Origin: Desulfobacteraceae bacterium CG2_30_51_40
GTDB lineage: Bacteria > Desulfobacterota > DSM-4660 > Desulfatiglandales > Desulfatiglandaceae
Direction: 5' to 3'
Length of the DNA: 40,946 nucleotides
NCBI GenBank assembly: GCA_001874005.1
Contig: MNYJ01000106.1
Span: forward strand, 1 to 40,946
This document shows, in pieces, positions 1 through 40,946 of the stretch. Every line of letters starts with the position of its first letter. Position 1 is the stretch's first letter. The position numbers and the translations under genes were made by a program. Below the pieces are notes generated by a model. It was not told the origin of the DNA and ran no database searches. It saw only the letters and a program-made list of their open reading frames with translations.

Positions 1-180
1 AAATAAAATGACGCATGTCTTTTCAAAATGGTGATGAATGGAAAAGAAAATCGCCAAAAATAACAGCAAAGTTATCGCAAAGAAGACATGATGTGAAATC
101 CGCTTGTTATCAGTTTTTGCATAGATTAGCCCAATAACAAGAATCCCGATAAACAAGAGAACTAATCCATAGATACCCAT
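1..180 (-). CDS. Small membrane protein, 3' end outside window
   Basis: Sixty codons are open from an ATG at 180 to the window edge, so the C-terminus is missing. A good ribosome binding site (AAGGA, about 8 bases before the ATG) supports the start. The visible protein starts MGIYGLVLLFIGILVIG, a first membrane helix. A short polar loop (YAKTDNKRISHH) follows, then a second helix rich in F, L and I (residues about 34-49), then histidines (IHHHFEK). I do not recognise the family. Two closely spaced helices with a short basic loop fit a small inner-membrane protein. Confidence is for a real gene, not for any function. Confidence 0.55.
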   Translation of the reverse strand, partial: MGIYGLVLLFIGILVIGLIYAKTDNKRISHHVFFAITLLLFLAIFFSIHHHFEKTCVILF

Positions 181-191
181 AAACAGAATCC

Positions 192-383
192 TTACTCAAA
201 TTGCGTTGGGTTTTTTCGGCTGCCTTCTGGTAAATTTCTCCAACAGAGCGTAGCTTTTAAATTAATGATGAAAATAGTAATAGTAAGATAAATCACGTTT
301 ACTAAAATCCCAAGCATCTTTCTTGAAGAAAATGAAAGGATTCCTTCAACCATAAAGCCCCAGGATTTTATAGTGATTCTCAT
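192..383 (-). CDS. Possible short ORF with one membrane segment (doubtful)
   Basis: An ORF of about 63 codons begins with ATG at 383 and ends 12 bases before the start of the membrane protein gene at 180. It has one hydrophobic stretch (MLGILVNVIYLTITIFIINL) that could span the membrane. No clear ribosome binding site precedes it and I recognise no family. The only support is its position directly upstream and on the same strand as the partial membrane protein gene. It could equally be chance coding in an AT-rich spacer. Confidence 0.2.
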   Translation of the reverse strand: MRITIKSWGFMVEGILSFSSRKMLGILVNVIYLTITIFIINLKATLCWRNLPEGSRKNPTQFE

Positions 384-457
384 GGGCTTGGGCGGCAAAA
401 TTTACGTGTCATGAAGTTTGAAATGGGTTATCATTGCCATAGACAATTGCGGAGGAG

Positions 458-467
458 CCACATGTGG
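458..467. promoter_or_regulatory. Palindrome CCACATGTGG upstream of a kinase gene
   Basis: A perfect 10-bp palindrome lies 45 bases before the start of the hybrid kinase gene at 513. It is flanked by TTATCATTG (428-436) and TTATCAATGAT. It could be an operator, but short palindromes are common and no convincing -35/-10 pair is visible around it. Confidence 0.2.
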
Positions 468-512
468 GATAACTTATCAATGATCTGAAGTGTTATCCGA
501 GGAGGGCGGAAG

Positions 513-2957
513 ATGAAAGTCCTGATAGTTGATGACAATGAGGAGAGCCGGTATATGCTGGAGAGCCTGCTTACAGGATGCGGGCATGCGGTGCAATCAG
601 CGGAAAACGGCAAGAAGGCGATTGAAATACTCAAATCAGGCGGCTTCAATCTGATCATCAGCGATATCCTCATGCCCGTGATGGACGGCTTTCAGTTGTG
701 TCGAACAGTCAAGACAGACGAAGATCTGCGGACCATTCCCTTTATATTTTACACCGCCACATATACGGGTCCCCAGGACGAGTCCTTCGCTCTGAAGATA
801 GGAGCGAACCGTTTCATAATAAAACCTTGTGATCCGGATGTGTTCTTAAAGGCTGTGGATGAGGTGATGGAGGAGGCTGAAGATCGAAAAGGAGGCCTGA
901 TACCGGAGCCTGTAGAGGAAAAGGAAGTACTCAAGCTCTATAATGAGCGAATTGTAAGAAAGCTTGAGAAAAAGATGCTGGAGGCCGAACGCGAAATCCT
1001 AGCGCGCCGATCCGCTGAAAAGGAACTCCTGAAAAGCCGGGAAAGGCTGATTGAGGCCCAGCGGATTGCAAAAATGGGGGATTTCAAGTGGGACATTGAA
1101 ACAGGAGAAGTCACCTTGTCGGATGGATTGTTTGATCTTCTCGGATATGAGATATCCGAGCATATTGACTACGCAAGAGTTAATGCGGAAATACATCATC
1201 CTGATGATTTGGCGTTTATTACGCAATGGCATAAGGAGAGCATGTCATCGGGGAGGATAAATCATGGACCCAGGGAATACAGGCTTATAAAAAAGGATGG
1301 AGAAACTATATATGGTCAGGTCTTTATCTCCATCAGATACGAAAATTCAAGACCTGTGGAAATGCTCGGCACCGTACAAGACATAACTGAGCGAAGGCTG
1401 GCAGAGGATGCGCTTAAAAAAAGCGAAGAAAGATATAGGGTGCTCGTTGAAAATGCGGGCGAAGTCATCATGGTTGCGCAGGATGGGATAACCAGATTTG
1501 TCAATCACACGGTTTTCAGTCGTCTGGGCTACAGGCCCGAAGAAATGGTTGGCCGGCCATTTGCGGATTACATCAATCCTGAGGATAGAGATGCAGTAGC
1601 CGAAAGGCATGCTAAGAGATCGAAGGGAGATGATGTCCCGAGCGTTTATCCTTTCAGGGTAGTCAATAAGGCGGGGCAAACCAGGTGGGTTGAGATCAAT
1701 TCGGTCTTGACCGAGTGGGAAGGAAGTCCTGCAACTCTCAACTTCCTTGAGGACATCACCGAGAGCAAGGACGCCCGGGAAGAGCAGGAAAGGCTGCAAG
1801 CCCAGTTATATCAGGCACAGAAATTGGAGTCCATCGGCAGATTGGCCGGTGGGGTGGCGCACGATTTCAACAACATGCTGAGCGTAATCCTTGGCTTCGG
1901 GGATATCGTCCTTAGCAAACTTGATCCACTGGATCCCTTGAGTGAAGATGTTAAAGAGATTGTCAATGCGGGAAAGCGCTCGGCTGCTCTCACAAGGCAG
2001 TTGCTTGCCTTCAGCCGGAAACAGACTCTCCAGCCTGAGATCGTCAACATAAACGCCGTTCTTAAGAGCATGGAGAAGATGGTTCGGCGGATTATAGGAG
2101 AAGATATCTTGCTGGAACTTTCCCTTTTTGAGAATCTGTGTCAGGCGATGGTTGATCCGGGGCAGATCGAGCAGGTCGTAATGAACCTGGCTGTCAATGC
2201 AAGGGATGCTATGCCGCATGGGGGAAGTCTCATCATTGAGACGGCAAATGTGGAGATTGATGAGGCCTATGCCGAGACTCACAAAGGCGCAGAGCCGGGA
2301 AAGTATGTAATGCTTGCCGTTACTGACAACGGGTGTGGTATGGACGAGCAGACCTTATCGCAGATCTTCGAGCCGTTTTTCACTACAAAGGAGAAGGGGA
2401 AAGGAACCGGGCTGGGGCTATCCACGGTTTACGGCATTGTAAAACAGTCAGGTGGTGATGTGAGGGTTTATTCCGAGCCCGGAAAGGGCACCACATTCAA
2501 GATCTATTTCCCGCAGACCTCAGTCAAAAAAGAGCAGGACAAGCCCCAGGCCGATAGGATAAAGAGCGGAGGGTGCGGCGAACACATTTTGGTGGTGGAG
2601 GATGAGGATGGCCTGAGAAGGCTTATTAATACACTCCTTTCAGGGATGGGTTATAAAGTGACGGTTGCCGCAAACGGCGTGGAGGCCCTCTTACTGATAG
2701 ATGAGAAAAAACTCAGGCCCGACCTTGTAATTACCGATGTGGTTATGCCGGGACTTAGCGGTGCGATGCTTGTCGAGCGCCTCCGGATGCGCCTTCCCGG
2801 TCTCAAGGTGCTCTATATGTCAGGGTACGCCGATGACACTATCGCCCATCACGGTATTTTGTTCCCTGGCGCGCCTTTTATGAAAAAACCTTTTACAGGC
2901 ATGGAGCTATCAGAAAAAGTGAGGTCGGTATTAGGAGTACCTGCAAGGAATCAATAA
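513..2957 (+). CDS. Hybrid sensor histidine kinase (REC-PAS-PAS-HisKA-HATPase-REC)
   Basis: This 814-residue cytoplasmic signalling protein has no membrane segment. An N-terminal receiver domain (1-120) carries D7, D8, the phosphoacceptor D51 in SDILMP, T81 and K104. A coiled-coil linker (about 135-175) leads to two PAS domains (about 175-295 and 305-425), each ending in a DIT-E-R/S motif. The dimerisation domain has the phosphorylated His at about residue 450 ([10 protein letters not shown]). The ATPase domain shows the N-box near N558-N562 (NLAVNARDAM), DNGCGMD and [11 protein letters not shown] second receiver (about 690-805) has D742 in TDVVMPG. The start follows a strong GAGGAGGG site. 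It is a close structural paralogue of the kinase at 7233, which shares the H450 and D742 positions. The signal sensed is unknown; a receiver at each end suggests a phosphorelay. Confidence 0.93.
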   Translation: MKVLIVDDNEESRYMLESLLTGCGHAVQSAENGKKAIEILKSGGFNLIISDILMPVMDGFQLCRTVKTDEDLRTIPFIFYTATYTGPQDESFALKIGANRFIIKPCDPDVFLKAVDEVMEEAEDRKGGLIPEPVEEKEVLKLYNERIVRKLEKKMLEAEREILARRSAEKELLKSRERLIEAQRIAKMGDFKWDIETGEVTLSDGLFDLLGYEISEHIDYARVNAEIHHPDDLAFITQWHKESMSSGRINHGPREYRLIKKDGETIYGQVFISIRYENSRPVEMLGTVQDITERRLAEDALKKSEERYRVLVENAGEVIMVAQDGITRFVNHTVFSRLGYRPEEMVGRPFADYINPEDRDAVAERHAKRSKGDDVPSVYPFRVVNKAGQTRWVEINSVLTEWEGSPATLNFLEDITESKDAREEQERLQAQLYQAQKLESIGRLAGGVAHDFNNMLSVILGFGDIVLSKLDPLDPLSEDVKEIVNAGKRSAALTRQLLAFSRKQTLQPEIVNINAVLKSMEKMVRRIIGEDILLELSLFENLCQAMVDPGQIEQVVMNLAVNARDAMPHGGSLIIETANVEIDEAYAETHKGAEPGKYVMLAVTDNGCGMDEQTLSQIFEPFFTTKEKGKGTGLGLSTVYGIVKQSGGDVRVYSEPGKGTTFKIYFPQTSVKKEQDKPQADRIKSGGCGEHILVVEDEDGLRRLINTLLSGMGYKVTVAANGVEALLLIDEKKLRPDLVITDVVMPGLSGAMLVERLRMRLPGLKVLYMSGYADDTIAHHGILFPGAPFMKKPFTGMELSEKVRSVLGVPARNQ

Positions 2958-3037
2958 CGGTCCCCGTTGCCGTCATCTGAAGGTTCAATGCTTAAGCCAT
3001 TCTACTCTGATATGACTTCTTGCTCTGAGATCCATAA

Positions 3038-3397
3038 TCATATAAATTTTGCGATCTCACCCAGAAAACTTTCAGGATTGATGGGCTTTTCGATATATCC
3101 GTTGCAGCCTGCCTCAAACGCCTTCTCCCTGTCCCCGGTCATTGCAAAGGAGGTTACTGCGACTATGTTGATGCTGCTCCGGGCTTCAGAAGCCCGGATT
3201 CTTCGGGTGACCTCCAGGCCGTCCATGTCCGGGAGCTGAATGTCCATCAATATGAGATCCGGTTTTTCTCGCACAGCCATTATAAAGGCCTGAGCCCCGG
3301 TTTTCGCCATGACTATGTTGTAGCCGCCTTGCTCCAGCATGTACTGCATGAGATAGCGGTTCTGCTCGTTATCCTCGACTATCAATATCTTTTTCAT
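3038..3397 (-). CDS. Single-domain response regulator
   Basis: A 119-residue receiver domain with no output domain. It carries E8/D9, the phosphoacceptor D52 (LILMDIQLPDMDG), the switch threonine in AVTSFAM and the lysine in IEKPINPE. Its ATG overlaps the stop of the upstream kinase gene in an ATGA overlap (3394-3397), so the two are translationally coupled and this is almost certainly that kinase's partner. Lone receivers of this type usually act as phosphate shuttles or bind a target protein. The gene converges on the kinase at 513, with 80 bases between them. Confidence 0.93.
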   Translation of the reverse strand: MKKILIVEDNEQNRYLMQYMLEQGGYNIVMAKTGAQAFIMAVREKPDLILMDIQLPDMDGLEVTRRIRASEARSSINIVAVTSFAMTGDREKAFEAGCNGYIEKPINPESFLGEIAKFI

Positions 3398-6300
3398 GAC
3401 TTTCCCCCCGGATATACCAAAGGCAGAGAGAGGGTGAATTTGCTTCCTTTGCCTGGCTCGCTCTTAGCCGTAATCTCTCCGCCCAGAAGGGCAGCTATCC
3501 GACGCGACAGATATAGCCCGAGTCCCGTACCCTCTACCATCGGCCTGCTTTGGATATGGATGCGGCTGAACGCCTCGAAGAGTCGTTCCATGTCCTTCTC
3601 CGTCATGCCCACTCCGGTGTCGCTGACACTAATCTCAACCCTTCTTTCGCTCTTAGTGACGAATACCGCAACTGAACCCGCTTCTGTAAACTTGACCGCG
3701 TTTCCGACAAGGTTGACCAGTATCTGATTCACCCGCCTCCGGTCGCTCGTTACATGTAATTCTTCATCCGCTTGAAATTTCAGGCTCAAGCCTTTTGATG
3801 AAAGAGCGACGGCAAAGGATTCCTTAACCTCCAGGATCAGGGGACGAAGATCGAATACCTCTATGCCAAGGTCTGCCTTTCCCGCCTCGATCTTGCTTAC
3901 GTCAATAACGTCATTGATCAAGGCCAGTAGGTGGTTGGCGCTGTTTTTTACCATGCCGAGCTGTTTACGCTGCACATCGGAGATCGGCCCCGACATCCCC
4001 ATCAGGATTATGCCTGTGAAACCTATGATCGAGTTGAGGGGGGTCCTGAGTTCGTGGCTCATTGAGGCGATAAACATGGATTTGAGTCGGTCCAATTCCT
4101 GAAGGCGGAGGTTGGCCTGTTCCAGCTCTTTTGTTCTTTCGCGCACAAGGTCTTCAAGGTGATCACGGTATTTTCCGAGTTCCTCTTCCGTCCTCTTTCG
4201 TTGGGTGATATCCGCCACAATGACCTGGACGGCAGGCTTACCCTGATAAATCAAAGGGGTTGCCATTACTTCAACATTGATAGGTGATCCATCCAACCTC
4301 AGGTAAACGTCTTCGGACGGGTAAAGACCCTTCTCCCCCGCGAGCATGCGCAGGATTCTATCCTGGGCCTGCTTGATTCCATCAGGATGAATGATCTGCT
4401 GAATCGGTTTTCCTGCAATCTGTTCCTTGGAGGTCGCCCCCAAGAGATGCGCACCAAAAGGATTGGCGAAGACAATCTTACCCTCGGCATGCACGGCGAT
4501 GCCTACGGGGGCGGTCTCCAGTAACGCTCGATAACGCGCCTCGCTTTCCTGCAGAGCATTGCGCGTACGTCGGCGATCGCTCACGTCTATTCCGACACCA
4601 ATCAGGCAAGGCCTTCCGTCTATCTTTATCGTCAATCCGGTGAAGTAGAAGGGCGTCCGCGTGCCGTCTTTGGCCACGAATTCGGCTTCCACTTCCGATA
4701 CACCCTTTATAAAGACCTCACTGATCCTTGCTTCAAGGATATTCCTCTCCTCCCCCACAAAGAAATCAAGCGGACTCATAACTGCTATCTCAGCGCCGGT
4801 ATAGCCGGAAACCTGTTCAAAGTTTTTATTCCATCGCAGAAATCTCCTGTTCTCGTCGTACATATAAAAAATTCCCGGGAGACTATCAATGACCATGGAT
4901 GAAAAATCTCGTTCTTTTCGAACAGTTGCTTCCGCCTGCTTTCTCTCCGTAAGATCAATGAAGGTCCCAAAGAAATCTTCGCCCAGGATGATGCCCGAGA
5001 TTTCAACTGTGCGTTGCTCCCCGCTCTTGCAAGTGACCATATATTCATGCGGCTCAATATCTTTGCCTTCTTCTGCCGCCCGCCTAAGAGCATCATTCCA
5101 TGTTTCCTTTACCCACCGGCGATAATCAGGGTCCGGGTAGGCGCAGGACCACCACTCAGTAAGCGTTGGAACATCATCATGCGTATATCCGAACACCCTG
5201 ATAAACCGTTCGTTTCTGAAGATGATGCTTCCATCTTTGTCCACATGAAATATGGGCAGCGGCGCCATTTCAAGAAACCTCCGGAGCCTGTTTTCAATCT
5301 CAGCCCTTGCCTCCTCCTGCCTCCTTCGTTCGGTCATATCCCTGATTATCATGCTTGTTTTAAGGTTTCCGTCAGCGTCCTTGAAGACGGAGGAGGAAAT
5401 CTCTCCAGGAAAGGAGGCGCCGTCTTTGCGCAGAAAGTTCAGCTCACCCCTGAAACGACCGGTCCGAGCGCGTTCCTCCAAAGCAGGCATCAGACGGGGG
5501 TCTGTCAAGTCCACCACCCCGTCCCTGCCTAGTTGTCTGAGTTCCTCCATGGTGTAACCAAATACCCTGCACGCTTCGGGATTGGCCTCAAGTATTCCGC
5601 CGTCCGGCGCTGTCAGGAAAACGGCGTCAATGCTTTGCTCAAAAAAGGAGCGGTAGCGCTCTTCGCTTTCCCGTAGATAGTTCTCGAATCGCTTCTGCTT
5701 GTCAGCCGAATCGTAGAGGAGCCTTCTTACAAGTGATATTTCGTTAATATTAGAGAAGCGCGCTCCCGGTTCCGGAGTCTTAGCCAGAGACGCTACGGCC
5801 CTTCCCAGACGGCGGCCGGTCAGCATGCCTCCCAGGAGACTTATCAGAGTGACGCCTAGAATGGCTATAGCTAGAGCTGCCGCCGCGTCAATCAGCGGCT
5901 TGCGATAGATGACCCTTGGAATCTCAAGAACCACTGACCATGGAGATATTGCCGACCTTAAGAGAAAGCGGCCGGAGCTATCCGCGTCAGTCTCAGGGTT
6001 ATAGTCAGGCGGGTCATGCCTTGCGATTGCTTCTTTCTTTCCGTCCAGGAGGGCGAGCGACCAGCCTGGAGGCAATGCTATATTGTCAAGGCGATCCTGG
6101 AACCGGCGGGTCTCAAAGATGGTGAGAAAAAGAAAGGCCGTCTTTCCTGCACGCTTGACCGGCACAGCGATAGCGACCAGCGGCTCTTTTGCTATCGGCC
6201 CGAAGAAGACATCGCCGACTGCAGGTTTCCCAGTTTCCAAAACAGTTGTCACTGCGGCATGGCCCTTTGGGCGAGGCAGCATGGGCAGTTTGTCTCCGAA

Positions 6301-6636
6301 GGGCACACGTGTGTTAAACAACATGCGCATCTCAGTGTCAGCCAGAATCACGTGGCTTCCGAAACCCTGGTGAAAGCCCTGCGCTTCTTTATAGAGATCG
6401 TTCCAGCGCAAAGGATCGTCCAGCATAGGCGAAGCGGCCAGCATTTGCAGGGCGCTGATACGCGAGTCTAAGTGCTGGTCAACTAAAGCGGCGAAACTTT
6501 TCAGAAGGTTGGCGGCTTCGATGTCTCTTTCGGCCTGCTTATCAGCAACACTTTTGACAGATAAAAAGATAGCCAGCAGAACCAGTGGCCCTACACATAG
6601 CAAAATCAACCTTGCCAGCAAGCTTCTTAGTGACAT
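3394..6636 (-). CDS. Membrane sensor histidine kinase with extracytoplasmic sensor and four PAS domains
   Basis: A 1080-residue kinase. A first membrane helix (about 5-27) and a second (about 249-271) bracket a roughly 220-residue periplasmic region that looks like a Cache-type ligand sensor. Four PAS domains follow: 'YRSFFEQSIDAVFL', 'LRRFLEMAPLPIFHV', 'FSSMVIDSLPGIFYM' and 'YRALLETAPVGIAV'. Next come a coiled coil, the HisKA domain with phosphorylated H861 (SMSHELRTPLNS) and an ATPase domain with DTGVGMTEKD and GTGLGLYLS. There is no receiver domain of its own; the overlapping gene at 3397 supplies one. The start has a GGAGAGGGG site. The ligand is not predictable. Confidence 0.93.
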   Translation of the reverse strand: MSLRSLLARLILLCVGPLVLLAIFLSVKSVADKQAERDIEAANLLKSFAALVDQHLDSRISALQMLAASPMLDDPLRWNDLYKEAQGFHQGFGSHVILADTEMRMLFNTRVPFGDKLPMLPRPKGHAAVTTVLETGKPAVGDVFFGPIAKEPLVAIAVPVKRAGKTAFLFLTIFETRRFQDRLDNIALPPGWSLALLDGKKEAIARHDPPDYNPETDADSSGRFLLRSAISPWSVVLEIPRVIYRKPLIDAAAALAIAILGVTLISLLGGMLTGRRLGRAVASLAKTPEPGARFSNINEISLVRRLLYDSADKQKRFENYLRESEERYRSFFEQSIDAVFLTAPDGGILEANPEACRVFGYTMEELRQLGRDGVVDLTDPRLMPALEERARTGRFRGELNFLRKDGASFPGEISSSVFKDADGNLKTSMIIRDMTERRRQEEARAEIENRLRRFLEMAPLPIFHVDKDGSIIFRNERFIRVFGYTHDDVPTLTEWWSCAYPDPDYRRWVKETWNDALRRAAEEGKDIEPHEYMVTCKSGEQRTVEISGIILGEDFFGTFIDLTERKQAEATVRKERDFSSMVIDSLPGIFYMYDENRRFLRWNKNFEQVSGYTGAEIAVMSPLDFFVGEERNILEARISEVFIKGVSEVEAEFVAKDGTRTPFYFTGLTIKIDGRPCLIGVGIDVSDRRRTRNALQESEARYRALLETAPVGIAVHAEGKIVFANPFGAHLLGATSKEQIAGKPIQQIIHPDGIKQAQDRILRMLAGEKGLYPSEDVYLRLDGSPINVEVMATPLIYQGKPAVQVIVADITQRKRTEEELGKYRDHLEDLVRERTKELEQANLRLQELDRLKSMFIASMSHELRTPLNSIIGFTGIILMGMSGPISDVQRKQLGMVKNSANHLLALINDVIDVSKIEAGKADLGIEVFDLRPLILEVKESFAVALSSKGLSLKFQADEELHVTSDRRRVNQILVNLVGNAVKFTEAGSVAVFVTKSERRVEISVSDTGVGMTEKDMERLFEAFSRIHIQSRPMVEGTGLGLYLSRRIAALLGGEITAKSEPGKGSKFTLSLPLVYPGGKS

Positions 6637-7232
6637 ACGCCCCTCTCCGCTAACGCCATTTTGGTCCGGTGGCTTACAAGAGATGCGAATATGTGGTTAT
6701 GTTGCATAATGGGGAAACCCTGCTGGATTCCCGTTTCCGGATCGAGGGCAGGGACAGCCTTCGCGGGAATGACAAAATATGCCAAATACCAGTCATTACG
6801 GCGTATCCCGGATCGGAGTCCGGGACAGGCGCCGGAATTTAGAAACATCCTGTGAAAAGCAGTCTCCCCAATTATTGAGAAGATACTATCAAATTTACTG
6901 AAAAGCGTCAAACGAACTACCGGCCACTATGTGTTTTTTGCGTCCGGTACAGAACGGAAATAGTGAGGTGAATCTTGGATGCAGAATGCTCCGCCAGGAA
7001 AGATTGACGTTTTTAAGACACCGACAACACGCCTGTATTTCTAATACCTTAGAGGTCATTGCAAGATTGGGTGGTTGATGTTTTTATTGACTATCAGGCA
7101 GCCATTGACCGCCATGTGGTTGTGGTGCTAACACTCATTATAAAATCGCTGGCTCCAAAAAAGAAAAATCAGGTTTAGAGATTAAAGCAATTTTAGGGCG
7201 GCGCTTAGTATTGAGGATAAGGGAGAAAGGTT
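6637..7232. other. Intergenic region between divergent kinase genes
   Basis: No gene is supported here. It must hold the divergent promoters of the kinases at 6636 (minus) and 7233 (plus). The part nearest 6636 is filled with palindromic dispersed repeats (6722-6840). The minus-strand ORF across 6627-6911 contains the phrase VIPAKAV, the typical spurious translation of such repeats. The segment 6912-7200 is plain, moderately AT-rich sequence; I see no RNA gene or convincing promoter. Confidence 0.6.
6722..6840. repeat. Dispersed palindromic repeats (ATTCCCG...CGGGAATGAC type), two units
   Basis: Two adjacent inverted repeats. The first pairs ATTCCCG (6727-6733) with CGGGAAT (6764-6770) and is followed by GAC. 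The second pairs TCCCGGA (6806-6812) with TCCGGGA (6819-6825) around a 6-base loop. They resemble the interspersed intergenic palindromes found in many proteobacterial genomes, whose six-frame translation gives VIPAKAGIQ-like peptides. A related unit lies at 10642-10662. Confidence 0.7.
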
Positions 7233-9665
7233 GTGAGCGAAGATAAGGTTTCCTATGAAGAACTGAGGGATCGCCTGGCTAGGGCTGAGGCTGCTCTGGA
7301 TTTCCTGCACCCGGGGGAGGGTGATGGGCTGATAGGAGGGGCTGGAGACATGCCATTGCGCTTGAAATCTCTGATCGAGGAGAAGGAGCGGCTTTCAAGG
7401 GAGTGGCAACAGACCTTCGACAACGTGAAAGACGCTGTATGGATACTGGACGCTGAACAGCGCATCGTGCGCGCCAATCGAACCGCCGAAGAAATTTTTA
7501 ACTGCCCGGCGGATGAAATGACCGGCAAACTCTGCTGCGAGGTAGTGCATGGCACCCATGAGCCAATCTTAGGATGCCCAATGCGGAGGATGGGAAAGAG
7601 CCTGCGGCGCGAACGCATGGAACTCCACTACAAAGAACGATGGTTTGAAGTGACAGTGGACCCCATTAAGGATGGCGAACATAACTTAGTCGGCGCGGTC
7701 CACATTGTGTCGGATATCACCGAGCGTAAACAAATGCAGGATGTGCTCCTGGAGAGTGAAACGCGAAACCGCCTCATCGCTAATCTGATCTCCGACTATG
7801 CCTATATCTTCCGCGTCAATGAACAGGGCCTACTCACGGGCGAGTGGATTACGGAATCCTTTACCAAGGTCTTCGGCCTGACCTTAGAGGAGATTGACGC
7901 ACGAGGGGGATGGGTTAGTATGGTCTATCTGGAGGACTTGCCTCCGGCCCTTGCCCATGCCCGGAAGGTCGCCGGAGGACGGGCAGACATATGCGAGATG
8001 CGATGGCTCACCGCCGGCGGTGAGGTACGTTGGATTCGGGATTACGCCCAACCCGTCTTCGATGAATCGGGGAAAAGAGTCGTTCGCATTTACGGGGCCT
8101 CCCAGGACATAACCGATCGCAAGAGGGCCGAGGCTGAGCGCGACCGGTTGATCGAGGCAATCGAGCAGGCCGGCGAGATCATCATCATGACCGACCCCCA
8201 GGGGACCATCAAGTATGTCAATCCGGCCTTCGAGACTGTAACCGGCTACACGCGGAAGGAAGCCCTGGGACAGAACCCGCGCATGCTCAAAAGCGGTAAA
8301 CAGGAACGGGCTTTTTACCGGGATATGTGGGAAACCATCACCAAAGGCCTGATCTGGCAGGGCCGCATGGTCAACAGGCGCAAGGACGGGAGTATTTACA
8401 CAGAGGAATCAACCATTTCTCCTGTCAAGGACGCTTCCGGGAGAATCCTACATTACGTGGCTGTCAAGCGGGACATCACAGAACGTCTATTGGATTCCGA
8501 AGAAAAGGCCAAACTGCAGGAGCAATTGCAGCAAGCCCAGAAACTGGAATCCATAGGCCGGCTTGCTGGTGGCGTTGCCCACGACTTTAACAATATGCTG
8601 AGCATAATCCTGGGCTATGGGGATATACTTCTCAATAAACTCCATCCTCAGGATCCAATGAGAGATGCGGTATTTGAAATAGTGGAAGCAGGGAAGCGCT
8701 CGGCCGCCCTTACAAGGCAGTTGCTTGCCTTCAGCCGAAAGCAGACCTTGAGCCCTGAGGTGCTGAGTCTCAATAAGGTAATAAAGAATCTCGAGAAGAT
8801 GCTGAGGCGCCTGATCGGTGAAGACATCCGGATGGAATTGAGGCTTTCGAATGATCTTTCAATGACCCTGGCCGACCCCGGGCAGATAGAGCAGGTGATA
8901 ATGAATCTTTCGGTTAATGCCAGGGACGCCATGCCTGGAGGCGGGAGGCTTGTTATTGAGACCGGCGACGCGGATCTTGATGAGGCCTACGTGAAGGAAC
9001 ACCCTGACTCTCAGGCGGGAAGGCAGGTTATGCTTTCGATAAGCGATACCGGATGCGGCATGAGTGACGAAGTCCTTTCAAAGATATTCGAGCCCTTCTT
9101 TACGACAAAGGAGCAGGGAAAGGGAACAGGCCTGGGTCTTGCGACCGTTTACGGGATAGTGAGGCAATCAGGCGGTCACATCAGCGTCCAGTCTGAGCCC
9201 GGAAAGGGATCGGTATTCAGGATATATCTTCCGCCTACGACTGCCGTGATGGAGGCCAAGGGGCCGGAAACGGCCGCTGAAGAGGTCAAGGGAGAAGGTC
9301 AGCAGATACTGCTCGTTGAGGATGAGCCGTCTCTCAGAAAACTTTGCCAGGCCGTTCTTTCGAAAAAAGGCTATAAGGTCGTCTCAGCCGCAAACGGAGG
9401 CGAAGCCTTGATGCTTATTGAGGAAAAGGGTCTGCGACCCGATCTGCTTGTGACCGATGTGATCCTCCCCGGGTTCAGCGGAATGGTTTTGGCGGAGCGG
9501 CTGTTGAAGAGTCGGCCGGAACTCAAGGTGCTCTTTATGTCGGGTTATACGGATGAAACCGTGGCGCGTCACGGCGTGCTCAAGCCGGGGACGCCTTTTA
9601 TTAATAAGCCTTTCGACATAAGAAACTTCACCGAAAAGGTGAGGCAGGTATTGAGCGGAAGGTGA
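7233..9665 (+). CDS. Hybrid sensor histidine kinase (three PAS-HisKA-HATPase-REC)
   Basis: An 810-residue soluble kinase with a GTG start after GGGAGAAAGG. A short N-terminal coiled coil leads to three PAS domains (about 55-165, 170-300, 305-425). The first holds a cysteine-containing insert (CCEVVHG...GCPMRR), which could bind a metal or haem or sense redox; that is a guess. The HisKA domain has H450 ([10 protein letters not shown]), the ATPase domain has DTGCGMS and [10 protein letters not shown], and the C-terminal receiver has D742 in TDVILPG. The kinase core and receiver closely match the protein encoded at 513, down to the same His and Asp positions. The sensory halves differ: that protein has an N-terminal receiver where this one has a PAS domain. 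This fits duplication followed by exchange of sensor modules. Confidence 0.93.
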
Positions 9666-9920
9666 TTGTCAATCTGATCTTTCTTTCAGTTCATACCGGC
9701 TGCCGGCCCAAGGCATGTCACGATCGGGGGCATGTTTCTTGAACCCTCTCTTTTGAGCAACCCTTATTTTGTCCCCTGCCGGGAAATGCCGGCCAGCACA
9801 TGGGCGGCCAACCAAGAGCTGAATCCCAGAAGGACTGTCTTCTTCATCTTGAGATGGAGTTTCACTCTTGCATGTATCACTCTTCTATGCCAATAAATGG
9901 CTCGTGAAAGGGAGGAAAAG

Positions 9921-10529
9921 ATGACTGAATGCGGCTGTGAAATGGATGAAGTCGCCCGGTTGGAGAGGCGAACTCTGTGGGCGCTTCTTGCGATAAATGG
10001 TTTCATGTTCTTTGGAGAGGGGATGGTCGGCTGGTTGGCTGAGTCGGCCGGTCTTCTGGCAGATAGCCTCGATATGCTTGCCGACGCCTCGGTTTATGCA
10101 ATTGCCTTGTATGCGGTCGGACGACATAGGCTCTTTCAGGCAAGTGGGGCCGGGGTGAGCGGTGTGCTGCAGATCGGGCTCGGCCTGGGTGTGATGTTTG
10201 AGGTTATGAGGCGATGGGTTTACGGAAGCGAGCCTGTAAGTGAGCTGATGATGATAGTCGGGTGTATTGCCCTTGCTGCCAACGTGTCTTGTCTTGTTCT
10301 TATCGCAAAACATAGAAGGGGTGGAGTTCACATGAGGGCATCCTGGATATTTTCTGCAAACGACGTCATTGCCAATATAGGCGTAATAATCTCAGGAGGT
10401 CTTGTTATGTATCTCGGGAGCCGCCTGCCGGATCTTATAGTCGGAGCCATTGTTTCCATCATAGTGCTGCGGGGTGGATTTCAGATAATGCATGAGGCAA
10501 AGGAAGCCAGATCGGCTTATTGCAAATAA
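9921..10529 (+). CDS. Cation diffusion facilitator (CDF) family transporter, short form
   Basis: A 202-residue inner-membrane protein with about six helices. It belongs to the cation diffusion facilitator/cobalt-zinc-cadmium family, which exports divalent metals in exchange for protons. The metal-site motifs are present as ADSLDMLADA in helix 2 and FSANDVIANIGV in helix 5. The cytoplasmic C-terminal domain of full-length members is absent. The N-terminus has a CGCE motif that could bind metal. The start is the ATG directly after GGGAGGAAAAG; an in-frame ATG 24 bases upstream has no ribosome binding site. It stands alone, with repeats downstream, so its link to the signalling genes around it is unclear. 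The substrate is unknown. Confidence 0.85.
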   Translation: MTECGCEMDEVARLERRTLWALLAINGFMFFGEGMVGWLAESAGLLADSLDMLADASVYAIALYAVGRHRLFQASGAGVSGVLQIGLGLGVMFEVMRRWVYGSEPVSELMMIVGCIALAANVSCLVLIAKHRRGGVHMRASWIFSANDVIANIGVIISGGLVMYLGSRLPDLIVGAIVSIIVLRGGFQIMHEAKEARSAYCK

Positions 10530-10641
10530 TCATTTTCGAATTTCCAGGACAAACACCGAATATTCAACTACGGCGCTGCCTGCTACAGCTTTATATGAAA
10601 ATACATAGCCATAGCGGCGCAGGCCGGTGATTTATACCTGG

Positions 10642-10662
10642 ATTCCGGATCAAGTCCGGAAT
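10642..10662. repeat. Palindromic repeat ATTCCGGA-TCAAG-TCCGGAAT
   Basis: Perfect 8-bp arms around a 5-base loop, followed by GAC. Same class as the repeats at 6722-6840. Confidence 0.75.
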
Positions 10663-10712
10663 GACATACGGCATTTTCGTGTTTCGTTGTGTCCCGACAG
10701 GGCATGAGCGTT

Positions 10713-10850
10713 TATATGAAAAAGCCCCTTCCCTTTACTGTCGAAACGTCGGGATGGGGCGGCATTATTCCCTCCCCCTGGACGGGGGAGGGAGGGGTGG
10801 GGGTGATTTTCATCTTTCGTTGTGCCCCATCTGGGCATGGCCGTTAGACG
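10713..10850 (+). repeat. G-rich dispersed repeat, copy 1
   Basis: It begins with ATATGAAAAAGCCCCTTCCC, has a strong hairpin core (CCTCCCCCTGGACGGGGGAGG) and continues GGTGGGGGTGATTTTCATC, then TTCGTTGTGCCC-N5-GGGCATGG. Related copies, in either orientation and variously truncated, lie at 17759, 19970, 22585, 36526 and 38051. This class is widely dispersed in bacterial genomes and its spurious translation resembles PHPNPLPEGEG. Confidence 0.8.
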
Positions 10851-10993
10851 GAATATTCTGGAAAATTTAAGGTCAGGTAAAGACCTATATGCACAACTAG
10901 CAGTAACGGCTATAAAAAGCGGGCGGTTACAAGGCTTCAAACCGGCGGTTGCAGAAAACGCGGTCAAAAGAAATGTAGTTTCGGAGGGGCTAT

Positions 10994-12079
10994 ATGGAAA
11001 AAGGGCAAGAAAAAAAGCATGCAGGTGGTTGTGGTACTATCTCGGCGCCCACTGGCAAGGGGATATCCCTGGATGCTGTTTCTATACGGACTATATTCAG
11101 GGCATCACCCATCGGCGTATTTATTGTCCAGGGCGGGAGGTTTCAATTTGCAAACGAGGAATTCCAGCGTACAACCGGCCATACGGAGGATGAACTAATT
11201 GGAAGGGACGCTTCTGCGCTGGTTCACCCCGAGGACTGGGAAAAAGTGAGAAAAAACGCGATAAAAATGCTTAAAGGTGAGCGCAATTCTCCCTATCAAT
11301 ACCGGGTGATTGACAAGGCCGGAGAGATAAAGTGGATTGTCGAATCGGTCAGTTCGATTTCTTATCAAAATGGGCCGGCGACCCTTGGCTATTTCATGGA
11401 TATCACCGAACGTGAGCATGCAAATGCGGCCCTTGCCCTGTCTGAGGAAAAATTCCGCAAGGCCTTTCGATCAAGCCCCGACTGGATAGTCATTACTACA
11501 CTTGAGGACGGATATTATGTTGATGTGAATGAGGCGTTCAATGATACAACCGGATACCGGCGTAACGAGGTCATCGGCCGAACGTCGGTGGAACTAGGCA
11601 TCTGGGTTGACCCCGGGCAGAGAAAGGAAATGGTAGAGATTCTCCGCGAACAGGGAAGGATCAGAAATCTGGAGGCCAAATTTCGAATGAAATCAGGAGA
11701 GATAAGGCATGTCCTTTGGTCGGCTGAAGCAATAGAATATGGAGAGGAAAAGTGCCTTATAGCGGTAACACGAGACATAACCGAGAGAAAGATCGCTGAA
11801 GAGGAGCGGTTGGAGAAGGAAAAACTTCGCGGGATTCTTGAAATTGCCTGTACAACCTCCCATGAGTTGAACCAGCCGCTTCAATATATCTACTATCTGC
11901 TGGAGGAAATCCTGGAAAAACTCCCTGGAGAAAAGGCCGTCGAGAAGCTGAAACAGCAATGCGACCGTATGAGAAGGGTAATGTCAAAGCTGGAAAATAT
12001 CACTACTTATAGCTTGACAGATTATGTAAATGGGGAAAAAATGATAAATATCGGTGTGTCCGGCAGCCCTGAAAGGTAG
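10994..12079 (+). CDS. PAS-PAS-HisKA protein lacking an ATPase domain
   Basis: A 361-residue cytoplasmic protein. PAS 1 covers about residues 30-145 and PAS 2 about 150-270, each ending in DITER. A dimerisation helix follows with the His phosphoacceptor at H290 (TSHELNQPLQYIYYLL). The protein then stops about 70 residues later with no N-box or glycine-rich ATP-binding motifs. The stop is clean and no ATPase sequence follows in another frame, so this is not an obvious frameshift. It could be a phosphotransfer or dimerisation partner that needs an ATPase domain from elsewhere, for example the kinase at 12618. The start follows GGAGGGGC. The receiver at 12188 follows on the same strand. Confidence 0.88.
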   Translation: MEKGQEKKHAGGCGTISAPTGKGISLDAVSIRTIFRASPIGVFIVQGGRFQFANEEFQRTTGHTEDELIGRDASALVHPEDWEKVRKNAIKMLKGERNSPYQYRVIDKAGEIKWIVESVSSISYQNGPATLGYFMDITEREHANAALALSEEKFRKAFRSSPDWIVITTLEDGYYVDVNEAFNDTTGYRRNEVIGRTSVELGIWVDPGQRKEMVEILREQGRIRNLEAKFRMKSGEIRHVLWSAEAIEYGEEKCLIAVTRDITERKIAEEERLEKEKLRGILEIACTTSHELNQPLQYIYYLLEEILEKLPGEKAVEKLKQQCDRMRRVMSKLENITTYSLTDYVNGEKMINIGVSGSPER

Positions 12080-12187
12080 AGCCCAAACTCCCTGATCTCG
12101 CATGATTGAAACAGCCCAAGTGATTTGCCGTCAACGTTCCTAACCGCTTTCCGGCCCAAGATCTTCTGTGGATTCTTGGAGGTTCAT

Positions 12188-12574
12188 ATGAAGAATGGCA
12201 AAACGATACTCATCATAGATGATGATGAGGACTTTGCTTCCGCCCTCAGGAAGATACTCGCGACAGCGGGATATCACATATTAACCGCAGGTGACGCGAA
12301 GGAGGGTATGAATGTTCTCGAGACCACCCACCCGGATCTAATTTTACTTGATGTCATGATGGAGCAATATGACGATGGATTCACCATGTGTTCAGCTATC
12401 AAGCATGATGACCGTCTCAAGGATATCCCGGTCATTATCGTGACGGCGGTAACCGAGGTGACCGGCTTGAAGTTTGATCCGGCTACCGATGGGGAATACC
12501 TGGAGGCCGAGGCCCTGCTTCGGAAGCCTATCAAACCCGATGAATTGTTGGGCAAGATAGCTGAATTGATCTGA
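12188..12574 (+). CDS. Single-domain response regulator
   Basis: A 128-residue receiver with D11-D13, the phosphoacceptor D55 (LILLDVMMEQYDDG) and K in LLRKPIKPDELL. Between the switch threonine (VTAVTEVTG) and the lysine there is a longer loop than usual (FDPATDGEYLEAEA), a feature shared with the lone receiver at 17922. The start is the ATG preceded by TTGGAGGTTCAT; an in-frame upstream start at 12125 lacks a binding site. It sits between a kinase-like protein without an ATPase domain and a receiver-kinase hybrid, suggesting it carries phosphate between them. Confidence 0.92.
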   Translation: MKNGKTILIIDDDEDFASALRKILATAGYHILTAGDAKEGMNVLETTHPDLILLDVMMEQYDDGFTMCSAIKHDDRLKDIPVIIVTAVTEVTGLKFDPATDGEYLEAEALLRKPIKPDELLGKIAELI

Positions 12575-12617
12575 ATTGGAGCCGGTGACACCCTAGGGGT
12601 TTGGGGGGAGATTGGGA

Positions 12618-13808
12618 ATGAACGACAGGTTGAAGGATGCGGCAGGCAAGAGGGAGAAATTCCCTTTTCTTGAAGGCAGCCGGGTTCTCGTGGTTGACGA
12701 TGACGATATGATAAGGGATGCGTGCTCGCTGTCACTCAGTAAAGAAGGCTGCGTCGTCGAGACCGCTGAGGACGGCGAAACCGGATTGGCAATGCTTGAG
12801 GCGTTTAATCCTGATCTCGTATTGGTGGACCTGAAGATGCCCGGCATGAGCGGGCTGGAAGTACTCGAAGAGATACAGAAAAGGGCTCCTGATGTGGTCA
12901 GTATCGTCCTGACGGGCTTTGCTACTATTGCCATTGCCGTGGATGCCATGAAGAAGGGGGCCTATGATTTTGTTACAAAACCATCCACCCCTGACGAAAT
13001 CCGCATTATAGTGGCCCGCGGGCTTGAAAAGAGGCGCCTTATTATGGAAAGCAAGGCGCTTAAGATCGCCCAGGAGAAAATCAGGCGGAACATGATATCG
13101 CTGGTCTCCCATGAGCTGAGGGCGCCCCTTGCAGCTACCGTCCAGTTTCTGGAGATAATCATAGGGGGCATGGCGGGCAAGGTCTCTGAAGAGGCTATGG
13201 AGATGATAGGCCGATCCAGCCAGCGTCTGAGGGAAATGCTGGACCTGGTCGGAAGGTGGCTCAACCTTGCCACATTTGATCCTCTAAGGATTGCGGATTA
13301 TTTTAAGCCTGTTGACCTATCAGATATCGTGGGAGAATGCGTGAAGGCCATGGGCCATGTTGCCGGAGAAAAGGGCATAGAGATCATTCTTGAAAGGCCT
13401 GAGAACTTGCATACTATGGAAGGGAGCAGGGAAGCGCTTCAGGAGGTATTTAACAATCTGATAGGCAATGCCATAAAGTATAACCGGGAGGGCGGCTGGG
13501 TTAAGGTGCGGGTTTTCGAGGACGGGGACGATATATGTGCCGAGGTGCGTGATAACGGTAAAGGGATCGCGGAAGAACATATTTCGAGGATCTTCGATGA
13601 ATTCTATCGGGTTGACGGCCGGCGCAATGCCCCCATAAAAGGCTCCGGGCTCGGACTGTCCATTGTGCAGACGCTTGTAAAGGCCCATTGGGGAACGGTT
13701 GCCGTAGAAAGTGAGCTGGGTAAGGGCAGCTCTTTTACAGTCAGATTTCCCAGAGAGGGCAAGGTACCTCGTGCTTCTAAGTCTGCGAGAAGGAGTCTTC
13801 TAACATAG
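12618..13808 (+). CDS. Receiver-histidine kinase hybrid (REC-HisKA-HATPase)
   Basis: A 396-residue cytoplasmic protein. An N-terminal receiver (about 20-140) has D27-D30 and phosphoacceptor D71 (LVLVDLKMPGMSG), the threonine in VLTGFAT and K in VTKPSTPDE. HisKA carries H165 (VSHELRAPLAA). The ATPase domain shows NNLIGNAIKYN, DNGKGIAEEH and GSGLGLSIVQ. Such proteins let an upstream phosphorelay control the kinase. The ATG is preceded by GGGGGGAG at 7-base spacing. The formate dehydrogenase operon begins 40 bases after its stop, which suggests co-transcription and a role in controlling it. Confidence 0.92.
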   Translation: MNDRLKDAAGKREKFPFLEGSRVLVVDDDDMIRDACSLSLSKEGCVVETAEDGETGLAMLEAFNPDLVLVDLKMPGMSGLEVLEEIQKRAPDVVSIVLTGFATIAIAVDAMKKGAYDFVTKPSTPDEIRIIVARGLEKRRLIMESKALKIAQEKIRRNMISLVSHELRAPLAATVQFLEIIIGGMAGKVSEEAMEMIGRSSQRLREMLDLVGRWLNLATFDPLRIADYFKPVDLSDIVGECVKAMGHVAGEKGIEIILERPENLHTMEGSREALQEVFNNLIGNAIKYNREGGWVKVRVFEDGDDICAEVRDNGKGIAEEHISRIFDEFYRVDGRRNAPIKGSGLGLSIVQTLVKAHWGTVAVESELGKGSSFTVRFPREGKVPRASKSARRSLLT

Positions 13809-13848
13809 TAGTACCGGTTTTGGCCGGCTGAAGGGGAGGCATTTGGAG

Positions 13849-14709
13849 GTGGGAGCGGAAAATCTAAAGGCGGCACCTGTTGATTTGATGTTCCAGCCGC
13901 ATCCGGCAAGGATAGTGAGGGTCCTTCCCCAAATGGAAGGGCACAGGCTTTTCCAACTCCGTTTTGTGGATGATGATGCGATGCTGCTGTTTTCGCATGG
14001 CCCGGGGCAGTTTGTCGAGGTCGGTATTCCGGGAGTGGGAGAAGCCCCCATATCCTTATCATCCCCACCCACGCGCCAGGGCATTGTTGAGATATGTGTC
14101 AGGGAAGCGGGCCTGGTCACAAGCGCCCTGTTTCGGATGAACAAAGGGGACCAGGTAGCGTTGCGTGGTCCTTTTGGAAGAGGTTTCTCAACTGACCTCT
14201 TTAAGGGACATGACTTGCTCCTGGTGGCCGGGGGGCTCGGTCTGGCGCCGCTGCGCTCGCTTCTGTGGACAATACTGGATAACCGTTCTGAGTACGGGAA
14301 GCTGGTTTTGATGTATGGCTCAAGAAGCCCGGATGATGTGCTGTTCAAATATGAACTCCTGAGCTTGATGAATAGAGCCGATATGCAGTATCTATTGAGC
14401 GTTGATAAAGATGATGAGGGTATCTGGCGGCAGTATGTGGGGGTGGTGACGGGTCTGTTTGAAAAGGTGGAGCTTGACCCTGGTAACACATATTGCGCCC
14501 TCTGCGGACCTCCGATCATGTATCGCTTCGTCATCCGGGAGATACTAAAAAAGAAGATTTCCCCAAAACGTATCTTTGTCTCGCTGGAACGGATGATGAA
14601 GTGCGGAGTAGGCAAATGCGGGCACTGTGCCATCGGGCAATATTACTGCTGCACCGATGGCCCGGTCTTCAATTATGATGAGATAAGGGATGTAAAGGAG
14701 GCGCTATGA
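13849..14709 (+). CDS. FAD/NAD(P)-binding reductase subunit of formate dehydrogenase (hydrogenase gamma / AsrB-like)
   Basis: About 286 residues of the ferredoxin-NADP reductase fold. The FAD region has GPGQFVEV, SLSSPPT and the GDQVALRGPFGRGF turn. The nucleotide-binding loop is LLLVAGGLGLAPLRSLL (about 124-140). A C-terminal 2Fe-2S site has four cysteines around residues 252-268 (MKCGVGKCGHC...CC). The family includes the gamma subunit of archaeal sulfhydrogenase and anaerobic sulfite reductase B, which pass electrons between NAD(P)H and an iron-sulfur partner. GTG at 13849 is preferred over TTG at 13843 because GGGGAGG lies 9 bases before GTG but only 3 before TTG. Its stop overlaps the next ATG (ATGA), so it is coupled to fdhA. 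Confidence 0.88.
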   Translation: MGAENLKAAPVDLMFQPHPARIVRVLPQMEGHRLFQLRFVDDDAMLLFSHGPGQFVEVGIPGVGEAPISLSSPPTRQGIVEICVREAGLVTSALFRMNKGDQVALRGPFGRGFSTDLFKGHDLLLVAGGLGLAPLRSLLWTILDNRSEYGKLVLMYGSRSPDDVLFKYELLSLMNRADMQYLLSVDKDDEGIWRQYVGVVTGLFEKVELDPGNTYCALCGPPIMYRFVIREILKKKISPKRIFVSLERMMKCGVGKCGHCAIGQYYCCTDGPVFNYDEIRDVKEAL

Positions 14710-16745
14710 TCCCCGGCGCACTTGTTGTCTGCCCCTTTTGCGGATGCGGATGCGTCTTCCATCTGGCAGTGAGAGACGGAAGGGCGGTGGGGATAACGCC
14801 GATCAATAGCCACCCGGTAAGTAGAGGATCCCTGTGCATCAAAGGTTGGAAGGCACACGAATTTATTAATCACCCGGCACGGCTGAGGTCCCCGCTCATC
14901 AGGGAACACGGCATTGTTCGGGAAGCATCGTGGGATGAGGCCCTCGACCTTGTGGCCAAGAGGCTCTGCGAAATCAAGGAGAAGCACGGGGGCAATGCGC
15001 TGGGATTTTTTTCTTCAGCTAAGGTGACCAATGAAGAGAATTATTTGTTCATGAAGATGGCGCGGGCGGCATTTGGGAGCAATAACATTGACCATTGCGC
15101 CCGTCTCTGACACTCCTCAACGGTGGCCGGTCTGGCCGCCTCTTTCGGCAGCGGGGCAATGACCAACTCGATTCCTGAAATGGATGATGCTGATGCCTTC
15201 TTTGTGATTGGTTCCAATACCACGGAGCAACATCCTCTAGTCGCTGCCAGAATCATTGAGGCAATGCGCCTGAAAAACGCGAAGCTAGTCGTTGCCGATC
15301 CGAGGAGGATCGGCCTTGCCAAGCTTGCCGATATCCACTTGATGCATCGTGTGGGCACGGATGTGGCCCTTCTGAACGGGATGATGCATGTCATCCTTGA
15401 AAAGGGATGGGAAAACAAGGCATTCATAGCGGAGAGGACGGAAAACTTCGATTCTTTGAGGGAAGTTGTAAAACGCTACCCGCCTGAAAAGACGGCCGCG
15501 ATTACCGGCGTTGATCCTGGAACCCTTTCAGAAGCAGCGGAATTGTATGCGAAATCGGCAAAGACCATGCTTTTTTATGCGATGGGAATCACTCAGCACA
15601 CCACGGGAACAGACAACGTCAAGACCTTGGCCAATCTTGCCATGCTCACGGGGCATATAGGGTTTCCTTCAACCGGGGTAAATCCTCTCAGAGGGCAGAA
15701 CAATGTCCAGGGAGCCTGTGATATGGGTGCACTTCCGGATGTATTCTCGGGCTATCAGCGCGTAAGCGATGATGATGTTATACGGAAGTTTGAGAGGGCC
15801 TGGGGGGTTGGGGGACTTTCCAGGGAACCCGGGCTCACGGTCACGGAGATCCTGCATGAGGCCGGAACAGGCGGCATAAAGGGTCTCTACATCATGGGTG
15901 AGAATCCCGCCGTCAGTGATCCTGAGGCGAGGGCGGTGGAAAGGTGTTTGAGAAAAGTAGAATTCTTGGTGGTTCAGGACATCTTTATGACTGAAACGGC
16001 AAAATTTGCTCATGTTATTCTGCCGGCTGTGAGCTTTGCGGAAAAGACGGGAACATTTACAAATACAGAAAGGAGAGTGCAGCTCTCAAGACAGGCCATG
16101 AAACCGCTTAAAGGCTGCCTGGATGAATGGAAGATCATCTGCGGGGTGGCGACCAGGGCTGGATACAGGATGGGATATGATAGCCCCGAGGAGATTCTGA
16201 GGGAGATTAACGAGGTTACGCCGTCGTACCGGGGTATCACCTGGAAGAGGCTCGAGACTGTCTGGGGCATTGCATGGCCCTGTCCAAATGAAGATCATCC
16301 AGGGACGCCGTTTCTTCACAAAGAGCGATTTGTCAGAGGTTTGGGGCACTTTGATCCCAGGGAATATATGGCGGCCTTTGAGGTCCCTGACGAACAATAC
16401 CCTTTTCTCCTGACTACGGGAAGGGTGGGGGCCCAATATCACACAGGAACGATGACAAGGAAGATTCCTTTGTTGGAAAGGGAAGCCCCGGGCGCGGTTC
16501 TCGAAATAAGCCCTGAAGATGCTGTCGCTTTAAGGGTGCGGGAAGGGAGCATGGTGGGTTTGGAGTCAAGGAGAGGAGAACTCCGTCTGCCGGTCCATCT
16601 GAATCCAGATATACCTAAAGGCACCGTGTTCGGAACCTTCCACTTCAGCGAAAAAAACATGAATGCGCTGACAATCTGTGCCCTTGATCCCGTTGCAAAG
16701 ATTCCCGAGTACAAAAGCTGTGCAGTCAGTGTAAGGAGGCTCTGA
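14706..16745 (+). CDS. fdhA: Formate dehydrogenase catalytic subunit, selenocysteine-containing
   Basis: A 679-residue selenoprotein of the molybdopterin oxidoreductase family that oxidises formate (or reduces CO2) at a Mo/W-bis-MGD centre. The reading frame contains one UGA at 15108-15110 (residue 135) in the context DHCARL-U-HSSTVAGLA, exactly where the metal ligand Sec/Cys lies in formate dehydrogenases; H136 is the conserved proton acceptor. A SECIS hairpin follows. The N-terminal 4Fe-4S site is C9, C12, C16, C44 (CPFCGCGC...C). There is no extra ferredoxin domain, unlike the second FdhA at 33716. The C-terminal dinucleotide-binding domain contains LLTTGRVGAQYHTGTMTRK. It overlaps the genes on both sides, so the three encode one complex. 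Automated callers would split it into two ORFs. Confidence 0.95.
15108..15140 (+). promoter_or_regulatory. Selenocysteine UGA and bacterial SECIS hairpin
   Basis: The UGA at 15108-15110 is followed after 11 bases by a 7-bp stem, GGTGGCC (15122-15128) with GGCCGCC (15134-15140), one G-U pair included. The stem closes the five-base loop GGTCT. The E. coli fdhF SECIS also has a GGUCU loop at nearly the same distance from UGA. The hairpin lies within the coding frame and should recruit SelB with Sec-tRNA. Confidence 0.93.
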
Positions 16746-17755
16746 TGAAGACACTGGCGAAAGAGATGCTAGAGGGTCTTCTCAGGGATATAAGCAGGAA
16801 GGCACTTGTCTATTGCCCCCAGCGAAACGAAAGGGGGGACCTTCTTCTTCTGCCCCTGGGCGAGGGGACAACCGATGGATGCATCGGCAAGACTCCTATT
16901 TCCGCTAAGATATGCCTGTTTCCCCAGATAGAGGATGTGGTCATGTTTGCCGGAGATGGAATTTCAAAGGTAACGGATGGGAGAGAAACGGTTGTATTCG
17001 GAGTAAGACCCTGCGACATGAGGGGGATTGTTTTTATGGACAGGTTTATGTCGAGAGACAACCTGGTTGATCCCCACTACTTCGCAAGGAGGGAGGCGAT
17101 GACATGCATGGTGGTCGCCTGCAATGAACCACCGAGCGAGACATGTTTCTGCACGGCAACGGGCAAGAGGCCTTTCCTTACGGCGACCCACTATGATGTC
17201 CAGTTTTTCGATGCGGGAGATTATTTTATCGCCCTGGCAGGCAGTAAGAAAGGAAACCGCATTCTTGAGGATCGCCATTTCAAGGCGGCTGCCGAAAAGG
17301 ACATTGAGAAGGTTAAACGGATAAAGGAGAATTCATCGGCCGCAGGGATGGCTGCGGGAGAACTGGAAGATGCCATTAAAAAACTGGCCGAGGACAGGGT
17401 TGATGGCCTTTTCTGGGAGAAATTGGCGCTCCGGTGCATTAAGTGCGGAGGATGTGCCTATGTATGCCCTACCTGCACCTGCTATAATGTGCAGGATTAT
17501 CCCTTTGAGTTTGGGTACAGGCGATGCAGAAGCTGGGATTCATGCCTGTTTTCCGGATTTACCAGAGAGACAAGCGGGCATAATCCAAGGGCGACACAGG
17601 GCGCCAGGCTGGCTCGAAGATACGAGCACAAGCTCAAGTATGACTTGATGAAATACCATGAGATAGGATGCGTAGGGTGCGGGCGGTGTTCGGATGTGTG
17701 CCCCGTCGGGCTGGGTGCGATTGAGATTGTTCGTGAAATAGCCCTCATGCCCTGA
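16745..17755 (+). CDS. Iron-sulfur subunit of formate dehydrogenase (hydrogenase beta / AsrA-like)
   Basis: A 336-residue protein of the sulfhydrogenase beta / anaerobic sulfite reductase A family. The N-terminal half has the family signature FGVRPCDMRGI (about 85-95) and further cysteines (C121, C126, C134, C136). The C-terminal half holds two 4Fe-4S sites, C231-C234-C237-C241 (CIKCGGCAYVC) and C309-C312-C315-C319 (CVGCGRCSDVC). It should carry electrons between FdhA and the FAD/NAD(P) subunit at 13849. The ATG overlaps the fdhA stop by one base (TGATG). The last codons (ATG CCC TGA) merge with a G-rich repeat downstream, so the extreme C-terminus may have been shaped by that repeat. Confidence 0.9.
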   Translation: MKTLAKEMLEGLLRDISRKALVYCPQRNERGDLLLLPLGEGTTDGCIGKTPISAKICLFPQIEDVVMFAGDGISKVTDGRETVVFGVRPCDMRGIVFMDRFMSRDNLVDPHYFARREAMTCMVVACNEPPSETCFCTATGKRPFLTATHYDVQFFDAGDYFIALAGSKKGNRILEDRHFKAAAEKDIEKVKRIKENSSAAGMAAGELEDAIKKLAEDRVDGLFWEKLALRCIKCGGCAYVCPTCTCYNVQDYPFEFGYRRCRSWDSCLFSGFTRETSGHNPRATQGARLARRYEHKLKYDLMKYHEIGCVGCGRCSDVCPVGLGAIEIVREIALMP

Positions 17756-17758
17756 AAT

Positions 17759-17838
17759 GGGCACAACGAAAGATGAAAATCACCCCCACCCCTCGTCGAG
17801 GGGGAGGGATAAAGGGAAGGGGCATTTTCATATAACAG
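17759..17838 (-). repeat. G-rich dispersed repeat, copy 2 (inverted)
   Basis: It reads GGGCACAACGAAAGATGAAA, then ATCACCCCCACCCC, a TCGTCGA core, GGGGGAGGGA and AAGGGAAGGGGCATTTTCAT. This is the reverse orientation of copy 1. It starts right at the stop codon of the preceding gene; GCCCTGAAATGGGC forms a small hairpin across the stop. It could also act in transcript termination. Confidence 0.8.
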
Positions 17839-17921
17839 GCACTGTCGTAAGGAATTGACCGGCTGGTGGAGATGAGTTGTGTCCGTCTTAGCAATGCCGG
17901 AGAGTGAAAGGAGGGAGGACA

Positions 17922-18314
17922 ATGGGAGAAAAGGGCAGGAAGATTCTTGTCATTGACGATGATCCTGATTTCGTGAAATCCACAGGGATGGTACTTAGAT
18001 CCGGCGGCTATGAGGTGGTGGAGGCGTTCAGCGGAAAAGAAGGATTGGAAAAATCCAGAGCTGAGAAGCCGGATCTATATATCATAGACCTCATGATGGA
18101 GACTTACAGTGAAGGGTCTAACGTGGTAAAGGCCCTGATCGAAGATGAAGAGACAAAGACAAAGCCTAGGATCATGATAACTTCGGTGGACCTGCAAGGC
18201 CCATGGGACAGTTATCCTGAGGATGACTGGATGCCGTGTGATTTTGTCCTCCAAAAACCTGTTTTGCCCAATGAGCTGTTAGGATATGTCAAAGACGCAC
18301 TAAGCAAAAAATAA
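17922..18314 (+). CDS. Single-domain response regulator
   Basis: A 130-residue receiver with D12-D14, phosphoacceptor D56 (YIIDLMMETYSEG) and K in LQKPVLPNELL. Like the receiver at 12188, it has a long loop between the switch region (ITSVDLQGPW) and the lysine, and the MMExY sequence after the phosphoacceptor, so the two form a subfamily. The ATG is chosen because GGAGGGAGGA precedes it. It is the last plus-strand gene after the formate dehydrogenase operon, separated by a repeat, and converges on the GAF gene at 18566. The two lone receivers flank the FDH operon and probably belong to one phosphorelay. Confidence 0.92.
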   Translation: MGEKGRKILVIDDDPDFVKSTGMVLRSGGYEVVEAFSGKEGLEKSRAEKPDLYIIDLMMETYSEGSNVVKALIEDEETKTKPRIMITSVDLQGPWDSYPEDDWMPCDFVLQKPVLPNELLGYVKDALSKK

Positions 18315-18565
18315 CAAGGTGTTCGGTGCTGTCCAGGCCCGTGCAGTTGCTGATTACCCGCAATTATGCCTTGAGGTATCATTTCAATAAATCGGGGGGA
18401 TGGCTTTTCGCAGATGACAGGGCAAGCAGACCGGAAATCAGCTCCTGTAGGTGCGCCTTCAGGTGCAGGGTACGTGTGCTGCTGAAGCCGGAGCTGCTTC
18501 TGCACACCGGGATCCGGGTTGCGGGCATAGCCCGCCTTAGATTATGGACTCCCGTAGCCTCTTAT

Positions 18566-19114
18566 TTACTGCCGTGGCAGCACATTCGCCGTAACTTCCG
18601 CTATGGTCTGAACTGCATTAAGGAGCCGAGTGCTTGCCATTGCGGTTCCCATCGTAAACGCCATGACCTCCAGGGAATCCATATCTTCCTGTGAGGGCCT
18701 CCAGGTCTCGCCGTGGTACAGGCGCAAGACGCCCAGAACGTCTCCTGCAAATATGATTGGCACGGATACTATTGAGACTATTCCCTCTTCCCTGGCCTTT
18801 TCGGGGTACTGAACGGATTTTTCCTTGCTAACATCTTCACAGAAAAAGGGCTTCCCTTTGAGATTATCTGCGAAGCTCTTGTCCGCGGAAAGAGTTCCTT
18901 TGGTAAGATAGGAAGGACTCAGGCCGAAGGTTGCAAGCATCTCCAGCTCTTTAAAGTCTGGATTAAGGAAGAATATCGCACACCCCTTTACGGCCAGATC
19001 GGCAACCAGAAGCTGAACAATACCATTTGCCATGTCGTCGAGGCTTTCTGATTCGGAAGCCACCCTGATGGCCTTCTTCATCGTCTCCATATCTATCTTA
19101 TTCGGCACGCTCAT
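18566..19114 (-). CDS. GAF domain protein
   Basis: A 182-residue protein that is essentially one GAF domain (about 25-170): CAIFFLNPDFKELEMLATFG, then KSFADNLKGKPFFCEDV, then VSIVSVPIIFAGDVLGVLRL. GAF domains bind small molecules or sense redox state. There is no kinase or output domain, so it probably regulates through protein contact. A GATGGAGGTATTCA segment before the ATG provides the ribosome binding site. It lies 34 bases downstream of the UspA-like gene at 19613 on the same strand, so the two are probably co-transcribed. Confidence 0.85.
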   Translation of the reverse strand: MSVPNKIDMETMKKAIRVASESESLDDMANGIVQLLVADLAVKGCAIFFLNPDFKELEMLATFGLSPSYLTKGTLSADKSFADNLKGKPFFCEDVSKEKSVQYPEKAREEGIVSIVSVPIIFAGDVLGVLRLYHGETWRPSQEDMDSLEVMAFTMGTAMASTRLLNAVQTIAEVTANVLPRQ

Positions 19115-19148
19115 TGAATACCTCCATCCGAAACAATCCGGGTTTCAC

Positions 19149-19613
19149 CTAGGTGGGAATGCAAACCGTAACGTCTTTGACCGTGGAGAGTATCTTGTCA
19201 TGGACGCTCTTGGCGAAAAGCCTGCTTACCTTACCGGGGGTAGGTGTAAGTACTACGATGTTGTATCGCCCCTTGATGACGGCATCTATTATTTCCTCTG
19301 CTATGGTTTTTTCCCTTTTCTTAAAGACGATATCAATCTGGTCAGCGGAAAAGCCCCTGGTTGTAAGATATTGCTTTGCTATCTCAAGGCCTTCCCTCTT
19401 TCTCTTAAGTTCTTCGGACAAAAGCAGAAGGCCTCCTTTCATCTTGGATAGTTCCGGATTAGATGTAAGATCAATCAAAGGGGCAGGAGGATAGGCATTA
19501 AAGATGCTAACGGCCGCATCCCGCCTTCCCGCGAGCATGTTGACGATAAAGTCAAACGCCTTAAAGTCATGCACCGAAAAGTTGTAAGGAACCAAGACCT
19601 TAACCGTCGCCAT
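19149..19613 (-). CDS. Universal stress protein (UspA-like)
   Basis: A 154-residue protein starting MATVKVLVPYNFSVHDFKAF, typical of the UspA fold. The C-terminal part (NIVVLTPTPGKVSRLFAKSVHDKIL) lacks the G-2x-G-9x-G(S/T) ATP-binding signature, so it should be a non-ATP-binding member. The first gene of a two-gene transcript with the GAF protein. A likely sigma-70 promoter lies at 19768-19795. Confidence 0.8.
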   Translation of the reverse strand: MATVKVLVPYNFSVHDFKAFDFIVNMLAGRRDAAVSIFNAYPPAPLIDLTSNPELSKMKGGLLLLSEELKRKREGLEIAKQYLTTRGFSADQIDIVFKKREKTIAEEIIDAVIKGRYNIVVLTPTPGKVSRLFAKSVHDKILSTVKDVTVCIPT

Positions 19614-19767
19614 ATCTTCCTCCTTTCATTACTGGTTGATAAGAGCTACAAAAGCACAACCCTTTGAGGACAAAAAGCCATGGTTAAGAAAGGCTCCCTC
19701 TGCACAGAGCGCCGTTCAATCAGGCGCTAAATGAACCCTGAGGGAACTCATTTTATATTATATTAAA

Positions 19768-19795
19768 GCTATAGGAAAAATATAACGCCTGTCAA
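19768..19795 (-). promoter_or_regulatory. Candidate sigma-70 promoter for the UspA-GAF operon
   Basis: On the minus strand, a perfect TTGACA (19795-19790), 16 bases, then TATAGC (19773-19768), in an AT-rich setting. The predicted start near 19761 leaves a leader of about 150 bases. Confidence 0.5.
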
Positions 19796-19969
19796 CTGTA
19801 AACATTTTCCCGGCCGCAGGCCTTGAGAACCTGTCTCATGAAAACCTCGTTTCAAGCTGATGGAACTCCTTGGAACTGATGAGCTTCTATCTCGCAGCAA
19901 AGGGTTTGAGTTTGTAAACCAACCGATGAGTGCTTAAGATGAAACGTCAGGCTTTATTGGGGGTTTATG

Positions 19970-20070
19970 TGAAAATGCCCCTTCCCCTTTGCCCCTCCCC
20001 CTCGACGGGGGAGGGAGGGGTGGGGGTGATTTTCATCCTTTGTTGTGCCCCTTTCAGGGCATGACCATTA
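19970..20070 (+). repeat. G-rich dispersed repeat, copy 3
   Basis: Same order as copy 1: TGTGAAAATGCCCCTTCCCC, CCTCCCCCTCGACGGGGGAGG, GGTGGGGGTGATTTTCATCC, then TTGTTGTGCCC-N6-GGGCATGACCATTAG. Its end abuts the GAGGGGGA ribosome binding site of the next gene. Confidence 0.8.
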
Positions 20071-20088
20071 GTGAGGGGGAGATTATTA

Positions 20089-20553
20089 ATGGTTAGAGAA
20101 CAGGGGACGGTAGAGGAGATAAAGGGCGATAACGCCTTTATCAGGATAGAACGTACATCTGCATGTGCCGCGTGCGAGTCAAAGGCATCGTGCCATATAG
20201 AAGCCGGAAAGCCTATTCTTGTAGAGGCGGGAAACGATATCAATGCGGGTGAAGGGGACAGGGTGGAGGTCAGCATGCCTACGGCGTCTGTAATGAAGAT
20301 ATCCGCCTTTGTTTATATTGTTCCGGTAGCGGGACTTATCTTGGGCGCTTTCCTCGGGGGAGGGCTCACATACCTTATCCCAATGGGGGATAACGCATCC
20401 CGCGTAATCGGCGGGGTCCTGGGCCTGGGGCTCAGCCTTGCAGTCGTGATTTACTTTGACCGCTTGGTTCGCTCCAGGCCCGAATATCATCCGAAGATGA
20501 CAAGGATCATCAGGAAGGCTGCCGAGACCCCTCCATCCGGCGATAACAGATAA
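20089..20553 (+). CDS. rseC: RseC/MucC family protein (Rnf-associated)
   Basis: A 154-residue inner-membrane protein. A small N-terminal soluble domain carries the family's cysteine set (CAACESKASC, about residues 24-33, in a SACAACESKASCH context). Two membrane helices follow (about 68-90 and 97-118). RseC of E. coli works with the Rnf/Rsx complex to keep SoxR reduced, and rseC-like genes commonly sit beside rnf genes. Here it faces rnfB and the two coding regions overlap by 44 bp at their 3' ends. ATG at 20089 is chosen for its GAGGGGGA site; an earlier in-frame GTG at 20071 lies at the edge of a repeat. Confidence 0.82.
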   Translation: MVREQGTVEEIKGDNAFIRIERTSACAACESKASCHIEAGKPILVEAGNDINAGEGDRVEVSMPTASVMKISAFVYIVPVAGLILGAFLGGGLTYLIPMGDNASRVIGGVLGLGLSLAVVIYFDRLVRSRPEYHPKMTRIIRKAAETPPSGDNR

Positions 20554-22561
20554 GCCCGCATTTAAGACATCTTGAGGCCTCTGCCTTTGCCTGCTCCTCC
20601 GTGAGACCAAGTTCTATCTCGGCATTCGGATTTTCACGCCGCTCCGCGTCTTTCAATTCCGGCATCTTTGCGCGGGGTATATTTTCAAGAGGCTGCAGTT
20701 CCCGGACATTCAAGATGTCCATGCCTTTTCTTACCATATTGATGGGCGGCTCAATGTCTCTTCCTGTAAGAAAACGATTTACCGATACTGCGGCCCTTCT
20801 TCCCGCGCCTATGGCCTCCACAACTGCCTTATAATCTCCCACCGCCTCACCGGGCCTGAATATTCCTATATCCTGACTTGCAAACGGGCTCGCGTAAGGT
20901 GGAAGGCTCTGCCAGTTCACGGTGTCCTTTGTCTGGTCATCACCTTCAGTTTCCCTTGGGACATAGATAAGTTCAGGAAAGCGACCCGCCCCCACGAGCA
21001 GGAGATCAACCGCCAGAAGATCCCCCAGTTTATCTGCGGTTCCTTCACTTGAAATACGTGCTATCTCAACGTGGGTAAGGCTGTCTTCCTGCCCCATAAT
21101 ACGCGTTACCGCCCTGTTGAAATGCAATTTGATTCCGGCCGCCTCAGCCGCCTCAATCCGTTCCCTTGGCGCGGAAGATTCCGGGCCGGAACCCCGGAAA
21201 ACCATGTGAACGCTTGAAGCGCCATTCTCCTTGGAGGCAAGGGCCGCATTGAAAGAGGCCGCGCCGCCACCAAGGATCATGACGTTCTTGCCGGCAGCCG
21301 TACCGGCCTGCCCCTTCATAATAAAATCAAGTAGCAGGCGGACTCCGGGCATCACCTTGTCTCTATCTGCGGCGGACATCTGAGTGTCCCAGCCTCCGAC
21401 GGCCACGAGAACTGTTCTGAATCCATTACGCAGGAGGGAGGCTATGGTAAAGTCCCGTCCAAGCCTCTGACCCATCTTTGCCTCAACCCCGGCCTCAAGA
21501 ATCCCGTCAATTTCGTAGTCGAGCACCTTCTGGGGGAGCCTGTTTTCCGCAATACCTGTCCGGAGAAGGCCGCCCAGCCGCAAAGAGCCTTCAAACAAGG
21601 TGACGTCATGTCCCATGCGGTTTAAAAAATAAGACGCGGTCAGGCCCTCGGCTCCGCCTCCAACAACTGCTACCTTCTTACCGGAGGGAGGGGCAAGAGG
21701 AATCTGGACACGGCTCCCGCTCTGCATCTCATAGTCTGCTGCGAAACGCTTCAGGTAATTGATCGCAACAGGTTCATCAACCATATTCCTCCTGCATTCA
21801 TCTTCGCAGGGATGGACGCATATCCTTCCACACACTAGCGGAAGCGGATTGGTCTGCTTTATGACCCTGAGCGCCCCGGTAAAGTCTCCCTCCTTGATCT
21901 TACTGATATATATGGGTATCTCGATACCTGCGGGGCACGCCCTCTGACACGGGGCAGTGCATTCATCCGTCTTGTACTCCCTCTCGATCTTTCTCGTGCC
22001 TGAGGTAAGGGTGATGATGTGTTTGGGGCAAACCCTCTCGCAGGTTCCGCACCCGGTGCACTTATCCGTGTTTACTACAGGAAGATTGTCGGGCCCCATT
22101 GAAAGGGCACCGAAAGGGCATGCCCTTGCGCATGTCCCGAGCCCCAGGCATCCGATAGGGCATACCTTGGAGCCCCCGTGCAGGAGAGCGGCTGCCCTGC
22201 AATCCATAATGCCTTCGTAGATGAATTTCCTGTCCGCATCCTGGTACCCGTAAGTGCAGCCGGGCCTGGCGAAATCCGGCTCTTTGGCCTCCAGCGAAAC
22301 GCCGAGGATTCTAGCAATATCGGCTGCTACATCCGGGCCTCCTGCCACGCATGAACTTGCGGTTGATTTGCCGGCGACTATGGCCTCCGCGTTTGCCCCG
22401 CATCCTGCAAATCCGCATCCGCCGCAGTTGGCGCCTGGAAGCGCGGCCGACACCGCCTCTATCTTAGGATCCACGTACACATAGAATATCTTCGAAGCCA
22501 ATGCGAGACCCAGACCGCATACGGCGCCCAGCCCGCCCATAATCAAAATCCCCGTTAACAT
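20510..22561 (-). CDS. rnfB: RnfB fused to a GltD-like FAD/NAD(P) oxidoreductase
   Basis: A 683-residue protein, more than twice the size of usual RnfB. The RnfB part has an N-terminal membrane anchor (about 3-25), the 4Fe-4S motif C46-C49-C54-C71 (NCGGCGFAGC) and two ferredoxin clusters (C134-C138-C144-C148 and C168-C171-C174-C178). From about residue 195 it becomes like the small subunit of glutamate synthase: an Fe-S site (CTAPCQRAC, 201-209), LVCGRICVHPCEDEC, an FAD loop VVGGGAEGL (299-307), a second nucleotide loop LGGGAASFNAAL (430-441) and a final ASRCLKCGLIC. The second loop lacks the usual N-x-A-x-D residues, so NAD(P) binding there is uncertain. It is last in the rnf operon, with a strong AGGAGG site before the ATG. 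It probably accepts electrons from ferredoxin and passes them to, or shares them with, a flavin site. Confidence 0.9.
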   Translation of the reverse strand: MLTGILIMGGLGAVCGLGLALASKIFYVYVDPKIEAVSAALPGANCGGCGFAGCGANAEAIVAGKSTASSCVAGGPDVAADIARILGVSLEAKEPDFARPGCTYGYQDADRKFIYEGIMDCRAAALLHGGSKVCPIGCLGLGTCARACPFGALSMGPDNLPVVNTDKCTGCGTCERVCPKHIITLTSGTRKIEREYKTDECTAPCQRACPAGIEIPIYISKIKEGDFTGALRVIKQTNPLPLVCGRICVHPCEDECRRNMVDEPVAINYLKRFAADYEMQSGSRVQIPLAPPSGKKVAVVGGGAEGLTASYFLNRMGHDVTLFEGSLRLGGLLRTGIAENRLPQKVLDYEIDGILEAGVEAKMGQRLGRDFTIASLLRNGFRTVLVAVGGWDTQMSAADRDKVMPGVRLLLDFIMKGQAGTAAGKNVMILGGGAASFNAALASKENGASSVHMVFRGSGPESSAPRERIEAAEAAGIKLHFNRAVTRIMGQEDSLTHVEIARISSEGTADKLGDLLAVDLLLVGAGRFPELIYVPRETEGDDQTKDTVNWQSLPPYASPFASQDIGIFRPGEAVGDYKAVVEAIGAGRRAAVSVNRFLTGRDIEPPINMVRKGMDILNVRELQPLENIPRAKMPELKDAERRENPNAEIELGLTEEQAKAEASRCLKCGLICYRRMEGSRQPS

Positions 22562-22584
22562 GAAGTTCCTCCTGATTCAACAAC

Positions 22585-22640
22585 TACCTTCCCTCCCCCG
22601 TCGAGGGGTAGGAGCAAAGGGAAGGGGCATTTTCATATAA
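22585..22640 (-). repeat. G-rich dispersed repeat, copy 4 (partial, inside the rnf operon)
   Basis: CCTTCCCTCCCCCGTCGAGG, then a GGAGCAAAGGGAAGGGGCAT run and TTTCATATAA. It matches the right half of copy 2 and fills most of the 112-base gap between rnfA and rnfB. Confidence 0.75.
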
Positions 22641-22673
22641 AAACGTTAATGCCATTTATAAACCGGTCGCTGC

Positions 22674-23249
22674 TTATGCCATTCCCTTGAAGGCGAAGAA
22701 CGCCAGCGACATCATACCCGCGGTTACAAGGCCGATGGAGGTGTCCTGAAGGGGCTTGGGCACCCTGGCAAGCAGTATCCTCTCCCTGACTCCGGCAAAC
22801 AGGATCAGGGCGAGCCCGAATCCGGCCGCGTAGCTGAACGATGAAACAAGACACTCTATGAAGCTATATTCTTCCTTGATGTTTATCAGGCAGACACCCA
22901 TGACTGCGCAGTTTGTGGTAATAAGCGGAAGAAAGATTCCCAGCCCGGCATAGAGCGCAGGGATGCTCTTCTTGAGAAACAATTCAACAAACTGCACGAG
23001 GGCCGCTATGACAAGTATGAATGACATGGTCCTCAAGAACTCGTATCCGAATGGTTTCAATACAAAATACTCAGTTACCCAGGTTATAGCCCCTGCCATA
23101 ACAAGAACGAATATAACAGCCATTCCCATTCCTACGGCAGTTTCCATTCTCTTGGAAGTTCCCAGAAAGGGGCAATTGCCAAGATACTGCATCAGAAGGA
23201 TGTTGTTTACGAATATGCAGCTTATAAAAAGCAGTATGTAGTCTCCCAT
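22674..23249 (-). CDS. rnfA: Rnf complex subunit A
   Basis: A 191-residue inner-membrane protein with six helices. It carries the two family cysteines C26 (QYLGNCPFLG) and C114 (ITTNCAVMG), which with the matching pair in RnfE hold a 2Fe-2S cluster in the membrane. It lies 12 bases after rnfE in the canonical order C-D-G-E-A-B. RnfA and RnfE form the core through which electrons cross the membrane while sodium ions or protons are moved. Confidence 0.95.
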   Translation of the reverse strand: MGDYILLFISCIFVNNILLMQYLGNCPFLGTSKRMETAVGMGMAVIFVLVMAGAITWVTEYFVLKPFGYEFLRTMSFILVIAALVQFVELFLKKSIPALYAGLGIFLPLITTNCAVMGVCLINIKEEYSFIECLVSSFSYAAGFGLALILFAGVRERILLARVPKPLQDTSIGLVTAGMMSLAFFAFKGMA

Positions 23250-23261
23250 TATGTAGTCCCC

Positions 23262-23858
23262 CTACTTCTTCCCGATTACATTCATAACACAGAGCATAAG
23301 GCCTAGGCACATGAAAGCCCCGGGGGCCTCCACCATGAATCGGAACGGCTCGAAACCAGGTCCGAAGACTGCCATCTTGTAAAACGTTCCATTACCCAGG
23401 ATCTCTCTTATTGCCGATAGGGCGCTCAGGGCAAGTGTGTATCCGATTCCCATCCCCAATCCGTCAGCCAGGGAGGCTATCACGCCGTTTTTGGCCGCAA
23501 ATGCCTCGGCCCGGCCCAGCAGGATGCAGTTGACGACTATCAGGGGAATGAAGATGCCCAGTTGCAGAAAGAGCGGATAGACAAACGCCTGCATGGAAAG
23601 CTCCACCACGGTCACGAATGTTGCAATGATAACGATGTAGCAGGCAATTCTGACTTCCTTGGGTATAAGATTTTTAAGGAGTGATATCAAAACGTTAGAG
23701 CAGACAAGCACGAAGGTTACCGCTATTCCCATGCCTAATCCGTTATCCACGCTCTTTGTTATGGCCAGTGTGGGACAGAGTCCCAGCACCAGCCGGAACG
23801 GAGGGACCTCTGCCCATAATCCCTTTGAGAATTCCTGAAACACGCTTTTCTTTGCCAT
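23262..23858 (-). CDS. rnfE: Rnf complex subunit E
   Basis: A 198-residue six-helix membrane protein, paralogous to RnfA with inverted topology. The conserved cysteines are C28 (VLGLCPTLAITKSV) and C111 (IVVNCILLGRAEAFA). Family signatures NGLGMG and ANKGV-like NGVIASLADGLGMG are present. It lies directly between rnfG and rnfA and is surely co-transcribed with them. Confidence 0.95.
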   Translation of the reverse strand: MAKKSVFQEFSKGLWAEVPPFRLVLGLCPTLAITKSVDNGLGMGIAVTFVLVCSNVLISLLKNLIPKEVRIACYIVIIATFVTVVELSMQAFVYPLFLQLGIFIPLIVVNCILLGRAEAFAAKNGVIASLADGLGMGIGYTLALSALSAIREILGNGTFYKMAVFGPGFEPFRFMVEAPGAFMCLGLMLCVMNVIGKK

Positions 23859-23882
23859 GTCTTGCCTCTCCTAAGCCTGGAA

Positions 23883-24473
23883 TCAGGCCTTTTCCTTCAG
23901 TTTTTGGATGATAGCGGGTTTGAGGCGCTGGTAGGCCTCTGAAACACTCAGGATTGCCCCGCACACCCCCCTTGAAGTAACTGTGGCTCCGCTCAGGGCA
24001 TCAACTGCCCCGCCGTCTGCCTTGACCTTGAAAGGGTCGTTTATTGTCTTGCCTTTGAACTGCGCGGTGAAAGCAGGGTCTTGCTTTGCTCTGGCTCCCA
24101 ACCCCGGCGTCTCGCTGTGTGTAGTGACACCGATTCCCATGATCTGGTCATTTTCGATATTGATGGCGACGAGCACCCCGATATCACCCCCGAACCCTTT
24201 TCCGAATCCCTCGAGGGCCACGGTATTCTTCTTTCCGTCGAAAACCCCTACAAAGCAATTTACTTCATTCTTTCCCTCCGCGATCTTAAAGCGGTCAGTG
24301 AGGGGATCGTTTGCGGCGCCCTTAAAAATATCCTTGAGCACGGGTCCCTTGACGAACTTTAACTGCTGGTACTCGATTCTCTCCTGGGTTCCGTTCTTTA
24401 CGGCTGCCAGCAGTCCGCCCGATATAAGACTTATGATGGTAACTGCGGCAAAAAGCTTGAACATCTTACCCAT
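23883..24473 (-). CDS. rnfG: Rnf complex subunit G, covalent FMN carrier
   Basis: A 196-residue protein with one N-terminal membrane helix (about 6-24) and a periplasmic FMN domain. The flavinylation motif is LSGATVTS (about 160-167), where ApbE-type enzymes attach FMN to threonine. THSETPGLGAR is the other family signature. ATG at 24473 is chosen over an earlier TTG because GGAGG lies 10 bases before it, inside the end of rnfD. No apbE gene is in the window. Confidence 0.93.
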   Translation of the reverse strand: MGKMFKLFAAVTIISLISGGLLAAVKNGTQERIEYQQLKFVKGPVLKDIFKGAANDPLTDRFKIAEGKNEVNCFVGVFDGKKNTVALEGFGKGFGGDIGVLVAINIENDQIMGIGVTTHSETPGLGARAKQDPAFTAQFKGKTINDPFKVKADGGAVDALSGATVTSRGVCGAILSVSEAYQRLKPAIIQKLKEKA

Positions 24474-24477
24474 GTCT

Positions 24478-25437
24478 TTAAGCCCTCCTTCCCAGTGCTC
24501 TCGGCCTGATCTTGTCAACCAGCGGATTGATCACATTCATTAACAGAATGGCAAAGACCACTCCCTCCGGAAAGGCCCCTATGTTTCGTATCAAGACAGT
24601 CATGGCCCCGCCTCCTAGTCCGTAAAGGATCATCGGTATGAAGTTCACCGGCGATGAAGAATTCTCGGTTGCAAAGAAAAATGCCCCTATCAGGCTGAAT
24701 CCGGTTACAAGATGGAACACGGGGCTAGCGTACTTTTCCGGCCCTGCAAGGTTGAAAATAAGAGCCGTTAAAAAAATACCTGCCAGAAAAGACAAGGATA
24801 TCTCCCATCTTATGAATCCCCTCACGATAAGGTAACAGCCTCCTATAACCAATCCCAGCCCGAAGACCGCCCCTATGCCTCCCAACTGGTTGCCCATGAG
24901 TAGTCCCCAGATGTCGTATTTGCCGACGACTGCGGGCCCGAAGTGTTTCAGCGCCACAAGGGGATAAAGCGGCGTAAAGGCGACCTCGTAGCTTACAAGT
25001 GCTGCGTCGTAATCAAGCATGACCTTCCAGGAGAGCGTAAGGATGGCAAAGGCAACGAGGACCGGATTCAAAGGGTTGCATCCCAATCCCCCGTAGATCA
25101 TCTTCCCCACCACAATGGCTACAAAGGTTCCGGCAATGACCGCATACCACGGCATTGTAGCGGGAAGGAGCATTCCGAGGAGAAGTCCGATAAGGGCGGC
25201 ATCCCCGTCAGCGATGGTGGGGGGTTTTTTCATGAGCCGGTTTATCAGGAGTTCCCAGACCATCGCGCTCGATACGGCGAGGGCCAGTACCCTCAGGGCC
25301 GGGATTCCAAAAAACAGGATACCTGCGATGGCGGCAGGAAGGGCTGCAATGATTATGTTGTAGTTCCTTGCCGTGATCCTATCTCCATTGTGCCAGAATG
25401 GGGCGTGAGCCCCAGCAAGAAGCTGTTCGTTAAGCAT
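24478..25437 (-). CDS. rnfD: Rnf complex subunit D
   Basis: A 319-residue membrane protein with about nine to ten helices. The family signature YGGLGCNPLNPVL (about 115-127) is clear. At the usual covalent FMN site (S-G-A-T-P-L in most RnfD), this protein reads EVAFTPL with T155, so the threonine is kept but the residues before it differ. The nearby G-S-I-G-E-T-S signature is replaced by LGGIGAVFG. Flavinylation is therefore uncertain. ATG at 25437 is chosen for GGAGGTGCAAA just upstream; it overlaps the rnfC end by 8 bases. Confidence 0.92.
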   Translation of the reverse strand: MLNEQLLAGAHAPFWHNGDRITARNYNIIIAALPAAIAGILFFGIPALRVLALAVSSAMVWELLINRLMKKPPTIADGDAALIGLLLGMLLPATMPWYAVIAGTFVAIVVGKMIYGGLGCNPLNPVLVAFAILTLSWKVMLDYDAALVSYEVAFTPLYPLVALKHFGPAVVGKYDIWGLLMGNQLGGIGAVFGLGLVIGGCYLIVRGFIRWEISLSFLAGIFLTALIFNLAGPEKYASPVFHLVTGFSLIGAFFFATENSSSPVNFIPMILYGLGGGAMTVLIRNIGAFPEGVVFAILLMNVINPLVDKIRPRALGRRA

Positions 25438-26701
25438 TTTGCACCTCCAGAGACCTTGCCCGTTCATACTCGAATTTCCCGAGCATCACGTAATGAAAGA
25501 TGGGTATGGCTGCAGGGCAGACATAGCCGCACAGGCCGCACTCTATGCAGGATAGCATATCAAATGAACGCGCGGCTTCATCATAGAGCTTGTTTTCAAG
25601 AAGGCGGATAAGCATGTTTACCGGGACATGGGCGGGGCAGACCCTGACGCATTCCCCGCAGTTCACGCAGTGCGCCGCTGATATGGGGGGCGCTGCCGCT
25701 GCGTCCTGTATCATAAGGGCGTCTGTGTCGCCGCAAACAGGTGCATCAACGGAAGAAAGCGTTATGCCGGCCAGTGGCCCTCCGGAAATGAGCCTGTCTC
25801 CCTTTGCGATCTTAATCCCAAGCACATCCATAATGTGTCTTGCGGGTGTACCCAGCCTGACCCTGGCGAAGGCTGTCGATCCGTCCTTCTTTATTACCGT
25901 AATGACCTTGTCGAGAGGTATTGACCCGCTTGAAAAGGCCTTTCCTAGATTGCTTACGGCCTCAGCGGACAGAAATCCAGCCCCCATCTCATCGCATCTG
26001 ATTCCCGTGGGGACCTCTATCGCAAGGATTTTTTTCATCACGATTTTCGGAAAAAACTGAGGATAGACCGCGGGCATTTGCTTAATCTCCACTCCCTCAA
26101 TCTCCCCTTCAGGTCTTACTCCCTCTGGGAGAAGGTATATGATACGTTTTTTTTCAAATATTTTCCTGACAATTGCCATGCCTTTCTTCAGTTCTGCAAA
26201 CTCTGTCTTTGCTATCAGGGAGTTTGTTGATACCAGAAGATCCTTGTCCATCCCTGAAACAAATACCGTCTTTAGATTGTCCCTGATGCCTGTCAGGAAA
26301 CTGAAGTCCGGCTGGCCGGGTAAATAACCCAGGAAACGGGTGACCCTTTCAAGCTCAGATGAGCTTTCAGAGTTTCTGAATTCCTCATCAGGCCTGTCCT
26401 TACCATCCACCTTAAAGGAGACGGCCGTAAGGTTCTTCCCCATATATCCAACAGTAGCGGATATCGCCGCCACTGTTCCGGTTACAGGCGAAATGAAATA
26501 ATTGTCTTCCCGGTCCCCGCATCTCTGACCGGTCTTGACCATGTCCCCTACCCCTATGCCCAACGGTCCGTTCAATGGGTGATCCAGAATCAACTGGGCC
26601 CTTTCAGGTAGCGGGATATCCACCGGTTTGGTGGAAGGGGTTGTCAGGATCGGATAGGTCAGTTTGGGGGCGGCCAAGCTGAAAAACGATCTCTTGATCA
26701 T
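25430..26701 (-). CDS. rnfC: RnfC-like subunit lacking the NADH/FMN motif (NqrA-like centre)
   Basis: A 423-residue peripheral subunit, first of the rnf genes proper. The N-terminal barrel-sandwich region, the SLBB-like domain and two C-terminal 4Fe-4S sites (C345-C348-C351-C355 and C385-C388-C391-C395) are typical of RnfC. The usual glycine-rich FMN/NADH motif (G-x-G-G-A-x-F-P-T) and the following E-C-E-P-Y are not present. The corresponding segment reads FLGYLPGQPDFSFL and VFVSGMDKDLL, the latter resembling NqrA (A-M-D-x-x-P-L). It may therefore not oxidise or reduce NAD(H) itself. The start follows GGAGGTATAG. The tetrahaem cytochrome gene lies 53 bases upstream. Confidence 0.88.
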   Translation of the reverse strand: MIKRSFFSLAAPKLTYPILTTPSTKPVDIPLPERAQLILDHPLNGPLGIGVGDMVKTGQRCGDREDNYFISPVTGTVAAISATVGYMGKNLTAVSFKVDGKDRPDEEFRNSESSSELERVTRFLGYLPGQPDFSFLTGIRDNLKTVFVSGMDKDLLVSTNSLIAKTEFAELKKGMAIVRKIFEKKRIIYLLPEGVRPEGEIEGVEIKQMPAVYPQFFPKIVMKKILAIEVPTGIRCDEMGAGFLSAEAVSNLGKAFSSGSIPLDKVITVIKKDGSTAFARVRLGTPARHIMDVLGIKIAKGDRLISGGPLAGITLSSVDAPVCGDTDALMIQDAAAAPPISAAHCVNCGECVRVCPAHVPVNMLIRLLENKLYDEAARSFDMLSCIECGLCGYVCPAAIPIFHYVMLGKFEYERARSLEVQNA

Positions 26702-26754
26702 CTATACCTCCTGCGCCTGGGAGGCCTGTCTTGCCTCCACAGTTAAGTTCGATT

Positions 26755-27129
26755 TTATCTGACGTGGCACTGGGAGCAATCCACGGGCCCCGAGCCGGAA
26801 TCCTTGTGGCATTCAATACACTGTTTATGCAATGCATCGGATCTCTTGGGAGCGTCACCGGGTTCATTCAAATGACACTCGCTGCAGGCCGAAGGCCGCT
26901 CATCATCCTTGTCAATGTCGTGGTGGCAATCCTTACATCCGTATCCATAACCGTCGGATGAGAAATGCTGCTTGTGATCGAAAAGGACCTTGCCGCCGAT
27001 ATTCTGGAACAATATCCTTACAGGTTGCTCCGGTGCCCGCTGTGGAAAAGCTACGTAAGCCCCTATGCCCACAACCAGCAGCACCACGAGTATCGTGTAA
27101 GCCAGTTTTAGTTCGCCTTTCTTCTCCAT
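26755..27129 (-). CDS. Membrane-anchored tetrahaem cytochrome c (c3/DhcA-like), Rnf-associated
   Basis: A 124-residue protein with an uncleaved-looking N-terminal helix (about 8-27) and a periplasmic domain with four CxxCH haem sites at residues 65, 82, 104 and 118 (CKDCH, CSECH, CIECH, CSQCH). Extra histidines (FDHKQHF, CHHD) could be axial ligands, as in class III cytochromes. In Desulfovibrio and in Methanosarcina acetivorans a multihaem cytochrome gene likewise heads the rnf operon. There it links Rnf to periplasmic or quinone-like carriers. It lies between nuoF (13 bases upstream) and rnfC, tying the formate and Rnf modules together. Confidence 0.92.
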   Translation of the reverse strand: MEKKGELKLAYTILVVLLVVGIGAYVAFPQRAPEQPVRILFQNIGGKVLFDHKQHFSSDGYGYGCKDCHHDIDKDDERPSACSECHLNEPGDAPKRSDALHKQCIECHKDSGSGPVDCSQCHVR

Positions 27130-27142
27130 CTTACAATCTCCG

Positions 27143-28930
27143 TTATGAAATAGCGTCGGCCGGGCAGTTTGTTATACAGGTCATACACTTGATACACTTG
27201 TCCTTGAGTATCAAAGCCGGCTCCTTTTTCTTCCATTCGATGGCCTTTGCCGGGCATCCCTTGAAGCAGATGCCGCACTTTATGCATTTTTCCGGATCAA
27301 CCTCAAACTTGAGCAGCTTCACGCAGCGTTTTGCCGGGCATCTCTTCTCGTAGATGTGCGCCTCATATTCGTGTCGGAAATATCTTAAGGTCGAAAGTAC
27401 CGGATTGGGGCCGGTCTGCCCGAGGCCGCAGAGGGCTGAGTTCTTTATCATGTGACTCAGCTCCTCTAAAAGATCAAGATCTGCCGGCTCGCCCAGGCCT
27501 TGAGTTATCTTTTCAAGGATCTGGAGCATGCGCCTCGTGCCCTCGCGGCACGGGGTGCATTTGCCGCAGGATTCATCCTGGATAAAGTCCATGAAAAAAC
27601 GCGCCATATCCACCATGCAGGTCTGGTCGTTCATCACGATCATACCTCCGGATCCCATTATGGCGCCGACCTTCATGATGGATTCGTAATCAACCGGCGT
27701 GTCAAGGTACTGCTCCGGCACGCATCCTCCGGAAGGCCCCCCGAGCTGAACCGCCTTGAATTTTCTCTTCTTGGGAATACCTCCCCCGATATCGAAGATT
27801 ATCTCCCTGAGGCTTATACCCATCGGGACCTCAACAAGGCCGATGTTGCTGACTGCCCCTGTCAGGGCGAAGACCTTGGTTCCCTTGCTGGTCTCGGTTC
27901 CTATGGAGGCGTACCAGGCCCCTCCGTTTTGAATGATCTGAGCGATGTTCGCATAGGTCTCCACGTTGTTGAGAACTGTGGGCTTCTTCCACAGGCCCTG
28001 CTGGGCCGGGAAAGGAGGCCTTGATCTCGGCATGCCTCTCCTTCCCTCCAGGGACTGCATAAGGGCCGTTTCTTCCCCGCAGACAAACGCCCCCGCCCCC
28101 TTATAGACCTCTATGTCAAAGTCATGGCCGCTTCCCAGGATATCCTTTCCGAGCAGGCCGTAGTTCCTTGCCTGTCTGATGGCTATACCCAGCCTCTTTA
28201 TGGCAAGAGGGTATTCGGCCCTGCAGTAGATGTATCCCTGATGCGCGCCTATGGCCTTGCCTGCGATAATCATGCCTTCCAGCACGGCATGAGGATCGGC
28301 TTCAAGAACGCTCCTGTCCATGAAGGCCCCCGGATCTCCTTCATCCGCGTTACAGAGGGCGTACTTGACGTCTCCCTTTGATCTGCTCGCAAATTCCCAC
28401 TTGAGACCGGTAGGGAATCCTGCTCCCCCGCGGCCTCTGAGACCTGATGTCTTCACCTCCGCTATAATCTGCTCAGGGGTCATCTCAAGGAGCGCCTTTC
28501 CTAATCCGATATAGCCGTCCCTGGCGATATACTCATCAATATTTTCGGGGTCAACCGCCCCTCTGTTCCTGAGGACGATGAGCTTCTGCTTGGAATAAAA
28601 CGGGATGTCGTCCATGCTGGGGATGGTTGCGGCAGAGGCGGGTTCTTTGTAAAAGAGCTTTTTGACGGGTCTGCCCTTGAGGAAATGCTCCTCAACGAGG
28701 TTTGGAATATCCTCAACCTTCAGCTTCTGGTAAAAAATATTGTCCGGCTGAACGATCATTATGGGGCCCTGGGCACAAAAACCGTTGCACCCCGTTTCTA
28801 TGATCCTGATCTCTGTATCAAGCTTTTGGCGGGCAAGTTCCCGCATCAGGGCTTCCTTGATCTGGATGCTGCCCGATGCGCGACAGCCGGTGCCTCCGCA
28901 GAGAAGCAGATCGGTTCTGAATGTGGTCAT
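27143..28930 (-). CDS. nuoF: NuoF/HndC-type diaphorase subunit of NAD/ferredoxin-linked formate dehydrogenase
   Basis: A 595-residue protein. An N-terminal thioredoxin-like 2Fe-2S domain has C11, C16, C48 and C52. The FMN/NADH core has GLRGRGGAGFPTGLKWE (163-179), CNADEGDPG and YKGAGAFVCGEETAL (276-290). The N3-type 4Fe-4S site is C455-C458-C461-C501. The C-terminus adds two ferredoxin clusters (C549-C559 and C579-C589 sets). This layout is that of HndC/HydB/HylB in electron-bifurcating hydrogenases and formate dehydrogenases, where this subunit holds the bifurcating flavin. No hydrogenase large subunit is in the operon, so its partner is the FdhA at 36502. It follows the small 2Fe-2S gene by 106 bases. 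Confidence 0.94.
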   Translation of the reverse strand: MTTFRTDLLLCGGTGCRASGSIQIKEALMRELARQKLDTEIRIIETGCNGFCAQGPIMIVQPDNIFYQKLKVEDIPNLVEEHFLKGRPVKKLFYKEPASAATIPSMDDIPFYSKQKLIVLRNRGAVDPENIDEYIARDGYIGLGKALLEMTPEQIIAEVKTSGLRGRGGAGFPTGLKWEFASRSKGDVKYALCNADEGDPGAFMDRSVLEADPHAVLEGMIIAGKAIGAHQGYIYCRAEYPLAIKRLGIAIRQARNYGLLGKDILGSGHDFDIEVYKGAGAFVCGEETALMQSLEGRRGMPRSRPPFPAQQGLWKKPTVLNNVETYANIAQIIQNGGAWYASIGTETSKGTKVFALTGAVSNIGLVEVPMGISLREIIFDIGGGIPKKRKFKAVQLGGPSGGCVPEQYLDTPVDYESIMKVGAIMGSGGMIVMNDQTCMVDMARFFMDFIQDESCGKCTPCREGTRRMLQILEKITQGLGEPADLDLLEELSHMIKNSALCGLGQTGPNPVLSTLRYFRHEYEAHIYEKRCPAKRCVKLLKFEVDPEKCIKCGICFKGCPAKAIEWKKKEPALILKDKCIKCMTCITNCPADAIS

Positions 28931-29036
28931 GTGTAAGCCTCCTGTAAAAATCCTGTCTTTCCGCAGCCGATCTTACGGCAACCAATAATGAGTTGTCGCG
29001 GCATCAGATGCCTGAGAAACCGTGCTGTAGATTAAA

Positions 29037-29408
29037 CTACTTAACTCTTGCGAGGGCAAAGTCGGTCTGCACTTCTCCGAGAAGGACGTGGCGCTTAAAG
29101 ACCTGCCTCATCCTGTTTCTGTCCATGTGCTGGTAGATTACCGGTTCATTCCCGCTTATCTCCACGGTGACATTGGGCTCGCTGCTGCACATACCCATGC
29201 ACCCGGAGGTGATCACCCTGATATCGGAGCGCTTGGCCTCGGTGACCTCCTGCAGAAGAGCGTCCATAACCTCTCTGGCGCCTGCCGCTATTCCGCATGT
29301 GCCCATGTGAACCGTTACTTTCACGCTGGTTTCCCCTTCACGCAGGGCGGTTGACTTCTTGGCGCTGTCTCTGAGCTTTTTCAAATCTTCGATAGTTAGT
29401 TTTGCCAT
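29037..29408 (-). CDS. Thioredoxin-like 2Fe-2S protein (HndB-like)
   Basis: A 123-residue protein similar to HndB: an N-terminal helix, then HMGTCGIAAGAREVMDALL and SGCMGMCSSEPNVTVE. The cysteines visible are C38, C70 and C74; a fourth ligand of the classical C-x4-C pair is not obvious, so cluster binding may be altered. In Hnd and similar complexes this small subunit sits between the NuoE and NuoF genes. Start codon ATG is at 29408, one base after the stop of the ATPase gene. Confidence 0.85.
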   Translation of the reverse strand: MAKLTIEDLKKLRDSAKKSTALREGETSVKVTVHMGTCGIAAGAREVMDALLQEVTEAKRSDIRVITSGCMGMCSSEPNVTVEISGNEPVIYQHMDRNRMRQVFKRHVLLGEVQTDFALARVK

Positions 29409-29409
29409 A

Positions 29410-29967
29410 TCATTCCTCTTTTATTGCTGTCTTTATCTCGGCAAGGCCTTCCGACATAAATTGCCTTAAAAAACCAATTACTTCCGGATGGGTGATGTCG
29501 CCTCCATCCAGTTGCTTTTTGACCTCTCTGGTGTCCAGCCTGAACCGTTTTCCATCCCTATCATGATCATAGATAAAATCAACGCCCGGGTTGCCCATTA
29601 TGAGACTTATCATTGAACCGGTCATGTCTCCCAGGGGGGCAAGGTCAATATGATCTCTCCTGAAAATTATCTTTACCTCAGTCCCGCACCCCTCCTTCGA
29701 TTCCAGCTGAAAATCGCCGTCGCACCTCTTTGCGGCCTCCTTCATGAGGGACAGGCCCAGTCCGACTCTCCTGGTCGTCCTGGTGGTGTAAAAAGGATCA
29801 AGCACTTTCTGAATCATCTCTTTCGGGATACCCCTCCCGTTGTCTCTTACGCTTATCCTCAACAGGTTGTCTCTAAAGGATTCTTCCACCAGTATCTCTA
29901 GAAGGTCGGCTCCGGCGTTTATACCGTTTTCTGCAATATCAAGTATGTGTAATGCAAGCTCCCTCAC
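29410..29967 (-). CDS. ATP-binding protein, histidine-kinase-like ATPase
   Basis: A 185-residue protein that begins with the N-box (LHILDIAENGINAGA), then DNGRGIPKEM and RRVGLGLSLMKEAAK, i.e. a complete GHKL ATPase domain (about 1-110). A further 70-residue domain follows that I do not recognise. It lacks a His phosphoacceptor domain. Members of this family occur in bifurcating hydrogenase and formate dehydrogenase operons next to PHP and DRTGG genes. Function unproven; it may be a protein kinase acting on a regulator or a chaperone-like ATPase. GTG start with GAGGGAAA before it. Confidence 0.85.
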   Translation of the reverse strand: MRELALHILDIAENGINAGADLLEILVEESFRDNLLRISVRDNGRGIPKEMIQKVLDPFYTTRTTRRVGLGLSLMKEAAKRCDGDFQLESKEGCGTEVKIIFRRDHIDLAPLGDMTGSMISLIMGNPGVDFIYDHDRDGKRFRLDTREVKKQLDGGDITHPEVIGFLRQFMSEGLAEIKTAIKEE

Positions 29968-29998
29968 TTTCCCTCAACCCACATCCCTTCAACCCTCA

Positions 29999-30748
29999 TT
30001 ATCCCTCCAAGGCAGTTTGCGAAACCCTTCTTCCTTCCCTGCCTCCCAGCGCGAGCCTGAGTTCCTCCACGGCAGGCGCCTCCATAAAAAAGGTGGTGTG
30101 CGCAGATCCTATATCCTCGGGAAAATGGGCATCTGAAAAGGACACAATCGTGAATTTCTCGATGCCTGGTATCTCGGCTAAGGCCTTCCGGACCGAGGTG
30201 TGTCGCGAGATCTCGACTGCATCCAGATGGACTTCTTCAGGGAAAAATCCAAGCTGACTCATTATGCTGTAACTCGGACGATCCACATGGGATGCTATGC
30301 TGATTCCCCCAAGGCTGTGGACAGCCTCCACTATTTCATCCAGACCGAGCTGCACGGCTCCGATAAGAAGTCTGTCGTTAAATCCCTCCACCTCATCAAA
30401 CTCGTTGGCAACCACCTGGTCGCCGAAAACCTCAGGCCTGTTGGTGCCGTTCATGTGAGCGTAGATGATATCCTGCAAACGAAGGATCTGCTCCTCGGTA
30501 TCAAAGAAAGCCAGGCTGTGGACCTCTTCTCTTGATGAGATCTCCATGCCCGCAAGTACCGCAAGCCCTTTCTGCCTGCCGGCCCGCATCACCGCTCCGA
30601 CATTTTCAGCGCTGTTATGGTCACACACCGAGATAAGGTCAAGCCCTTTTTCGAGCCCCTTTTCCACAATCGCCCTGGGGCTCATATCCAGTTCCCCGCA
30701 GGGAGAAAGGCATGAGTGAATGTGAAGATCAGCCTTGAAGGCCCTCAA
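29999..30748 (-). CDS. PHP domain metallo-phosphoesterase
   Basis: A 249-residue protein with the full set of PHP metal motifs: DLHIHSCLSPCG near the N-terminus, VCDHNSAENV, GMEISSREEVHSLAFF, ASHVDRPSY and SFSDAHFPED. PHP proteins hydrolyse phosphoesters with three bound metals. The substrate here is unknown; the setting suggests a phosphatase in the operon's regulatory island. It starts with TTG that overlaps the DRTGG stop (TTGA), so translation is coupled. Confidence 0.87.
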   Translation of the reverse strand: MRAFKADLHIHSCLSPCGELDMSPRAIVEKGLEKGLDLISVCDHNSAENVGAVMRAGRQKGLAVLAGMEISSREEVHSLAFFDTEEQILRLQDIIYAHMNGTNRPEVFGDQVVANEFDEVEGFNDRLLIGAVQLGLDEIVEAVHSLGGISIASHVDRPSYSIMSQLGFFPEEVHLDAVEISRHTSVRKALAEIPGIEKFTIVSFSDAHFPEDIGSAHTTFFMEAPAVEELRLALGGREGRRVSQTALEG

Positions 30749-31092
30749 TTTCCTTCACCACCCACCCCCAGGCCATGGAGGATACCGGCGACCTCATAAG
30801 CCGATCTGGCCGAAACCAATAAGGGTATACCCTCCGCTTCGGCCTTCTTGATTGTTTCCTCCTCCGGAATGCGCCCGTTTACAAGGATTATTGCCGCCAG
30901 GTCCTTCAAGACGGCAACCGCCACTATGTTCTGGTGCGACTGCACGGTAAGCCAGAGATAACCTTTTCGGGCATTGGCCATGACATCACTCAACAGATCT
31001 CCGCAGTATCCTCCGAGGACCTCGCGATCCATTCCCATCGGCGATGGTTCAATTTTAAGATCAAGGTGATGAACTATTTCTGACAGCTTCAA
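30745..31092 (-). CDS. DRTGG domain protein (second of two)
   Basis: A 115-residue single-domain protein: SEIVHHLDLKIEPSPMG, GGYCGDLLSDVMANARKGYLW and IILVNGRIPEEETIKKAE are typical of DRTGG proteins. DRTGG domains are found beside CBS domains and phosphotransacetylases and are thought to bind small ligands. It is paralogous to the protein encoded at 32817. TTG start preceded by GGAGGCAGAT. Confidence 0.82.
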   Translation of the reverse strand: MKLSEIVHHLDLKIEPSPMGMDREVLGGYCGDLLSDVMANARKGYLWLTVQSHQNIVAVAVLKDLAAIILVNGRIPEEETIKKAEAEGIPLLVSARSAYEVAGILHGLGVGGEGN

Positions 31093-31109
31093 ATCTGCCT
31101 CCTAAACCA

Positions 31110-32387
31110 CTATCTTATTCTCATTCTGATACACTCTTCAAGCATGGCTCTCCCGTCGGCAACATCTTCCGCAAAACTCCTGCAGCCGGGGGAACCGCAG
31201 AATCCGCACTCCTTACCGGGAAGGCCCTCCATGATCTTTGCTATCTTTTCCTGCCGTTCGATTTCGTGGATGATGCCGGATCTCTTACCTGCCTCCTCCG
31301 GCTGTTGGGGTCTCTTTTCGCTGAAAAACCATCCCTTCCTGTATGCCCTTTCCGCCTGGGCGTATCTGATCCTCTTATCGTGGCTGAACATCCTGGAGAT
31401 ATTCATGACGGTACGCTTTGCCTCATATCTGTCCGCCACCGTAAGCGGCCCTCCGATACAGCCCTCAAGGCATGCCCTGAACTCAAAATATTCAATATCT
31501 CTAAAAAGCCCCATCTCGATTTTTTCAAGATATCTGATGGTCTCAGGAAGGCCTGATACGGCCATATAGTTACCCTCCCCCATCGCGGCTATCTCTCCGC
31601 CGGAGATTCCCCACCCTATCGCAAGGCTGTTGGAGGGGCTTACCGGAGAAGTCTCATCGGGACCCGGAAGATTTCTCTTTACGGATTCAAAGACATCATT
31701 GATACCTATGGCTCCGTCGAGATAGGAGGTCTTGAGAAACATGGGGTTGTTTATGGAGATCATCTTGGCTGAGCATGGAGTTATATGGTAAACGCCGTAA
31801 TCGGTTTTCTTCAACAGATCATCTTTTTCAATGCGGCGCTTCAGTTCTCTGGCGGCAAGTTCTCTTGGCGTGAGAATGGGGCTCAGATTCTTAAGAAGGG
31901 CGGGAAACCTGTAAGCGATAAGCCTGTTGACCACAGGGCAGACCGGGGAGATAAGCGGTCTTGAGGAGTCTTCCTTACCAGATGTCTCCTTGATAAATAT
32001 TTCAAGGGCCACGTTGTATAGGTCAAGAAAATAGGTCTGGTCAAAGACATACTCAAACGTCTTTTGAAGGGCCGCCTGGATATCCTCGGGCAGTACGTCC
32101 TGACCGAACTGAGAGTATAGTACCGGGGACGCGCTTATAACCATATTGGCGGCAGGCGCCTTATAGTCGTCTCTGGTGGTCGTGGCCTTGACCGCTCCGT
32201 GCGGGCACACCCTTATGCATTCACCGCAATCCACACAGGTGCCCACTATCTTTGCGACCTTGAGGCCTCTTACCCTTATGGCCTTTGTGGGACATGCCTT
32301 CATGCAAAGAACGCAACCCACACAGCGTTTTTCGTCTATATGCACATAGTGAAGAGATGTCTTATCAGTCACTTTGCCACCGATCAC
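31110..32387 (-). CDS. HydA-like (group C/D type) iron-sulfur protein, putative redox or H2 sensor
   Basis: A 425-residue protein. Two N-terminal 4Fe-4S sites (C22-C25-C28-C32 and C51-C54-C57-C61) lead into a domain like the C-terminal part of iron-only hydrogenase. The H-cluster motifs survive in altered form: SPVCPVVN (C150) for T-S-C-C-P, TPCSAKM (C205) for M-P-C-x-x-K, and RACLEGCIGGP (C306, C310). All four cluster cysteines remain, but the proton-relay cysteine is valine and the G-G-G is lost. The C-terminus adds an Fe-S domain (C394, C397, C402, C419; ECGFCGSPGC). Such proteins are thought to sense rather than catalyse. GTG start overlaps the upstream ATPase gene (GTGA). Confidence 0.85.
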   Translation of the reverse strand: MIGGKVTDKTSLHYVHIDEKRCVGCVLCMKACPTKAIRVRGLKVAKIVGTCVDCGECIRVCPHGAVKATTTRDDYKAPAANMVISASPVLYSQFGQDVLPEDIQAALQKTFEYVFDQTYFLDLYNVALEIFIKETSGKEDSSRPLISPVCPVVNRLIAYRFPALLKNLSPILTPRELAARELKRRIEKDDLLKKTDYGVYHITPCSAKMISINNPMFLKTSYLDGAIGINDVFESVKRNLPGPDETSPVSPSNSLAIGWGISGGEIAAMGEGNYMAVSGLPETIRYLEKIEMGLFRDIEYFEFRACLEGCIGGPLTVADRYEAKRTVMNISRMFSHDKRIRYAQAERAYRKGWFFSEKRPQQPEEAGKRSGIIHEIERQEKIAKIMEGLPGKECGFCGSPGCRSFAEDVADGRAMLEECIRMRIR

Positions 32388-32803
32388 GCTACAAAACCTA
32401 TCCTTACCTCTGTCCCTTTACCCTTTGCGGAAATCACATCCAGGCTGTCACTGTTTTTCTTGATATTAGGGAGCCCCATTCCAGCGCCGAAGCCCATCTG
32501 CCTTGCTTCTTCAGAGGCGGTGCTGAATCCCTCCTTCATGGCAAGAGAGACGTCCTCTATGCCGGGGCCGCTATCCTTGATAGTTATATTTACATAATCC
32601 TCGCCTATCTCAATGGTCATTACGCCGTCTCCCCCATGCATGACGACGTTCATTTCAGCCTCATAGGCGCAGATGGATACCCTCCTTATTAATTCAGTTG
32701 CGAAACCTATCTTCTTCAGGAGCCCGTGGACTCCCATTGAGATCTCTCCCGCCTTCAGGTAGTCCCTGGCTTTGATGGGATAGCTTTTGGTCAAAATGGC
32801 CAT
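32384..32803 (-). CDS. Anti-sigma-factor-type ATPase (RsbW-like)
   Basis: A 139-residue single-domain GHKL ATPase: N-box CAYEAEMNVVMHGG, then DSGPGIEDV and MGFGAGMGLPNIKKN, ending with GKGTEVRIGFV. It is similar in size and motifs to anti-sigma factor serine kinases. It lies between a DRTGG gene and the HydA-like sensor gene and overlaps the latter. A role in passing a redox signal to a partner is plausible but not shown. Confidence 0.86.
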   Translation of the reverse strand: MAILTKSYPIKARDYLKAGEISMGVHGLLKKIGFATELIRRVSICAYEAEMNVVMHGGDGVMTIEIGEDYVNITIKDSGPGIEDVSLAMKEGFSTASEEARQMGFGAGMGLPNIKKNSDSLDVISAKGKGTEVRIGFVA

Positions 32804-32816
32804 AAGAGTCCTTGCT

Positions 32817-33176
32817 CTACTCCGGGCGTTTCTTTTCCACTCCTCTCAAGCCTGCGCTGAAGAGTCTCCCGCATGCTGTAAACATGGTAAAAGGGGTTGT
32901 CAGAAGCGGCAACCCGTTTTCCCTGGCCTGGTCCTTCATATCATCGTCGGGGATCTTGTCCCTGACCAGAATAAGCGCTGAAGCTCCCGCGATTACCGCC
33001 GTGCGCACCGACTGGATGTTATTGAGCCCGGAGAGGAGAAGCACTCCCTCCTTTGGGCCTCTGAGGATATCGCTCATCAGATCTCCTCCGGCCCCGGCCA
33101 TGATCTCCATGTCAAGCCTATCCTCTCCAGTGGCTACTTGAGCCTTTAATATCCTTTTTACCTCTGAAAGCCTCAT
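32817..33176 (-). CDS. DRTGG domain protein (first of two)
   Basis: A 119-residue protein: SEVKRILKAQVATGEDRLDM, GGDLMSDILRGPKEGVLLL, ALILVRDKIPDDDMKDQA. It is the paralogue of the protein at 30745; the two share the GGDLMSD/GGYCGDLLSD element and the same domain length. It probably binds a small ligand. Start ATG; it lies 35 bases after nuoE. Confidence 0.83.
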   Translation of the reverse strand: MRLSEVKRILKAQVATGEDRLDMEIMAGAGGDLMSDILRGPKEGVLLLSGLNNIQSVRTAVIAGASALILVRDKIPDDDMKDQARENGLPLLTTPFTMFTACGRLFSAGLRGVEKKRPE

Positions 33177-33211
33177 GAAAAATTGCCAGCCTCGTACATA
33201 GCGCCAAAAGA

Positions 33212-33712
33212 TTATTTGTAACGGTTCAGGATATCAACGATTCTTTCGGGCGTTACCCCGCCGTGGGTATCTGAGTCCACCATCACTACCGGGGCAAGGC
33301 CGCACGCCCCCAGGCACCTCACGGACTCAAGGGAAAAACGTCGGTCAGGCATTGTGTTGCCTATCTCTACGTTGAACTCGGATCTGATCCTGTTTACTAT
33401 CTCGTTCATGCCCCTTACGTAGCAGGCGGTGCCCATGCATACCCTGACCGTGTGTCTTCCCTTGGGGATCATGGAAAAAAACGAATAGAAGGTCACCACC
33501 CCATAGACAGTGCTCGCAGGCATGTTGAGGCCCCTTGCTATATATTCCTGGAGTTCAACTGGTAGATACGCCGTTACTCCCTGGCACTCTTCAAGCACAG
33601 GGATAAGACTTCCCGGGGTTCCCCTGTGCCTTGCTATTATCTCGTCCACCCGAGCCATCACTTCCGGGGTTAGGTCCTTGTTTATACTGTATAGATCTTC
33701 TGCGAAGGACAT
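33212..33712 (-). CDS. nuoE: NuoE/HndA-type 2Fe-2S subunit
   Basis: A 166-residue thioredoxin-fold protein of the NADH dehydrogenase 24-kDa family. The 2Fe-2S ligands are C92, C97, C133 and C137 (VCMGTACYVRG and CLGACGLAP). The N-terminal helical part (LIPVLEECQGVTAYLP) is also typical. It begins 3 bases after the fdhA stop with GGAGG upstream. With NuoF at 27143 and FdhA it should form a three-part NAD/ferredoxin formate dehydrogenase. Confidence 0.94.
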   Translation of the reverse strand: MSFAEDLYSINKDLTPEVMARVDEIIARHRGTPGSLIPVLEECQGVTAYLPVELQEYIARGLNMPASTVYGVVTFYSFFSMIPKGRHTVRVCMGTACYVRGMNEIVNRIRSEFNVEIGNTMPDRRFSLESVRCLGACGLAPVVMVDSDTHGGVTPERIVDILNRYK

Positions 33713-33715
33713 CCG

Positions 33716-36502
33716 TCAAATTCCTCCCTGGATCTTTTCAATTTTAACCGCGCAGACCTTGTACTCAGGTATCTTTGAGACAGGATCAATTGCGGGGTTT
33801 GTAAGTGCGTTGGCAGGCCCTCCGGCATAATGGAAAGGGACAAAAACGGTTCCACTCTTTGCCTTGAGAGATATCCTGGTCTTAGCGGTGATAGCGCCTC
33901 TTCTGGTTGAGAGCTTTACCGCTTCCCCGTCCTGAAGGCCGAGGCTTGAGGCATCCTCATTGGAAATCTCCACAAAGGACTCCGGCGCGAGCCGATTGAG
34001 CCCCTCGCTCTTCATGGTCATGGTGCCTGTGTGGTACTGGTATAAAACACGGCCTGTGGTCAGATAGAGGGGGAACTGCTCATCAGGAACCTCGGCCGGG
34101 GGAATCCACTCGATGCCGTGGAATACCCCGAGACCGCAGGTAAAACTATCCATGTGGAGACATGGCGTTCCGGGATGATCCGTCCCGGTGCAGGGCCAGA
34201 AAATACCGTCCTGCTCCAGCCTGTTATAATTAATTCCGCAGTAAGATGGGGTGACTCGGGTAATTTCTGCCATAATCTCCTGCGCATCCTTATAATTCAT
34301 GGGATATCCCATGCGCGTAGAAAGATCGGCTATTATAGCCCAGTCCTCCTTTGCCTCTCCGGGCGGCGTAAGGGCCTTTCTCACCCTCTGGATCTTTCTC
34401 TCCGTGTTGGTGAAGGTTCCGTCCTTTTCGGCAAATGAGGCAGAGGGAAGCACTACATCGGCCAACCTTGCGGTTTCCGTGAGAAATATATCCTGCACTA
34501 CCAGGAAATCCAGATGACCAAGGCCTTCCTTGACGTGTCTCTGATCGGGATCGGAAAGGATGGGATTTTCACCTATGATATAAATCGCCTTAAGGGTTCC
34601 CTCGTGGGCTCCATCCATCATCTCCATGACTGTAAGTCCCGTGCTGTCCGGCAGGTTTGAGACTCCCCAAGCCATTGCCATTCTTTTTCTCACCGCCGGA
34701 TCGGATGTCTTCTGATATCCGGTGTAAACATTCGGGAGCCCGCCCATATCGCAGGCCCCCTGAACATTATTCTGGCCCCTTAAGGGGTTGACTCCTCCGC
34801 CTTCGATGCCGACATTTCCGCAGAGCATCGCAAGGTTGGCAAGGCTTTTAACGTTGTCGGTCCCGCAGGTGTGCTGGGTTATTCCCATACAATATATAAT
34901 GGAGCCCGCCTTGGCGCCGGCATAAAGCCTTGCCGCTGCCTTCAGCTCTTCTGCCGGGATACCCGTAATCTTTTCAACGAATTCGGGGGTGTATTTTTCA
35001 ACCACCTTCTTGACATCATCAAGGCCCACCGTGCGGGAGTTTACATAGGCCTCATCATAGAGACCCTCTTTGAGGATAACGTTCATCATGCCGTTTATCC
35101 ACGCGACATCCGTTCCAAGGGTCGGCCTCAGCCACTTGGCCGCAAAATCGGCGAGCTTGATCCTGCGGGGATCAACCAGTATGAGCTTAGCCCCTTTTTG
35201 GGTCACGGCCCGTTTTATGTAGGAAGAAAGTACTGGATGATTCTCCGTTGTATTGGAGCCGGTTACCAGTATCACCTGCGCCTTTTCAATGTCGCCAATG
35301 GGGTTTGTCATTGCGCCGCTTCCGAATGCTGCAGCCAGACCGGCTACAGTGGAGGAGTGTCAAAGCCTTGCGCAGTGATCCACATTGTTGGTTCCTATGA
35401 CGGCCCTCGCGAATTTCTGAGCCACGTAATTTTCTTCGTTAGTTATTCTGGCGCTCACAAGGAAGGCTATGGAATCAGGGCCGGTGTCCTTTTTGATCTT
35501 GCCTAGTCTGGTCTGGATAAGATTGAGTGCCTCATCCCAGGATGCCTCCCTGAAGGCGCCGTTTTCCTTGATAAGGGGTTTGGTGAGCCGTTCCGGGCTG
35601 TTAATGAAGCTGTATCCGAATCTTCCCTTTACACACAGGCTCCCGTAATTGGGGCCTATGCCTTCAACCCCCGTAACCTTTACGATTTTTTCCTTTCTCA
35701 CGTGCAGATACATCTGGCAACCCACTCCGCAATAAGAGCAGGTGGTCTTGACAAGGCGGGTCTCACCCTTGGACGGGTCATTTTCCAGTATGTCCTGAAC
35801 AGGAACAAGCGCCCCAACGGGACAGGCCTGGACGCATTCTCCGCAAAAAACGCAGTCCGAATCCTTTAGCGCCCTGTCGCCGCTTGCGACGATCTTGGAT
35901 CTCGTGCCTCTGTAGCCGTAACTTATCGCGTTATTGACCTGCACTTCATTACAGGCCTGGACGCAGCGGCCGCACAGGATGCAGCGGGTAAGGTCCCTCA
36001 CTATGAACGGATTGACGTCTTCTATCTTATGCCTGGGTTCGGTTGGCTCAAATCTCACCCCCCTTACCTGGTACTTTATCGCCAGCTCCTGAAGGCGGCA
36101 GTCCCCGTAAACAGGGCAAATATCTTTATGCCCGTCGGCCTTTAGGCTTCTGAGTTGAAAATCCGTCCAGGAATCCATATCCAGATCCTGCACCAGACAG
36201 TTATGATGACCTGAAGAGAGCAAAAGCTCGAGGTTGAGTCTCCTGGATTTCATCACATCGGGGGTATTGGTTTTGACGACCATCTTGGGCGCCGCAGGTG
36301 TTACGCAGGCCGCAAGCAGTGTCCTGGCCCCCCTTACCTCTACCACGCACATGCGGCAGGCCCCGGTGGGAGAGGCATTTTTCATGAAACAGAGAGTGGG
36401 GATGTCTATTCCGTTTCTCTGCGCCACATTCAGTACAGTCTCTCCAGCCTGGAATGGATATTCCTTGCCGTCAATGAAAAGAGTCTCTTTTGATTCCATC
36501 AT
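33716..36502 (-). CDS. fdhA: Formate dehydrogenase catalytic subunit with N-terminal ferredoxin domains, selenocysteine-containing
   Basis: A 928-residue selenoprotein. The N-terminus is NuoG-like: a 2Fe-2S domain (C38, C49, C52, C66), a His-Cys 4Fe-4S region (HHNC at about 99-102, C129, C135) and two ferredoxin sites (C174-C184 and C217-C227 sets). The Mo/W-bis-MGD domain follows with its 4Fe-4S ligands C255, C258, C262 and C290. UGA at 35362-35360 encodes residue 381 (DHCARL-U-HSSTVAGLA), and a SECIS hairpin follows. ATG at 36502 or the adjacent ATG at 36499 are both possible after GAGGAAAG. It leads the long operon with nuoE and nuoF, so it should exchange electrons with NAD and ferredoxin. 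Annotated as separate ORFs it would wrongly appear broken. Confidence 0.95.
35329..35362 (-). promoter_or_regulatory. Selenocysteine UGA and bacterial SECIS hairpin
   Basis: On the minus strand, UGA (35362-35360) is followed after 10 bases by an 8-bp stem, CTGTAGCC (35349-35342) with GGCTGCAG (35336-35329), around the loop GGTCT. Loop and spacing match the element in the other fdhA (15108-15140), and GGUCU is also the loop of E. coli fdhF. The stem sequence differs but pairs equally well, which argues for selection on structure. Confidence 0.93.
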
Positions 36503-36525
36503 CTTTCCTCACTAACCGCCATGCC

Positions 36526-36575
36526 CGGATAGGGCACAACGAAACTTGAAAATCACCCCTAGCCAACCCTCCCCT
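36526..36575 (-). repeat. G-rich dispersed repeat, copy 5 (partial)
   Basis: GGGCACAACGAAACTTGAAA followed by ATCACCCCTAGCC. On the minus strand its outer part (TTGTGCCC-N5-GGGCATGGCGGTTAG) runs to the ribosome binding site of the fdhA at 36502, just as copy 3 does for the RseC-like gene. Confidence 0.7.
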
Positions 36576-36631
36576 GTCTTGCTCATCAGTGCCAGCACCA
36601 AGGCCCGTGGCTAAAGGCCTATAACCTAACT

Positions 36632-36776
36632 AGTGCCCATCCGTAAATGGCTATTTTCACCGATTTCGGCGTTGGGCTCAAATTTTAATCCTCGAAATAC
36701 GTCAATGTATTCCTGTGGTTAAAATTATTGCCCGCCTTGAACTCGACGAAACTATCTCATTTCCGGATGGACACTA
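36632..36776. mobile_element. MITE-like element, copy A (145 bp)
   Basis: The ends are inverted repeats: TAGTGCCCATCCGTAAATG at the left, and the complement of TAGTGTCCATCCGGAAATG at the right. The interior has no coding capacity and contains the AAATTTTAA/TTAAAATT inverted pair. A second copy with about 90% identity lies at 38255-38400. Short length, terminal inverted repeats and two copies fit a non-autonomous transposable element; no transposase is in the window. Confidence 0.8.
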
Positions 36777-37221
36777 ACTACCCGTCTTGCCCTTAAAATA
36801 TGTAAACCTTGGCCATCATTTTAACGCCTCGTTGCGCCTTCCGGGCGCATTGGCATCAAGCCATCTTTACAGGCTGTCAAAAAGCCCATTCCATTTGTCT
36901 TGCTCTTGCCGGGGGCGTATTTGCAGGCACGACCATTCATCCGGCCCCAATCATCACTGCCCCCGGGCATTTCATTCGGGAGCCGCTATCCGGTACTTGT
37001 TCATGCCTTTCCCGGAATGGCATACGGCATTACCATGTATAAAGAGTGGCTAAACTTTAGCAAAGGGCCAAAAATTTTCAAGTATTATCAAAGGAGAGTG
37101 AAGACTATCCGCGGTGTTGCTATTGCAGAACAAAGAAAGACTCCCCCCGGATAGCCCACCTTCTCTATTTGGGCGATAAACTATCCGGTAGAATCCAAAA
37201 AGACAAGAAAGAAATGGTGTC
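36777..37221. other. Non-coding stretch between MITE and porin remnant
   Basis: About 445 bases with no gene I can support. ORFs here on the plus strand have no ribosome binding site and unrecognisable products. It contains a GCGCCTTCCGGGCGC palindrome near 36835. The area looks like decayed intergenic DNA. Confidence 0.5.
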
Positions 37222-37395
37222 TTAGAACTTGAACACGAAATCCGCCTGAAGCCTGTCTTCATGGCCTCTGGATTTCTCATTGCTCCAGTTAGGGGATTTC
37301 GGGTCCCAGTCAGTTACAGGGTCGGTATAGAAGAAGGATGTGGCAAAGGTAAGCCTGTCGAAAGGCAGATAACTTAAAGTGAGTTTATGTCCTTT
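37222..37395 (-). pseudogene. C-terminal remnant of an outer-membrane porin
   Basis: On the minus strand a frame ending at TAA (37224-37222) reads KGHKLTLSYLPFDRLTFATS, then FFYTDPVTDWDPKSPNWSNE and finally DRLQADFVFKF. Alternating polar/hydrophobic strands and a last phenylalanine are hallmarks of outer-membrane beta-barrel C-termini. There is no start and the frame closes at 37419, so only about the last 55 residues survive. The remnant overlaps the last codons of the receiver gene at 37374 in another frame, which suggests a deletion fused the two. Confidence 0.65.
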
Positions 37396-37856
37396 CCTGT
37401 TGGCTCCTTTTCCTGATCAAATACCCTGCCGGGAAAGCGCATGAGCTGCTTGATCCTTGCGCTCCTTATCTTCTGCTCATTGGTGTCTTTTTTTTCGAAC
37501 GCCTGCCCGAGCTTGGAAAGGAGATCCTCCAGCTTTACCGGCTTTAGCAGGTAATCAAAGGCCCCGAGCTTCATTCCCTCTATGCTCGTTTCTACCGAGG
37601 CGTGGCCCGTAAGAAGAAGCACCTCCGCCAGAGGCTGAATCTTCTTGATCTCCCTGAGGGTTTGAATCCCGTCCATACCTCCGGGCATCTTCACATCCAG
37701 TATGACCACGTCGAAGATCTGTTTTTTCATCTCTTCAACAGCCGCCTCACCGCTCAAGACCCCTACGGTATCCACGTTTCTCTTGTTGAGACGGTTGACC
37801 AGTGTCTCGAGGAAATCCTTCTCATCATCAACGACGAGCACCCTGAAAAGATCCAT
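37374..37856 (-). CDS. Response regulator, NtrC-type receiver only
   Basis: A 160-residue protein with one receiver domain (1-120): D10, D11, phosphoacceptor D54 (VVILDVKMPGGMDG), threonine in LLTGHAS and K in LLKPVKLEDLL. It has a charged C-terminal tail (EKKDTNEQKIRSARIKQLM) and no DNA-binding domain. GGGGGGAAAGATA precedes the ATG. Its last codons (GKDINSL) overlap the porin remnant, so the natural C-terminus may have been changed. Confidence 0.9.
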   Translation of the reverse strand: MDLFRVLVVDDEKDFLETLVNRLNKRNVDTVGVLSGEAAVEEMKKQIFDVVILDVKMPGGMDGIQTLREIKKIQPLAEVLLLTGHASVETSIEGMKLGAFDYLLKPVKLEDLLSKLGQAFEKKDTNEQKIRSARIKQLMRFPGRVFDQEKEPTGKDINSL

Positions 37857-37925
37857 TATCTTTCCCCCCTTTCTTAAGACAATAAGAGTTATTAAGGTTA
37901 CTTCGTATCAGCTCAAAAATTCGGG

Positions 37926-37951
37926 GTAGGTGCGGCTTCAGCCGCACCTAC
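37926..37951. repeat. Perfect 12-bp palindrome GTAGGTGCGGCT/AGCCGCACCTAC
   Basis: The arms are 37926-37937 and 37940-37951. It forms a very stable hairpin with a TTCA loop. A degenerate relative (TGTAGGTGCGCCTTCAGGTGCA) lies near 18447-18468. It looks like a dispersed palindromic repeat rather than a terminator, since no T-run follows. Confidence 0.65.
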
Positions 37952-38007
37952 AGAACCTGATTCCTGGCCTGAGGACATCCATCGCCTCCAGTTATTGACA
38001 TGATAAA

Positions 38008-38223
38008 TTACTTCTTCTTCGGTATAACGGCCGGTACTTTTACCGTGAAAATACACCCCCCACCCCGACCCTCCCCCGCGCGGGGGGAGGGAAATCCTCG
38101 ACCTCGCAAAGTGTAAAGCCTCAGGAGGATTTTCATTAGCGGGGGCGACAAAATATTGCTATCATGAGCGTTTACCATGAAAGTTGTTCCTTTTCCAACT
38201 TCAGACTCAAAGGAGATACTTCC
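38008..38223 (-). pseudogene. Histidine kinase C-terminal remnant, interrupted by an insertion
   Basis: The minus-strand frame from 38223 to the TAA at 38008 begins GSISFESEVGKGTTF, the last glycine box of a kinase ATPase domain, and ends FTVKVPAVIPKKK, a typical kinase C-terminus. Between them lie 132 extra bases (38051-38182 or equivalent). Removing them restores GKGTTFTVKVPAVIPKKK in frame. Upstream of 38223 the frame is closed by TGA and the rest of the kinase is missing, so the gene is dead in any case. Confidence 0.7.
38051..38170. mobile_element. 120-bp insertion containing G-rich repeat, copy 6, flanked by 12-bp direct repeats
   Basis: It is bounded by TTTACCGTGAAA (38039-38050) and TTTACCATGAAA (38171-38182), which match at 11 of 12 positions. 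The inside carries the repeat core (ACACCCCCCACCCC, CCTCCCCCGCGCGGGGGGAGG) and a second arm GAGGATTTTCATTAGCGGGG. The direct repeats look like a target-site duplication, so at least this copy arrived by insertion. Confidence 0.6.
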
Positions 38224-38254
38224 TCAATTAGCTGCGGGATCTTGTGCTTTTAGA

Positions 38255-38400
38255 TAGCGTCCATCCGTAAATGGATGTTTTCACCAATTTCGGCGTTGGA
38301 CTCAAATTTTAATCCTCGAAATACCTCAATGTATTCCTGTGGTTAAAATTATCTCCTGCCTTGAACTCGACGAAACTATGTCATTTACGGATGGACACTA
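38255..38400. mobile_element. MITE-like element, copy B (146 bp)
   Basis: The ends are TAGCGTCCATCCGTAAATG and the complement of TAGTGTCCATCCGTAAATG. It is about 90% identical to copy A. It overlaps the 3' end of the receiver gene at 38381 and supplies its last codons and stop. Confidence 0.8.
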
Positions 38401-38758
38401 GGTAGTTCATAATAACCCTCTTTAATTTTTCTATGCTATTTCCTCTCTTTTCCACAAAACCTACAATATTAACGGGATAGGTATATGCATGTTCCTCCGA
38501 TGCGAAGGAGTGTATCATAACCGGCAGAGGAGGCAGCCGGTCCTCGAGCTTGCGCAGGAGGACCGCGGCCTCTTCATCGGGCAGATCCGGATCCACAATT
38601 GCCATATCTATGTTTTCCTGTGCGAAAACGATATCCAGGAGTTCCTTGGCGTTTCTGGCAAGCTTTACTGAATAGCCCTCGGATGTCATTTCACGCCTGA
38701 GAAAATCCCTTACGTGCGGGTTTCGGTCGGCGACAACTATGGTAGCTCTTGCTTGCAT
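38381..38758 (-). CDS. Receiver-domain protein with its 3' end changed by a MITE
   Basis: A 125-residue receiver-like protein: D11 (VVADRN), presumed phosphoacceptor D56 (MAIVDPDLPDEEA) and K in FVEKRG. The second acidic residue of the usual D-D pair is Arg12, so metal binding may be weaker. The final residues after NYL (VSIRK and stop) are encoded by the MITE end. Without the MITE the next bases would read CTC TAA, giving a natural ending ...IMNYL. No strong ribosome binding site is visible; it lies 41 bases downstream of the UspA gene at 38800 and is probably in its operon. Confidence 0.82.
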   Translation of the reverse strand: MQARATIVVADRNPHVRDFLRREMTSEGYSVKLARNAKELLDIVFAQENIDMAIVDPDLPDEEAAVLLRKLEDRLPPLPVMIHSFASEEHAYTYPVNIVGFVEKRGNSIEKLKRVIMNYLVSIRK

Positions 38759-38799
38759 GGTCTAATGGAACCGGATCTCTGAATTCCTTTCGGAAGACT

Positions 38800-39276
38800 C
38801 TATTTGCCTAATCCCCCTGCCTCCTTGGAAAGTCTGTAGGGGTTTATACTCAGTACAGGAGCGGCGCTGTGCTTGATCACCCTTTCGGCCACGCTTCCAA
38901 AAAGTATCCTGTCCAACCCTTTCCTTCCGTGGGTCCCCATTACCACCAGGTCAATCTTCTCGGATTCCACATAGTTCACTATCTCTTCGGCGGCATCTCC
39001 CAGAATTACCTTGGTCCTGCAGGAAGGCATATCCTTGAAATTGGTATTGGCGAATTCCTCTATCCTCGCCTCTGAGCCCTTGACGAACTCCGCCATAAAG
39101 CTTTCGATTGTGGCCTGTGCCACATAAACCGTTGAAACGTGTTCCATTCTTCTTGCAACGAAGAGAAGATGCAGCTCTGCGCCGAACTTTTCAGCCATCA
39201 TGCGGACCCATGGAACTATGGCTGGTGAGACCACTGAAAGATCAACCGGAAAAAGTATCTTGCTGAATTGTGCCAT
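38800..39276 (-). CDS. Universal stress protein (UspA family, ATP-binding type)
   Basis: A 158-residue protein starting FSKILFPVDLSVVSPAIVPW and ending with VVMGTHGRKGLDRILFGSVAERV, which holds the complete G-2x-G-9x-G-S ATP-binding signature. GGAGGAATAGAAA precedes the ATG. It is the third of four clustered minus-strand genes (UspA, GAF-kinase, UspA, receiver), suggesting a stress or energy-state signalling set. Confidence 0.92.
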   Translation of the reverse strand: MAQFSKILFPVDLSVVSPAIVPWVRMMAEKFGAELHLLFVARRMEHVSTVYVAQATIESFMAEFVKGSEARIEEFANTNFKDMPSCRTKVILGDAAEEIVNYVESEKIDLVVMGTHGRKGLDRILFGSVAERVIKHSAAPVLSINPYRLSKEAGGLGK

Positions 39277-39366
39277 TTTCTATTCCTCCTTATTTTAAGT
39301 TACCGTTAAAATACAATATGTTGGTCATGTGCTTCTCCGAGCCATCCGCTCCCGGCAAAACCTCCA

Positions 39367-40650
39367 TCATGAGCTGTTGGCTGTTAGCTGATTTCCAGGC
39401 TTCAGATCCTTTCTTATCGAAAGGCTGATCCTTGCTCCTCTGGGCCGGGAGGGGTCAATCCATGCCTTTCCTCCATGCCTCTCCGCGATCTCCTTCACAA
39501 TGGCCATCCCCAAACCGGAGCCAGCGACACCGCGGGCGGAAGGGTCTCTTTGAAAGGGCTCAAATATCTTGTCCGCCATCTCGGGGGCTATGCCTGCTCC
39601 GTCGTCTGAAATAGAAAAGATATAAAAGGATTCATCCTCAGCGCATTCGACTGCTATTTCCGTGAGGCCGCTTCCGCCGTACTTGAGCGAGTTGTCAAGG
39701 AGGTTCCTTATCACCCGTGTAAAGGAGAGCCTGTCTGCCACGATATCGGGGAAGACATCCGGCAGCCGCCATCTTATGTTGCGTGCAGCCATTTCGGGTT
39801 GAAGTTCCGTTTTGATGGATTCAACTATCTCTCGCACATTCAAAGGCTCAGGATTCATAGCGCCTTCTTTTGACGATACATAGCTGTTTAGCCTTGAAAC
39901 GAGCTGGAGCATGTAATCTGCGGTCTTCAATATGAGTTCACAACATTCGCGGCCCTTTTCATCCAACTGAGATGAATGCTTCTCCCAAAGCCTTTTGATC
40001 AAACCGTAGATCCCCGTTACAGGGCTTTTCAGGTCATGGGAGATGGAATAGGCAAAGAACTGAATCATCTCTTTTTTCTCCTTGAGCATGGCCAGCCTCT
40101 CCTGTAACTCATTGTAAAGCCTGGCATTATGAAGTGCAACCGCTATCTGATTGCCTATTGTCACCAGAAGATCTATCTTGTCCGGATCCAGGGATACCAC
40201 GCTTTTAGATGCCAGATTCATGACTCCGTCAACCCTCTCCCAGGTGATAAGAGGTACGCAGATGATCACCTTGAGGCCCATGGCGGCAAGCCTCTCTGCC
40301 CTTTGTTTGTCTTCGAGATCCGATACGTACTGGGCGAGAAACGATCTCGTCCTTACCGCCTTCCCCGTAAAGCCCTCATCGAGCGTGACCTTCTCAAGGC
40401 CGACAGGCTCCATTCCTCTATGGGAGGCAAGCAGCAGCTCTGTCCCGCTTTCCTCCATGAGGTATATCCTGCCGGCATCATATCCGAATGTGTCAAGTAC
40501 CCTTGAAAGAGCGCCGTCAAGCAAAAGCTCAAGGTCATTGATACCGGCCAGGTAGTTGCTCATATCGAGGACAATTGAAAGCGCCCTGTTCCTGCTTTCT
40601 ATTCCAGACCGGGTTACCTCGATGGAGATATGGCGGCGGTCCAAAAGCAT
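39367..40650 (-). CDS. GAF-domain sensor histidine kinase
   Basis: A 427-residue soluble kinase. The GAF domain covers about residues 25-178 (GYDAGRIYLMEES, EGFTGKAVRTRSF, IICVPLI). HisKA has H205 (YSISHDLKSPVTG). The ATPase domain shows NLLDNSLKYGG, DDGAGIAPEM and GSGLGMAIVKEI. No receiver is attached; the receiver at 38381 is the nearest candidate partner. Its ATG overlaps the stop of the upstream UspA gene (ATGA), so the two are coupled. Confidence 0.93.
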   Translation of the reverse strand: MLLDRRHISIEVTRSGIESRNRALSIVLDMSNYLAGINDLELLLDGALSRVLDTFGYDAGRIYLMEESGTELLLASHRGMEPVGLEKVTLDEGFTGKAVRTRSFLAQYVSDLEDKQRAERLAAMGLKVIICVPLITWERVDGVMNLASKSVVSLDPDKIDLLVTIGNQIAVALHNARLYNELQERLAMLKEKKEMIQFFAYSISHDLKSPVTGIYGLIKRLWEKHSSQLDEKGRECCELILKTADYMLQLVSRLNSYVSSKEGAMNPEPLNVREIVESIKTELQPEMAARNIRWRLPDVFPDIVADRLSFTRVIRNLLDNSLKYGGSGLTEIAVECAEDESFYIFSISDDGAGIAPEMADKIFEPFQRDPSARGVAGSGLGMAIVKEIAERHGGKAWIDPSRPRGARISLSIRKDLKPGNQLTANSS

Positions 40651-40946
40651 CAGTTCACCACCCAGACCGCTGCCCCGGTTGACAGATGCGCTATCCTCCT
40701 TGACACCCTTCCGATGGAGAACTCCTTTACCTTTGAAAGTCCTCTTCTCCCAACGATGATTGTTCCATAGTGCCCGGACTTTGCCTCCTTGACGATGGCC
40801 TCAGATCTGCTCTCAGCGCCCGTTATAACCCTGGAGGTTATATTTTTAAGTGGAAAGCCTGCGGTCGCAAGCTTTGACACGGCCTTGTCAAAGGCCTTGT
40901 TGATGGCTATTTCTGCCTCCGCGACCGCTTCCCTGTCCTTTACCCT
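40650..40946 (-). CDS. Universal stress protein, 5' end outside window
   Basis: The frame is open from the window edge (RVKDREAVAEAEIAINKAFD) to the stop at 40650. The last 98 residues carry the UspA C-terminal part: TIIVGRRGLSKVKEFSIGRV, then RRIAHLSTGAAVWVV. The ATP motif has Arg in place of the final Ser/Thr. A GTG at 40880 is an internal codon, not the start. Overlaps the kinase gene by 4 bases. Confidence 0.85.
   Translation of the reverse strand, partial: RVKDREAVAEAEIAINKAFDKAVSKLATAGFPLKNITSRVITGAESRSEAIVKEAKSGHYGTIIVGRRGLSKVKEFSIGRVSRRIAHLSTGAAVWVVN

Follow-up and report, generated by a model that had tools for sequence, protein, structure and literature searches.

Among the closest known relatives of the hydrogenase-like protein treated here is TamHydS of Thermoanaerobacter mathranii, a putative sensory [FeFe]-hydrogenase of group D (M2e). 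Its gene lies ahead of HydABC and beside that of a histidine-kinase-like ATPase (PMC8163306, PMC6984386). HydS of this group is often encoded in the same operon as a group A hydrogenase. Its stimulus and the way in which the signal is relayed are an open question (PMC8163306). TmHydS of Thermotoga maritima, a sensory hydrogenase of group C (M2f), has been proposed to regulate the hydrogenase of its own operon (PMC10055695). The Caldanaerobacter enzyme HydABCD was active when produced in E. coli without five upstream genes (PMC4694547), and TmHydABC was likewise made in E. coli without them (PMC7064455). A literature search on DRTGG proteins with hydrogenases, HydS in formate dehydrogenase operons and HydA-like proteins without HydEFG found no description of the gene block reported below, and no experiments on these proteins in any formate dehydrogenase operon.

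Gene organization between nuoE and nuoF

The window, the whole stretch of DNA that was analysed, comprises 40,946 nucleotides and includes an operon for a selenocysteine formate dehydrogenase, in which a minus-strand block separates nuoE from nuoF. The genes follow in the order DRTGG1, SpoIIAB-like GHKL, HydA-like, DRTGG2, PHP and GHKL2, and then a HydD-like [2Fe-2S] protein (Table 1). The sequence-only reading of this DNA had placed six genes here, flanked by nuoE and nuoF, and all six were confirmed as real open reading frames of the families assigned to them. It had also described many overlapping starts; such overlaps exist, but at two junctions only, GTGA at 32384-32387 and TTGA at 30745-30748. 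Gaps of 1-35 bp separate the remaining genes, with 106 bp ahead of nuoF. As that reading had stated, no DNA-binding domain was found among the block proteins.

Table 1. Genes of the formate dehydrogenase operon, listed in the direction of the minus strand
Feature	Position	Strand	Basis
fdhA, selenocysteine formate dehydrogenase alpha	33716..36502	-	TIGR01591, 885 bits; Fer2_4/Molybdopterin with TGA read as U
nuoE/hydC-like thioredoxin-fold [2Fe-2S] subunit	33212..33712	-	PF01257, 165.7 bits
DRTGG1, stand-alone DRTGG protein	32817..33176	-	PF07085, 27.0 bits
GHKL1, SpoIIAB/RsbW/RsbT-like serine-kinase-type ATPase	32384..32803	-	HATPase_c_2 PF13581; SpoIIAB structures
HydS-like (group D/M2e-type) Fe-S protein	31110..32387	-	Fe_hyd_lg_C, 2x4Fe-4S and C-terminal FeS domain
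DRTGG2, DRTGG1 paralogue	30745..31092	-	PF07085, 23.5 bits, below cut-off
PHP-domain metal-dependent phosphoesterase, predicted	29999..30748	-	PF02811 and PF13263
GHKL2, histidine-kinase-type ATPase without HisKA	29410..29967	-	PF02518, 68.5 bits
HydD-like [2Fe-2S] thioredoxin-fold protein	29037..29408	-	PF01257, weak; conserved Cys pattern; HydD position
nuoF/hydB-like FMN/NADH subunit	27143..28930	-	PF01512, PF10589, Fer4

The N-terminus of FdhA is a fused NuoG-like 2Fe-2S/4Fe-4S arm. The fdhA gene has an in-frame UGA at 35362-35360, and a SECIS_3 match at 35307-35365 (E 1e-8, 48.2 bits) stays under the gathering score of 63. NuoF carries a 2Fe-2S domain at its N-terminus and two 4Fe-4S domains at its C-terminus. 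FdhA, NuoE and the FMN-binding NuoF share one operon, which fits a bifurcating NAD/ferredoxin formate dehydrogenase, and this is the enzyme predicted from the gene content. The HydD-like protein is probably also an enzyme subunit, by analogy with Caldanaerobacter HydD.

The HydS-like protein and the undetected maturases

Judged from its sequence, the HydA-like protein is built like a group D (M2e) HydS. Two 4Fe-4S motifs (C22/25/28/32 and C51/54/57/61) lie at the N-terminus and a Cx2Cx4Cx16C motif (C394, C397, C402, C419) at the C-terminus, V149 stands where C299 would be, the M353 position is T203, and no PAS domain was found with Pfam. The structural model matches [FeFe]-hydrogenases with Z scores of 28-32 over about 350 residues. 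The four cysteine ligands of the H-cluster cubane (C150, C205, C306, C310) are invariant in all tabulated sequences of every group.

HydE, HydF and HydG were not found above cut-off in the organism's own genome (97% complete), where HydS is the sole Fe_hyd_lg_C protein and has no group A hydrogenase partner. Across the order of the source organism, HydS occurred in 30 of 85 genomes and HydG in one, never both; because HydG is nearly absent from the order anyway, this pattern (Fisher p = 1) shows a lack of maturases and not statistical exclusion. HydS is the only Fe-hydrogenase-family protein in those 30 genomes, and ordinary [FeFe]-hydrogenases were confined to two others (G184 and G231), both without HydS. 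In the phylum sample of this survey of mostly draft genomes, HydE/F/G above cut-off were absent from 24 of 32 HydS genomes, two single-contig genomes among them. HydG matches of about 180-235 bits were taken as paralogues, such matches being found beside true HydG in other genomes, and one genome (G201) was classed as maturase-positive owing to HydE. The query for the HydS profile search of genome contigs was a 7-row alignment. As a caution, about one third of the genomes whose locus has a real HydA were also without a HydG match above cut-off. By these searches the source bacterium seems to lack the means of making the hydrogenase active site.

The residues of the diiron pocket also differ between maturase-free HydS and the HydG-positive clade. 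The M497 position is Arg in 22 of 37 maturase-free sequences versus 2 of 31 HydG-positive ones, and K358 is retained in 23 of the 37; these differences come mostly from one clade and so are not independent, and the Fisher values are descriptive only because there are too few informative independent tree pairs. A true H2 sensor receiving its diiron site from an undetected pathway could be argued from the four retained cysteines and from K358. We regard this as highly improbable, given the absence of HydE/F/G from most HydS genomes of the phylum sample and of HydG from 30 of 30 in the order, and the frequent Arg within the pocket. Rather, HydS keeps the cysteine ligands for the [4Fe-4S] half of the H-cluster, but it is very probable that the diiron half is never supplied to it, since HydE, HydF and HydG are apparently missing from the organism. 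Lacking this half, it would use its series of Fe-S clusters to read redox state (that of ferredoxin or NADH) and not H2.

Kinase-like, DRTGG and PHP proteins

The best NCBIfam match of GHKL1 was SpoIIAB, at 53.9 bits against a curated cut-off of 135, which was not reached; the protein also aligned to the SpoIIAB structures 1tid and 1th8 (E 2-3e-4). In 103 sequences the catalytic residues E48 and N52 were invariant, and the motifs DxGPGI and GAGMGLPN invariant or nearly so. No STAS domain was found with Pfam among the operon proteins scanned. The score of DRTGG1 exceeds the PF07085 cut-off of 25.2, and that of DRTGG2 is slightly under it. Single-sequence PDB searches with the DRTGG proteins gave no meaningful match but profiles did, with DRTGG2 matching the HPr kinase N-terminal domain/DRTGG. 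The DRTGG1 model (pLDDT 93.6) matched the DRTGG structure 2ioj with Z 16.7 over 113 residues, and also 3l2b (Z 14.4) and 1ko7 (Z 10.2). The two paralogues align with 33 identical positions, and in both an invariant Asp and Ser (D32 and S35) stand at a helix start.

The metal-binding set of the PHP protein (H9, H11, D43, H44, E69, H77, H154, D206, H208) is conserved at 0.99-1.00 in 92 sequences. GHKL2 contains HATPase_c-type domains only, with no HisKA found by Pfam, and ends in a conserved C-terminal tail of about 80 residues; its position in the operon is that of Caldanaerobacter tte0891.

A device for sensing, phosphorylation and dephosphorylation had been suggested for these genes from the sequence. 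The families and the invariant catalytic residues agree with it, but the PHP protein resembles nucleotide- or RNA-type PHP enzymes more than it does any protein phosphatase known. Phosphorylation of the DRTGG proteins by the kinase, with reversal by PHP, is plausible. The SpoIIAB-type ATPase would be the likely kinase, DRTGG1 and DRTGG2 its likely substrates or switch partners, standing in for STAS proteins, and the PHP enzyme the likely resetting phosphoesterase, with GHKL2, which adjoins HydD/NuoF, as the likely contact with the enzyme. Points against this scheme are the lack of a STAS substrate in the operon, a possible structural or ligand-binding role of the invariant DRTGG Ser, and PHP relatives that act mostly on nucleotides or RNA. 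The same proteins could instead form a small-molecule switch with no protein phosphorylation, in which DRTGG binds a nucleotide or metabolite, PHP makes or destroys this ligand, and the ATPases and HydS form the ligand- and redox-gated element. The DRTGG model is indeed closest to AF1212 and to the CBS-DRTGG regulatory region of a pyrophosphatase, crystallised as a ligand complex, and most relatives of PHP are nucleotide or RNA phosphoesterases. However, such a switch leaves unexplained both a SpoIIAB-type kinase with an invariant catalytic Glu beside DRTGG and the DRTGG-specific invariant D-x-x-S, and we consider it doubtful.

Recurrence of the block and comparison with known systems

Comparison across genomes, which the sequence-only reading had proposed as a check, showed that the block recurs with conserved order in about 110 loci, far beyond chance. 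Many Clostridia have this gene set in identical order, with HydS ahead of a bifurcating [FeFe]-hydrogenase HydABC. In the loci seen, NuoE/NuoF is the constant partner, whereas the catalytic partner differs: Clostridia have HydA, this organism and relatives FdhA, two loci (L035 and L040) a NuoF-GltD fusion and another (L069) Fer2-GltD. This supports a block that follows NADH/bifurcating NuoEF subunits, and not formate chemistry or hydrogen. The block is not specific to formate dehydrogenase, since it regularly accompanies HydS where HydABC is the enzyme encoded.

The usual partner, an Fe-S-rich NuoEF core, and the interleaving of module genes with subunit genes would also suit a module using ATP to insert or repair Fe-S clusters or flavin in that core, and tte0891, at the GHKL2 position, was included when HydABCD was produced in E. 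coli (PMC4694547). On the other hand, the module contains no member of a known Fe-S assembly family, and both HydABCD and TmHydABC could be produced in E. coli with the DRTGG, SpoIIAB-like, HydS and PHP genes left out (PMC4694547, PMC7064455), which argues against a role in cofactor assembly. Such a role, named earlier as the finding that would overturn the signalling interpretation, is unlikely.

From the observed gene content, order, conservation and folds, and with maturases undetected, we infer redox sensing, phosphorylation, the target and the direction of control in a model of the block as a conserved control module of NuoEF/HydBC-type electron-bifurcating enzymes, fed by a maturase-independent [4Fe-4S] redox sensor. 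To this model we give about an even chance; here the module would be attached to an NAD/ferredoxin-linked selenocysteine formate dehydrogenase. More speculatively, and only as a tentative extension, the hydrogenase fold would have become a [4Fe-4S] redox sensor in a lineage that gave up, or never possessed, H-cluster synthesis. Joined by a SpoIIAB-type kinase, a PHP phosphatase and a pair of phosphorylatable DRTGG proteins in the role of STAS antagonists, this sensor would make up a general partner-switch tuning electron-bifurcating NuoEF enzymes (hydrogenases, formate dehydrogenases and others). What is new is the occurrence of HydS and the block in a lineage without detected HydG or any other Fe-hydrogenase-family protein; the operon setting of HydS itself is partly known from TamHydS. 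A lineage having HydS and the whole block without the machinery for the diiron cofactor separates H2 sensing from redox sensing.

Among described systems, HylABC-FdhF2 of Clostridium acidurici likewise joins a formate dehydrogenase to a NuoF-type flavin subunit and a hydrogenase-like protein (PMC5861303, PMC6085437). Its HylA is an H-cluster-less HydA relative in a bifurcating formate dehydrogenase (PMC6085437, PMC5861303), and HydS could by comparison be an electron-transfer subunit of the enzyme. This is quite improbable, as FdhA already has its own NuoG/HydA-like 2Fe-2S/4Fe-4S arm, HylA is without the L1-L3 motifs whereas the window protein is HydS-type with intact cubane ligands and invariant cysteines there, and the same HydS is also found beside true HydA. 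The Caldanaerobacter operon has the same order of NuoE, GHKL2 position, HydD and NuoF, and its HydD co-purifies in (HydABCD)2 (PMC4694547), but the catalytic subunit is HydA there and FdhA here.

The partner-switching kinases SpoIIAB, RsbW and RsbT share with GHKL1 the GHKL fold and the catalytic Glu and Asn, whereas the window operon has DRTGG proteins and no STAS protein. DRTGG/CBS regulatory domains and the HPr kinase N-terminal domain share the fold of the DRTGG proteins, which differ in forming a pair of free-standing paralogues and in their invariant D-x-x-S, absent from 2ioj. TmHydS contains both a PAS domain and a genuine H-cluster, in contrast to the window protein, which has no PAS domain and comes from a genome with no detected maturases. 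The likeness to TamHydS is closer: both proteins have two N-terminal 4Fe-4S motifs, the hydrogenase domain and the C-terminal Cx2Cx4Cx16C, no C299, a hydroxyl residue at M353 and no PAS domain. The window HydS differs from it in its FdhA-NuoEF operon setting, in belonging to a lineage that has neither HydEFG nor any other [FeFe]-hydrogenase, and in its altered diiron pocket.

Layout of the block between nuoE and nuoF

The sequence-only reading placed a six-gene signalling block between nuoE and nuoF, and this arrangement was confirmed on the minus strand. Many overlapping starts had also been described; both overlap types (GTGA and TTGA) exist, but true overlaps occur at two block junctions only, with the other genes spaced by gaps of 1-35 bp and with 106 bp ahead of nuoF. 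No DNA-binding domain was detected among the block proteins by domain search, in agreement with the earlier statement that the block includes no DNA-binding protein. The source genome is a 3.44 Mb draft, 97% complete.

Genes of the fdhA operon from fdhA to nuoF, in order of transcription
Gene	Position	Strand	Remark
fdhA	36502-33716	minus	UGA-selenocysteine gene, SECIS_3 match at UGA
nuoE	33712-33212	minus	next 3' of fdhA
DRTGG1	33176-32817	minus	next after nuoE
SpoIIAB-like GHKL ATPase	32803-32384	minus	next after DRTGG1
HydA-like protein (HydS)	32387-31110	minus	next after SpoIIAB-like ATPase
DRTGG2	31092-30745	minus	next after HydS
PHP protein	30748-29999	minus	next after DRTGG2
second GHKL ATPase (GHKL2)	29967-29410	minus	next after PHP
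small [2Fe-2S] protein	29408-29037	minus	next after GHKL2
nuoF	28930-27143	minus	after [2Fe-2S] gene; then class III cytochrome c, rnf genes

The fdhA gene was split in two by ORF callers at its UGA codon; the SECIS_3 match there (35307-35365, minus strand, E 1e-8) scored 48.2 bits, below the Rfam gathering score of 63. The class III cytochrome c and rnf genes (20510-27129, minus strand) lie directly downstream of nuoF, which suggests that reduced ferredoxin from formate is fed to Rnf. The region also encodes an RnfB-like protein with a fused GltD-like FAD/NAD domain. Upstream of fdhA (37374-40650, minus strand), two receiver-only response regulators, a universal stress protein and a GAF-HisKA histidine kinase are encoded, possibly a separate transcriptional or signalling input.

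Conservation of the block and its changing catalytic partner

HydS homologues were drawn from 32 Desulfobacterota genomes and, across bacteria, from 80 named contigs, most of them of Clostridia. The gene order recurring around them was DRTGG-SpoIIAB-like-HydS-DRTGG-PHP-(NuoE)-GHKL2-2Fe2S-NuoF. Counting only loci with a long enough flank, the SpoIIAB-like gene was found upstream of HydS in 98/105 and DRTGG in 90/105; downstream were DRTGG (70/81), PHP (68/81), GHKL2 (67/81), the 2Fe-2S gene (58/81) and NuoF (56/77). At two loci, L053 and L054, the HydS homologue is alone and has no DRTGG, SpoIIAB-like kinase, PHP or NuoF gene in its neighbourhood.

At Clostridia loci, the block is mostly followed by the group A hydrogenase HydA as catalytic subunit; in the window and in its relatives (loci L037, L041, L047-L050, L065, L145-L148, L150, L151, L153 and L159) this subunit is FdhA. 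At L035 and L040, NuoF carries a fused GltD-like FAD domain, and at L069 the block is followed by a Fer2-GltD-like fusion. Since the catalytic subunit varies in this way, it is the NuoE/NuoF (HydC/HydB) core that stays constant beside the block in the loci seen, rather than H2 or formate chemistry. The operon-embedded signalling module proposed earlier is real and its general nature was well guessed, but it recurs elsewhere and is no private device of this operon. At L040, in a single-contig genome (3770-7178 and 11868-15002), the block comes after two FAD/NAD (Pyr_redox) oxidoreductases and an FlpD subunit; this FAD/NAD-FlpD and NuoF-GltD set is a possible third type of bifurcating partner for the module.

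HydS and the H-cluster maturases

The window's HydS fits the group D (M2e) architecture as defined in PMC8163306, with two N-terminal 4Fe-4S motifs, the hydrogenase domain and a C-terminal Cx2Cx4Cx16C (C394, C397, C402, C419). Val149 stands at the proton-relay cysteine C299 and Thr203, a hydroxyl residue, at M353. Domain search found no PAS domain in this protein, and its predicted structure matched [FeFe]-hydrogenases with Z of 28-32 over ~350 residues. A role for HydS as a HylA-like subunit is weakened because FdhA already carries a NuoG-like Fe-S arm.

HydS is the only Fe_hyd_lg_C protein of its own genome, in which no HydG match and no HydE or HydF over the cut-off was found. Across the order Desulfatiglandales, HydS occurred in 30/85 genomes and HydG in 1/85, that one having no HydS. 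Fe_hyd_lg_C was confined there to the 30 HydS genomes and two congeneric genomes, G184 and G231, which alone in the order have ordinary [FeFe]-hydrogenases; these have five Fe_hyd_lg_C proteins each and lack HydS, so that HydS and real hydrogenases did not occur together in the 85 genomes. In the phylum sample, 24/32 HydS genomes, two of them single-contig, had no HydE, HydF or HydG over the cut-off, and in 23 of these 24 the HydS-type proteins were the sole family members. Detection of HydG was imperfect (among 19 loci where HydS has a real HydA next to it, 6 genomes had no HydG over the cut-off). Any single draft genome could therefore mislead, but a miss rate of 6 of 19 is unlikely to explain absences in 24/32 and 30/30 genomes.

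The four cysteines holding the [4Fe-4S] half of the H-cluster were kept in all tabulated sequences, with or without maturases. Around the diiron half, the M497 position was Arg in 22/37 maturase-free against 2/31 HydG-positive sequences, position 299 was small (Ala/Ser) in 9/37 against 26/31, and K358 was retained in 23/37 against 28/31. In the tree, the window's HydS fell into a HydG-free group of 25 rows, apart from a 45-row group holding the HydG-positive sequences, the branch dividing the two halves of the tree being weak (support 69). Arg at both M497 and K358 was also present outside the window's group, in the maturase-free L045, L053/L054 and L060, of which L060, a truncated sequence, is absent from the tree. 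L123, the maturase-positive sister of L045, already has Arg at M497. Given this pattern and the window's group, much of the pocket contrast, which is descriptive rather than a test, is shared descent. What is new and testable is that the lineage's HydS keeps the cubane ligands and the whole partner set, while the H-cluster machinery appears to be missing.

Partner proteins and the role of the module

The SpoIIAB-like ATPase could be aligned to SpoIIAB structures and retained the catalytic Glu48/Asn52 pair and the GHKL boxes in 103/103 aligned sequences. Asp32 and Ser35 were invariant and common to both DRTGG proteins (187 sequences). In the DRTGG1 model (pLDDT 93.6) a short helix begins at Ser35, and the nearest structures to this model were AF1212, the CBS-DRTGG regulatory region of pyrophosphatase and the HPr kinase N-domain. 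In profile alignment, the D-x-x-S of the block's proteins was missing in AF1212. The PHP protein retained nine metal-ligand-type residues, and its nearest solved relatives were a putative metal-dependent phosphoesterase and an exoribonuclease. No HisKA domain was found in GHKL2 by domain search.

Expression of hydC-tte0891-hydD-hydB-hydA in E. coli alongside foreign maturases gave active HydABCD (PMC4694547). TmHydABC, too, was overproduced in E. coli, with artificial maturation (PMC7064455). The enzyme can therefore be built without the DRTGG, SpoIIAB-like, HydS and PHP genes, and this speaks for control rather than assembly as the role of the module. In the most economical reading of the whole chain, HydS would act as redox sensor, the SpoIIAB-like protein as a serine-kinase-type ATPase, the two DRTGG proteins as small acceptors or switches, PHP as the resetting phosphoesterase and GHKL2 as an enzyme-side ATPase; we infer both this signal chain and the enzyme as its target. 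Alternatively, the module may work through metabolite binding, without protein phosphorylation.

Our literature search found no description of the full block or of its formate dehydrogenase version. The Clostridial setting of HydS is partly known already, since the TamHydS gene lies upstream of HydABC and adjoins a histidine-kinase-like ATPase (PMC8163306). GHKL2 occupies the same operon place as Caldanaerobacter tte0891, and the small 2Fe-2S protein takes the position of HydD, a protein that co-purifies with HydABC (PMC4694547).
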